Assembly: GCF_011745365.1 (NCBI RefSeq)
Contig: NW_024468912.1
Location: 744,001 to 808,000 of the forward strand
DNA from: Cryphonectria parasitica EP155
Taxonomy: Eukaryota > Ascomycota > Sordariomycetes > Diaporthales > Cryphonectriaceae
Direction of reading: 5' to 3'
Length of the DNA stretch: 64,000 nt
Shown here: in pieces, positions 1 to 64,000 of the stretch
Numbering within the stretch: the stretch's first letter is position 1
Layout of the letters: each line of letters opens with the position of its first letter
Notes under the pieces: model-generated
Database searches by the model: none
What the model was told of the DNA's origin: nothing
The model's input: only the letters and a program-made list of their open reading frames with translations
Position numbers and translations under genes: made by a program

Positions 1-1920
1 GCTGCCAAGTCCGACGAGGCGAAGGACGTGGGGGCTGCTGAGTCGACGGATGCCACCGTTGCTGCTCACGACGAGAAGATCACACAGCTGGAGGCTGAGC
101 TCAAGGACTGGCAGATCAAGCACGAGTCGGCCCTGGAATCGATGCAGACCACCGAGCAACAGATGAGGACGACGATCGGAGATCTCGAGGCTCAACTTGC
201 GACAGTCAGCGACCAGCTCAAGGAGGCCGCCGTCTCGACCGACAAGGAAGTCGTGGTGAAGGAGGCAGAGGACAAGAGCGAGGAGCTCCTGTCGACGCTG
301 CGCGGCGAGATTGACCAGTACAAGGCGATCATCGACGGCAATGCTACCAAGGTGGCGGAGCTGGAGCAAGCCCACACCGCCGCCAAGAGCGAGCTCGAGG
401 AGGCCCAGAAGGCGCGTGCACTCGCTGCTGCCGAGGCCGAAGAGCACAAGAGGCAGATCGAGAGCCACTTGCACGAGCTGGATGATGTCCGGGCAGAGGC
501 GCAGCAGAACAGGTCCGAGGCCGAGGCCCACAAGCACGATGCGGAGACGCAGAGGGAGCTGATCTCGACTCTCGAGAACCAGATCGCGTCCCACGAGCGC
601 GCCATCAAGACCCACCAGCAGAGCATGGAGGTTCTCAAGACCAATCACGCGAAGCAGGTTGAGGACCTCCACACGTCGACGAAGCAGGAGCACGAGGAGA
701 AGATGGCAGCGGTCAAGGAGGAGCACGCAAGGATCAACAAGAGGCTCGAGAGCCAGCTCGCGGAGGCGCGCGAGGAGCTGATGAAGGTCGCCACGCAGGT
801 TTCCTTTGCCCTCGGCCTAGATGTCAGCGTCGAGCTCATCTCGGAGCGCATCGAGGATCTCATCGCCGACCAGAGGGCCCTGGCCGAGGAGCAGAAGAAG
901 ACGGCTGAGCTGGAGCAGGCAGTGCACGAAATCTCCAACGTCAACGAGTCGCTCGTGCAGGACCTGGAATCGGTCAAGTCGACCCTCTCGGACATCCTCA
1001 TGGAGGACGGCGCTGAGCTCAGGAGCCCGTACCCGACAGTCACCGAGCAGGCCAGCACGGTCAAGAGGAAGATGGTCGACCTGCGGAGCAACAACAAGAA
1101 GAACTCGCGACTGGTCGACGAGCTCGAGGAGCAGCTGCAGAACAACTTTGACCAGGTGCATGCTACCAACAACCGCCTGTCAGCTCTGCACGAGCGCAAT
1201 GTTCAGCTGGAGGATGCCCTCGCCGCCAAGCATAGCCTTCAGTCTCAGCTTGATTCCGTCAAGCTGGAGAAGGCTGCCCTCGAGGTATGTGACTGGCCAC
1301 CATGTTCCCATCCCTTCCCACCAGGTCCACGGGTGCTTTTTGTTTTCTTTCTTTGTACTGACAATTTAATATAATAGGCTCGGCTGAACTCTGGTGACAC
1401 CATGGGTCGTTCCGACTCCATGAACGGAACGATCAGAAAGACAGCCTCGGTCACTTCACTACCCTCACCACCACCTGCCATCCCGCTGCCTCCTCTGCCC
1501 AGCAGTGCTTCCAGCCCGAGCGGCACGACGTCGCCAACACCTGGCATGCGGCCGCCGTCCAAGGACATCACGATGCAGCAGATCCAGGAGGACCAGGAGG
1601 CGCGCATCAGGACGATCGAGAAGCACCTGTCTGCGGAGAAGCAGCTCACATCGACGCTCGAGGAGGCGCTCACAGACCTCGAGAGGCAGTCCAACAAGAT
1701 CAAGGCGGACTGCGAGGCGTGGCGCAGGCGGTGTGGCGATCTCGAGGCCGAGCTCAAGGAGCTGAAGGACAAGCCACAGCAGGACAACCGGTGGAGCCTG
1801 CACCAGGTCGAGGAGGAGAGGAAGAAGCGCGAGGCGGCCGAGAGGGCGCGTGCGCATCTCGAGGAGAGGATGAACGCCATCAACAAGAAGAAGAAGAAGG
1901 GCAGCCTGAACTGCTTCTAG
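1..1920 (+). CDS. C-terminal part of a long coiled-coil protein, probably a kinesin-like motor (5' truncated by window edge)
   Basis: The frame is open from base 1, so the gene begins outside the window. Exons are 1-1284 and 1378-1920, with a 93-nt intron (GTATGT donor, CTGAC branch point, TAG acceptor) that preserves frame. The visible ~608 residues are almost all charged heptad coiled coil, rich in E, K, Q and A. A proline/serine linker (PSPPPAIPLPPLP) follows the intron, then more coiled coil and a polybasic tail ending KKKKKGSLNCF. I see no motor domain because the N-terminus is missing. The tail style resembles fungal kinesin-family proteins, but that is from memory and tentative; another cytoskeletal or tethering coiled-coil protein is possible. 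The near-terminal Cys after a lysine run could favour membrane or polyanion contact (inference). Confidence 0.75.
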
Positions 1921-3425
1921 ACGGAGTGATTCTTTGTATTGCCCTTTTTGGCAGAACAAGAAGAAGTCTCGCTCACGCACGTACTCGCTTCCATGTCAAC
2001 ATGGTTGGCCACAGATTCAGGCATGATGATATCTCTGGTTCGCATTCTTTGCGACCTGACGCTCGGGAATGATTCACACACATATTTTTCAAAGGGACGG
2101 AATGGGAATTTGCTTATCTGGTGGTTTTTTTTTTTTTTTGTTTTTTTTTCATATTAATCTTTCATTTCTCTTCCCCTCCTCCCCTCTCCCCATCTTATCT
2201 GTTTCAAATCTTTCCGTCCCCAGTTTTCTCTTTGCATATATTCCCCCTCTCCGTAACACACACACACACACACACATACATTGATTCTTTCATCTTCTTC
2301 TTTACATACACCACATGTGGCGAGGAGTTTCTATTTTTCCCGCGGAACGAATGATCGATGCAGCTACTTCTGAGACATGCGATGTGCACAGATTGAACTG
2401 AGAGAATGTGTGGGGTCTTTTGATACCTTGTCGTCATAAGTCTTGCGCTTTTCGAAAACCTTTTCCCCCTTTTAAACTTTCTCAACTTATTTTCGCATAC
2501 CCCTCTACACCTACACCTACATCTGTCTACCACACAGCCATATAATCATTATTCACGATTGTCGATAAGTTTTCTGAGAAAGACAACGCGGCGGCGCAGG
2601 AACGGGACCAGCAGAGGAGAAGACCCAGAAAGAGAGAGAGAGCCTTTGCTGCGTTTTGATCGGCAAGGAAACTAGACCTTGGCTTGAAGGACGGAGAAGA
2701 TCTTTGATAGATCGAAAGAAGGAGGAAGAAGAAGAAGAAGGTGGAGAAGTAGCAGAGGAGAGAAAGGGAGAGTTGTGAAACGCCCGCTTAGTTGCTTGTT
2801 CTGTTTTTCTTTGCTTGATGGATGAAATTTCGATAGCTGCGTGCTGAGATACCACTCAATGCATTTCTTGCCTTTACTCTTCTCAGATGTAGTCTGCTAT
2901 CATTTTCGGCTTCATCCTCGTGACTCTTGCGAAGAACAGACCAGAAAAGTAAGGTAAACACACATGTCGGAGAGAGGCTTAGTGGACCTGGTTCAAGGAT
3001 TCTAGGTTCTTGTCGGGCAAGTTGAGAGATTACCATAGCGTCTTACACCTACACGAACCGGTAAGAAGAATGAGTAAGTATGAGGCATGTTGATAGCTGG
3101 AGACTTATCTAGATCAGTAGGTATAAACGAGTGTCTATCTTATATTGAAGAAGAGAAGAGAAATGATTAGAACTGAGTGTGTGCGTGTGATTGAGGGACC
3201 AACAACGACAAGACAATGCCCCTTCCTCCAAGCGTTATTGATTATGCCAGCCCTTGCAACGAGAGGGTTTAAGCAGTGCACATGTCGAGAAGGCTGAACA
3301 AACATCTCCTTGTTCCCTGCCAGGCTTCATCCCCCGTCACCCAAAAGTGACCATTACTATGTTCCGTCTCCATCTCGACTAGTCTTTCCCTCCCTCCATT
3401 CGTTATCCTCGTATCGACTCTCCGA
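1921..3425. other. Convergent intergenic spacer, no gene seen
   Basis: About 1.5 kb between two convergent genes. It holds T-rich stretches near 2126-2152, a (CA)n microsatellite at about 2259-2276 and a GA/AAG-rich stretch around 2620-2770. Short open frames here have no conserved motif and cross low-complexity sequence. It probably carries the 3' UTRs of both flanking genes. Confidence 0.6.
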
Positions 3426-5442
3426 TCACGAACCTTGCAGCGGCCACTTTGTATCCGACAACCTCGAAGGCCCCTTGGATCCCTTGACAGGAGCTGTCCC
3501 GACCCTCGCCACCATCGTACCGCCTTTGCTGCTATTGTTGTTGTTGTTGTTATTGCTGCTGCCGCCGCCGCCGCCGCCGCCGCCGCTGCTGCTACCACCG
3601 TCAAGCGGACCAAAGGGGCTGACCGACGCAGCCGACAGCCACTTCTGCAGGTTCGCGCCCTGCTGCAGTCCAGACTCGGGCCTGAACAGCTGCTGCCGCT
3701 GCTCTTCCTGCACGGCGAGCAGGCCCTTGGGGTCCGGGTCGACCTTGGGGAAGACGCTCCACTGGTTGTTGTTGTTGTTGTTCTTGGTAGCACTACCACT
3801 TCCGCCCTCCTTGGCCTTGTTATACTTGTCGTTTCTGGTGTTGTTGTCGTCATCCACATCATCACCACCACCACCACCACCACTGCTCGTCGTCTGCTGC
3901 TTCTTCTTGGGCTTCGCCGGCGGCGGATCAGCAAGCTTCACCGCCTTCTTATTTCCCAGACTACCGCCAGTGCGCACATAATTCTTGGAAAGCCCCTCGC
4001 CGCCTGGCTCCCGCGTGACGCCCAGCCTGGACAAAGGAGCGATCGGCCCAGGCCCAGATCCAAGCCTCGCCTTCTCGCCACCTCCTGCCCCCAAGCTACC
4101 GTCACCATCCACCCCACGCGGCGAGGATAGAACCACAGGAGGGAGCTCCTTGATATCCAGGCTGCCCGCTCCTCCTCCTCCTCCTCCTCCTCCTCCTCCT
4201 CCTCCTCCTCGTTTCCCGTCGTCCGCCATGGAGTTGTAGCTCTGGCCGGTCCCAGGACGAGCGCCTTCCATCTCGCGCTTCTTCTTGCGTCTGTACCGGA
4301 GGACGAGGAGCACGACGCCCACGGTGAGCAACGAGGAGCCGACAAAGGTGCCGATGATGGCTGCTGCAGCCTGTGTGATGGACACCGCCGCGCCCTGGGC
4401 TTGTAGGACTTCACGGTCCGCTTCAGCCTGTTTTGTTTTATTTACACGGGTCAGTTTTATGGGCAAGAAAATAGTAGTAGTAGTCTTATGATTGCTTAAG
4501 AAAGATGATATCGCTTTCCGAGTAAGACATGAAATGGGGAAGAGAGAGAAGGAAGAAAAAGAAGAAAAAAGAAAAGAAAAACGTCACACAAGAACTCACC
4601 CTCGTAGTGGTAACCTGGGCCAGCGCCGCCTGCAGCCTCGTAGCCGCATCACCGCTCGCCAGCGCGAGGATGCTGCTGGCGGAGCTCGTGCAGCTGGCGA
4701 GCGCCGAACTGCCCGACGAGCTGGCCGCGCTGAGGGCACCCGTCAGCGAGGCGACGGACTGCGTGGCCTGCTGCAGGCTCTGGCTCAGCTGCTGCGACGA
4801 CTGGCTCAACTGCTGGGAGGATTGGCTGAGCTGCTGTGACGACTGGCTCAGCTGCTGGCTGGCCTGCGACACCACGCGCGAGGCGGAGCTGAGGGACTGC
4901 AGGGCCGACTGGGCGGAGGACTGGGCCGACTGGAGCTGGGAGTTGAGCTGGTCGATCTGGGCTTGGTCCTGTCGGGGGAGGAGGCGGCGAAGAGGGTGTG
5001 GAGGCGGTGTGGTTGCGGCGGTAGTCTGGGTTGTTGCTTCTTGTTGTAGAGTTGCTGTTCTCCGGCGCAGTTCTGCCTCGTTGGCGTGCTGCGTTGATGA
5101 AAGCGAAGAAGATGACGACGACGATGATGATGATGATGGCGACCCTTCTGCAGTCGGCTTGCCAAGAACAACTCCTCCTTCTCCTCCTCCACCACCTCTT
5201 CCTGTTTCTTGGCTCAACCCGCCAGCAGCCAGACCAGTTGGATAAGGCTGCGCCATGAAGATCCGCCACTCTTCAGTCCCCTCCGACAGATTTATAATCT
5301 TCTCCTCCTCGCGCGAGCCCAGACTCGACGGCGCGCTGCGCTCAGGCCCTGCCCAGGCGTCATTCTCGCTCGCCCACGCACAGCCCAACGAGAGCACGAG
5401 AAGAAGAAGACGTATACGTGAAAAAGCACATCTTCCAGCCAT
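3426..5442 (-). CDS. Signal-peptide, single-pass membrane glycoprotein with Ser/Gln repeats
   Basis: Two exons on the minus strand: 5442-4600 and 4427-3426. The 172-nt intron has GTGAGT, an ACTGAC branch point and a CAG acceptor; total 614 aa. Order: signal peptide (MAGRCAFSRIRLLLLVLSLG), a Ser-rich region with a polyserine run, a 7-residue repeat of the type SQSSQQL at about residues 195-228, an Ala/Ser stalk, one transmembrane helix (IIGTFVGSSLLTVGVVLLVL), then a basic stop-transfer RYRRKKKR. The cytoplasmic tail has poly-Gly and poly-Asn tracts. The layout is that of a type I wall-stress-sensor-like or mucin-like surface protein (inference); I see no WSC cysteine domain. The homopolymer codon tracts are likely length-polymorphic. 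Confidence 0.75.
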
Positions 5443-8342
5443 TTTTGGGGGTTGGAGAAGTATTAATCGAATGACGCGATGTCCAGCATCGAAAGAAGAG
5501 GAAGACCTTCACACACACACACACACCGTCTCCGTCACCTGAACAGGACATCCATGACCGAAGAAAGATGGGGGAAGGAAAGAATGGAGGGGGCGAAGTG
5601 GATGATTGCGTTGGGCAAAGAAGAGTGGGCTGGGCTAACTTTTCTTTCTTTCTTGTTTCCCCTCGGACAACAGACGAGATGAAGAGGGACTGACCAGTCA
5701 GCAAAGGAGGAAGGTAGTTCAACCACGACACGACGAGACAAGATGCAACAGTGGCCAGACAGAAAAAGACAGAGAGCCAACCAGCTTTTGCCCAGAGCCA
5801 CCCAAGCATACAGAAAGAGGGAAGGACAGGCTAGCACACTGTTCCTCCGAGGAACGAGACGGGCGCCGAAGTTCAATCCAGAAGGACCTTTTGTCTGTCT
5901 GTCTGTCTATTTGTCTGGACATGGGGTTGCGTATGAGCCGAACTTGCTTCGCACCTGAACCAGCAGCGTGGGGAAGAAGAAGAAGAATAAGCATAGTCAA
6001 CGACACATGTTGCAATCGATCTGATGCTATAACGGCAGGGGTATGAATCCCCATAAGCTGTCAAGAGCGGATCGAAGACGATCCAACCCTCCCTGGTAAA
6101 TCGATCCCACCGTCACATCTGGACCGGGTGTTTTTCATGCATGCAAGGCTGAACCTGGTGGTGGTGGAGGAGCAGGAGCAGGAGGTAATGGTGGTGGTGG
6201 TGGTGAAGACCAACGCAACTGACTCTCCCACTGGATCAAACCGTTTCCAGGGATGACGGAATTTGGGTTATTCTCCGTGTCCCAGGCCCAGATAGGGTGG
6301 GCATGACCGAGCAGGCAATGTGATGGCCAAGGGGAGGGATATAGATGAACCTGGGCCCATGGACCAGCAGGCACAACAGTGATGGAGCAGACAGAAGGAA
6401 ACTTTGCAACGACCTCAGACGACTGCGTGTTCGGACAGCAGGTGAACCGTGAACCATGTGGCAAATCACACAGGGGAGGCGGGGGCCCAAGGAAACCCAT
6501 CATCACGAGGTGAACCACCCCTCCTCACCCCCCCTCCATCATGCAACAAGTCTGCGGTGAGCACAGAGCCAGCTTCCAATTCATCCTCATGTTCTTGCAT
6601 GTCGACGATATCGAGCAAGCTTTCTCAGCTTCCGGCCTTCTTGGACCCCGAGAACGATACATTGGGCTTGACCTGATGTGTAATGAAGTGAACGTTTTCG
6701 TTCCAGGCCATGGCAGGAAAGTCTGTAATCCCATGGTGTGTATGTGCATATGTGTGTAAAGAGAGGTCGATCATGTTCTTGGGGGGTTTTTTATCTCTCT
6801 TCTTTGCCCCCCCCCCCCCCCCTCCCCAAGGAGACTCCTACCAAGCCACCCAAGTCGCAGTCTTCTTGTGCGAAGGCTTCCGAGAGAGCACTTCATGCAC
6901 TTCTGGATCTGGATCAATCCCGACACGTCGTTCTGCACGCGAAGGAAGAAGGGGTGCCGAGAAGAGGACTGTGAGTGTCGCAGTTGTGAAAAAGGATAAC
7001 AAGTGGCTCCTCTCTTGGTACTGGTCCATGCTTCCGCGACGCAACGAACCATGTCTCAGGTAACCGGAAGACAGAAAGGGAATCTATAATGCATGACCCT
7101 GTATTATTGGATTATCCAACCAGGTTCTGCCGACGCAACCGACCCAGCAGTAACGATACGATACAACTCTGTTGGCAGGGTCGAAAACGACAGTATAGAT
7201 CTGTGGTTGAGAAGTCCGTATTGGTCGGAGCCCGGTGGTCTCTTTTGTCTTACCTATGAGAGATTCTGTGAGAAAGAGAGAGAAATGTGAAGGGTGGAGC
7301 GCTGAAGCGGGAGGGTCCAGGCCGTCTTGACATCCTCCTCCCTCATCAGAGCTATGTATACTCGGCGAGACCTTATTCCTCCACAGCATTTGCCACAACT
7401 TAGCTCAACAGGTGACATGCAAGAGAGAGAGATCCTCTGGGGTTTCAGATCAGGGTTGGGGACCCAAAGGTCGGCTTGAGGCTCAAAGAAAACAGCTTTC
7501 GCATGTGTCACAATATCACAGTCACTGGTTCTGGTTCTGGTTCTGGTGTTGAGGCATTGACTGCTGACGAGTCTTTTCTTCTTCTTTCTTTTGTGGCATG
7601 TTGCAATGACAACGAATGAGCCAATCAATCGGTGCAACGCTGAGGCACCTCGGCATGGTGTGGCAACCCCAGAACTGTTCATTCTCTGGTGTGTTGATAA
7701 CGGAGGTTGGCATAAGATTCCTGGTGCAGATGATACGAACGTAGTGTCAAGTTGTTGCAAGCCGCATGCGAGAGGGGGGGCAAGGGGGATGGCTTGCTGG
7801 GCCCCCCGGCTGAGATCTAAATCTTGCTCCCATTGATCCATCAACTACGATAAATAATCATTTTTCTTCTTTTGTTTTTTTCTTGAGAAACAGACAAAGA
7901 AGAAAAGAAATCCAAATAACTGCCCATCATCATCAGGTTTGCCGCATGCGCACTGTATCGCGAAGCCTGGATCATTCCCGTTTCCCGAGCTCCTTGACCC
8001 CTTGAACGCCGTCATCATGCATGCGACCCCTGGTTTTTCTTGTGTCGACAGGCAGGCCGCCCGACCGCCAGCCAGCTAGCTCCCTTGACACGCAGAGAGA
8101 CATTTCCGCCAGGCCACGGTGGTTTCCAGTTATTAAGGGTGGTGATGGCGGTGTCCGATGGCCTCCTCTGACGTTCTCTCACACATATACACGCACACAG
8201 GACTGGTTTCTCTCGTCACTCTGCATGCTCACTCTCTTCTTTCCTTCCTCTGCTCTTGCCCCGTGGACTCTCCCCTCCGTGGTGGCCACGAAATCTCCTT
8301 CCCAGGCTCGGAACGACGAGAGGACTTTCCAAACATGTTTCT
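5443..8342. other. Long spacer without a supported gene
   Basis: About 2.9 kb upstream of the membrane-protein gene and downstream of the ERD2 gene. It contains a (CA)n run near 5511-5526, a TGTC run near 5891-5908, and a C homopolymer at about 6807-6823. Open frames are short, overlap each other on both strands and carry no recognisable domain. Confidence 0.5.
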
Positions 8343-9285
8343 CTAGACGGGCAGCTTGAACTTCTTGCCCTTCATGACCTTGGTGTAGTAGATCCAGAAG
8401 AAGTCGCTGTACATGACGGTCTGGATAATACCGGCGATGACAGCGATCCAGTCCACCTTATGGTTCTCCTCCGCGACGTATCGATAGATCCAATTGGGGA
8501 TGTAGAGAGCCCTGTAGAGGCCGAGGGCGGCCAAGTAATGGGTAGTGATGGTCTCGGCCTCCCCGGTGCGCTGCAGCATGAAGAGCTGCGGGAGGATGGC
8601 GACGGACTCGAGCCAGATGGAGAAAGCCCAGAAGATCTCGGACACGGTGTACTTGTAGGGCCAGACGATGGCCAGGACGGCCGCCCCGCCCAGGAGGTAC
8701 TCGACGCGGAAGGTGTCGAGGTTCGGGTCATTGGTGGGCTTGTACGCGTTGGTCATGAGATAGAGGATGTAGCCCTGGGAGCCGATGAAGGCGATCTTGA
8801 ACAGGAGGTTGTAGATACTATTGGTTTGGAAGAGATCTGCCGGGACAAGGGAGGGAGACGGGGTCAGCCATCGACTGCGCTCATGGCTTTCTCTCGCTAA
8901 TGTTTTATGATCAATTGCTTACCGAGATATCTCGTGATGTAGACGAGGAAATACATGCATTGCGACTTGAAGGATATTCCGGAACAGCTCTAGAAGCAAC
9001 CGGACAGTTTCGTTAGGGATACCGTCTAACTTTTACGCCTCCATCTCCATTAAGAAGGGGCACAACGAACCTTGAGATCGACCATCTTGTGAAGCAGGAT
9101 CAGGATTGACCCCAGATGGCAGAAGTCCGCTGTGTAGAACATGAACAATGGTCAGCGCAGCCCGGCGCGACGAAGTTGAAGCCCGCATCGCAGCCTGCTA
9201 GGGACGCAGGGTGGTTGCAGCAGAAAGACGACCAGGAGGAGGAGGATACGTATTGCATACCGAGGACGCGGAACACATTCAACAT
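8343..9285 (-). CDS. ERD2: ER lumen protein-retaining receptor (KDEL/HDEL receptor)
   Basis: Seven-helix Golgi/ER receptor that retrieves HDEL/KDEL proteins to the ER. Four exons on the minus strand: 9285-9261, 9129-9071, 8989-8923 and 8836-8343, total 214 aa, the usual family length. It starts [17 protein letters not shown] and contains the family signatures [22 protein letters not shown] and the C-terminal region [11 protein letters not shown]. The tail ends KGKKFKLPV, matching the basic cytosolic tail of fungal ERD2. All joins keep frame: the first exon ends after the first base of an Ala codon and the third after the first base of an Asp codon. A single-copy housekeeping gene with nothing unusual. 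Confidence 0.95.
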
Positions 9286-10093
9286 CTTGGACGACGGTGT
9301 GGGCTCGAGCCACTTGGATGGAGTGAAGAGGTAGACTGGTGAAGGAGAGGCGAGACCATGCGAGTCTCGGATTGAAAAGGATGGGCGTCGGTCCACGACG
9401 AGTTGGACGAGCTCAATGGGCGAAATGGTGTTGTCGTTGCTGACTTGTGAGTTTGTCTGAATTAAATTACCAAAGAAAAAAAAGAAGCTCTCCTACAACA
9501 ACAAGGCACAAGGCACAAGCATAGACACGGCAGGTGGAAAGGACACGACGCGATTAGCTTCTGATTGGCCCCCCCTGGCTTCTAAACTTGGGAGCTATGT
9601 ACCATAGTATGCACAGTAGCTGAGTACGGACAGTAGCACGATGTACCGTGGCAGGCTATGCATGCTATTATGGTGAGGTAAGCTGAGGGCTTAGCCACTA
9701 ACAGGGGAAAGGCCCGGGCTAGGCCTAAATTAGGCCCAGAAAGCATTACCAATCCACTGGAAGCCCAGGGCTTCAGGGCCACTTAACAGAGGTTACTGCA
9801 ATCCAAGCCCCCGACACGCCTCAAGTATCGTCTTGTCTGTTAGTGAGTCCTCGTCATCATGAAGCCTCTCGGCTCACACTGCCCACTCAGCCTAAGTACT
9901 CAACGCTCATCGACATCAATGGAAGATTCGATAGCGGCCATGTATATCCCCTCATAATCATCCCCTTCTAGAAGAAGAAAAATCTATTTCCTTTGTCTAT
10001 ACCAAATACCATTTCTGTACATATACATACACACAATAATCACTAGCTTTCAATACACTCAGCAACAGAACTCGCATTTCTCCACCACCGGAA
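9286..10093. promoter_or_regulatory. Divergent upstream region of ERD2 and the WLM protease gene
   Basis: About 0.8 kb between two divergent start codons, so it should hold both promoters. I see no clear TATA box or recognised operator, and no small gene could be supported. Confidence 0.5.
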
Positions 10094-11426
10094 ATGGATG
10101 ACAACACAACCAAAGAAGGCGAGATTCCTCCCGCGCTGTCCATCCACATCTCCAAAGGCGGCAAGACCATAGACGTCCAGCTTCCCGGAGATGCTCTCCT
10201 CTCAGATCTCATAACGGCATGTGAAGAGTCCGCAGCGTGGGGCCCATCGCCTGGAGCAGAAGCACCAGCAGATCATGACACCTCCTCGCAACCACCACAA
10301 CATTTCGACTGGGACAAGGCCAAGTTCATAGCCAAGGGCGCCATGCTGAGGTCCGGCCCGGACGATAACAAGACGATCGCCCATCTTGACGGGAAGAAGG
10401 TCACGCTGCAGGTGCCCACGTTGGAGGATCTGCAAGGGCTAAGGGAATCCTCGGCTGCGGCCAGAGCGAGACAGGACCGCAGAGAGGCGCAGAGGAGGGC
10501 CGCGGTGCCGGCACGGCGGACGGTGGGACAGAAGCGACGGCAGGAGGACTCGGAGTACACGTTTCTACGGATCGAGCCGCTGCCTGGGTTGAGGAATCCG
10601 GAGAGGAGCCGGGAGTTGCTGGTGCGGCTGGCCGAGGACCCTGGAATCAAGGCTGCCATGAGAAAACATAAGTTCACAGGTATGTGGAAAGACTGTTGTC
10701 TCTGAAACGTGAGGTTTCCTTTGCGTAATGAAAGCGTCATACGAGGAAAAGACCCACGAGACTCTTGTTTAAGTGAAAGGAAGGATGAAACATCCACACA
10801 CATACACACACACACACGCACACACACAAACACAAAGCTAACAATACTCCACAGTCGGCCTCCTCACAGAGATGGACCCCCTAAGCAACACCCAGTCCTC
10901 CCACGAAGGCACAACCCGCCTCCTAGGCCTCAACCGCAACCACGGCGAGGCCATCGAGCTCCGCCTCCGCACCGACGCCTACGACGGCTACCGCGCCTAC
11001 CGCACCATCCGCGACACCCTCTGCCACGAGCTCGCCCACAACGTCCACGGCCCCCACGACCGCAACTTCTGGGACCTGTGCCACCAGATCGAGCGGGAGG
11101 TTGCAGCTGCCGACTGGCGGCACGGTGGGCAGAGCGTCGGCGGCGGGGCAGGACAGGAAGGGTTCTTTTATGAGCCGAGCGCCGAGGCTGATGTTCCTGA
11201 CCATGGGGGCTGGACGGGCGGGACTTATGTTCTTGGTGCGAGCAGCAGCAGCAGCGCGTCAGGAGGAGGAGGAGGAGCGACGAGCGGTGGTGGTGGTAGT
11301 TCTGGTGGTGGACTGAGCAGGCGGGATGTGATCGCGAGGGCGGCAGAGGAGAGGATGAGGAGAATGCAGGAGGATAGCAAGCCACCCGACGAGAACGGCG
11401 AGGGTGGGAGCCGGACGAGTAGGTAG
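10094..11426 (+). CDS. Ubiquitin-like plus WLM (Wss1-like) metalloprotease
   Basis: Exons 10094-10679 and 10855-11426; the 175-nt intron has a GTATGT donor and ACAG acceptor and crosses a CA repeat. Total 385 aa. The N-terminal ~100 residues (ISKGGKTIDVQLPGDALLSDL and following) look like a ubiquitin-like fold. The WLM domain follows, with the zinc site HELAHNVHGPHD at about residues 253-264 (HExxHxxHxxxD, catalytic Glu254). WLM proteins of the Wss1/SPRTN type cleave DNA-protein crosslinks or SUMO/ubiquitin-conjugated proteins; the ubiquitin-like plus WLM fusion is a known fungal arrangement. The C-terminus has Ser-rich and Gly-rich low complexity and ends with a short charged helix. Substrate is not deducible from sequence. 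Confidence 0.88.
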
Positions 11427-13047
11427 TATGACAGTGCGCAAAAGCGAGGCAATGTCTACTACTACTACTACTACTACTACTGCCGTGAATACCACGTCAA
11501 CCTAAACCAGCATACCATACCCATACCCATACCATACATAGCCTGCATCATCACAGGACCATTCACTGCGCGAAGAAGGGATAGTCGCGGTCGTAATAAA
11601 TCACATGAAACAGACAAGAGTCCTGTCACTCACTGCAAGAGCATTCCTGACCGAGCAAAGTAAGAAAACAAGTGGTCATTCAGAACCAGGCCAGGCCAGG
11701 CCAGGCCAGTCCGTCTCAGGCCCGTTCAGGCCCGCCATGTCTCCCTGCATATCTGGTCTCGATAGAGGCTTAGTATATACAGTAAGTACGACTCAGTTCG
11801 ACCTACTACAGTCGATGATGCTGAACATTTAGTTATGTAAGAGTGCAAGTGAATGTCTAACCATTTAGTCAATTTCTGATTGATTGCATTCTCTCTCTGG
11901 GGGTATCATCGTGACTATGCGCTCCTTTCTTTCCCTCCCTCTCTTCTTCCATAATTTCGCCCTCTGTGCGATATTAACAGCATAATGACAACATTCCCAA
12001 AAGATCAGATCTCCCCCCCCCCCCGCCCCGTGTAGCCCTCGTTTGTTGATGTATGTAAACAGGATTGGAACCTTCCTTTCCCTTCTTGATGTGCGTGCAG
12101 CGAACACAAACGTGTTGCTACTCTCTTGGCGCCCCATCTCGGCCGTAGCCCATGGACATGTTGGGACGTGGTGTAAGGGGCGCCCGCCAAGGCTCTTGAA
12201 TACCAACGGCGCCCGTTTCTTTCCCCTTCTTGGCGGCGGCGGTAGGGGACAGAACTATTTTAGACCTCAAGCCATCTCCGTCTTGGGATGCTCGGAATCT
12301 AGCCCGCCGTTGCGTCCATAGAAAAGAAACCAAATAGCCACTCAACACCAGTGAATGTAGGAGATATATATTTGGGGCCATATCCAACTTCAACACACAT
12401 GCACCATCCAAATAATGTCTGCACGTCCCTCCTTTCTCTCTTCTTTCCCATCATTCTTTCTCCCCCCACCCCTTCAGGTTATGTGATTCTCCCTCCATCA
12501 AAAAAAAAAAATTTAAGTAAAGATGGTACCGCATAGAAACCTTTCTTTCTACTTTCGCGATGGTTGCTTGCTCATGCAAAATTGTCGTCATTGTCGGTCG
12601 TCGGCGCGGCATCTTCAGAAGAAGAAAAAACAATTGGTTCGGGTTGGATATCGAAGCATATAAAAACCCTTTTGGGAAAACGCCGGCTCGCTATGCTTGA
12701 ATATCATATGCTGGATTTGAGATCTGGTGGCCTGGGCGAGACCGTGGGGCCTTGTTCCAAAGAGGATCAGGCCGCGTGGGGAAGAGCGAGCGCGGTGGGG
12801 CTCGAGGAGCCCACGACAGTTGTTGTTATGGCGATGCTCAGGAGCTGTCCTCCGGTCGTGGCAGGTCCAACAAGCCTTGTAGACCAGGTCAGGCCGGGAC
12901 AGCACGCCCAGGGCGACTTGAGGAGCCCCGGTGGGCATCGGATCCGCCGGAGAGTCGGTGGTAGGGAGGAACGAGGACAAGTCGTCGTAGTCGATCCCCA
13001 CCGTCGCAGATTCTCCTTATTCTTGGACTCTTGAAGTTTCTGTGGGT
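11427..13047. other. Convergent spacer with microsatellites, no supported gene
   Basis: Includes a CTA trinucleotide repeat at about 11457-11480, short ATACCC repeats near 11515-11535, a CCAGG pentamer repeat near 11687-11708 and a C run at about 12010-12021. An open minus-strand frame at 12615-13001 just downstream of the LicD gene has a protein-like start but no defensible splice joining it to that gene, so it is not called. Confidence 0.45.
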
Positions 13048-13917
13048 TTACTTTTCCTGCTTCACCCATTCCTTGACATCGGGGTTCCATTGGTGCCTGG
13101 TGAGAGAAAGAGAACAATTAGCTTGCTGTACAACACAACGAATCTGCATTCTGAAAGGAACTTACCCTTGCCAGGTGGTGGTGACCAGACTCTTCTTGCC
13201 GTACTCCTCGACAAGGATATTATCAAAAGAGTAGGGCACAGTCGCAGTCACGCCCTCGAACTCGGTCTCGCGCATGGGGTAGAGCTGGGTGGTCTTGTAG
13301 CGGTGGTTGTTCTTGCAGGCCCAGATACCTGGTGCACGCTTGGGGTCACGCTCGGCGAGGCCGGTGATGTCGATGAACATGCCGTTGCTAGTGTCGATCC
13401 ACCGGGCGTCGATGACGTTCATACCGTTGCCGCGCTGGCGGTCGACGTGGTTGGGATTGACGTCGAGCAGGTAGACCTTGGTGCGCTCCTCACCAGTGGT
13501 CTCGTCGCGGTAGCGATACTCGTGCATGGTGCGGTTGTAGTGATCGCCGAGGTATTGTAGCGTGGCGGCGGTGACCTGGGTGTCGAGATCGTAGTCCCAA
13601 GGCATGATCTGGCCATTCCACCACCAGCCCAGGAGGGTACCGTGGGCGAGCCACGTCTCGACGCCCAGCGCGCGGAAGACAGTCAGGTAGCTGCGCACGA
13701 GGTTGCGCAGGTTGACGCGGTGCTCGTCGTAGCCCACCATGCCCTGGAAGTAGCGCTCGTCATAGTGGCCCAACTCGTCGTTGCCGCCAGGCTCGTGGAA
13801 GTACTTGCCATCGCCCTTCTTCTCGACCCGCCGCGGTTCGAGGATGCCGGGGAGGGCGAAGGCGAGGGTGGTAGACGCGAGAGAGGCGACGAGGAGGATC
13901 GCTGTTGTCGGCTTCAT
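13048..13917 (-). CDS. Secreted LicD-family protein (Mnn4-like phosphotransferase-type domain)
   Basis: Exons 13917-13166 and 13096-13048 with a 69-nt intron (GTAAGT donor, CCAG acceptor), total 266 aa. It begins with a signal peptide (MKPTTAILLVASLASTTLA). The LicD signature lies at about residues 88-112: AHGTLLGWWWNGQ followed by MPWDYDLDTQ with the clustered acidic residues. LicD domains act in phosphorylcholine transfer in bacteria and in mannosyl-phosphate transfer in fungi (Mnn4 group). The signal peptide implies action in the secretory pathway, consistent with modifying wall or secreted glycans (inference). The second exon encodes only about 16 residues (…WNPDVKEWVKQEK), so the C-terminus is the least certain part. 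Confidence 0.85.
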
Positions 13918-16900
13918 GGTTGAGAAGATGTGGAGATTGTGTAATCAGAGACAAGAATAAGTCTTTTGTTTTGTGGTGTATGTGTGCAGGTCGTAGACAC
14001 ACATACACACACACACACACGAGAGACGAAAGATGAGCGTGGCCTGATGGCCGGGAGTTGGAAGTTGGTTGGGGGGGCGGAGAAGAGGATATCAGCTGTT
14101 TCGGGCGCACAAAGGAAGATGACTTTGTTGCGTCTTTGTCTGTCTTGTCTTTGTCTCTCCTGACGGTAACGGTTTGGCGATCGTTATCCTTTTCCTCGAG
14201 GACACCTTTGGGTCGAAGGAGGAGGAAGTGGTGGTGGTGTGTGTTTGTGTCAGAGACAAAATTGTTTTAGAAACCGAGACCAGTCAAGGTCACAGAGGAG
14301 GATTGAAGGTGGGCGCTTATGGTCGGCGGGAGCGGAGTGAGACGGTCTTGGGGTGCGTAATCAGACTGGGTCTGGGTCAGGGCCGTAGGGAGGAGAGAAG
14401 ATAGATGATGACACTTTTTTTTCTTCCAAGTCGTTCTGTTTGATGTTCTGAGGGGGTAGAGGGGCCAAGAGGTCTGGTCTCCTGCTGGTCTGTGGTCAGG
14501 GCAGTGGTGACGATGCGGTGTGAGGTGGTCGCGTGACGTCGACTGGTGAAAGACGAGATGCAGACGGGACGAACGGAGGCCAACCAACGGCAGCAGATTT
14601 GGAGATGCCTTTGTCTTGGAGAAGGGCTCGGGATGGTCGAAGTCGGGTTGCTGGAGGTAAGCAAAATGGAAATGCCAGACAAAAAGCTGGATATACAGCT
14701 ATTGTCCTACAGTGAATGGCAGGATAGCGAAATAAAAAAGAAGATCAAATGGGCACACGACCACTCGACGGAATGTTGGGGCGAGGCGGAGGGGGGCGGA
14801 GGAGGAGGAGGGTACGTACTATGGTAGCAAGGCTCGTGGGGTCCAAGGACCAGGTCCACGTCGGCCAAGTACGTACCAAAGAAGGGAGAAGGCCGCCATC
14901 AGGTTCTGACAGGGGCACACTATAAGGAGGTGATGGGGCCTGTGGACCCACTGCCGGGCAGGGGATGAGCGCCAGGAATTGCGCAAGTCAAATCTCGATT
15001 GAGTTCGTGCGTTTTACAGTGGACGGCGACGACAAATCACACACGTAGACAGAGTACTATGTCTAAGCAAGTTACTAGTAGATTGGCCAATCTGATTGAT
15101 AGGCAAAGAAATAAAAAGGAGGGGCGGCAACATTGGGGTGGCTGAGAGACGAGCAGCCCGGATGGTGGTGGTGTTCGAGGAGGATTCAAAAAGTACTACA
15201 GGGAAAATGGGGCTGAAGGGAAAGAGAGAGAGAGAGAGAGAGGACAAAGGAGACGGCGTCCACATGATTGTGTTCCCATTGCATATCAAGTAGACATTGC
15301 AAAAAGGTACGTGCCCACAATACGTACCATTTACTCATCATGGTACATTCATAGTGCGCTGTAGGCGTCGCGTGAGCAATTTCCAAATGCCGTCCCTTCC
15401 GTACGCCGATGGCTGCCAGGGTTCTTTTCTCCCTCGTTGTGTGCTTACGACCTAGTAGCCACACCACCAATCCAAGATTGCTACATTGATGATGTTATCT
15501 CTTCCCCTGCTCTGCCCTGCTCTCCTAGCCCTCTGCAGCCCTTCCCGCGCCTCCTAAATAAAAACGTTACACATAGCACGCAAACACTTCTTGGCCTTGG
15601 CACTGCGACTTACCAGCCCTTCAGTTTGGACTAACACTTGTTTGATACCCAGCTTTCTGCTCGCGTGACTATGTGATGTCCATCTGCGGAGACTACCGTG
15701 TCGTATATTTTTAGAGAGAAAGAGAGCGATAATGGTAGCAAACTCCTCACGACGGGATGATAATGAGCAGAAAAAGTAGAGCAAAGATAAAGGGGCATGG
15801 AACCTGACCTCGGCATAAGGTCAAGGCTCGGGTATAATTCTGGGAATTGACTCGTGGTTTTGTCTATTGATTACCCCCCCCCCCTTTCCATGCGTCTCCT
15901 AGTTTTCTCTCTTGCTGCAAACAAGGACCAACGATGTTCGTGTCTTGCAGGACCACCATCACGACACTATTAGGATCTGACGTCTCACTGCCCTTGCCTA
16001 CTTCTGTAGGACCATTGAAACTGCAGTCAACTATTCCCACATCTCCTGCGTGTCTTGCGATTGAGTAGCAAAGGTCAGGGAGACAGTGAATTTGCGGGAA
16101 ACAGTATGGGGTGTACTAACGAAAACCCACCACAGTGGCGCATGGGCGGCGTGCGAAGATGATGACGGCAGCGCCCCAAACCGCCCACAACATTAGCCTC
16201 AAACGCAGCACCAGACGACAGGTCAAACATATCGATAAAAAATTTAAAAAACTGAACTGGACGCGCGGCCCACAGCCTACGGTGTCATTGGCATGGCCCC
16301 CCATGACACTATATCCCTGAACCCTGCGCCACTTCGAAGGATGCGGGGCAGACCGAGAGCCAGGAGCCAATCATGGCTTTTTGTGTTGCGTACTCTGGGA
16401 CTAGACACTTTGAACTTGTCTGTGCATAGCGCTATGTATAGCAGGGCTAGCAGGGTGATGCTGCGGTGTGGTCGGCGGTCGGTGGTCGGTGGTCCATGCC
16501 AAAGGGCCCTGAGCTACCAGCTGCCACTACCAAGCTTTTTTTTCCTGGCGCCCTGTGGTCCCTGGCGCAACGGGCACCACACAAGCCCTGGCAGGCCGCA
16601 AGCTTAATGGGAACGAACCGAACGTTGCCACAACATCTACAGTATATAGTAGCATCTGGTACCCCCATCTGCCATCGAGGCCACCCCTTGCCCAAGACGA
16701 CGAACGACAAATCGGCATCCGACGTCCCCTAGACGTTCGCAAGCCCACGGTTTTTTTTTTTAACAAGATTCTCCACCTCTCGTGGCTCGTGGTAGAGCTG
16801 CATTGAACCACATATACCACAATGTAGTGCTACAGTGCTAGTGGTAGCATGTTACGACTGACTTGATTGTACTATGTATGGTAAGTATGGGCTGTACTAT

Positions 16901-18839
16901 GTCGGGCAGCAAGCATAACGGGTTGGTATACATGACACGACACACCCGCCCTGCTGCTGCACCGCCTTCTCCAAGCTCAGAGCCCACATTTTCTAGGTGC
17001 CCTCACTGTACGGGTACTGCTGCAATTACAGTATGCTCATCCGTACTCTTCTTCCATCAGCCTCTCGTGCCCAGACGCCTCGCATCCGTCTGCCTGACTG
17101 AGGCACACCCACCTCTCAGCTGCCAAGACGTGAGGATCAACACTGACAGCCCAACCACACCTCGCCTGTACGCATCTGGTTACTTTTCCACAAAAATCCT
17201 CCCCGCCAAGGGATGATGACTTGGGTGCATTGGCACAGGATCGACCTGTTTGGAGCCATGGGGGCCGTGCGCTGCGAGGGGAGAGTTGGGGGGGGGGGGG
17301 GGCGGAAAAAGGAAAGACAAAAAGAAAGTAAACCGAAAATAGTCAAGGAAAATGGGTTTGTATCACACAAGACTCAAATTAATTACCACCACCTGGGAAG
17401 TCATCAATTCAATCTACTTACTACTATGGTACTATATCACAACCTACTTGAGAACGAGCCCACAGCTAGGGTTCACTGGTTGTCTCAGAGTCGTAAATCC
17501 GACTTAATGCTGGCGCTGATGGCATGCTCCACCGTTCGCTGGATCCTTCAGTTCCTTTGGGGAGGCCATCTATATGTACTTTGCTATAGTGCAACACACC
17601 TTTTCCCTCTCAGGCTCTCTCTCGGCTGACTGAAGACGATCGCCCACAAAATATCCACATCATGCTTGGCAACCTTCTTTAAATTATACTGTGGTCCGTT
17701 CTCCTTGTACGGCAAGGATGTCCCCCATCTCCTTGACGGCTGGAAGGACAAGGCGACCGACATTGTCCGAGGGGCTTCTCCTTCTTGTTCTTCTTTCTTG
17801 CTCCTCCAAAACGTCGATCATGTCGCGTGGTCACCTTCCTCTTACAGCACTAGACCGCTGTAGCCCCTCCTCGCTTTTCCCTCCCTCTCTGTCTCTCTCT
17901 GACATTTCTCATTCACAACCCTGCACACACACACACAAGCTCAACCCCAAAAGCTTGGCAATTACATGCACATCTTGCCAAGGCATGCTAACTAAGCCTC
18001 CCGAATCCCTTTTATGACCTCAGCGGCACAAGCAGCTTAGCTTACATTGGCATCAAGACTTCGTCTTGCGGGTGCCAAGAGGCTTTTTCGCTCTCTTTAA
18101 TTCCCTTCGACGCAGCCTTGTAAAAAGTTGGGGGAATTCCTCTCTGCATTGGCGATCTACTACATAGGAATGAGAAGGAATTACGAGATTCCGAGCAGTT
18201 TCCCCTTTCCGAAGTTTTGTTCAGTAAGAAAAGTGTTAATCAGGTGAAGGCGTATGCGAGGTCACGTCTTCAGCTCGATATCGGAAGCTTGAGGTCTAAC
18301 AGCTGTGGAAATCCAGGTGATTGTCAAAAGTGCTCTCTTGTGACAATGCATTTGCACAGCAAACAGGCCATTCTTTATCGAGCAGAGAGGAGTCTGTAGT
18401 CCGCCATGGCTGCCCCTCTGCCTGAGTCGCAGGCGGAGCCCTTCTCCTCCCCAATGACACCATTGTGCATTTTCAGCGTTGTCTGTTATAAGGCTGCCAC
18501 TTCTCTTTCCAAGGTATGACACGCGTGCCGACGTGATAGGTTGGGGGGGCTAAGCCCCGGACAACCACTCGACTCGCTATTGGGTGGTATGCACTGCATG
18601 TCAGACGCCTCCTGCCACTGAGATCAAGGCATCAGGATCGCAGTCCCTCTGTGCCCAATGCCCAATGCCCAATGCCCCCAATGGGGAGGGCTATGGCGAG
18701 AGTCACTTTCTGGCTGCTTCGCTCCCAGACAGCATCGAGAGCAATTCGGATATCCACGAGCCTGGTCTGTCGAGGTCATCCTGTCTCTCAAATCCTTCTT
18801 TCGTTGAATTTGGTTGCTTGCAGCATCTCGCCTCCAAAG
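13918..18839. other. Gene-poor region of about 4.9 kb
   Basis: No open frame here shows a conserved motif or a convincing exon structure. It contains CA repeats near 14000-14020, a GA run at about 15226-15242, C and G homopolymers (15873-15883 and about 17289-17302), scattered GTACGTAC motifs and a short CCCAATG tandem repeat at about 18655-18685. It includes the upstream regions of both flanking genes. A non-coding transcript cannot be excluded. Confidence 0.4.
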
Positions 18840-20126
18840 ATGGCAGATCCATCGCAAGAAGGGCATGGGCTTGCTCACCCGCCTGAGGCTGCAGACTCGG
18901 ATCTGAGCGACTTGCCCAGCGATAACCCCAACCAGACACCTGATATCATACCGCCAAACATGAATCTCAACACGATGTGGCGGATGGGGGAACCGCTGGA
19001 GCGAGGCGGTCAGAGACACGCACAGGTGTACTCTGTGGTCGATGTTGAGAGTGGTCGATCAGCAGATGGTCTTGAAGCTCACGTCTTCGTCCTGGACCGC
19101 AGCCAGCCAGAAATCCGCAAACACCGGCTGCGATGCATCAAGCGGATGAGCCGCCGCGCGCAGCTCGAAGTTCAGGTCCATAACGCCGTTATCGTCGTAA
19201 TCTCAACGTCCGAGGGAAACGCTCATCAAGCACCCTTCGAGGAAGGGCAACTTGTAACAACTGAGAGTAGCAAAGAAAAAGACGTTCGGAAGAAGGTGAA
19301 GACGCCCTATCAACGAGAGTGCGCACGTGTACGACAGCTCGAAAAGCGGAGATTCGAACGGGCAGCACAACATGCGAGTACCGCAGTGGGCGAAAGTTTG
19401 AAGTGCGACGAGACCGAAGCCACCCTTTTCCTTGTGTTGCTCTATATTCTTTACGACGCAGATGGCAGCATGCGAGAGACAATGACTCCAGATCACGTGA
19501 AGCTCCTCGAGGCGACGGGAAGTGGTTCCTTGCACGGCTTGTTGGAGACATATATGAGCCAAGTCGCCATCAACTTCAAGGCATTTAAGGACATGGAGGC
19601 ATACTCTACAGTCAAGCTTGGTGAGATCAGCTCGTTGCAACGTCTCCAGGGCAAGCTCTCCAGCATCGACCAGGAGCACCACGATAAGTTGCTCCAGATT
19701 ATTCATGAACAAGCACAACATCCCAAAGGGTCTGCTCCGTGGCGCGAGATCCAATACGGTCGGAGAGCAGAAGCATTCACCCAGCTCCGACTCGCACGCC
19801 ATGCCAAGAGCGTCTTGCCCAAGGTATTGGACAAGCTAGAGACGCTCCACAAGGCCAACAGTCGCCGCCTGGCTCTTGCCCGCGAGGGCGCGAGGGTTAA
19901 GTCGCTACAGGACCGATTGGGCAGACTTTCAGAGACTGTAACTCAGCTCGAGAAGTGGATGGGTACAGTCTTTCCCCTGTCTAGTGCGCGTGACGATCTG
20001 TTCCATCGTTGGGAAGCCGCAAAAGTGAACTTGACTGAGTTTAAGAGCAAGCATCCACTGATTGAGTTGCCCTCTGGATCTGACGTGAATCTTGAGGAGG
20101 AATTGTTGCGCATGACGCTTAGATGA
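18840..20126 (+). CDS. Unassigned 428-residue protein with helical, charged C-terminal half
   Basis: A single open exon with no internal stop. I chose the ATG at 18840 (context AAAGATGGC) over an in-frame ATG at 18651, because the extra N-terminus would run through the CCCAATG tandem repeat and a probable 5' UTR. The product begins MADPSQEGHGLAHPPEAA. An acidic proline-rich leader is followed by a basic segment (KKVKTPYQREC…RQLEKRRFERAA), a hydrophobic helix (ATLFLVLLYILYD) and long amphipathic helices with coiled-coil potential at about residues 340-400. I recognise no family. It may be a lineage-specific protein; no enzymatic motif was seen. Confidence 0.65.
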   Translation: MADPSQEGHGLAHPPEAADSDLSDLPSDNPNQTPDIIPPNMNLNTMWRMGEPLERGGQRHAQVYSVVDVESGRSADGLEAHVFVLDRSQPEIRKHRLRCIKRMSRRAQLEVQVHNAVIVVISTSEGNAHQAPFEEGQLVTTESSKEKDVRKKVKTPYQRECARVRQLEKRRFERAAQHASTAVGESLKCDETEATLFLVLLYILYDADGSMRETMTPDHVKLLEATGSGSLHGLLETYMSQVAINFKAFKDMEAYSTVKLGEISSLQRLQGKLSSIDQEHHDKLLQIIHEQAQHPKGSAPWREIQYGRRAEAFTQLRLARHAKSVLPKVLDKLETLHKANSRRLALAREGARVKSLQDRLGRLSETVTQLEKWMGTVFPLSSARDDLFHRWEAAKVNLTEFKSKHPLIELPSGSDVNLEEELLRMTLR

Positions 20127-20768
20127 TGATAAACGCCACATGCACGTCCTGCGTCAGGCTATGATGCTCTATATCAGGAACAAAGCAATGCAGTAAGTTT
20201 TTGTGCAGGGAAAGAGGCAGAGGCAGTAAGCAGTCGATTCAACACAGCGAAGGCCTGTGGCAGCAACAGTGAGTAGGTATCCACGAAGCGTTCTTGGAGT
20301 CTCTAGCTTATAGACTAATTCTTGTATATAGTGGGTCGACTCTGAAATCGTTGTGTTGTTTCAACATCGAGTGTTGCACGGTTCTCCTTTCTTTCTTTCT
20401 TTCTTATTGGTAAAGAATTAGGTTTATGAGATTTGTGATTGCCATTCAGAGAGTCGGACAGCTAGCGATCATGCGCAGGACGTGCATATGTAAAGGTCCT
20501 GGTCTCTCAACAACATGGCATGCATCCGGGGAATGCTTCCATGACAGCCATGTACTATGTTGGTCTCTTCCCGCTCAGGGTCTCGTCTTTTCGTTTGAAA
20601 ATAAGTTGATCTCGCCCAACTGCCTTAGCTAATGATTGAAACAGCAAGCTCAAACTATGTTCCCACCAGACGACCATGAAGTCTTTATAATACAGCGTAA
20701 TCGAAGACTTCGACGGATACAAGGAGTGTAACACTCGGGAGATCGATCTCATGGGCCCTCTACACTTC
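20127..20768. other. Convergent spacer, nothing recognised
   Basis: AT-richer than the flanking gene; a CTTT tetranucleotide run lies at about 20389-20404. No gene supported. Confidence 0.4.
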
Positions 20769-21115
20769 TCAAGCACGAGCTGACTTGTTACTTCTCACCG
20801 AGCCATTCTCAGCAACGAGACTCCAATCATCCCTACCTTGGCTGGCGTGTTCTTGCAGAGATCCAGCGTTGACTCCATCCACTATGCATGGCCCTCGCCA
20901 AGGCTCATCCCCAGGATTCTGTGCCAGCCAGCGAGACATGGCAAAGTCATCCGCACCTGGTAGACTAACGTCAGATACTGCGTACTTGATTATTCTTTCT
21001 CCTTGATCTGAGAGGAAGAGAAGGGTGACATACAACTTTTACTGGTGCCCGCCTGCGCCAGCTGCGTTCCGTTTGCAATGAGAGACGCTTGATTGGGTCT
21101 GTTGGATTGAGCCAT
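20769..21115 (-). CDS. Putative 89-aa small protein, two exons
   Basis: Proposed exons are 21115-21034 and 20956-20769. The 77-nt intron has a GTATGT donor, a CTGAC branch point 12 nt before the CCAG acceptor, and preserves frame by making a Cys codon across the junction. The product starts MAQSNRPNQASLIANG and contains ADDFAMSRWLAQNPGDEPWR; it ends SVRSNKSARA. There is no signal peptide or membrane helix. The strong intron signals and even composition favour a real gene, but I recognise no family. The exon-2 frame is also open upstream through the intron, so a retained-intron form starting near 21035 is the alternative. Confidence 0.5.
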
Positions 21116-22135
21116 GGCGTATTGAGTCCTTGTGTCAACCGTGCAGAGGAGGACAGGCGAGGATAAAGGAGGACGAATTGTGTTTTTATTATGTCTTATG
21201 CTTGGAAGAGTCTTGTCGTATGAGTGAAATGCTTACTGGAGCGCTCACGGGTATCATCTCATGCATTTATATACCTAATATGTTTCTTAAACAGCATGAC
21301 TTCAAGAGCATTCGTCTTGGTCTTGGTTATTACGCATGCTGCATCTAGCCCTAATTACCGGATAGAGACTTCAGCTATGTGCCTTTATTCCCTCGACCTC
21401 GTGATCAATGTTGCATATGCCACGGTGGTTGCCCACACTGCCTGCAGAGGGCCACTTTTCACATTGGTTGAGCCGTGAACTCGATAAACCCTTCACTCAG
21501 TCCATCCACTGAGAATTCTGGCCCTTGAGCCTTATGTACAGCGAGCTTGTAAGATTAATGCATGACGTTGCGGTGACTTGGGCCTGACAATTGGTAACAC
21601 AATATTGATTGGAGGGCCTTTTTTCTGAGTCCACTTAGCTGCGATTGTATATGATTCCTGACTGGCTCATGCACCTATTGAATCACCCAATCATCAAAAC
21701 GGCCCTTGGGAAAGTGGAGGGTTGGATTATAAGCATGTTTGCGTCAGCCCTGCCGACCTAAGAACTTCACAACGAATGAAAAATAAGGCCCTTTTCAGAT
21801 GCTACCAAACTATGCATGTCAGGCAGGGAAGGCCAATTATGTAAGCGATTTTACTTAAAATGCTCCGCGATCCCAGAGCCCCAAGGCTGGTTTCTCAACC
21901 GTCTTGAGCAGATGAGCCAACACTGCTCTGTCGGGTGACCGCCCACAGTGGCCGCCCAGCACGGTACCAATCCTGCTGATTCGGCCTCCTTACTGTGAGT
22001 AAGGGTTGTGTTTGCAAATCCTGATTGTAGAGCCTAAGCTGATGTTTGTTCTTCTAGAACGTCTGTTACACGATCGCGGGACCAGTCAAGTCCTCCGCTA
22101 CAATAACACTCAAAACCTACCATCATTGATAGTCT
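21116..22135. other. AT-rich spacer, possibly holding first exon(s) of the zinc-finger gene
   Basis: About 1 kb, lower in GC than the flanks, with short frames only. An open frame beginning with an ATG near 22043 runs to about 22180 in a different phase from the downstream zinc-finger exon and might be an upstream exon, but no splice pair could be chosen with confidence. Confidence 0.35.
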
Positions 22136-22225
22136 GGCGCCGAGAACTGTCTCGGCGCACCAGACATTTCGAAGCCTTACAATGATCACCACTTAGAACA
22201 AGATCAGTCCTGTTTCCTGGAAGAT

Positions 22226-23153
22226 TTGGAATGGTATATCCGGGCCGAGGTATACAATCATAATGCGGCCAACTCCGACGATGGGCAGGACGGAATGTCC
22301 ACAATGTGCTCTGCTTTGTGCGAAGAAACAAGGATATTCAAACCTGATTTCCAGATGCCAGGCACAGCCAAAAGTGACTTCAGTCCTGGGCCCTCTCAAG
22401 TTGGTTCGAACTCCTCTCGATATCTGTTAGACGTTTGCGCTGGTACCTCATCTTCATTCAACGATTCTCAATTTCTTAATCTTCCCCCTCCCACGTCAAC
22501 ACCCCGACCGTCCGCAATTCAATCCTCAAGTCCTCAGCCTTCATCGCAGCCGCCACCGCAAAGCCTTCAATTGCCGGCAGACCTATCGCCTTTGAGCAGT
22601 GGGACATCATCAGCATCATCGCCCTCAGATGCGTCGTCTTTACTCTCCTGCGGCGAGTGTGATGTCTCCGTTCGCGACGTTGAGGCGACCTTGTATGTAT
22701 ATGAACTTGTAACAAAAGCCTCGCCTACTGGAAATACCATCTGACCGTTACCCGCACATTAGGGCACATGTGGCAAATCTCCACGTCACTGGTTCGCGGT
22801 GGCCTTGTGTCCAGCCCGGCTGCGGCACATCCACCGGATCATGGAAGGATCTGGCACGGCACTTGGAGTGCATGCACTTGCACATCATGTACACGTGTTG
22901 CTGTGGCTCTCGCGGGCGGCTTGACAAGCACAAAAACCACCTTCAGCGAAACCAGTGCATAAATGGCAGGCCATACAGGTGTCGATGTGGACATGCCACA
23001 GACAGTCGCAAGTCCGCAGGCATTCATCAACACCTACTGCACATTCAAACATGTAAAGATGGACGGTGCCGGGCTCCAGATGGGCAGCCGCCCAAAAGAG
23101 GAAGACCACGGAAGAGAATCATTGAAGTATCAACACCACGACGGACAGATTGA
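22226..23153 (+). CDS. C2H2-type zinc-finger protein with AT-hook (5' end unresolved)
   Basis: Exons 22226-22692 and 22763-23153, with a 70-nt intron (GTATGT donor, CTGAC branch, TTAG acceptor) that restores a Leu codon. The first exon is Ser/Pro-rich and its frame stays open upstream to about 22136, where a GATAG could be an acceptor. It has no upstream ATG, so at least one earlier exon is likely; an in-frame ATG near 22294 is the fallback start. The second exon has Cys/His clusters (CVQPGC…HLECMH, YTCCCG…HKNHLQ, YRCRCG…HQHLLH) spaced as degenerate C2H2 fingers. A KRGRPRKR AT-hook follows near the C-terminus. Probably a nuclear DNA-binding protein (inference). Family membership beyond C2H2 is not claimed. 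Confidence 0.6.
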
Positions 23154-23317
23154 CAGGGACTGACTTGGAGCCTTTCGACGGCTCCAGCAAGCCAGTCCGG
23201 CGTTACGAAATGTTTCAGTCTTCGGTGATCCGCATTTCGATACCCCTCCAAATGAGTTCACGCTCTCCCTCTTGAACTGAAAGTCTCTAGAGGGAACCAT
23301 CAGACCCCCCTGGAACA

Positions 23318-23760
23318 ACTAATTTGTGCGAGGCGCCAAACTACGGCGACATACTATATAAACCAGATGTTCCTAGCCTGCACTAGAGATAGACATTCTT
23401 CTAGTGTTTGCTTAGGTCATGATCTCTTGGTCTCGATTCAATACATCAGGGAAGCAATGCCGGCGACTGATCAATCATTAACATACACACTTGGAAAAAA
23501 GACTTTCCGACAATGCCTGAGTGCAGTTTAAAATCAACATAACATTAACCACAGCTTATAACGGCTCTACGCAATAACGTTGCGCCACGGCGCCACCTTT
23601 TCCCGGCAAATCATGCTTTATTCCCTATGTGAGGAAGCTCTAATACAGGCCAGGGTCGGCCGGTAATAGAGGCAATTATCGAGACTTTTGCGAGACCCCA
23701 GACCACGACAACATTCTATATGGACTACACATTCCTGCTGCACTTGAGATGGACATCCTC
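23318..23760. repeat. Diverged direct duplication, copies at about 23325-23403 and 23682-23760
   Basis: The two ~80-bp segments align at roughly three bases in four. Both run TTTG(T)GCGAG… CTATAT… GATGTTCCT or CACATTCCT… CTGCACT(A/T)GAGAT(A/G)GACAT. Many mismatches are C/T or G/A transitions, which would fit old repeat-induced point mutation, though that cannot be tested on two copies. The second copy runs straight into the foldback element. Confidence 0.5.
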
Positions 23761-23761
23761 A

Positions 23762-23854
23762 TACCCGTGGGCGCCAGTCCTTCCTCTCCTCTACCTCCAT
23801 TACTATGGGTGGTAACGGAGGTAGGCGATAGGAAGGGCTAGCGCCCACGGGGTA
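23762..23854. repeat. Foldback (inverted-repeat) element, ~38-bp imperfect arms
   Basis: The left arm starts TACCCGTGGGCGC and ends CTACCTCC. The right arm is GGAGGTAGG… GCGCCCACGGGGTA. The arms pair at about 32 of 38 positions around an 18-nt loop (23799-23816). TCCTC flanks both sides. Possibly a MITE remnant or a hairpin-forming non-coding element; no open frame lies within it. Confidence 0.6.
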
Positions 23855-24299
23855 GTCCTCGCACATATTTTCTATCGGAAAGGAACAGGCCGATTGACAC
23901 CTTTGGACGTGTGATCTTCTCATACTGTTGGTTTGCCAGAGACATGTCTTTGGAATGGGCATCAGAGAGAGAGGTGAGGGAACGCTGTCCATTCTCCGAA
24001 GGCGACTTCGCGAATGCCGTCAAGGCTGAGCAAGGCCGCGCCGGAACCAACATCTCAAACCCTGGGGTCAGCTCTGGCGCTACCCACTCAGGACTGCATT
24101 GATCCATGGAGGAGGATAGAAGGGATTAAAAAAAAGATTAAAAAAAAAGAAGAAAGAAAGAAAGGATGAAGAAGAAGAAGGGGAAAGGAGAAGAAAGTGG
24201 GGGGAAGGGGCGCAGGTGGGGTGGGGAAATAAACCCAAAAGGGCACAGCAAGGGGACAAAAACCCAACCAGGGCACAGCAAGACATCAAAGTCTCCGAG

Positions 24300-24350
24300 A
24301 ATGATCCTCACGTCCGGTGGTGTACCCTGACCACCGGACGTGAGATCATT
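24300..24350. repeat. Near-perfect hairpin, arms of 22 and 21 nt, 8-nt loop
   Basis: The arm AATGATC(C)TCACGTCCGGTGGT is followed by loop GTACCCTG and its inverted copy ending GATCATT, with a single one-base bulge. RNA or cruciform folding would be very stable. No coding frame crosses it convincingly. Its role is unknown; a MITE core, a small-RNA precursor or a protein-binding palindrome are all possible. Confidence 0.7.
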
Positions 24351-24476
24351 TCCATAAATTATGCTGCAGATCAAGTGTGTGTGGGCAAAAAGATTGCATT
24401 GCTGAGCGCTGAAGAGAAAAGAGAAAGGAAGAGAAACGCCACGAGGCCAACAGGTCTGGCTGTTGGCTGGCTGGAG

Positions 24477-24514
24477 GGGCCGTGCACGGCCCTGGGCCAG
24501 TGACTCACTGGCCC
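24477..24514. repeat. Two perfect palindromes separated by one base
   Basis: 24477-24492 reads GGGCCGTGCACGGCCC (16 bp, perfect). After one T, 24494-24514 is a 10-bp arm GGGCCAGTGA, one central C, and its exact inverse. Together with the hairpin at 24300-24350 they form a palindrome-dense patch. Confidence 0.7.
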
Positions 24515-26220
24515 TCGCACATCAAGACCTTGAAGTTGCAGGATGAGGCAACCAAATGCTCCAAATCATGAGCAAGCGGACTTAGAGCTACACGAGAGGG
24601 GAAAAGCCTCTTGTTAATTACATTGCACTAAAGTAAGAAGAGAAAGCCGGAGGAAAACCACGAGGCCGAAATACCTAAGGCTATCAACAGACCAGGCTAA
24701 GTATCTATATAGGCTGACTAGCGGCGCCGTGCACATGCACCAACTGGCCCTTGTAAAAAGCTCAGTGTATGAACCACGATCATTACCTTGTCCTTGTTTC
24801 TTGGTACTTGTACAGCATTTTTTGCTCTTAAAGTTGATGCTTGATAACTCCAAAGCATGCCAATAGTACGTGTATTTATAGTATGTCTACAGTAGGACAA
24901 TCTGGCCGTAAACCTTTGTCCTGTGGCAATTGGTCTTTTGATCCGCCTCCGTAGAGCACGTCGAGATACCTGCCGAAATGCCCGGCAACCTCGAGCATGT
25001 CTTCCAGTTCCGTCTATGGGAGTGCCGGCATCCTCCACTCGGCGTACTGGCATGTTGTCGTGATAGCGTTCCGTGTTTGTCTCCCTTTTGTTCTTTCGTC
25101 TGTCAACTCCTTCACATGGTTATGTGGATCCGATATGATTATTAGTCAATGAGTCCTCAAACTTTACCCATCTTTTACCGAGAAAAGAAAGGGAAGAAAG
25201 AAGAAGAAGAAAAAAGTGGACCGCCTCATTCCGAAGCACAACGCACGCTCTCAGCTGTGGGCGTGTTGCCTGTTCCCGGCCTCCATACAACAACAGACGA
25301 GACCATTCCTTTTATCTTTGATGAGATAGGTGCTTGCTTCTGTTGCCAACTGGTCGCTCATTAGAGTTTGAATAAATTCTTTCGCTGTGTGAGCCATACT
25401 TGAACTTCTTGAACGCCTCCTCATTTCCACTGTTGTCAAACCCTTTGATTGTAGGTGAAAGCAGGAGCTCGAACAACTTCTCCGGAAGCATATTGAACGT
25501 GGAAAACTTCAAGCCTATTGGTATGGACACTCCTGACCTGACGTGCATCTTCTTCAACATTTTCTTTCCTGGTGTCCTTGGTGCCAGAGCTAGAATTCCT
25601 TCTGTTTCCTGATGCGGCCTCGTAGACGGCTATCCTTGCCTTGAAAATTGATCAATGTCAATATCTCAGTGCGGCATGGAAACGCTCTAGCATTGGACTC
25701 AAAGTTTCTCACTGACCATTCTATTGGATGCCTCTGCAGTGCCACAGAGGAAAGTCTGAGACTTTCAGTTGAGAATATCAAAGGAAGACTAAGAGGCGAG
25801 CCAGAAGGCATGGGGGAATATTATTAAAAACTCTCTAAGGCATTAGGGTTGAAGGAAAACAAGAAATGAAAGACAACAAGAAAGATAGAGGAAGGGAAAA
25901 GAAAGAGGAAATGGCGTGCTGGGGGGGGGGGGAGATCACGTCGAGATTGATCACTTGAGCATGGTTTCAAGTCAACTCACCACAGAAGGTGACAAGATCA
26001 TGTGACTCAGATGGATAGATGCTTCATTTTTGAATTGCATATGAATTCCTTGCTCAGCCACGTAAAATCTGAAAGGCAGCTTGAATTATTCCGAGACTTC
26101 AAAATATTGCTGAAGGCGCTGAACTGCCTGTCCTCTATTGATCATGACACAGCCAAGCAATGTCATGAACGCTCTTCTTCCCTGTATTGCATTCTCTCAA
26201 TCAAAGACGGAAAGGAGTTA
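24515..26220. other. AT-richer spacer, no supported gene
   Basis: Minus-strand frames at 25312-25560 and 25590-25811 have no shared splice solution and no motif. A G run lies at about 25921-25932 and another just downstream of the oxidase's fifth exon (26355-26366). Confidence 0.4.
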
Positions 26221-27586
26221 TCAAGGGATCTCGGGCAGCACGCCTTCCGGTGTCCTCATATAATCTAAAGGTAGTTCCTCGGCAGGTGGAGCCTTTGTAT
26301 GCACACATTTCCATTAGATACGGTGTTGTCTTACACAAAAGGAAAATAAGAAGGGGGGGGGGGGGGTGCGGCGTTACCTGTCTCTCCTCAGCCCACGCCC
26401 TGATCTCATCATAGTTCTTACACGTGTGCTCCGTGTTGAAGTCCGGAAACGCCTTGGCATCTTGCTGGTCATACCACACCTGGCCTAGCATGCCCGTGTC
26501 GACATTGCACATCAATACTTGACGTATTGTGTCGAGGCAGTGTGCTAGAGTTGAGGAAAGAAGCAAGTTGACAGAAAATGGTCAGCTTTGATGCCTCCTG
26601 ATTGTAACTTTTTTTGTGGTGGATGGGAATGGAATGTTGCACACTTACACACGTGAAGCCGTAGGATATAGTCTTCATTTGCAAACGCATGCATTCCCAT
26701 GGCCTTATAGTGGTCATAATTGTAATAGAGCGACTTTCGCAGGAGGTTCTGGAGATCAAAGAGAAAGAGCATGGCATTTCACGCGTTAGAGAAGGGTCTT
26801 GATAACCTTGACACATTGGGCTGGCTGGCAAAAACTTACAAGACAGTGGAGATGGTGTAATCCCTCGACGTTGACAAAGAAGCCACCGCCATACTTCTCG
26901 GCCCTCTGCACATGCGCGGAGGTCAGGCCACTCATGCGACCCTCCTCATCAGATATGATAGCGGCTCGGTCTGTAGAAGAAATAGGGTCACTTAGATGTA
27001 TCCTCTCGTCCCGAACAAACTTGCCAGAGATGAACGAAAGGGGAAAGTACGGATATTTTCATATGTGACGTACAGTCTACTCCGAGAGCTTCCCACGCGG
27101 CATCCACCTCGGGACCGGCTCCTTGCCGGTAGATGTCCTCTTTCATGAGGGACCCGTTGAATAGCTGTGTATCGTATTTCACATCCACGTCCTGAATCAC
27201 AGGCGCTGGAAAGAGAGGAGAAGAGTCAGTATTCTTGCAGAAGCTAAACACCTCGAGAATACACACACAGGGAGGCTGTCGAACTTACAGTGTTTCGCCG
27301 TATACTCGGCACAGCCAGCGTCCCAGTCAGCAAATCGGCCACGCACAAACGCACCCACACAGGCACCCAGGATGCCGGTGCAGAGGAGAACGCCCACGAT
27401 GAGGAGTGGTGTGCGGAGGAGATGATCTCTCTTGCCTCTCGACGGCCGAGAGTTATCGTTGAGCATTGGAAGGTCTTCCTCCTCGCTGTTGATACTGTCT
27501 GCATAGCAGGCGGCGGCGTTGAGGGGTTGCGACTCTGCGTCTGTAGGGTCGGACATCATCTTTTGTTGCTTTATCAGTGAGGACAT
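26221..27586 (-). CDS. UstYa-family (DUF3328) oxidase
   Basis: Six exons on the minus strand: 27586-27289, 27205-27074, 26970-26840, 26748-26649, 26544-26378 and 26292-26221. All junctions are GT-AG with matching phases; total 299 aa. Order: acidic cytosolic N-terminus, one transmembrane helix at residues 61-81 (LLIVGVLLCTGILGACVGAF), then a luminal DUF3328 domain. That domain has the two family HxxHC motifs, HHLHC at 182-186 and HVSHC at 219-223, and a typical ending PLDYMRTPEGVLPEIP. UstYa-family proteins catalyse oxidative cyclisation and related oxidations in fungal secondary metabolism, notably of ribosomal dikaritin peptides. The gene is divergent to the Tyr-repeat precursor gene, which suggests that protein as substrate (inference). 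An orphan role in another pathway is possible. Confidence 0.88.
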
Positions 27587-29265
27587 GTTTGGAGTTTGGT
27601 GGGATTTCTGAAAAAACTTGTGTTTTCTGTCCTGGTATTGTTGCTTGCTTGATGGCTATTATTCCTAAGGAGAAGGTTTGTTGCAGTGCAAAGGGGGAAG
27701 GGGTCGATAGCAAGTTGAGGAGCTGGACAAAAGGATGTTTCGTTGCGCACTTCCTTCAAAAAGTCTCAGACTTTACGCAAAGTCAATAGTTTCCTATCCA
27801 CAAGCTCGAAACTTAAAATCTCTTCGTTATTACTGAACTGCTCGGTCAACTCTCTCCCGTGAGACAGTCGTATAAAGGGACACAAAAAAAATGAGAGACA
27901 AATGATGCATCACAGCCCGTCTCGATCTTTATCTAGCCCTTCATCCGCCACCAACTTGGATCAACACCAAGAAAACCAAGGCTATCACGAGAGCAGTTGT
28001 TCCGGATGCGACAAAGTATCTTCCTGCACAGTCGGGCCAAAGATACCCGAGACCCTCACGATGCTGAGTCTAGCAAGGCGCCGGCTCTCGCGCCAGTCGT
28101 TTGCAATATTTAGACTTGACATGTCTTGGGCCTCGTGGAGGAGACACATCTCAGCTGCGTTTGGACTAAGCTGGTATCACCCCGCAAACTACTACCACCA
28201 GACATCGGCAGTTGCTTTGTCTTCCCCACGTTTTGGGTCAAGACGATGCTGCGTAGTAAGGAGTAGTGGGAAGACGGTCTGGCGATAGCACCTCGCCGGC
28301 GCCGTTGCTAAATCTGAGACACGGCAGAGGCATCGCGTGGGAGCCTTGCACGTTTTGGCCCCAGCTGCCAAGCAGTCGGGTCCTCAGGTCGGTTGAACGG
28401 AGTCCCGTTCGAGAAATTCAAACCTTTCTCGGTTTGGTGTCGTCCCTGATGCATGCTTATTTGTTTACTAACTCTTGTCTAGTCTCAAGTCACGTCACAT
28501 AACAGCACAACTAGCACACATCACATCCCGAGTGAAAAGGGAGCGAGCACGTGGGCTGTCAATCGTTTCGTCCTTCCTTTCCGCCCATGCGATTGCGCCA
28601 GCGATTGCGCCAGCGATGGCTTGCCCAGATCATCGGGCTCGTCTGGTGTCAATCATTGATGCTGGTCGTTACGGAATTGAGCCGCACGGTAACTAGACAG
28701 TTGAACTGCCGCAAGCGGGTTGTCCGTCATCTCAGGGTCCACAGCCTTGGGAATCGTAGATTTACATGGATACGGTAAACACTCTCTCTTTTGGTCTACT
28801 ACACACATGCTCTCTGTTTGCCTCCCGCTTCGCTTCGTCACTCATCCGTCTCGTGCCATCATCGTGGAGAAGAAGAATATACAAAAGCGGAAAGAAAGGA
28901 GCCAGTACTGGACTTGCGTCACTTAGCCCGACCTGGGTCCGGCCAGGTGGATCAGCTAGAGACATGCTGGTGACGATGACGGCGAAGAGACAGAGATAGA
29001 GATGAATAGAGACAGACAGATGCAGCGAGTATCCGGGTCAAGAGAGACCGACATGTGAGGCTGTCTCATGATCTCATACATGGCGTCTCGAATATAAAAG
29101 GATGGGCTGCCGTCCAGATGAAGCTGAGGGAAAGGGTTGATCATTCTCCATCCAACAGAACAACCCTCGCCCAATCCTCCAAGATTCTCACTCAAGACCA
29201 ACACAAGATCATCATCTTCTTTTATTACACAGACCAAAGTGTCTTCTCATTCTTGACCTTCCACA
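27587..29265. promoter_or_regulatory. Divergent promoter region between UstYa oxidase and Tyr-repeat precursor
   Basis: About 1.7 kb between two divergent start codons. It contains a 12-bp tandem duplication (GATTGCGCCAGC) near 28590-28613. No exact ATCWGATAA iron-GATA motif was found, unlike the siderophore spacers. A 128-codon plus-strand frame at 27902-28288 shows no motif and is not called. Confidence 0.5.
29093..29099 (+). promoter_or_regulatory. TATA box of the Tyr-repeat precursor gene
   Basis: TATAAAA about 167 bp upstream of the ATG at 29266, followed by a CA/CT-rich leader (CATTCTCCATCC, CAACACAAGATCATC) typical of strongly expressed fungal 5' UTRs. Confidence 0.55.
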
Positions 29266-30185
29266 ATGAAGACCTCCGCCGTACTCCTCGCCACTGCATC
29301 CTTGGCCTTAGCCAAGCCCATCGCTCAGACCATCCCTCAGTTGGACGAGGTTGATGTTGCTGCCCTCGACGTCCTGGACGCTGACCTCCAGCTCGCCAAA
29401 GGTCTGAACGATCCCAATGCGGTCAAGGCTAGGTACGTTGATAACTGGTCCCCCCTCCCCTCTCCCCCTTTTTGCTTTTCTGCCCTTGTCTCGGGGGGAA
29501 AAAAAGAGAAAGACAGGATCTGACCAGCACCACCACAACAGGGCCTTCAAGTCCAAGCGCCAGGTACCCACACTGGCCATCGACGTTCCCGTCGTCGACA
29601 CCATTGCTCAGGACGTCGGAATCCCCGAGAACGGTCCCGACCTCATCGTCAGGTAATTATATCAAGTCCTAGGCCGAGGGAGGAGAAATGTCATCAAAAA
29701 CCAAAAAAGAAGAAGAAAAAAACCCCCCCAAGAAAGAGACATGGCTGACCTCGTGATTTCCCAACAGAGATGATGCAGCTGGCTACACTGAATACGGCGC
29801 CTACGGCGACTACACCGACTACCCACCCGCCGAGGATGGTTACGGCCAGTACGGTGACTACGGCATCTACCCCCCTCAAAAGCGAGCGCCGCAGACCGAC
29901 GACTCTGTTGCCGACTACGGCGACTATGGCACCTACGGCACGTACGACAACTACCCCGTGCCCGAGGGTGGCTATGCGCTGTACGGCGACTACGGCCAGT
30001 ACCCCCGACAGGCCGGGCGTGCCGTGAGGGCGAGACGCGCTGCTGCAAAGCCCAGACAGGCTGCTAGGAAGGCGAAGCGTGATGGCTATGTCAGCTATGG
30101 GCAATACGATGGCGCCGGAGAGAACCTGCCTTCTTACGGGCAGTATACTGGTTACGGCACGTATCCCCCCATTGAGGATAATTAG
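29266..30185 (+). CDS. Secreted tyrosine-repeat precursor with Kex2-type sites (dikaritin-like candidate)
   Basis: Exons 29266-29432, 29542-29652 and 29768-30185, GT-AG introns with matching phases, total 231 aa. A signal peptide (MKTSAVLLATASLALA) is followed by a ~75-residue pro-region. Residues 94-231 hold six blocks with Tyr at every third position: GYTEYGAYGDYTDYPP (98-113), GYGQYGDYGIYPP (117-129), DYGDYGTYGTYDNYPV (142-157), GYALYGDYGQYPR (161-173), GYVSYGQY (199-206) and SYGQYTGYGTYPP (215-227). Dibasic sites KR61-62, KR131-132, RR182-183 and KR196-197 separate segments, as expected for Kex2 processing. Signal peptide plus repeats plus dibasic sites plus an adjacent UstYa gene fits a dikaritin-type RiPP precursor. 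A structural, wall-crosslinking Tyr/Gly-rich protein is the main alternative. The family is not recognised beyond this logic. Confidence 0.8.
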
Positions 30186-30833
30186 TAGCAATGCGACCTG
30201 AAGGATCTATTGGTTTGGGAAGTGTTATTACTGGGTAATTGCTTGCTGGGATAATTCAGTTTTGATTTTCATCGATTGTGTCGCAAGAGGACTTAATGAA
30301 GTGGCAAGGGAGCTTCTTTACCTATTTACAATTTTTCAGTTAATGTGTTGAAGGTTTGTTCGTCTGTGCAGGAAATTTAAGTACATTTGCAGTATTAGTC
30401 TAGTTTCTATTTATTTAGTTTCATCTAACTTGATCGCGTTCAGTGAAGCTTGTCAAAAGCGCTGTCTCATGCCTACCGTATGAGGTCTGACTTACTGTGT
30501 TGCGATTTTAACGAGTGACTATGATTACTTTGAGAGGAGACACATGTCTCAAGGCGATGGAAGAAAGATATTCACATTGATATGTTTCAAACAAATCACC
30601 ACTCACCATCTGATTCCCAGCCTCTCAACCCCCACCGTCGTATCGCTCTCAAAGGCCCGCAAAGTGGAATTGTCCCTTTTTATACATCACCTGGATCAAC
30701 AACAAATGGGCTTTGTGCCAGGCCAGCCTCTACTCTTCCTATCAAAGCTCGCCTTCAATTTTCGTCTGCTTCATCATATGATATCACAAACACAGGGCAG
30801 TCAGGTCTAGGCGTAGAAGTGAGTTTAAATGCG

Positions 30834-30873
<40 letters not shown>

Positions 30874-30996
30874 CGCAATGCCTATGGGAAATTGAGGAAA
30901 CATGCTGAAAACGTAGACTGCCAAGATGACTTTCCTAACCAAAGAAATCGCGAACACGACCAATCACAATATAACATTGACCGAGATAGTCACCGA
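30186..30996. other. Convergent spacer with a (TA)n microsatellite
   Basis: Lies between the precursor gene and the 3' end of the NRPS gene. A (TA)n run occupies 30835-30868. No gene was seen; it holds the 3' UTRs of both neighbours. Confidence 0.55.
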
Positions 30997-33900
30997 TCAC
31001 AACAAGATGCGCTGCCCATCCCCACCCTCAACAAGCTCCCGAACTGCCCCAACTAGCTCCCCAAGTACACCCTCCACAAACTCAAGATCCCTCTCACTTC
31101 CAACCACCCCAACTCGCAACTGGCCCTCCCGTACAAACGAAACTACCTTCAGAGGCTGAGGGCTATCCCCGTGCGGGTTCGAGATGGCTAGCTTAGCTTG
31201 ACCCCCAGCGAACGGCATCGAGTCTGTGTCATCCCAGTCCTGGTGGTGAACGATCGAGTCGAAGGTCCGCACCGTTGACGGCGACAACCACTGTGCCGCA
31301 CACTCCCTGGCCACCGTCTCGAATCCGACAAAGTCATACGCCGCAGATTCGGCACTCTGCCTCTGGACAAAGCTCAGCAGGTCGGCGGCCGTCCATCCAG
31401 ACACAAAAGAGACCCGAATGGGCGTCAGCTGGTAGCACGGCCCAATAACATTCTCGACACCCGCGGCACCGTTGACATCGATGCTACGGCCCGATGTGAC
31501 GCCGCCAAACGTCACGTCGGCAATGCCAAGGCGGCGCGCGAGGACCAGGGCCCAGCCCGCGGTGAGGAGGTTGGCGGTCGTGATGGCCTCCAGGGGCTGG
31601 AAGGATTCGATGGCGGCCTGTTCTCTGAAGACGCCCCTATCGCCGGGCTTGATGGACTGGCCGGGCAGCGAAGACAGCGTGGAATCTTTGAGCAGGTTTC
31701 GCCAGTAGCTGAGGGCCTTGGTTTGGGCGCGTTCGTCCTTGATCCGGGCTAAGTAGGTGGGGAAATGCTCGAAGTCGGTGGTGATCTTGCCTCCAGTATA
31801 CAGCGACTCCAGATCCTGAAGCAGTCTGGGGAGGGACATGCCGTCGTACTGAGAATGCGAGAGTCTTAACACGAGACATTGCTGGCTGTTATTTTTATCT
31901 GTGACGTGGAAGATCTTGAGGAACGGTGCCCCAAGTGGAATCTCGGATTCACTGTCCTCGGTACAGATGGCGGCGACAGCTTGGCTGAGATCCTCGTCAT
32001 CAGTCTGCTGCGTGATTAGAGGAGTGTCTAGCTCATCCAGGATAACCTGTAAGAAGGTGGACTCGTGCTCGATGAACACTGTGCGCAGAATGTCGTGGGC
32101 CTTGACCAGGTTCCTGCATGCCTGAAGGAGACGCTCTTGTTCCACATCGTCGCCGAGGTACAGCATAGTATACTGCACCGAAGTCCGCGGTGCGTCGACG
32201 GTCGTTCTTATGTCGAGCGCCTGAGAGTCCGTCACCGGTGCGGCGTCCTTGATCGACCAGGCCGAGCTGGCCAGTTTGGGCCGCACGAACTCGGACAAGA
32301 AATGGTCCACGTCCGGGACGCCACGCAGAGTCGAGAAAGGCTTGTATTGCAGCGTCTTTCCCGTCGAAGCCGCATTCACCTTCAATACTTTAGCTGCATC
32401 ACCAAGGCGCATGTGCTGGAAGACGTCGGCTACCGTCAATCCATGCCCCTGCGCGCGCAGGCCAGAGACCAACTTCATCACAAGCACCGAGTCACCTCCG
32501 AGGCGGAAGAAGTTGTCGTCAACGTCGATCTGCTCTGGGCGCATGCGGAGGAGTTGTGCCCATGAAGAGCGCAGGATGTCCTCGGCTGCCGTGAGGCTGC
32601 CCGGTACCAGGTCTGTCTCCCACGCCTTCTTGAATCCCTCGCGAAGCTGGCCGAGTACGTGCCGCGGGATTTTGGAGGCCAACTGCTTGAGAACGCTGCG
32701 GTCCACTTCTCTGTTGCTGTTGTTATTGCTCAGGGGAAGTCTGTCGACCACGACATAGGCAGAGGGCACAGAGCTTGACGGGAGGTCGTCTCGGATGAAC
32801 TTGTCGAGTTTCTTGAGGGCGACAGCGAGGCTGATGGGGACGTCGGCGGAGAGGCTCGTCGTAAAGCTGTCAGGATCCGACTCATCACAGCTGACCTCAT
32901 GCCTCATGAACATGACCTCTATGCTCTCTTCAGCAGAAGAAGGCGGCTGCTGCGGCTGCTGCTCAACAAAGATGACCAACTCTTGGTCCTTCTGCGCGTC
33001 ATCTCCCACCGAGGTCTCAAACACAGCAGCAGCAGCACGAACCGAGGGGGGCAGCAGTCTTGCGCAGTGTGCCTCGAGATCAGCGACGTTGACCGCATGT
33101 CCTGATACCGGGACAATATCATCCTTGCGGCCGACAAACACCAGAACGCCATCTGGCCGCAACTGCACAATATCACCCGTAGGTCGTACCTTGCCCGCCC
33201 GACCCACGCACTGAGAGCTTCCAGCCGCCAGCCAGGCCGGTGTATCCACCGCATCGCCTCCCGGAATGCACGAGCCTTCCAGCCAGAGCTCACCGGGACA
33301 GCCGATGGGCGACAGCATGGACGGGTTGCGCGGATCAACCACCCAGGGGACGACTATGCGAGGATACTCGGCTCCATTCTTGATGCTTGTGTCTGCTCGA
33401 AGGTGGCCTGTCGATTCGTCCAGAGAAAGCGGGGGAGTCTGATTCCAGCGCCAGATCTGGTCCAGCTCCGCCTGTGGTAGGTAAGACATCTCATCAATTC
33501 TCCTATCGAGACCCTGCGTCAACTGCACACAGGCCGTCTCCAACTGTGCCAGGACACGCTCCATCTGTGTGACCTCGACCAGGCTGCTATCGAAACTGGC
33601 GCAGACCCTGAAACCACCTTTCCGCAGCCCAAATGCCAGCATAAGCGGATAAGGGTTGAAATGAAGGGCCTCACGCACGGGGTCACCCAGCTCAAAGCCC
33701 AACTCGCCGCCCACGAGCTCAGGCTCTGGCTGGATCACCAGGCCCGTTGGCGCCTCGCACGCGTGTTGAGCGTCGACGCTGACCCTTCTGATGTACTGCA
33801 TGCCCATGTGTTGGTACGGGATGCGAGACGACATGACGTGCTGCACGCTCTGCAGATAGGACGCGACGGAGCTCGACTTGCTCAGGCGAATGCGAATGGG

Positions 33901-36900
33901 GATCGTTGCGTTTAGGGGTCCGAGAATGTCCTCGACGGCGGGAAGCGAGATATCGCGGCCAGTGAGGGTCTCGCCAAAGATGACATCGTCGCTGCCGCTG
34001 TATTGCGAGGCCACGAGGGCCCATGCGCCGCGGATTAGTGTCGCCATGGTGAAGGGCAGCCCGTCTACCGAGTCGAGACGTATTTGGCGCTCGACCATGG
34101 CATCCGGGGTTGGCAGGAAGTCTCTGGACGGAGTCCGTGGGAATTGTGGCCCCATGGCGTCCTGCAGCTCGGTCCGCCAGAAGTCTTGCATGGCGGCCTC
34201 GTCTGTGTCGCGAATCCATTGCACAAAGTTCTTCATCTGTGCTCTGGTTTGCGCTTGCGCCTCGACGGCTTGACCTTTCAGAGCCTCCACGACCATGTCA
34301 AGTATCAACGGCTCAGACCACCCATCATATTGCACATGATGGACAGTCCAGACCATGTACCGCTTGCCGTCCTTGGCGTCTTCGACAATGGCATACCGTG
34401 CCAGGCTCTGGCCCAGGTCCATCCTCTCGTTCCGGTCCTCCTCGAGGTACCTCGCCAGGTCCGTCGAGCGTCTCCAGTGGACCTTTTCCTTCAGCACGAC
34501 TTGCTGCAGGCCAGGGTCCTGCAGCTGGGCCACACGGGTGCGCAGGATCGGGTTTGCGGCGACGACCGCCTCCCAAGCCTGCTGCAGGGCGTCAAGGGAC
34601 AGGTGCGACGGCACACAGGCAATCCTCTGTGCGACATATGGCTCGCTCGACTTGAGTGAGAAGGTGACCAGCGACTCCTGCGTGGGAGTGCAAGGGTAGA
34701 TGTCCTCGACAGCTGCTGGATCCGTCCCGCAGGCCTGGGCCGCTTCGGCAGAGGCGCTTTCGACAGACTGTGAGATGAGGGAGAAGGGTGGTGTCTCCTT
34801 ACGAGTGTCCACTTCGCAGATACGGACCGTCTGGGCCATGGCGCCAAGTGTAGGGTGGCCAAATGTGCTGGTCACAGACAGTTCAAGGCCTCTCTCCCTG
34901 CATGCAGACACCAGCCGCATGGCCGCTACGGACTCGCCACCTAGCGCAAAAAAGTTGTCGTCTGGGTGGATTCCATCCTCGTCGAGCTTCAATACGAGGC
35001 TCCAGGCGTGCCGCAGGCGCCGTTCGAGACCGTTGAGCTCCCGATCCTCCCGAGCAGCCTTTGTGGTCGACGAGGTCTGGTCGAGCTTCTGCAGGTCGAC
35101 CGTTGCGCCGAACTGTCTAAGCCGCTTGCGATCTATCTTGCCCGAGATCAGGGTTGGGATATAGTTTGTCGGAATGTACGCGTTGGGCACCATGTATCGC
35201 GGTAGAACTTTACCCAGGTCCGCGTTCACTTTCGCCAGCGCCCCGTGCAGGTCATCCGAGAGCTCAGCAGCCGACAGGTCCTCTACTCCATTAACCTTTG
35301 CCTTATGAGAGACGAATGCCACGAGGGTTGGCTGCCCTGCAGATGCCTGCGGTGTGATGACCTCAGCGATCACATTGGTCCCGGAAGGCAGCCTGGCCTT
35401 GAGCTGGCTCTCGATCTCGCCGAGCTCGACGCGCTGCCCGCGCAGCTTGACCTGCGTGTCCTTTCGCCCGGCAAAGACGATGTCGCCCGAACCATCCGGA
35501 TCGTACATGCCCAGATCGCCCGTCTTGTACAAACGGCCAGTCCTGCCAGGGTGGCCATTGTGGCCCGCAAGGAGCCAAGGTGGATCGTGGATGAAGGCAG
35601 CAGCGGTCTTGTCAGGGTCGTTGAGGTAGCCTTGGCCCACGATGGGCCCTTCGACGAGCAGCTCACCCACCGCGCCGACGGGTAGGAGGATGTTGTGGTC
35701 GTTAGGATCGACGATCCACATGGCGGCGCCGTTGCCTGGGCCGATGGAGATGTAGTCCCTGCCTGTGGCGGCGCTGCTGTTGACGGTGCAGCCGATGGTG
35801 CACTCACAGGGCCCATAGCCGATGACAATCCTCGCGTCCTGGCCCCAGAGGTTGACGTCTCGAGGGGCAGACGCCTCGCCGCCGAGGCCAAGGGCACTTA
35901 GTGATGCGATGACGTCCTGGTCCAGGATGCGGGCTACGGAAGGGGTAATACCGGCGTAGTTGATGCGCATGTTACGCATCACACCGTTGATGTCGTTGAG
36001 ACGGTCTTCATCGGAGGGGATGCAAAGGCAACCGCCGTTCCCCAACGTCAGGAGCATGCTATCTATGCTGACATCGAAGGCGTAGGAGGCGAAGTCTAAA
36101 ACCCTCGACTCCTCTGAGTAGCCGACGGCCCTGGCGCGAGGAATCGCACTGCTGGTGTAGGTCTGGTGGGAAATCTTGACGCCTTTGGGGGTGCCCGTGC
36201 TGCCAGAGGTAAAGATGATGTACATCAAGGCGGTTGGGGGCACAGTTGGCAGCTCGATAGAGGAGGAGGCATGGGCATCAGCAGAGGATAGCCGGGCGAA
36301 TGCGTCGGCCTCCAGAACGAAACGCGTTCCAGTAGGCAAGATCTCCTCGGCCAGGTCCTTCTGCAGACGTGACGAAATCATGGTCCGGGCGTCAACCTGC
36401 TTGGCCATGTTCTGCAGGCGGGCCAGCGGGAGCGACGGGTCCATCATGACGATCGTCGCCCCCGCCTTCATGGTCGCGAGCACGGCAACGATGGTCCACC
36501 TCGACTTCTCAAAGCACAACGGGATAAAGTCGTGCAGCTGGACGCCAGAATCGTTGACTAGGGAGGCTGCCAGGAACGTGGAGTAGCGGTCCACCTCGCC
36601 GTAGGTCAAGGTACCATCCCAGGAGTCGATGGCCACCTTGTCAGGGTGCCGCTGGGCCTGATGGGCGACCATGTCCTGCATGCAGAAGGCATGGGTTGGG
36701 GGCAACTCATGACACCACCTCCATATCGAGTCCAGATCGAATGGGGTTGGGGCCATGCAGCTGTCAATGGTCACATCCGCAGGGCGGGAGATGCATATCC
36801 GCAGTATGTCAACTAGGGTCTCGATATGCCGCTCCACAGTATAGGGCAAGACTTTATCGCTGTACCATACCGGGCGAATTGCCAGGCGGTGACCCTCCTC

Positions 36901-37481
36901 GATTTGTACTTGAAGATGTATTGTGCCCTTTTAACGCCGTCATCGCAGTCAGTCATGGAGGATGGTAGGTATAGATTGATTCTTTGTTTCTCTTTTCTCT
37001 TGGAAAGAAAACAAGAAAATAAAAAATAAAAAGAAAAGGAAGAAAAGGAGAGTAAGCTACTCACTTGGTCAAGGGTACCCTCCAAATTCCGTGACAGCGA
37101 ACCTGTGCTTAGGAGCAGCGAATGGGAAGCTAGGCCGGCGGTCGTCGCAATGCGCTCGCTGACAGCTTTGGTGAACTCTTCCACGCTCTTGTTCAGGTTG
37201 AGGTCTGGTAACACATCATCTGTGGACAACTGGTTGTGCTTCTCCTTCTGCTGCCGCTGCTGTTGCTCAACGCCATTTTCGTTATCATCATCATTACCGT
37301 AGGCCCACTCAAAAGAAGCAGACCTGTCTTCCCTTGTGCGGATGAGGGCAATAAGCCATGATGATAGCAGGACATCTTCTCTTAGGGAAGCAAGACCGGC
37401 AATCTTGAAGCATCTGGTGCCGTCGCCGCCATTGGCCAGGCCCGGGCCCGCATCAACATCATCGACAAAGACGGAACCCAT
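30997..37481 (-). CDS. sidD: Extracellular-siderophore NRPS, SidD/NPS6 type
   Basis: Exons 37481-37065 and 36927-30997 with a 137-nt intron (GTGAGT donor, AAAAG acceptor), about 2115 aa. Family members link anhydromevalonyl-N5-hydroxyornithine units into fusarinine-type siderophores (coprogen-type in NPS6 fungi). Seen in order: a degenerate N-terminal segment; an adenylation domain with IIFTSGSTGTPKG (~res 376-388), YGPCECTIG and YKTGDLG; carrier 1 (DDNFFALGGESV, Ser ~803); condensation 1 (HHVQYDG, ~1002); a truncated second adenylation remnant retaining GELWLEG and FVGRKDD but no A3 core; carrier 2 (DDNFFRLGGDSV, Ser ~1619); condensation 2 with SHSQYDG instead of HHxxxDG (~1829). This order and length match SidD/NPS6. 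Its upstream region is shared with the SidJ-type esterase gene. Confidence 0.92.
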
Positions 37482-39130
37482 GGTTTCGAATGAATGGTTT
37501 GGTTCAGACCAACGGAACCCTGAAGAGGGCTGATCTGATCCGATCTGATGTGATAAGATAATCACAATAAAAATATATATAAGATGTGCCCACACCACAT
37601 GGAGAAGGGAGGAGAAGAGGAGTGCCGGATATGCAAGAGAGGCTGGCTGCAGCTGCACGATCAGCTCAATCATGCAGCATGAGCGATGGTCATGAGGTCA
37701 TGAAGCGGTAATGATGTGTTGGTTGGTTCCTGCGTGCCTGCCTGCCTGTCTCTTTCTTTTCTCTGTTGCTCTTCCTCCGGATTCCGGCTGATCAGAGTCG
37801 AGAGGAAAGACCAACCCTCTTCCCTTGTGACATAAGCCTTGGGAGAGTGGGTATGTGTAGTTTTGTGTGGACCGCGGTAAGAAGTCACATCACACACTGG
37901 GTCGGTCTCCTTCCTTGAGAAATAATGACAACCTCCGCGAGTCGGGACCCATACCAAGAGCCCCCCCAACCTGACAAATGGTCGCGTGGGTGACCATACT
38001 ATGGTCCTTACCACAACAGGTTTGTTTTTGAGACCCATGTTGGCCCCCCTCCTTCTCTTCCTGCTTCTCATCGAAACATAGTGTGGGCTAGGATGGTACT
38101 GTGTTGTCGTGTGGTACTGTGGTGGATGGAGCGACCGTCGGAAAGTGGCTTGCCTTCCGTGTCTGGAAGGCGGAACGGGGGAAGGGAGGTCGTCAGTGAG
38201 GATTCGATTAAGCGAGGAGGTAAGATGGGATACATGCATCAGAACACACACAGTGCACACAGTGCACATAATATAGAACGAACAGTATACATCTGAACCT
38301 CACTGTGGTGCCCATGAAAGAACGCGAGGCGTAGACTATAGAATTGTGGTACCTTAAGTGATCAGCTGCAGGGTTCTCATTTTTCTCTTCTTTTCTCATT
38401 TTTTTCTTCTTCCAAATTAATCTTTCCTTTCCCTTCCCCTCTTTCAAGGTACGTACCTCACAGTGCATTGCAAAATCTGATTAGATTGATCAGATAAGAT
38501 TATCTAAAAAAAAATTGGTTCAGCCGGAGGGGACCTCGGCTGGTCATCCCACCCATGCACCCACCACTTCGGTCATTATTACCTACCTTACTCGTAATAG
38601 CTCCAAACGTGACCCAAGCTTTTTCCCATTTTTCTTTCTGTTCCTATGGGGGGGAAGATGAACAGCATCACCACCAGCAAAAAGGAAAAAATCTTCTCTT
38701 GTGGCTTGCGGGCGTCGGCACGAGGCTCGCACGAGGTGACATGGCAAATGGATCTTGGGTGCTCCGTCCAAAGCAGTAGGTCTCCACAAAGGCGTTAATG
38801 CAAGCGCAGATCGAAAACAGGGTAGACGTTGCATGGCACACACTCCCAACAAGGTTATGAGTCCCTTGATGGATCGCTCAATCCCCGATCACGGCGGTTC
38901 TCTTACGAATTTCATGACGAAAGACAGTGGACGTGTAGAGTTTGGGATTTCTCATCTTATGACGACGAGGCCGACACGACACCACGACACCATTTCTGAC
39001 TGACAAACAGACTGACAAAGACAGAGGGAAGCCAAGCCTTGACGACTCCCTAGAGATTTATTTTCCAGTGAATCCCATAGGTTATCAGCAGTGAGGGTTG
39101 GCTATTCAACTGGGCAACGGTCCATTCACC
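37482..39130. promoter_or_regulatory. Divergent promoter between sidD and sidJ
   Basis: About 1.65 kb with no supported gene. GATA motifs cluster just upstream of the NRPS start (GTGATAAGATAATC at about 37549-37562, beside repeated GATCTGAT). An exact ATCAGATAA occurs further up at 38489-38497. Confidence 0.65.
38489..38497 (+). promoter_or_regulatory. SreA-type GATA site (ATCAGATAA)
   Basis: Exact match to ATCWGATAA, the motif linked to the iron-responsive GATA repressor SreA/SRE, in the sidD/sidJ divergent promoter. A second GATTATCT overlaps immediately downstream, giving a short inverted GATA pair. Confidence 0.6.
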
Positions 39131-40358
39131 ATGTCCAAGTACTCCAAGTTCTGGCCCAAGGGCGGCATGAGCGGTATCCTTCACCATTACGTTAGTATTA
39201 TAGCCAAACATCTCTTGTGAAAAAGTCACATGTGGATGGCATCAAGCCTCCTCCTTCGTGTGACGATGCCTTTCAATTCCTCTGCCCACTATGCTTTTCA
39301 AGCCCGCTGATGACTTGGCGTAGACCGAAACCCTCGTCACCTTCGAGTACACCACAACTGGCGCCTCTGCCCCTCGCAAACCACACAGCATCCTCTTCAT
39401 CGGCGGCCTAGGCGACGGTCTGGCCTCCACCTCCTACACAGCCGACCTCATCCGCGCGCTCCAGCCCACAGAATGGTCCCTCTTCACCCTCAACTTGACC
39501 TCCGCAGGCCAGGCATGGGGCGTAGGCCACCTAGACCGTGACACAGACGAGATCGCCACCTGCTTGCGCTACATCCAAGAATACAAGACCGCCAAGTTTG
39601 GCGGAGGAGAGGATGACGCAAGCAGCAGTAGCAGCACCAACAAAATTGTCCTCATGGGCCACTCCACAGGCAGCCAGTGCGTCCTGCACTACCTCTACCG
39701 GCCCAACCCGCACGCAGGTCCTATCCCCTCCTTCGACCCATGGCTCGAGCACGTCCAGCGCCCAGCCATCGACGGCGCCATCGCGCAGGCGCCCGTGTCA
39801 GACCGAGAGGCAATCCTGTGGGTGCTCAAACACGGCATCGGCGACAGGACGCCCGAGACATGCCAAAAGGCCTACGACGAGATGGTCGCGATCGCGCGCG
39901 CGGCGGAGAAGAACGGCGAGCTGGACGGGACCCTCCTGCCTCTTGCGCTGACGGACCGCATCTACCCGCCCAACACGCCCATCAGCTGCCGGCGCTTCCT
40001 GAGCCTCGTGAGCCCAGACAGCCCTGCCGCGCCTGGCGAGGACGACCTGTTCAGCTCGGACCTCTCGGACGAGCTGCTTGCCAAGACGTTTGGCATGGTG
40101 CACCAGGGTGGCCTGCTGAAGGGGAAGTTAGCGATGCTTCACTCGGGTGCGGACCAGGCTGTGCCGGACTGGGTGGACAAGGAGAAGCTGCTGGGCCGAT
40201 GGGGCGCCGCGGCGGATCACAATGGAAAGTATCAGGTCTGGGACAAGGAGCACAGTGGTATAATTCCTAATGCCTCTCATGCCTTGAGCAATGATGATCA
40301 GGCAGAACCCAGGCAGTGGCTGTGTGCCAGAGTACTCAGTTTTCTGAAGACCGTATAA
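39131..40358 (+). CDS. sidJ: Fusarinine-type siderophore esterase, SidJ-like alpha/beta hydrolase
   Basis: Exons 39131-39190 and 39324-40358. The 133-nt intron has GTTAGT, a TGATGAC branch region and a TAG acceptor; total 364 aa. It starts MSKYSKFWPKGGMSGILHHY, typical of the DUF1749 family. The nucleophile elbow GHSTGS places Ser at ~134. A late DQAVPDW segment and an ASHAL motif provide candidate Asp and His. SidJ hydrolyses fusarinine-type siderophores or their breakdown products inside the cell to release iron. The gene is divergent to the NRPS gene and shares its GATA-containing promoter, which supports the assignment. A general lipase/esterase of the same fold is the weaker alternative. 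Confidence 0.85.
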
Positions 40359-40564
40359 AAGAACTACAGAATAACAACGAGGACTCACGTTTGTATAAGA
40401 ATTGTGCACATGCTGACTGATGCTGGATAATGGTGATCCGGAATTGTGTAGTATATACAGTATTATAGTTTATGATATGTTACAACGCATGCATAAATAA
40501 AAAAAACAACCTTTTAAGCCCTCTTGTCGTTCTCCCCAGAGTTTTTGTTTATATCTATTCCCTC

Positions 40565-43500
40565 TCACTGCGCCACCGTCTGATGCATCACATTCGCCCG
40601 ATAACTCTCCGATCTCTCCAGCAGCTCCTCATGTGTGCCAGCATCCACACACTGTCCCGCCTCAATCAAAAAGATACGGTCCGCCTTCCGAATAGTGTGC
40701 AGGCGATGAGCAATAGCAATCACAGTGATATCCTTGGCCGCCCTCTCCAAGCCATCCTGCAGCAGCCTCTCCGACTCCGCATCTAAAGCACTGGTCGGCT
40801 CGTCCAGGATGAGGAGCTGCGGCCGCCGCACGAGCGCCCGTGCAATCGATAGCCTCTGCTTCTGCCCGCCCGAGAATTGGTTCCCATTCGGCCCACATAG
40901 CGTATCGTACCCCTCCGGCAGCGCGACAATTACCTCGTGGATATTCGCTAGCCTGCACGCCTCCTCGATCTCTTCCTGCGTGGCCTCGTGACCCGGCCGC
41001 GCCCCTAGCCCGATGTTGAACTTGATGCTGCCCTCGAAGAGGACGCTCTCCTGCGGGACGAGGGCGATGTCGTCGCGGAAGGACATATCTCTTACTTTAG
41101 TCACGTCGAGGCCGTTGATGAGGATGGACCCGATGCTGGGCGTGTAGAGGCGCTCGACCAGGGAGATGACGGTGGACTTGCCTGCGCCGCTGGGGCCGAC
41201 AAGCGCACAAAATTGGCCTGGGCGGATATCGAGGCTTAGTCCGCTGAGTACTTTCACGTCGGGACGGGCTGGGTAGGAGAACTGCACGTCGCGGAACTGG
41301 ACGCTGGCGGCTCCTGAGGACGTGGTAAGGGAAGAGGACTTGATTCCATGCGCTGCCTCGACGTCCTTCTCGCCCATGGGCGACAATGACGAAGTCGTGT
41401 GCGTGGAAAAGGACTCGTCGATACGTCCTTGCATCTTGTCTGAGCCAATCTCGATGAGACCCAGAATCCGAGCCGACGCCGCGCGTGCGCTGGACAGCTC
41501 CGGTGCGAGCGCAAACATCTGGCTAAAGAGCAGTGCGCTAACCAGCAGTGAGAACACCACGATGAGGAACTGCGTCTGGGTATAATTGCCGGCAATGATC
41601 TGCTTCGAGCCCCACCAGTATGCCAGCGCATTGACGCAGTTACCAAGGAAGTAGGTGATGGCCTGGCAGAGACTCGCCTGCAGCGTGACTTTGAGGGTCT
41701 CCTGGCGGGGTCCCTTGAGGGATCGTCGGTAGTCACTCAGTATTTCCTGCTCCAGGGACAGAGAGGCGACCGTCTTGATGGAGGTGATGGCCTCTGTGCC
41801 GATGTCGACCGATTTTGTATAGGCGGTCTCGTGCTTCTCCTCAAACTTGCCCAGAACTCGTAATTCCATCATGCCAGCTCCGAGAAGAAGCGGGATCAAC
41901 GAAAGACAGACAAGGGCTATTCTCCAGGCGATGATATGCGTCAGGATGATGGCGGCCACGAGGTTCACGGTAATCGAAATCATGGTTCCAATGACGGAGC
42001 CGCTCAGACCAGCCAGCGCATTGCCATCTCTGGTGATGTACGACAGAAGCATGGCTGGTGTGCGGTTCTTGGACTGGTGCCACTGCAGGTCTTGTTCAAA
42101 GAGAGATCGGAAGGACAAAACTCGGACCGAGTAGACAATGTGTTCAGAGATCCATCCAAACCCAGACCAGCTCATGATATTGGCGAAGAACTCGATAATC
42201 GCGAGCACGAAGAACATCAGGCCAAAAAAGTCACCTGCGTCGCGGATGCTGCTGGCACTCTTGCACACATTCAGACTTCCCACAGTGTTGCCAAAGATGA
42301 CAGCCTCGCCAGAGAAGGCTCCGCCGACAACGATCGAACCTAGGAGCGCGATGCAGATGACAAGAGCGTGGGGCCTCAGAGCTGGTGCGTAACCTTTCAT
42401 CAGGGCCCATAGCGACTTGGATGGGGTCTCGGGCTCTTCCTCCTCCTCTCCTCCCTCTTCTCCTGGCTCGGCTGAGGCCGACTTCTCAGTTATACTCTTG
42501 TGGTCGTCGTCTTCCGAGGAACTGGCCTTGCTTTCGACAAGAGTTTCTGTCACCGAGGCTACGACAGCGTCCTTCTTTGGCCCTTCTGCCTCCGAATCCT
42601 TGGTCGATGTATGTCCCAGTGACTGCATCTTAATCAGCTCGGCATATGACCCATTTTTGGCCATTAGCTCGGCATGGTTTCCCTGTTCCACGACATGGCC
42701 CTTGTGCATGACAATAATGTTATCCGCGCCGGTAATGGTTGAGAGGCGGTGGGCAATGGTGAGCACCGTCCTGCCGGTGGCGATGTTGTTGATGGCCTTG
42801 GTAATACGCTGCTCGCTCCTCGAATCTAGGGCAGCCGTGGCCTCATCCATAATGAGGACGGCAGGGTCCTTCACGAGAGCTCGTGCCACGGCCACTCGCT
42901 GCTTCTGTCCACCACTGACCAACCGTCCCATGGAGCCGACAAGAGTGGCATAGCCATATTGCAACCCGTTAATAAAGGTGTCTGCATCTGCGAGCATGGC
43001 CGCGTGCTGGACCAGGTTGACGATCTCGACAATTTCCGAGCCACGCTTCTCCGCGGCTGCCATGAGGGTCTGTCCCTCTCTGATCTCGCTCGCCAAGTCG
43101 GACAGGTCAGGCCCTAGAAGTCTCTCCTTCAGGTGTGCGTGCTTGGGATTGCTAGAGTTGACCAAGCCGTGCGCAATATTCTCCAAGATCGAGCGGTCCA
43201 GAAGTGAAGGCTCCTGCTGCACCAGACTAACAAAACTTCGTAAGTCGCGCGTGTTGAGGTCATGAAGGTCGTGCCCATCGAACAACACCTTCCCCTCCAC
43301 GGGATCATACAGCCTCAAGGCTAGGCTGGCGATGGTCGACTTGCCGCTGCCTGACAGACCGATAATGGCTGTGTGCTTCTTGGGCGGAATGCTGATGCTC
43401 ACGTGGTCCAGGACGGTGATCTCTGGCCTGGAGGGATAGACGAAGGAGACATCCTTGAGCTCAAAGCCGCCTTGGGCTTGTTCGAGACGAGTTCCTGCGT

Positions 43501-44612
43501 CCGTAGTACCGTCGATCAGGGTTTCGCGATCGATCTCCTCACGCAGCTTTTCGTACGAGGCGACAGCCGCTGTGAAGAGGTGGACGAACGGCGCCACCTG
43601 GCTGAAAAGTAATGTGGCTACATCCAAAGATTAGAGAAATAAGACTCTGAGGAACTGATACTGGTACTTTCTTACCTTCAACCAGGATAAAAATCACTGT
43701 GAACGTAGCACCGACAGTGCTCCCAGAACCACCGCTCACGGTATCTGCCACACGCTTACTACCCTGCCAGAAGGCCAAACCGTTGGCCGAGTAGGCAACA
43801 AAATAGAGAACGCCAGATTGAATGCCGACTGCAGTCGCCTTCTTCATGCCCTCACGCTCCGACGACTTGAGCGCCTTGGCGAACTTGTCCTCCAGCCGCT
43901 TATTGGCACCAAAAGCATGCACGACGACAATGTTGGACAGGGCCTCTGAGGCGATGGACGAGGCGGACGCAGCGTAGTCCGATACCAGTCCGGAATATTT
44001 CTCAATGTAGTAACTTCCGACAAAGGACATGAGAAAGTAGGCAGGGATCAGAGAGAGCAGCATGGCAGCGAGTTCCCAGTCCTTGATAAATGCCACAATG
44101 TAGGCCGTGACAAAGAAGGAGACGCTTGCCAGACAGATGCCGACCTTCTCGGCCGTACCCGAGCGGATGGTCGAGATGTCACTACTGAGACGAGAGGCCA
44201 CCTCTCCGGTGGGCAGCTGGTCAAAGTGCGAGGGCTCCTGTCGCAGCAGGTTCTGCAGGTAACGCTCCCTGAGCCGCTGAGAGAGGCGGGCGCCGTACAG
44301 GCTCCAGCACAGCAGGTGGCCGTAAATGAGGACAAACTGGGCGATAGCCAGATAGAAAATGAGCAGAATCTCGCCATCGATGCTCTTCTGGTAGCTGGCG
44401 TCGGACTCGGAGCTGGAGGCGTCGTCCTCGTTGCATGTGACGGCGTTGAAGTTGTCGAGTAGCTGACCAAAAACAATTCCTATGATGGGGAAGGGCACTC
44501 CAGATGCAATGGCGCAGATAATTCCCGTCACGAGGATGCCCAAATCCTTCTTGGTGGGATTACCTGCCAGGAGCAGACGCGGGAAACCCGCCAGCCCTCG
44601 AAGAAGGCCCAT
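40565..44612 (-). CDS. sitT: Full-length ABC transporter (ABCB type), SitT-like
   Basis: Exons 44612-43676 and 43617-40565 with a 58-nt intron, total 1329 aa. It has the TMD-NBD-TMD-NBD layout of multidrug/a-factor-type exporters. NBD1 has Walker A GLSGSGKST, signature LVSGGQKQR and Walker B VLIMDEATAALD. NBD2 has GPSGAGKST, FSGGQKQR and LLILDEPTSALD. An acidic Ser/Glu-rich linker separates the halves. All catalytic motifs are intact. An ABC transporter of this class sits beside sidD in the Aspergillus fumigatus siderophore locus, so export of siderophore or precursor is a fair inference. Substrate cannot be read from sequence. An exact GATA site lies about 0.9 kb upstream. Confidence 0.87.
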
Positions 44613-45986
44613 CTTTGGGAAATATCCGAGAACGATGACCAGCCAACGATGTGGTCTCCGTCTTCTCCGTCAGCCCTTGAGTCCTCCGGTTGTCTTGATG
44701 GTGGCGACGATACTGCTGGTGGTCGTTGTTTCGAGGCGAGGAATTTGTGATGAACTCTCGGCTGTCAGAGGAGGAGGAGTCTCGTCTCTGCACCGCCCTC
44801 ACAAGGCTGCTATGCTGTTTCTGGATTCTGAAGATCTGAATCGGGGAGAAGTTATTGACAGGCCCTAACGGTTGTGCAGGTTCGGCCGTTTGGGAACAAA
44901 GTTTAGCATGCTGCCATCGTTGGCAGAGTGGATCTCATCATTCCCCTGAGCTCCAGTCCCAGATCTGCAGCCATTGATTGCATGTACTTAGTGTTGCAGT
45001 ATAAAAGTGCATATGTACAGTACATAGTACTGTAACTGGGCCTGGAGAGGAGACATTACACATTCTGCATGCTGCACTTCCACTGTCTACTGTAGTACTA
45101 GTACGTACAGCATACATGGTACATGGTGCACGACAGAGAAGGAAAAAGGGTGGGATCCATCAGGGCTCAGGTATGACAGCCCGAGATCGGCACTCCATCT
45201 TGACGCATATTGATGGTACTGTGTGACAACACTATAATAAAAAGGGCATGTGAGAGGTGGAAGTACTATGGTACAAATATTTGGTGTGCATGCGTTGGGG
45301 GTGGGGAATTGAATCATTTATGCAACTACTGAGAAAGAGAAGGGAATTGGCAAAAGTGTGGACACAGCATCGGTGTCGTCTTGCTGCTTCCTTTGAAAAA
45401 TTTCCATTCCCAACTAATGCCAAGTAGAACGAACCCCGGTCGGGCTCCTTCCTTTAGTCCATCGCACACAATGTTTGCCACTCATGGCTCAGGCAGTCAC
45501 ACAGCACAGCACAGTACCTTGGACACCGTACACCGTATCGATCAGATCAGATAAGATTAGATGACAGAAGAGTTTTTACTGCTTAATTTGGCATATCCGA
45601 GCCGAGGTCGGGGGGTACCTTGCAGCGATGACTAAAAACGACCCATAATCCTCAACACCATGTAACATAGTACGGAGAAAGACCGTGAATAATATTCTCA
45701 ATCCAACACGGTACTTCCACACTACAGATTAGACTGAAAGCTTAATCAGGGCGCAAGGTGCCCCCATTGCTGTCGACGCACCTCTTTTTTTTCTTCTTCA
45801 TCGGCGGTAAATCTTGAGATACAATACAGTACAGCACACACAGTGCGCCTTTCTCGCTCGCCCTTTCCGCATCCTCATACTTCCTCTCCTCTTCTCCTTC
45901 CTCCCACGCTCCGCGGGCTACCGTTCCCACCCTCACGCCTTCCCTCCCTGTCCCTCCCTCCCCTTCCAGCTGAATCACAGGATCAA
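44613..45986. promoter_or_regulatory. Spacer upstream of the ABC transporter gene
   Basis: About 1.4 kb between two minus-strand genes, with several GTACGTAC/TACAGTAC-like short palindromic motifs and the GATA site described below. No gene supported. Confidence 0.5.
45546..45554 (+). promoter_or_regulatory. SreA-type GATA site (ATCAGATAA)
   Basis: Exact ATCWGATAA match within GATCAGATCAGATAAGATTAG, upstream of the ABC transporter gene and downstream of sidH. Confidence 0.58.
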
Positions 45987-46962
45987 TCACAGCTTCGATC
46001 TCACCCACCTCGGCGGTCTCTTCTCCTCCGTAAACGCCTTGATCCCTTCGGCAAAATTGGGACCACTGACCAGACGAGGATACCACTGGTCTGCCAGGGC
46101 TGTGACGGCCTCCTCGACATTGCCCATGTCCCAGGCCATGCGGATCCCCATGCGTCCCACGATCACGGCATCTGGGCTGTTCTTGCAAATGTCCTGTGCC
46201 CACCGCAGCGCAGCACCCACGACACCACCACCTTGGTCGTCAGGGTCCACTATCTCAGAGATAAGACCCCACTCGTGGAGCGTCTTGGCGTCCACATTCC
46301 TGCCGGTCAGGGCCAGCTGCATGGTTCTCTGCAGGCCGATGGTGCGGGCCAGGCGCGGCAGACACCCCGCCACGGGCACAATGCCTCTCTTCGCCTCGGG
46401 CAGGGAGAAGACAGCCTTCGAGGACGCCACCACGAGATCACAATTGGCCACCATCTCGAAACCCCCGCCCATGCAGATGCCATTCACCGCTGCGATGATC
46501 GGCTTCTTTCCTGCCCGACGCGGCAGCCCAGCAAGGCCAGGGGCGCTCATGTCGTTGACCACTCCGTTCTTGTTCATCTCGTTCCACTCTAGACAAACCC
46601 TCTTGTCGTTAGCCCTTCTCCTTCTTTTGGGGTTTGGTTGGAGAAAAAAGAGAGCCGAACAATGGGGGAGGAGGAGAATGGTGTACAGGTGAAGAGACCG
46701 GTCACAGTCAGTCCGTCCAGGCATACACACCTTGCAGGTCAGCCCCCGTGCAAAAGGCCCTCCCATCGCCCGTGATGATACCCACCAGGAGGCTGTCATC
46801 TTGGTCAAACGCCTCCCAGATCTCTGCAATCTCCCGGCTGGTGGTCTTGTCGACACAATTGAGCTTCTGCGGTCTGTTCAGCGTGACCTGCACGACCTGC
46901 TCTTGTGGAAAAGTGACTTTGAAATGCTGAAACTCGAGTTGTCTTGAGCGTAGGCGAGACAT
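45987..46962 (-). CDS. sidH: Enoyl-CoA hydratase family protein, SidH type, with PTS1
   Basis: Exons 46962-46731 and 46588-45987 with a 142-nt intron (GTGTGT donor, CTAG acceptor), total 277 aa. It has the crotonase fold with oxyanion segments GRAFCTGADLQ and NGICMGGGFE. SidH converts mevalonyl-CoA to anhydromevalonyl-CoA, the acyl donor for SidF. The C-terminus is RWVRSKL, a canonical peroxisomal PTS1 signal, consistent with the known peroxisomal location of this pathway step. It is divergent to the sidF gene across a 751-bp spacer. A beta-oxidation hydratase is the alternative, but the neighbourhood strongly favours SidH. Confidence 0.88.
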
Positions 46963-47713
46963 GATGGGCAGATTGGTCTGTATTTGTGTTGTCTTTGTGT
47001 CTGTGTGCTTTGCTTGCTGACCGTATTAACTGACACTTGGCTGAATTGAGTGGGAAATTCGTTTGGTCGGTAAGTAGTATTCCAGGTCGGTTAACTTCAA
47101 CTTCTCCGCGTCGTCGAAGAAGCACTTGACCTTCCATGACACTACAACATACTAATGTACTATACTATGGTACTGTGTAAGCCACTACCATATTACACCG
47201 GACTGCACCTGCGCGTCTTCCATGGAAAATTACTAGTATGGACTTCTCTTCGCTCCTCGGATCGGATCATGACAGACAGGCTCCATCCTCGCACCGTCTG
47301 GAATAGGGGGAATCCCTACGGCTATGTGTGGGTCTATGCCGAAAGAATCAAGGGCAAAAAGACATACTATACTGCTATGTACATACATAGTACTGTGGTA
47401 GACTTGCACAGTCTGCTTGCACTGGAACGTCCTACGCGCACCGTCATGACCACTTATTCACTGCTACAGTATGCACACACAGGCCCCCCCCCCCATGGGA
47501 ACCCCGGACCGGAGACTAGGTTCTTTTGTATGGTCAGTGTCTTGTGCCGATGACCGCATCGAAAGACAACTTTTCTCTTTTGGAGATCACAAGAATCGTT
47601 GAGTGCATTTGTTTCTACGCAGTCTGAATAGCATCTCACTCACACACGCTCCCCCCTCCCCCATTCTCTCTTGTCATACGGGCTACTTGTAATCAAACAC
47701 ACTGCCTCAAATA
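46963..47713. promoter_or_regulatory. Divergent promoter between sidH and sidF
   Basis: A 751-bp shared upstream region with repeated TACTATAC/TACTATGG motifs and a C run near 47486-47493. No exact ATCWGATAA site was found here. Confidence 0.55.
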
Positions 47714-49167
47714 ATGGGGTCCAACACGAGGGCATCGTCCAAGGGGACCTATCCCCTGGTCAAACTTCCCTACCCATTCCTGACGACATACCGAGTGCAA
47801 AAGATTGAAGATTCAACGCCCAGGCTTGTCCTGACCTTGGAAGACCAGCCAGCAAATGGACGCGCCCTGCCACAACCCCTGCACTCGGACGCGCTCTCCT
47901 TCTTCGACCTCACATATCCCGGCGAAAACGAGTGCCCGCCCATCGCAGAGAACAACCCATGGGCGCGAGCACGCCGCGCGCCCTCGACCGTCTTTCAGTG
48001 GACTGGCGCCAGCCCGCCCTCGCTGGACCAGATCTGGAACGTCGTCCACGCAATCTACCTCGCCCACCCGGCCAATGAATACTTCAGGCTATCCCTGGCC
48101 GGCGAGGGCCAGGAAGTCCTCCGGAATGAACTGCTCTGCACGGGGCTAGGAGTTGAGCATCCAAAACCAAGGCTGGCCAAGGACAAGGCAGATCCGCAGC
48201 CGGGAGAGGGCGAACTGCTCGTGCTGCGGAGCTCCTTCTGGCAGGGCGCAGCCTCGCCCACAGGGCCACGGCCTATCTGGGTGGCGGGCGACGGCACAGA
48301 CGGGCCCCTGAGGAAGTCTCTGGCGCAGTACCCGCTCATGCCGGAGAACTACACCATCACCAACAAGTTTCCCGACGAGCCTGTATACACGCGCCACCCT
48401 GTGCGCCGGCCCAAGCCGCACCCAGGCTCCATCGTGTACAGCCGCTGGATCCCCGAGACGGGAGCGCACTTCTCCCTCGAGGCGGTCGACTGGCAGAACC
48501 AGGAGCACCTGAAGCTCTTCAACACGTGGCAGAACGACCCGCGCGTGGCCAAGGGCTGGAACGAAACAGGCACGCTAGACCAGCACAGAGAGTATCTTCG
48601 CAAGCTGCACTTTGACCCGCATGTGCTGTGTCTCTTTGGCCGCTTTGACGACACTCGATTTGCTTATTATGAGCTCTACTGGGCAAAGGTCAGTTATGGT
48701 CCTCGGACTCGGTATCCCTCTTCCCCCCACCATATACGGTGGAATTATCGAGGCTGACGAAAACCCCTTCACGCCACACCCATTACTTGTTATAGGAGGA
48801 TCATTATGGCGCACACTATGACGCTGGTGATTACGACCGAGGCCGCCACTCCCTAGTAGGCGACGCCTCCTTCCGCGGCGCCATGCGTGTCAACGCCTGG
48901 TACTCGAGCTGCATCCACTACTGTTTCCTCGACGACCCCCGCACGGTGAATGTGGTGGGCGAACCCAAGGCCGCGGGCGCCATCATCCTCTCCTACGAGA
49001 ACGCTCAGGGCCTTACAATCGGCAAGTACGTTGACTTTGCCCACAAGCGGTCGGTCCACTCCGTCTGCAGCAGGGAGAAGTGGTTCCAGCTTTGCCCGCT
49101 GTTCTGGGACGGAAGGGAGAGGCCGCTGGAGTCGGCGGATCGCGCGGCCTGGAATGCCAAGCTCTGA
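47714..49167 (+). CDS. sidF: N5-hydroxyornithine anhydromevalonyl transferase, SidF type
   Basis: Exons 47714-48688 and 48796-49167 with a 107-nt intron (GTCAGT donor, TATAG acceptor), total 448 aa, close to the family length. The C-terminal half is the siderophore GNAT-fold acyltransferase (AlcB/IucB-like): [33 protein letters not shown], then [12 protein letters not shown] and HKRSVHSVC. It transfers the anhydromevalonyl group from CoA to N5-hydroxyornithine. The protein ends AAWNAKL, an AKL tripeptide that fits PTS1, matching the SKL on SidH. The partner gene encodes the enzyme that makes its acyl donor. Confidence is high from both motifs and context. Confidence 0.92.
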
Positions 49168-49559
49168 ATTGATTGCCATTAAGTGCTGAGAAGGATGACG
49201 GTGGGCGTTTAGAATTTGCATTATGAAAGGGGACACAGACAAACAAAAAATAATGAACGGCTCAACCTCGTGGGCGAGGCTCAGTTGGGGGTGTGTTTGT
49301 GTGTTTGTGTGTATATAGTAAGTTTGTGTATATGGTGCAATATGTACAGCAAATAGGGAGCCTCCTTTGGTGCATCATCATATTCATCCAGTGGCATGCA
49401 ACACGAGCAGCCCCTTCGCATTCACATGTCCTACAACATACAGCATTGAAGGTCTGCTCCACCAAGTCGGCGGGCATAGCGCAAAGTCCACGCGTACGAT
49501 CATGGCAACTGACCAAGCACATCATCACAGCGAGGCTGCATCCAGAGACCCCGGTGACT

Positions 49560-49595
<36 letters not shown>

Positions 49596-50444
49596 TCACT
49601 TCTATTATGAACCCCACGCTCTTTCTGACATATTCGCATTCATAACGTCTGACCTTTTCGATCTACGTGAGGGCGGTACGCCAAGCCGCTTGCCTGCTAT
49701 AGACCCGTGGGGGTAAACTTGCCAAAGACGGCAGGTCGTCTTTTTCTTTCCCTTTCTCATTCTCGACTATGATACAAGCTTTCTTGGGGCAGGCAGCTAA
49801 GCTTCCTCATGTGCATCATTCACGGTACGGCAAAACGGTAAATGGCCTGACTCGACCCGAGAAAAAGGTTGAAGATCTACGGTGCAGCAAAGCAAGTGTG
49901 CGCGCGTGCAACTCGGGCCATAATGTGTGGCGAGAGCCGGTAGATCAACACAGTACATTATAATACTTGCATTACTAGTAGGCATTTTGGAAAGGATGGT
50001 CAGGTCATTCCATCGTATAGTACTTGCATTACGTGGATCCCAAGCGGGGCATATTACTTTCAAGATCTCGACGCCCAGGAAGGCGGGTGTACTCACTGTA
50101 CTGTGTAGTATGCACGATGATTTGGATCCGTTGAGGACTTTGGAGAAGAATATGGACAATGTTGCTCGTATAATGTTGTTGAAGTGGGAGCAGCTTGTTG
50201 TAACCCTCTTTCAAAGACGGCCCACAGACCTCCAAGAGCAATGAGTCGGGCTATAGGAAGGCAACGCGCTCACAGTCAATTATCTACATACTATTTCCTT
50301 TGACGCACTGTGAGATGATGCATTTATGCAATAATCTGGAAAATATATTGACTAGAAGAGACCCCCCACTCACACCCCCCCTAGCTTTTGGAGCCTGGTC
50401 AAAGGTACCCACTGAAACCAATACCAACCATCGGCTAGAAAAGG

Positions 50445-50493
50445 ATCTGATAATTTCCGTGCCCACTTGGCTGGTCGAAAAGATTTATCTGAT
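50445..50493. promoter_or_regulatory. Inverted pair of SreA-type GATA sites
   Basis: ATCTGATAA at 50445-50453 on the plus strand and TTATCTGAT (ATCAGATAA on minus) at 50485-50493, 31 bp apart in opposite orientation. They lie about 1.5 kb upstream of the MFS transporter start. Confidence 0.6.
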
Positions 50494-50982
50494 CGCGCTA
50501 CCACTCGCAGTCCAGGGATGTCCTCTTTGAGTGAATGAGCTAGCAAGGCCCATCCAGTGGAACCTTGTGTGGGCATTTCTCTCCCACCACCAACCCTTTC
50601 CTGTCCTCCTCCCGCCCCCCCCCCCTGAGCTCTGGGCGGAAAACTCTGCATGTCTGGAACAAGGCCGTCGGCCCTTTTCGGGACCAATCCGTTCATGTGG
50701 CACAAAGGTTTTCTTGTCGTGATGGGATCAGATTACGGAGATGTGGTGGTGTACCATAGGTCCCATAGTAGTGATGGATGGACGACCAGACGAGAGAGGG
50801 GCCCAAAAGTCATGCGTTCCCACACGCACACACCCCCACCCACGCCGACAGACATGGAATCACACTCGTCTTCCCACTCCAGATTGGTCTGTTTTGACTG
50901 GCCCTTGGGCAATGCTACGTGTGTCGTGCTCGGAGGAGAGGGAGCGGGGGGGGGAGGGTGGTAGGGGACCCACACGCACCGG

Positions 50983-50991
50983 ATCTGATAA
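50983..50991 (+). promoter_or_regulatory. SreA-type GATA site (ATCTGATAA)
   Basis: Exact ATCWGATAA match about 1.05 kb upstream of the MFS transporter start codon, in GGATCTGATAAGATT. Confidence 0.6.
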
Positions 50992-52034
50992 GATTAATAC
51001 CTTCCACTCAGGCATTGCGCCACGCGGATACCCGAAGAGGAGCAACAAGGTCGGAAGCTCTACCCTCTAGACTCTTGGGCTTGAGGCTAGATCCTCTCTG
51101 GATTACGTTCCATGGTGCGCCCATTGAGGAAAAAGAGGGGGGGGGGCAGGCGGGAAGACATGGAGAGAGGGAGAGAAAAGAAGAAAAGCAGAGCGGCAAA
51201 CAATTGTATCATGGTAACTATTACATGCTCCCTGGGACGGTGTATACTTTTCTATGACATGAGAAAGAAAAAACCAGGTACGCTCACTGCCTGTCACTTC
51301 AAATTCGTAAAAAGAAATCAAAACTGTGCTCGGGGGGTTCTACAAGAGGCAATGCCGAACCTATTGTTCCTGCAGTTCCATCATGAATAACAGACAACAG
51401 CTTGAGAGAGTTGAATGAGTGATACTAATTACGGTATGTGCATTGCAGAATGCATCTCGGCACATAGCCGCCAGAGACGAGCAACGCAAGCAAGACTCCA
51501 TAGGCGGACGAAACTGTTCCCATCCACGGTCTGGATTTCCCTTAGTAGAAGAGGGGGGAGGGTCAAAAGAGAAGAAAACAAGACATCGAGTCGTCACCTT
51601 TCGGATCCGACGTCGGAGAAAGTCCAATAAAAGACCTGATCTGAGGGTACGGTAGTCCTCCACTAGAACCCAATACCCATGTCCAACAAAGTACCCCCGA
51701 AGTGGCCCTACTAGATAAAAATCGCACAGTACAGTATTTGTTTAGGCCGGCCTGCCTTTGGGGAAATTTTCATCCACAGTGTCCCAGCACTATTTGGCCT
51801 GACGTGGTCTCGTTTCGTTTCGTTTCCCATCGATCACCACCAGAAAGGGTGTGTTATATCAGATTCGTCTCTTCGACACCACACACCCAAAGGGGACAGT
51901 TCCAAGTATTGTCACTACACAACAAGAACAACATCAGACAGAACTTTTTGCTGCCTGTTTCTTTCCGCTGTCAACAAGATTGGGGCCTATCGACAGCGCC
52001 AAGGGAGAATCCATCCAGTCATTTTTCTGTCGCC

Positions 52035-54164
52035 ATGTCTTCCCCTGAAGAGCTCAGTAAGACGGCTCAGGCCACCGACGATGCCATTCCAAGTGACGAT
52101 AGTGTTGACCAGCACGACCTCCCCAATGAGACCGACCAGCGTGGTGTTCAGGATGTCGAGGCCGTGACCTTGAGCTGGTCCCGGCTTTCGCTGATCCTGG
52201 TGTTTCTCAAGTATGTTGTTGTTGTTGTTGTTGTTGTTATCCATCCCATCCATTCAATCAATCACACAAAACTTGGCGCAGATATCTCTCTCGTCCGCCA
52301 AACAAAATCATCACCATCATCAAATCGCTAGTCGACTAGCCCCGATTGTCTGGATGTTGTTAACATTGATCACCCGGTCCCTAGCATCTTCCTTCTCTAC
52401 TTTGTCAACGCGATGCAGTCCACCATCCTGGGCAACCTGCTTCCGTACGCGACAAGCGCCTGGGACACCCATTCGCTGCTCAACGTCATCTACGTGGTGG
52501 CCGATGCCATGTCGGCTGCCATCTACGTGCCCCTGTCCAAGATTCTTGATGTCTGGGGCCGTGCTGAGGGTTTCGCCCTCATGACCGTTTTCGCTACTTT
52601 GGGCCTTATCCTGATGGCGGCCAGCGAGAACCTGGCGACATTCTGTGCCGCATATGTAAGTTTCCTTAGCAATATCACTACCTCTCTCCTCGCACAAATG
52701 GATCTTGAAGAAAATAAGCCAGAGGGAGCAAAAGAAAACATGTACTAATGTGGCTTGAAAAACAACGATAGGTCTTTTACACCATTGGATTCGGTGGCAT
52801 GACCTTCTGCGTGGATGTGGTCACGGCCGATGCCTCCAAGCTGAAGAATCGAGGTCTGGCGTACGCTTTCACCTCGTCTCCGTACATCATCACGGCCTTT
52901 GCCGGCTCTGCGGCCTCGGAAAGCTTCTACTACCAGATCAGCTGGCGCTGGGGTTTCGGTGTCTTTGCCATCGTCTTCCCTATCGTGGCGGCTCCGTTGT
53001 TCTTCATCCTCAAGGCCAACATTAAGAAGGCCAAGAAGCTGGGCAACTACGTCGAGCACAACAGCGGACGCACAATCTTTGAGAGCATCTGGCACTACAC
53101 CGTGGACTTTGATAGTGAGTATTTTCTTTCTTCTTCTCCTTCTTTTGTCAGTCCATGTTTGGAATTTTATCAAGAAAGCAGCAGCAGGAGCAGATAACTG
53201 ACAAATAATCTTTTCTCCTCTTCTTTTTCTAGTCCTCGGAGTGGTCCTCTTCTCTGTCGGTCTTGTGCTCTTCCTTCTCCCCTTCGACATTGCGGATTCC
53301 GCCCCCGACGGCTGGGCCTCAGGCTACATCATCGCCATGCTGGTCGTCGGCTTCTGCCTGCTGCTGTCGTTCGCCGCCTTCGAGAAGTGGGTGGCCCCCG
53401 TGCCGCTGCTGAGCTACCACTTCCTCACGGACCGGACCGTGCTGGGCGCGTGCCTCCTCGACGCCACGTACCAGATCGCCTACTACTGCTGGGACAACTA
53501 CTTCACCTCGTACCTGCAGGTGGTCAACGACGTCAGCCTCGCCGAGGCCGGCTACATCAACAACACCTTCAACGTCGTGTCGGGCGTGCTCCTCTTCGGC
53601 GTGGGCTACCTGATGCGCCGCACCGGCCGCTTCCGCTGGCTCCTGTACATCGCCGTGCCGCTGTACATCTTTGCCCAGGGCCTGATGATCTACTTCCGCC
53701 GCCCCAACCAGTCCGTCGGCTACCAGATCATGTGCCAGGTCTTCATCGCCATCGGCGGCTCCATCTTCATCATCGTCCAGCAGGTCGCCGTCCTGGCCGC
53801 CGTCGACCACCAGCACGTCGCCGCCGCCCTCGCCCTCCTGTACGTCATCGGCACCATCGGCGACGCCCTGGGTGCCACCATCTCGGGCGCCATCTGGACA
53901 AATACCTTCCCCAACGCCCTCGAGTGGTACCTCCCCGAGTCCGCCATGGCCAACTTCACCATGATCTACGAGGACCTCGACACCCAGCTCAGCTACCCCG
54001 TCGGCAGCGAGACCAGGCTGGCCATCCAGGACGCCTACGGCTATGCCCAGACCAGGATGTTGGCCGCCGGAACTGGCATCATGGCCCTGTGCTTCATCTG
54101 GGTCTTCCTGATCAGGGACCTCAACCTGAACAAGCTTACCCAGGTCAAGGGTATGGTCTTCTAA
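52035..54164 (+). CDS. Siderophore-iron MFS transporter, MirB/MirD (Str1) type
   Basis: Four exons: 52035-52210, 52385-52655, 52772-53114 and 53233-54164; all GT-AG with matching phases; total 573 aa. A hydrophilic acidic N-terminus is followed by about 14 membrane helices, the number usual for fungal siderophore-iron/H+ symporters. Family-like segments include YFVNAMQSTILGNLLPYATS, SSPYIITAFAGSAASESFYY and the long extracellular loop before the last helix (NALEWYLPESAMANF). It imports ferric siderophore across the plasma membrane. Position beside sidF and the upstream GATA sites support iron regulation. Which siderophore it takes cannot be read from sequence. Confidence 0.9.
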
Positions 54165-55650
54165 ACGAAGCAAAGAAAGGGGAAGAAGAGAGAATGGGTG
54201 TATATACTTCTTCTTGCTGTGTTTGCAAGGAGGTAGAAGGGAAGAAAAGGGGGCGGCTGATGGCCGCTTGAAGAGAAAGGAGAATGAAAGAACCTTGTCA
54301 AAGAAGAAAACAAGGTTGTGCCCCGTGACGGATTGAATCATGAGGTCAATGTTGTCAAATGGATGATTTTGTTTTTACCCCCTCATTTTTTTTTTCCCCC
54401 CCTTCGCTAATAAGAGGAGGGAGCAGTGGAATGGACGCAGTTATGATCTTTCCAAGCTTGTTTTTATCACAATACCAGCCAACAATCTCTGGATATAATA
54501 AAACAATGGGCTGCTTGCCCACACAGATACTCAACTCCCGTCCTCCTTATGCAAGATGCCTGCCCCATGACAAGTTCAAGTAAGTGTTGCGACCTTGCGC
54601 CCCAAGCTCTTCTTTCTTTTCCGTTGTGTAGAATCACATCTTAGAACGTGTGGCTTGGAAAAGATGGACAGATTGACAACCGGAATGGTGGTCTCTATGC
54701 AGCTTACCAGTAAGAAAATTGTTAATCTTCTTTCTGCAACTTCTCAAGAAGAATCCAAAAGTCCTTGATTGCAGGCGTCAAGGTCTGATTACGAATCCTG
54801 GAACAGTGGCTTGGCCTGCAAATCCAGCAGCACAGCACGCTGCTAGCTTTCAAGTTGTCTAACGTGATTTGCTAGATGGTGCTATACTGCTTTGCTGACA
54901 GCATCTCAAGCGTACGGGGGAGGTTCGTATCTTCTTCTCTACTTCGTAGCCTTCGGTCATATGGGTGCAAGCGTGACTCGTTCATCTTTTCTTCTTCCTT
55001 TTTTATTTATTTTTTTTTTTTATTTTTTTTTTTTTTTTAAGTAGTGTTCATACTTCTGTGAGATTGGTTTGGGAATCAAATAAGTATCGAGCAACTGAGC
55101 TTGTTTTGTGGGGATAAAACCATGACTCAACCAAGGAATTTTCACAGCTAATACTATGAATGTACAGAGTTCCTACTTCTATCTCGCAGATGGATTATAC
55201 AGCAATTTGTCAATGTCGTTGTGGCCTTATCCAACTGGGAATGCCGTGTCTTGTTGATTACTACTTTGGTCAACAATATAACCAAATGCATGTGCTTACA
55301 GCTTGGAGGAAATATGCTCATTCGTCGTTTCTAAGCATGGAAATCGACTTCTGTGAGAATAGATCATGTTTTGACATCTGGCCAGGTGATCTAGAAGTAA
55401 TCCCCAGAGGATTTGACAAGCATCCCTCTTGCGCCCTTGTCATGCCCTTTGCGCGCCTTACAAATGGCATGGACATCCTCAGAGACACGGATAAAGGTGG
55501 GGATCTAGATTAGCGGTGACTTACGAGCTAATCATTCTCCCTCATACAAACTTGCTCTCAAGATTTTTTACTTTTTGTTTTATAGAAAATCATTCCTGTT
55601 TCCCTTTGTCATTTCATTTCCTTCTCCAACTCAATTAGGAACACCCAAAC
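54165..55650. other. Spacer, no supported gene
   Basis: Contains T-rich homopolymer stretches at about 55008-55038. A 117-codon frame at 55160-55513 has AT-rich codon use and no motif, so it is not called. Confidence 0.45.
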
Positions 55651-56823
55651 ATGGCAAGCCAAGACTATTCCCCTCTGCTCGTCATCCCGCGCCCCTGGTC
55701 AACCACAACCACCAGCCAAGATGCGCCGCAGCCAGCGCCCATACGAGCGCCCACAGAGGCCGATATGACCAAGACCTTTGGCAGCCTTCTCCCACAAGCA
55801 ACATACCTGACCACGCCCCAAGGGAGAGCAGCATACTATGACTACCCGCCCACCACCTCCACCAACACAACAACAACAGCCCCATCATCCTCTTCCCCAG
55901 ACCACCACGCAGCACCCCTCCGCATCCTCATGATCCACGGCATCCAAACCCCAGCCCTGGGCCTCCAGCCCCTCGCCACAGACCTCCGCAGCCGCTTCCC
56001 AACAGCTCACATCGCCCTGCTCGATCTCTGGGGCCACGGGTTAACCGACACCCCTCTCAGCCCCCACGTGCCCTCGCTGTTCTACAGCCTTTTGGACGCG
56101 GTCCTAGCTGCGCTGGGATGGCAGAGCAGCGGCACGAGCAGCAGCAAGGTGCATCTTGTCGGGTACTCGTTCGGCGGCTCGCTAGCGGCAGGGTACGCGG
56201 CGCTCCGCCCTGAAGCGGTGGCTTCTGTGTCCTTTATCGCGCCGGCAGGGTTGATGTGGCGCTCGGCTCTGTTCTCGGAGGAGGCGCAGACGAGGCACGA
56301 GCTCGCGGGTCCCGCTGCTGCCACCACCACCGACAACGGTGATGTTGATGCAGAGGAAGTGAGCAGCAGCAGTAGCACGCTTGATCTGGTCCTGGAGTTT
56401 CTCGAGGGCGGGAAATTGGTTGTGCCGGACGACTGGCGGGAGAGGGTGGGCAAGGGCGAGGTCGTTGCGGAGGCTGTGCGGGACTGGGAGATGAAGACGC
56501 ACGCGGGCCATGCGGGCAGCGTGGTTGCTATCTTTCGAGATGGCGCCGTGTTTGATAACCATGCTGCATATCGGGCTGCCGTGGAGGCTGTGGGCGTGGA
56601 CAGGTGTCTCGGGGTGGTGGGCGAGCTGGACGAGGTGTGCAGCAGGCAGGATCTGCTGGATGTTGGGTTCTCGAATGTTGCTGTTGTCCCGCAGGCTGGC
56701 CATGCTGTTGTTAGGCAGCGGGTCCCTGATGTTGCTACTCTTATCGAGGAGTTTTGGAGAGGCTTTAAGGAAATGTCTGGAGGGCAGGACGCACTCGCAT
56801 CATTTGCAAACCTGAGTTTATAA
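55651..56823 (+). CDS. Alpha/beta hydrolase of unknown substrate at the cluster edge
   Basis: Single exon, 390 aa, starting MASQDYSPLLVIPRPW. A low-complexity Thr/Ser/Pro stretch follows, then the hydrolase core: oxyanion segment ILMIHGIQTP, DLWGHGLTD, nucleophile elbow GYSFGGS (Ser ~173) and a late His in QAGHAVV (~351). A cap-like insert occupies about 205-290. No signal peptide. It is co-oriented with and next to the siderophore transporter gene, so a role in siderophore ester hydrolysis is possible (inference). It is not clearly of the SidJ (DUF1749) type. It could equally be an unrelated housekeeping hydrolase. Confidence 0.8.
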   Translation: MASQDYSPLLVIPRPWSTTTTSQDAPQPAPIRAPTEADMTKTFGSLLPQATYLTTPQGRAAYYDYPPTTSTNTTTTAPSSSSPDHHAAPLRILMIHGIQTPALGLQPLATDLRSRFPTAHIALLDLWGHGLTDTPLSPHVPSLFYSLLDAVLAALGWQSSGTSSSKVHLVGYSFGGSLAAGYAALRPEAVASVSFIAPAGLMWRSALFSEEAQTRHELAGPAAATTTDNGDVDAEEVSSSSSTLDLVLEFLEGGKLVVPDDWRERVGKGEVVAEAVRDWEMKTHAGHAGSVVAIFRDGAVFDNHAAYRAAVEAVGVDRCLGVVGELDEVCSRQDLLDVGFSNVAVVPQAGHAVVRQRVPDVATLIEEFWRGFKEMSGGQDALASFANLSL

Positions 56824-57779
56824 CAATATTAGAAATGCTAGTGTAAGCTTAAGAGAAGTAGAAGAGAAAATTGAAAGAAGAAATAGAAAGGCAACAAGAA
56901 AGAGAGAGAGGACCTTTGACTTACTTGTAGATCCCTTATTTCTCTCTTGTAGCCCTCACATCTTTTGTCCCAAACTTTCTGCCAGTAATCAACATGTAAA
57001 AAAAAACAGTTCTCACGCCACCATTTGGCCACGCTGGTTGAGCGGGCAAGTATTTTCAAGAGTACCGCCCATGGCCAGACTGAATCCAGCTACGGCAGTG
57101 CATGCTGAATCTTGATTACATACACACCTATGTATGTTGAGTCAGTACTTATAATCTGTTAAACGTATCAGATGGACAGAACATTGAGATGATTAATTAG
57201 CCAATAAGAAGGCGCTTGTAAGGAACTCCTGCCCTGCGTTCCCCCTTCATCACCTCCAAATATCAACACGCAGAACGCCGTGCTCGTCCTCATCAGAAGG
57301 AAGACGAAACGGAGTGAGAACAAGGTCAAGGCTGAGGCGAACAGTGACAGCACTATTATTAATACGTCAACAACGAACACCTCAGTGATCCTCAGGCCTG
57401 AGATATTTGCTACCTACTTTGGTATAACATTGGGCAAAACCAGAGGCAGGGCGATACATGGCCGGGGCTGTCAATTACCTAGGTAGCTGTTGAGTAAAGT
57501 CTCTCCTCGAAGGCTTTCGAGGCCCTACAACTATTGCTTGCGTAATTAATTACGTACGGTGTTCCTGCATAAAGGGCTGGTTGGTAGAATGGAATAAATT
57601 ACCATCCTCATCTATATCACTCGATAATTACCTTGCATGTAATTCTACAAATATGAGCACTCCTCTCCCACTCACACATGCCCCCCCCTTCCTCCCCAAA
57701 CACCAAGGAGAGAAGATGTAGGCAAAAGACGGCGTGCCTAAGCTCACGTTAGAAAAGAATCGACTAATCCCGAGATCGG
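56824..57779. other. AT-rich spacer before the hAT element
   Basis: No gene supported. AT-rich with several TTAATTA motifs; it ends at the target-site duplication of the transposon. Confidence 0.5.
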
Positions 57780-57787
57780 CTCTCCAC
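57780..57787. repeat. Left target-site duplication of the hAT element
   Basis: CTCTCCAC, identical to 61351-61358. Confidence 0.93.
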
Positions 57788-60700
57788 CAGCGTTCCACAC
57801 AAGTCAAGTCAAGGCAAGCGGTAGCCCTCCACTTGACTTGCTAACTATTTTGGCCGCTTGCTTGTCTTCTAGTACCTGGCCGCTTGATTCGCTTGGTGAC
57901 TTGGTCACTATACCGGATTAGGAATGTACGATAGATATACGAAACGAAAGGTGGTGAGAGTAACAAATGAGCTACGCACGTGGTTCAACCGGTACAGAGG
58001 CATATGATGATAGTTTTCCTTGTTACGCTCTGATCCGCGCGAGGTCCCTCGCTCAAGTGCTGAAAGAAACATTTCTGACCCCCTCGAATGCCTTTTTTTG
58101 GCAAAAAGCTGCTAGGCAATGCCTTTCCTCCTCATCTCTGCTGCTGGTCCTGCCAGCGTTCCATTTTTCAGCCAGTCCTTGAGGCACAAAAGGAGCTCGA
58201 GAGTGCTGCTCTTCATTCTCCTCCTCTGCGAGGACATCGTAAGCTTCCCTTGGCTGAAGACTCTCTCGCATTCGGACGACATCGCGGGGATAGATAGGAC
58301 GTCGAAGGCCATCTGTGAGAGGGCTGGAAACTCGGCCTTACGCGCTGCCCACCAGACGAGGGGCTCAAAACCATCGTCGTCCTCGTCGTCCTCTTCTAGC
58401 TGGAGATATTTCTCCAGCTCTGACTGTGGCCGTTGATGCTTTGGCCTTGGTTGTGCCCTGAAGGCGGTCCTCCACTGCTTCTTTGGCTTGTTATGTTCTT
58501 GATCTTCCTGCAAGCTGGGTGTTGATGCTGATGATAAGGCTGGATCTTTATATGCCCAATATTTCTCGTAAAAAGCCTTAAACTCTTGTTCAACATCGTC
58601 AGCAATAGCTGGCGCTGCTGTACGAATACCAACCAGGCGATATTTCGGATGCAAAACAGCAGCAGCAAAATATATAGGGCATTCGCGAAGCTTGCTCTTA
58701 TATCGCTTGAGAATTGCCAACGCGTGGGCTACTGATTCTCTCAGAAACTCAGCACCTTCAAGCCCACATTCCTCGGGGTATATCTCAGCCTCTTGTTGAG
58801 AACCAACATCTGGCCATTCCCGTACTGGAGTGCTGGGAAATATATCTGAAGACTGTGAAGCTCGACGGCGAGGGGAGGATCGAGGGGAGGGTCGAGGGGA
58901 GGGCCGAGAGGAACGCTGAGAGGAGGGCCGAGAGTAAAGTCGAGAGGAGGGTCGAGGGGAGGGTCGAGGCGAGGGCCGAGAGGAAGGTCTTGAAGGGGCC
59001 TGATATCGCGATGAGGGCCGCTGGAGGGCTGGTTTCTCTGCATTTGGCGAGACAATAATCTCCTCAAGGATTTCTTCTTCAGCATACGTTTTTCTGCCTC
59101 CAAATCTCTCCTGAAAGGACCGCAAATGCTTCTCGAGATCCCACAAAGAACTGAGAACATCATGAACAGCTACAGCGTTCCCCTCGTGGTGTTTTGTATG
59201 CCATAGGAATGGCTGCAAAAGATCTCGAGTTGCCTCAAGCACTCGCCAGTCCTGCTCACTCAAAGGTTGTATTTTAGCACCGCTTCGAACTTGCTCTTTA
59301 ACCCAGAAATCAATAGGTCTTTTCAGCCTCAGCAGCCGCGATATCTCAGCCTCTGTTGAGTTCCATCGCGTCTCCTGAGCTACCACTGGCCGCAAGGTAG
59401 ATATATCGCCAGTTTGCTCATCTGTAGGGTCTGTAGGAAGCGGTGGTAGTGGCATCGTGAGGTCTTGTGCTGTTAGCTGAGGAAGGGCCTCTGCCAAAAA
59501 GGCTGTAGTGTCCTCGAGATCTTGGTCCTCTGGAGAAAACAAAGAGTTCTGAACAATCTTCTCGAAGTCCTGAACCCGCTGTACACTTGCCTTGAGGAAG
59601 ACTACAATAAGATGAGCGCGGCGTATAGGTCCTTCTCGCTGCCACTGATCCCACTGATTCCTCTGTTGCTCGAGTTCCTGCTTAAATATTAGCAATAAGC
59701 CAGGAAGATACAAAACAGCTCGACTTACCTCATCAGCATCGCTGTCTTCAGCCTCGAGTATCTGTTTAGCGTTACCAGAGAGGAAGCCTTTGACAATAAG
59801 GTTAATAATATGGCCCCAGCAGCGGCATCGCCGTTCAATCCGCAGCTTCTCAGCTTCACGATGATTGAAGCCGTACATCTTGCGAAAAAGAAGCCTTGTT
59901 GCCTTGTCGTTCGTGCTGTCGTTATCAAAAGTAAGCCAGCCGAGCCGCTCCTCAAGCTGAAAAGCCATAATAACCTGATGGAGATGCCACTGGAGGTTCT
60001 CGCCAGTATGCTGGCCGTTGATCATCCTCACTGCTATAAGGCGATTTCGCAGCTTTGCATCGCTATCAACAAAATGCGCAACCACTGCTAGAATGCCTTT
60101 GTGGTTAGGCGAGGTCCAGAGATCAGCAGATAGATGAATCTTCGAGATAGCCTCGCGCTGGAGCTGGAGCTGAAGACCAGCTAGGTTCTCGTGAAACGCC
60201 TCAAACAGCCATCTCATCACTGTGCCATCACTTCGAGGGAAAAAGTGCTCCGTCAGGGTGCTATTCCAGACCATCAACAGCTGGCGGAACTGAGGCGCCT
60301 CGAGAGTTGAAAGAGGTATATCGCAACAAGCAACCAGCTCTGTTATAGCCTTCTTCGCAAGACTAACAACTGCACGAGTTGGAGCGTTGGCAGCGTCTTT
60401 CAAGGCATCAGGCGCTGTATATAGACTGCTGTTGTTGAAAAGGCCACGATGATTTATTCTTCGCCGCTTTCGCCGGCCAAGCTCCTCTGGGCTAACCTCC
60501 TCTTTCTCTGCCTCTGCAACAAGCTCTTTCAGCTTGCCAAGGTTATGGCCCTCGTTATCGCGACCTTCGAGATGCTTTAGAGCTGCTGATATGCTTGTCG
60601 AGATACTGTTACGCGTAGTATATAAGGTCTGTCGATTATTTTGATCGCAGAGGCGACAGAACCACCAATCCGCTGCAACTTTGCATGTGCCGTCAGCCTG

Positions 60701-61350
60701 TACGATGACCTCGAAGAGCTTCTCGCCGAAATGCCAGATATCAGACCCGTGGCGCTTCCTCTTGGCCGATGATGTTGGCATCCAGCGAGCTGGGACAAAG
60801 GCATGGGATCGTCCTGGAACCTTAATGCGTGGGAGGTCTTTGAGGGTACCAAGAGAGAACTGTGCTATGGCATCGTGGGCATCGATCTGCTTCTGGATAG
60901 AGGTATATCTCGCATGGCTAAGCTGGTTGAAAGCATTGCTATTAGCCATGATAGTGAAAGGAAAGCGATGATAGATAAACGCGAGGACACCCAGGTGCGA
61001 GACGCGAGGAAGTAAACGCGAGGATGCCAAGTACAAGGGTAGAAGAGGTACAGAAGAGCTTGCCTGCCAGCGGAGGAAAAGACTTAATACGGATATATAG
61101 GCCGAATAGCCAAGGGCCAGGGCAAAAGCCTAGGCCAAAACACCAAAAACCCCAGCAAGGTTGCATCCAGAGTGGGCCGCGATAGCTTCAACTGAGCCTA
61201 TAAGGACCCACAATAGGACTGAGGCAATTCGCTTGTTCGCTTGCAAGCCGCTTGGTCAAAAAGGCCGCTTACTTGTCTTGAAGACCATCGCCAAACCGTC
61301 AACTTCGCTTGTCAAGCCGCTTGATTCCGCTTGACTTGTGTGGAACGCTG
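57788..61350 (-). mobile_element. Complete hAT-superfamily DNA transposon
   Basis: 3563 bp bounded by terminal inverted repeats identical for 21 bp (outer part CAGCGTTCCACACAAGTCAA). A perfect 8-bp target-site duplication CTCTCCAC lies at 57780-57787 and 61351-61358. Subterminal regions at both ends carry many copies of CCGCTTG/GCTTG on both strands, typical of transposase-binding repeats. It carries one intact transposase gene. The 8-bp duplication and hAT dimerisation domain define the superfamily. Perfect duplication and an intact ORF suggest recent insertion. Confidence 0.95.
58112..60949 (-). CDS. hAT-family transposase
   Basis: A single uninterrupted frame; I chose the ATG at 60949 (MANSNAFNQLSH, 945 aa) over an in-frame ATG at 61036. 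The N-terminus has a BED-like zinc-finger segment (WWFCRLCDQ … ALKHLEGRD). The RNase H-like core contains DLWTSPNHKGILAVVAHF and later GWLTFDNDSTND. The C-terminal hATC dimerisation domain reads DVLSIPAMSSECERVFSQG. A repeated Arg/Ser/Pro tract (RPSPRPSPRPSS type) at about 58866-59010 interrupts the second half and is unusual. No stop or frameshift was seen, so it may be active. It catalyses cut-and-paste transposition of the enclosing element. Confidence 0.92.
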   Translation of the reverse strand: MANSNAFNQLSHARYTSIQKQIDAHDAIAQFSLGTLKDLPRIKVPGRSHAFVPARWMPTSSAKRKRHGSDIWHFGEKLFEVIVQADGTCKVAADWWFCRLCDQNNRQTLYTTRNSISTSISAALKHLEGRDNEGHNLGKLKELVAEAEKEEVSPEELGRRKRRRINHRGLFNNSSLYTAPDALKDAANAPTRAVVSLAKKAITELVACCDIPLSTLEAPQFRQLLMVWNSTLTEHFFPRSDGTVMRWLFEAFHENLAGLQLQLQREAISKIHLSADLWTSPNHKGILAVVAHFVDSDAKLRNRLIAVRMINGQHTGENLQWHLHQVIMAFQLEERLGWLTFDNDSTNDKATRLLFRKMYGFNHREAEKLRIERRCRCWGHIINLIVKGFLSGNAKQILEAEDSDADEVSRAVLYLPGLLLIFKQELEQQRNQWDQWQREGPIRRAHLIVVFLKASVQRVQDFEKIVQNSLFSPEDQDLEDTTAFLAEALPQLTAQDLTMPLPPLPTDPTDEQTGDISTLRPVVAQETRWNSTEAEISRLLRLKRPIDFWVKEQVRSGAKIQPLSEQDWRVLEATRDLLQPFLWHTKHHEGNAVAVHDVLSSLWDLEKHLRSFQERFGGRKTYAEEEILEEIIVSPNAEKPALQRPSSRYQAPSRPSSRPSPRPSPRPSSRLYSRPSSQRSSRPSPRPSPRSSPRRRASQSSDIFPSTPVREWPDVGSQQEAEIYPEECGLEGAEFLRESVAHALAILKRYKSKLRECPIYFAAAVLHPKYRLVGIRTAAPAIADDVEQEFKAFYEKYWAYKDPALSSASTPSLQEDQEHNKPKKQWRTAFRAQPRPKHQRPQSELEKYLQLEEDDEDDDGFEPLVWWAARKAEFPALSQMAFDVLSIPAMSSECERVFSQGKLTMSSQRRRMKSSTLELLLCLKDWLKNGTLAGPAAEMRRKGIA

Positions 61351-61358
61351 CTCTCCAC
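61351..61358. repeat. Right target-site duplication of the hAT element
   Basis: CTCTCCAC, identical to 57780-57787. Confidence 0.93.
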
Positions 61359-62727
61359 TCGGATGCAGCGTCATGTACCAGAAACAAATTAAAGGATCAA
61401 CCCCAGACGCATTCGATATTACGTGGCAGGACGCTCAAGATCGTCATTGCAGTCAAAATTACGCATGCACAGATGGCCAACAGGGTCTCGACTGCAAGAG
61501 ATGCAAAGTATCGCCACCGACAGGATCGTAATTACGTGGCCATACACATGATTGGAAGCATCTTGGCGGGCTGATGTATCGATTTGAGCAACGTCTGAGC
61601 GAGGTGGTACACCTACAGTATGTGTTAAAGTCAAAGGCATTGTGCCAAGATGACGCATAGAGAAAACCGGTCACAGCAGTTGCAAGGGTCGTTGTGCTGC
61701 CTTCCCTTTTCCTAAAATTAACCATACACCACACTAGTTTTGATGGAAGGTGAGCCCCGGCTTGAGACCTGCCCAGACCGTTGCTTCACACCAGCCGTTG
61801 CAGCGAATAGCCTTAGAGTTCTTTCCAAGGTTCTTAGGCAAATGTACCGGGTTGTGGGGCAGTTCGGGTATCATGACAACCCGTTAAGCAACGGGATTGT
61901 GACCATCCTTTTACCTGTCCACGCACTCACCCCTGCTTACAAGAACAAGTCCAAGTAGTAGTTGGACGTAAGGTTCTTTTTCCACTCAATCACCACCGGC
62001 TCCCACCTATCCCAGGCGACGTGTCGCATATACTACGTTAAGCAAAGAAGCACACTCGCGCACGCAACACTCCTCCCAGAACGGCCGCGTAATCCAATTA
62101 TTGTGAACCTGCCGCATCCAGCCACACACAGCCGATCATCACAAATGTCTGAGAGATGATAGGCGGAATCAAAGTCTTGGCTTGCCTCCTTGCTTGCATA
62201 TGATGGAGCCTGCTGGGTTTGTGCCATAGTTGACGCTCTCTGGAGCTTCCTCTCAGGCCTCAAGCCTAATGCTTTTGCAACTGGTCGTTTGTGCTCTGCT
62301 CCAAGATTGTGAAGGATGCCCAGGTTCTTCTCTGACTCTGTCCGAGCCGAGTGAAACGCTGAAAGGGACCATACAAGGGCATGAAGCCTTTCGGAGTGAG
62401 ATGCCCGTGGGCCGTAACAAGGCATGTTTGTCCAGTCGAAAGATGGTCGCGGCACACCGATGCAGGAGGCAGGTCTTCTGCTTGTGGTAATATCATGGAC
62501 TTTTATCACGATGATCGACTGTACGAGCAAGGGGTCAGCAAGGGGTTGATATGCCGCCAGGGTGGTGGCCGCGTTGAGCGTCTCCATGTCCTCCCCTTTG
62601 TCAACCCCGTCCGAGGGCCTTCAGCAAAATCGAGTACAAATATAGCTTGCCTCTCCTACACTCGGTCTGTGTGTTTCGTCTGACAGGCGCATCCTTTACC
62701 AAATTTCTACCGTATATAGTTACAGAC
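61359..62727. other. Spacer between hAT element and dioxygenase gene
   Basis: No supported gene. Short overlapping frames only; a possible TATA-like TATATAG precedes the dioxygenase start at about 62713. Confidence 0.45.
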
Positions 62728-63918
62728 ATGTATCTGACGACAGCGGCCACACTCTCCTCCCTCCTGTGCCTTGCGGCCTTCAGCAGTGCCCACCCAGGGC
62801 ATGAAGAAGCTGAGCGGCGGGCGGCCTTAGAGCGACGCGACTTTGTGCGCAGCGCCAGCCGCAGCCTCGCAGGCTGTGCCGACAAACTCGAGGCCAACGG
62901 CGTGCTCGCCAGGGCGGCGGAGCGGCGCGCGGCGACCTTCGCAAAGTACAGCAAGCGGGCGGCCGACCACCAGCAGCTCGATTCGCGAGACTTAGCCCAG
63001 CTGCTCAACACGTCGCACCTTTCTGACCTCAATGTGACGGCGACGACCCCCGAGACGGAGCTGTTCAACAACAGTGGGACGTGCATCCTGAACCCAGAGG
63101 GCGACGTGGGCCCCTTTTACGTCCTGGGAGAGAGCATCCGCTCCAACCTGACAGACGGGCAGCCGGGGGTCCCGCTGATCCTGGACGGGCAGTTCCTGGA
63201 CGTGGAGACGTGCGAGCCCATCGAGAACCTGTACTGGGATCTCTGGAACTGCAACACTACGGGAGTGTACTCTGGGATCGCGGGCCTGGAAGGCGACATC
63301 AACGGGAACAGCGCCGACCTCTCGAACCTGAACGCGACGTACCTGCGTGGGATCCAGCCCACCGACGCCGACGGCGTGGCCCAGTTCCAGACCGTCTTCC
63401 CTGGCCACTACAGCTCGCGGGCGACCCACCACCACGTCATCGGCCACATCAACGCGACGGTGCTGCCCAACGGGACCATCACAGGAGGCAACATCGCGCA
63501 TGTGGGCCAGCTCTTCTACGACCAGGACCTGATCTATGCAGTCGAGGCGACGTATCCATACAGCCTCAACACAATCCCGCTGACGCTGAACGCGGACGAC
63601 CAGATCCTGCTGTCCGAGACGGACGATGTCGACAGCGACTCGGACCCATTCATTGAGTATGCTTACCTCGGGGACGACCTGTCTGATGGTCTGTTTGGGT
63701 GGATCACCATCGCCGTCAACGTCACTGCGTCGTATGATCCAACGTACCGCTTCGTGCGCACCTCGACTGGCGATGTTCAAGAGTGCGGTGGCACCCAGGG
63801 CGGTGGCACCCTGCCTGACGACCCCTGCGATTTCTCGTCCACGGGGACCACAGGCACGGGTAGTGGTAGTGGTGGTATCGGAGGTGGCTTTCCGCCTGGT
63901 GCCAGTGGTGGTTTCTAG
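62728..63918 (+). CDS. Secreted intradiol ring-cleavage dioxygenase
   Basis: Single exon, 396 aa from the ATG at 62728, which starts a signal peptide (MYLTTAATLSSLLCLAAFSS); the same frame runs upstream to 62647 without an ATG-quality start. The catalytic domain begins at GPFYVLGE. Candidate Fe(III) ligands are Tyr181 in TGVYSG, Tyr228 in PGHYSSR and the His cluster at 234-236 (THHH), matching the Tyr2His2 set of intradiol enzymes. These open catechol-type rings between the hydroxyls. Extracellular fungal members are thought to act on lignin-derived or host phenolics. The C-terminus is a Gly/Ser-rich tail. It stands beside the transposon and shows no sign of disruption. Confidence 0.92.
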   Translation: MYLTTAATLSSLLCLAAFSSAHPGHEEAERRAALERRDFVRSASRSLAGCADKLEANGVLARAAERRAATFAKYSKRAADHQQLDSRDLAQLLNTSHLSDLNVTATTPETELFNNSGTCILNPEGDVGPFYVLGESIRSNLTDGQPGVPLILDGQFLDVETCEPIENLYWDLWNCNTTGVYSGIAGLEGDINGNSADLSNLNATYLRGIQPTDADGVAQFQTVFPGHYSSRATHHHVIGHINATVLPNGTITGGNIAHVGQLFYDQDLIYAVEATYPYSLNTIPLTLNADDQILLSETDDVDSDSDPFIEYAYLGDDLSDGLFGWITIAVNVTASYDPTYRFVRTSTGDVQECGGTQGGGTLPDDPCDFSSTGTTGTGSGSGGIGGGFPPGASGGF

Positions 63919-64000
63919 GGGTTGAGTTGAGTCGAGTTGGAGTCGAGGCTGAAGAGGTTTCTGTTCGAGTGTTAATATTCATGTATGCCCGAAAAAAGAA

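Follow-up and report, generated by a model that had tools for sequence, protein, structure and literature searches.

What is known of UstYa enzymes comes chiefly from scattered clusters whose products are toxins and other secondary metabolites. These enzymes occur in NRPS and polyketide pathways as well (PMC12048977), and in the survey of Umemura 2020 a DUF3328 gene lies within 15 genes of 1,758 of the 7,878 Kex2-processed repeat proteins (KEPs), with the count peaking at the adjacent position (PMC7329392). Tyrosine is present in 65.6% of the repeats of these DUF3328-linked KEPs, as compared with 38.2% for the others, and the repeats of ustiloxin, phomopsin and asperipin-2a are 13, 14 and 8 residues long, respectively, with one DUF3328 in the case of asperipin-2a (PMC7329392). 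CctR, a DUF3328 protein, is a binuclear copper enzyme whose His and Cys mutants are inactive (PMC12435403). In Cryphonectria parasitica, cryparin is Kex2-processed (PMC5048421); the ecological roles of cyclic KEP products in fungi are described by Umemura 2020 as poorly understood (PMC7329392).

Here we consider two divergent genes in a 64,000-nucleotide stretch of the C. parasitica EP155 genome, referred to as the window (all coordinates are positions within it), that encode a UstYa/DUF3328 oxidase and a Tyr-repeat precursor. On balance we favor the view that the two genes constitute a minimal oxidative peptide-modification unit making Tyr-modified peptides, with the oxidase probably acting by oxidising or linking tyrosines of the precursor. 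The Tyr units, the KR/RR sites, the KR-closed units of relatives and the direct adjacency of the genes give good support for classifying the precursor as a KEP with a UstYa oxidase next to it, in keeping with the first-pass annotation of this DNA; the term 'dikaritin' applies only partly.

The oxidase gene (26221..27586, minus strand), rebuilt with GT..AG introns, comprises six exons (27586-27289, 27205-27074, 26970-26840, 26748-26649, 26544-26378 and 26292-26221) and encodes a 299-residue protein that matches the deposited M406DRAFT_355917 of C. parasitica EP155 with 100% identity over 100% of its length. Pfam locates PF11807 in this protein at 2.1e-55 (188.4 bits, curated cut-off 25), and its C-terminal domain contains two HxxHC motifs, HHLHC (H182-C186) and HVSHC (H219-C223), so that the six-exon UstYa gene with both motifs described earlier is confirmed. 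An N-terminal hydrophobic stretch can be recognized by eye and the predicted model, with a mean pLDDT of 63 overall and of 95 for the block of residues 61-80, includes a long helix at 54-85; we picture a single-pass, membrane-anchored protein with a putative N-terminal anchor which, by analogy with CctR, would catalyze copper-dependent oxidation. A PDB sequence search with the protein gave no relative at E<=1.

By sequence comparison the C. parasitica oxidase falls in a conserved UstYa clade, a result that is new here. Among the best 120 of 531 matches, own gene counted, there are 119 relatives at 47-69% identity; the putative metal ligands H182, H185, C186, H219, H222 and C223 are each kept in at least 99% of these 120 sequences, 117 of which have two HxxHC motifs, and the tree of the clade follows the fungal orders largely, not wholly. 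The conservation of the clade had been overlooked in the first-pass annotation. Two of the relatives, P0074 and P0097, carry the name 'Cyclochlorotine biosynthesis protein O', another DUF3328 protein of the cyclochlorotine cluster.

Head-to-head with the oxidase gene, and separated from it by 1,679 bp between the two start codons (27587..29265), is the precursor gene (29266..30185, plus strand; GT..AG models with exons 29266-29432, 29542-29652 and 29768-30185), whose 231-residue product is the deposited M406DRAFT_321942 of C. parasitica EP155 (100% identity over 100% length). Pfam searches at E<=0.1 gave no match for the intergenic ORFs 27863-28285 (+) and 28762-29037 (-) or for the flanking ORFs 25993-26268 (+) and 30484-30810 (+). 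The precursor begins with a putative signal peptide, assigned by inspection (residues 1-16, MKTSAVLLATASLALA, 29266..29313), and has four KR/RR sites and three Tyr units of ∼32 residues, all on the plus strand. A first KR (residues 61-62, 29555..29560) is followed by unit 1 (residues 94-132, DDAAGYTEYGAYGDYTDYPPAEDGYGQYGDYGIYPPQKR, 29769..29885), closed by KR 131-132, by unit 2 with a basic tail (residues 133-183, 29886..30038), which ends in RR 182-183, and by KR 196-197 (30075..30080) ahead of unit 3 (residues 198-231, 30081..30182), which runs to the C-terminus with no dibasic site after it. The protein contains 13 YGxY and 19 YxxY, a pattern that is ruled out as an effect of composition given that 1000 shuffles produce a mean of 4.4 YxxY and a maximum of 10. 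A secreted-looking repeat protein with dibasic sites and Tyr blocks, divergent from the oxidase gene, had been proposed for this position, and these features bear the proposal out. Classification as an alpha-type pheromone precursor is ruled against, with 0 Pfam families for the precursor (P0001) at E<=1 and hence neither MF_alpha nor MF_alpha_N.

The likeness of units 1 and 2 (score 120 versus 34.7 ± 7.3 for shuffled sequences) is reached in 0/2000 shuffles, as is that of units 1 and 3, and the likeness of units 2 and 3 is weaker, with 28/2000 shuffles reaching the score. The repeats of a KEP, split by Kex2 sites, are found here, with one of the three unit comparisons weak and with the exact-repeat scan negative for this gene, and the DUF3328 gene that is sought within 15 genes is the divergent neighbor itself.

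Outside C. parasitica, 31 further proteins share the YGxY pattern, giving a family of 32, as obtained from a search that needs shared 5-residue words and from a profile search, in which only 7,996 candidates were scored and one of its own seeds, P0003, was not returned. KR closes similar Tyr units in the relatives P0003, P0002 and P0135, with P0003 (pairwise E of 7e-18) having ...HTEYGDYGEYTNYPR, ...VADYGDYGTYDNYKR and ...HTEYGDYGEYTNYKR. The string GAGENLPSY of unit 3 (30111-30137) is also present in P0135 of Fusarium keratoplasticum, and 12 of the 31 relatives end, by eye, in KR and a short amphipathic peptide (e.g. AIDFVKRLWS) that the C. parasitica protein does not have. YGxY units, GAGENLPSY and KR sites together provide a searchable signature; five peptide strings of the family had no match in the open-access papers searched. 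A search of the C. parasitica genome for paralogues of the precursor was negative. Searches of viral_contigs (with P0006 and A2), genome_contigs (A2) and plasmids (P0006) gave no relative, which says little because each of the collections covers viruses, prokaryotes or plasmids. Among the matches listed, oxidase and precursor matches on one contig were seen, by eye, only in C. parasitica, at the present locus. The nearest named oxidase relative, from Gnomoniopsis (P0007), has no counterpart among the precursor matches found, and the best 120 of 531 oxidase matches include no named precursor-bearing species other than C. parasitica. Low locus numbers are shared by the F. keratoplasticum precursor (NCS57_00017700, on a contig of 6.64 Mb) and the oxidase of Fusarium musae (J7337_000208, on a contig of 6.26 Mb); these are no evidence of adjacency because two different species are involved.

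The genome contains 18 UstYa loci in 43.8 Mb (36 matches grouped), and clear KEPs are found at 2 of the other 17 (L017 and L026, the latter at a distance of ∼3 kb). The next UstYa group on the same contig is ∼656 kb away. A search for tyrosinase (PF00264) gave nine matches to exons, which fall into five loci; at the sensitivity of this search, this contig has no match. From the window, a non-exhaustive set of 34 ORF stretches (one lying inside another) and two spliced proteins was compared with Pfam, and no methyltransferase was detected. The earlier statements that a second UstY gene, a tyrosinase and a methyltransferase are missing nearby agree with these searches.

We envision that the precursor would enter the secretory pathway via its putative signal peptide and that the membrane-anchored oxidase would work on the Tyr units from the luminal side, a location assumed from the family, as is the chemistry of a binuclear copper site for which the two HxxHC motifs would supply the ligands. 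Cleavage of the Kex2 type at KR/RR, again assumed from the family, would then release long Tyr-rich peptides of about 30-50 residues with oxidised tyrosines, most likely as Tyr crosslinks within one peptide at positions given by the YxxY spacing, although the bond type is a guess. The same cleavages could instead give linear, unmodified peptides in the manner of alpha-factor, the UstYa enzyme being a neighbor with another substrate. Acidic-Ala/Pro dipeptides in the style of alpha-factor precursors do follow KR/RR in 20 of the 32 family members (a loose pattern), a UniRef name starting 'Mating factor alp' is among the precursor matches and in 6,120/7,878 cases the KEP lacks a DUF3328 gene within 15 genes (PMC7329392). 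We nevertheless consider this explanation unlikely. A DUF3328 gene is nearby in 0/227 yeast-type factor KEPs and in 3/216 of the pheromone group (PMC7329392), Mf1/1 is a separate alpha-type pheromone precursor of C. parasitica, and because of the 18 loci in 43.8 Mb the regions within 5 kb on either side of a UstYa locus make up, by arithmetic, ∼0.4% of the genome, which is the probability of chance adjacency.

It is less likely still that the precursor is an uncleaved wall or matrix protein hardened by Tyr crosslinks, with the UstYa enzyme or a peroxidase as the crosslinker. The Tyr-Gly-rich sequence with its YxxY spacing, the disordered, low-confidence model (mean pLDDT of 45.4, built on five rows), the divergence of the units and the lack of Tyr directly before KR/RR are all as such a protein might have them; however, the last residues, PPIEDN, form no hydrophobic GPI-type C-terminus by eye, the protein has no Cys and 28 of the 32 family members, the C. 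parasitica protein not among them, keep KR/RR directly after Tyr.

A SidD-type siderophore NRPS (SIDD_N, AMP-binding, PP-binding and Condensation by Pfam; two open frames, 31000..37697, minus strand) is located beside the precursor gene, had been overlooked in the first reading and probably lies outside the pair. We know of no DUF3328 step that fusarinine biosynthesis needs, a point against a siderophore role for the oxidase. Although the precursor stop and the end of the SidD frame are ∼0.8 kb apart, genes for DUF1749, ABC, enoyl-CoA hydratase, GNAT and MFS proteins come next and CctR hydroxylates a nonribosomal peptide in cyclochlorotine (PMC12435403), it is very improbable that the UstYa gene is part of a fusarinine-type cluster and modifies its product in like fashion, as the precursor gene separates it from SidD and the siderophore, SidD, NPS6 and fusarinine literature, among the matches listed, contains no UstYa, with DUF3328 only in a whole-genome survey.

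Returning to the two-gene modification unit, conservation of the oxidase suggests that the product is an endogenous peptide, with a role in development or signalling, and not a lineage-specific toxin. A tentative extension, which we would not yet expect to hold, is that the UstYa clade and YGxY precursors form an old, mostly vertical Pezizomycotina pair that produces long, multiply Tyr-crosslinked endogenous signals or structural factors; were this so, UstYa-type oxidative RiPP chemistry would extend beyond toxin clusters into the normal biology of fungi. A conserved oxidase with a simple Tyr-repeat precursor would provide a two-gene test of how the copper enzyme acts on long multi-Tyr peptides, and also of a possible developmental role of such peptides in fungi.

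The locus resembles the ust-RiPS, the KEPs with DUF3328 of Umemura 2020 (PMC7329392), in its putative signal peptide, dibasic-site repeats, Tyr-rich repeats and DUF3328 neighbor, and differs from them in that the units are ∼32 residues long and divergent, with many Tyr at YxxY spacing, whereas the known repeats have 13, 14 and 8 residues. Of the 'dikaritin-type' label in the first-pass annotation one part stands, the UstYa oxidase next to a putatively secreted Tyr-containing precursor as in ustiloxin, phomopsin and asperipin-2a, the last of which likewise has a single DUF3328. In the strict sense the label does not hold: the cores are long, Tyr-x-Ile is not conserved, occurring by eye once only (YGIY, unit 1) and not in units 2 and 3, and, unlike for ustiloxin and phomopsin, the contig has no tyrosinase match. 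A strict dikaritin would further have a short core and, in its product, a Tyr side-chain ether macrocycle. Neurospora crassa POI2, an ustiloxin-type KEP needed for sexual development, is a precedent for an endogenous, non-toxic KEP, although it is of the YxIx type, unlike the YGxY precursor here (PMC7329392). CctR of cyclochlorotine (PMC12435403) shares with the present oxidase the domain, the HxxHC(x)nHxxHC arrangement and one N-terminal membrane helix, predicted in our case, and acts on a nonribosomal peptide, whereas the C. parasitica substrate is probably a ribosomal one.

A UstYa/DUF3328 oxidase gene (27586-26221, minus strand, six exons, 299 residues) and a gene for a Tyr-repeat precursor (29266-30185, plus strand, three exons, 231 residues) form the divergent, head-to-head pair described in the first-pass annotation, with 1,679 bp separating their start codons. 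Both proteins are identical to those of Cryphonectria parasitica strain EP155, which places the window (G000:C4:744001-808000) in that species. In a Pfam search PF11807 covers residues 52-275 of the oxidase (E 2.1e-55), and both HxxHC motifs that had been reported are intact (HHLHC and HVSHC). The precursor, on which the same search found no domain, contains 25 Tyr and zero Cys, 13 YGxY motifs and 19 YxxY motifs; shuffled sequences average 4.4 of the latter and never have more than 10. Three Tyr units can be aligned, U1 DDAAGYTEYGAYGDYTDYPPAEDGYGQYGDYGIYPPQKR, U2 ...VADYGDYGTYGTYDNYPVPEGGYALYGDYGQYPR... and U3 DGYVSYGQYDGAGENLPSYGQYTGYGTYPPIEDN, with the U1-U2 and U1-U3 scores each equalled by 0/2000 shuffles and the U2-U3 score by 28/2000. 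Dibasic sites occur at residues 61-62, 131-132, 182-183, 193-194 (RK) and 196-197, and the AlphaFold model, built on five rows, is disordered.

Relatives of the precursor were collected with a single-sequence search (5 proteins) and a profile search (31), both counts including the precursor itself; the family set of 32 consists of the latter plus P0003, a relative returned by the single-sequence search only, whose short units are closed by KR and closely resemble those of C. parasitica. Named sources are Geoglossum simile, G. umbratile, Xylographa parallela, X. vitiligo, Amylocarpus encephaloides, Fusarium keratoplasticum and two Pseudogymnoascus strains, and the F. keratoplasticum protein shares GYxSYGxYxGAGENLPSY with the C. 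parasitica precursor. Tyr immediately precedes KR or RR in 28 of the 32 members, C. parasitica being among the four without. By eye, 12 of 31 relatives (P0002, P0004, P0126, P0127, P0130, P0133-P0136, P0145, P0148 and P0151) end in KR followed by an amphipathic peptide such as AIDFVKRLWS, with the approximate pattern A-I/V-x-F/W-V/I-K-x-L/I-W/F; this is possibly a second released peptide, and C. parasitica lacks it. The YGxY motif is not named in the available text of two surveys of Kex2-processed repeat proteins (KEPs; PMC7329392, PMC6339444), whose figures or supplements may list the type, and neither YGxY nor YxxY occurs as a word in that of PMC7329392. Five family peptide strings and one stand-in pattern gave no literature text match, and the sole match for Cryphonectria parasitica together with UstYa, in the text available, was a Parastagonospora genome paper.

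Searching the genome (43.8 Mb, 17 contigs) gave 36 exon-level PF11807 matches that we grouped into 18 loci, and 9.9 kb was taken around each of the 17 other than the pair as same-genome controls. Fetched regions L001-L032 and the window were scanned for units repeated exactly from one KR/RR site to the next, and frames were flagged at two loci. L017 (G000:C6:3364500-3374400) holds a clear KEP at 6955-7428 (plus strand), whose six repeats resemble DENWNAAAWSNFVKSYVDGAEEAKR and which diverges from a UstYa gene (match C6:3369289-3369762, minus strand); L017 is likely a separate UstYa-linked RiPP-type locus. At L026 (G000:C1:902500-912400) the flagged frames were wrong, and reading by hand gave a di-histidine repeat protein (about 456-1682, minus strand; about 13 full copies of EPHHQGKGKKNNGRDVEEIEAR) about 3 kb from the UstYa match C1:907132-907643. 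The precursor in the window was not flagged; because such divergent repeats escape the scan, clear KEPs at 2/17 other loci is a lower bound. Dense groups of UstYa exon matches make L024 (G000:C4:106500-116400) and L022 (C7:2269500-2279400) candidate clusters with several UstYa genes. Tyrosinase matches fall in five loci, none on C4, the contig of the pair, in keeping with the earlier remark that no tyrosinase lies beside it.

The closest same-genome paralogue of the oxidase is 37% identical across 175 residues. At E<=1e-10 there are 531 related proteins; in the best 120 of these, oxidase included, the 119 relatives are 47-69% identical to it, 117/120 carry two HxxHC motifs, W137 is invariant, and conservation is 99-100% at each of H182, H185, C186, H219, H222, C223, C233, H260 and C262. 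In a midpoint-rooted FastTree tree, 102/120 sequences were labelled by order or class with our own taxonomy from organism names (Niveomyces under Ophiostomatales), the 18 lacking a usable name being excluded from the labelled set. Hypocreales (42/42), Glomerellales (16/16), Ophiostomatales (5/5, with Niveomyces) and Magnaporthales (3/3) are single clades. Diaporthales are divided, Cryphonectria and Gnomoniopsis lying near a Leotiomycete-lichen group and the four Diaporthe oxidases apart, next to Ceratocystis; the largest clade made up of Xylariales alone has 6/12 members and the largest Sordariales clade 6/8, one Podospora sequence grouping with Xylaria; and neither Leotiomycetes nor Lecanoromycetes form one clade. 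Pseudomassariella vexata, Xylariales sp. PMI_506 and Clonostachys byssicola have two sequences each. Because split orders and species with two sequences speak against strict vertical descent, we say only that the tree largely follows fungal orders.

A rival reading would link the UstYa gene to the adjacent SidD-type NRPS (31000-37697), which lies beyond the precursor and is convergent with it. After it come, in order, genes for DUF1749 (39324-40355), ABC transporter (40568-44669), enoyl-CoA hydratase (45990-46877) and GNAT acetyltransferase (47693-48754) proteins, with MFS frames at 52332-54161. From its gene content we take 31000-54161 to be a fusarinine or TAFC-type siderophore cluster, with DUF1749 presumably SidJ-like, the hydratase SidH-like and the GNAT SidF-like, and treat it as a neighbour of the gene pair. 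Elsewhere in the window are a hAT-family transposase domain (Dimer_Tnp_hAT, E 8e-26) in a 1005-codon open frame at 58115-61129 (minus strand) and a LicD-family match (E 8e-26) in an open frame at 13165-13944 (minus strand).

With the architecture, repeats, adjacency, catalytic residues and family membership of the oxidase-precursor pair established, its family suggests that UstYa would act as a copper oxidase within the secretory pathway and that Kex2 would release peptides; our guess is that, at the YxxY spacing, Tyr is linked to another Tyr or to the backbone. Given the evolutionary pattern of the oxidase, an endogenous role for the product is no less likely than one as a toxin. Among known systems, the L026 protein resembles the HH-type KEPs tied to DUF3328 in the available text of Umemura 2020 (PMC7329392). 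The oxidase model, weak overall (mean pLDDT 63), has a helix at 54-85 (block means of 95 for residues 61-80) and motif helices at 179-193 and, at low confidence, 214-233. CctR, the DUF3328 copper enzyme of the cyclochlorotine pathway, is described in the available part of PMC12435403 as having a disordered cytosolic N-terminus, a membrane helix and a luminal domain with binuclear copper, and the topology of the oxidase, as modeled at this mean pLDDT, agrees with it.
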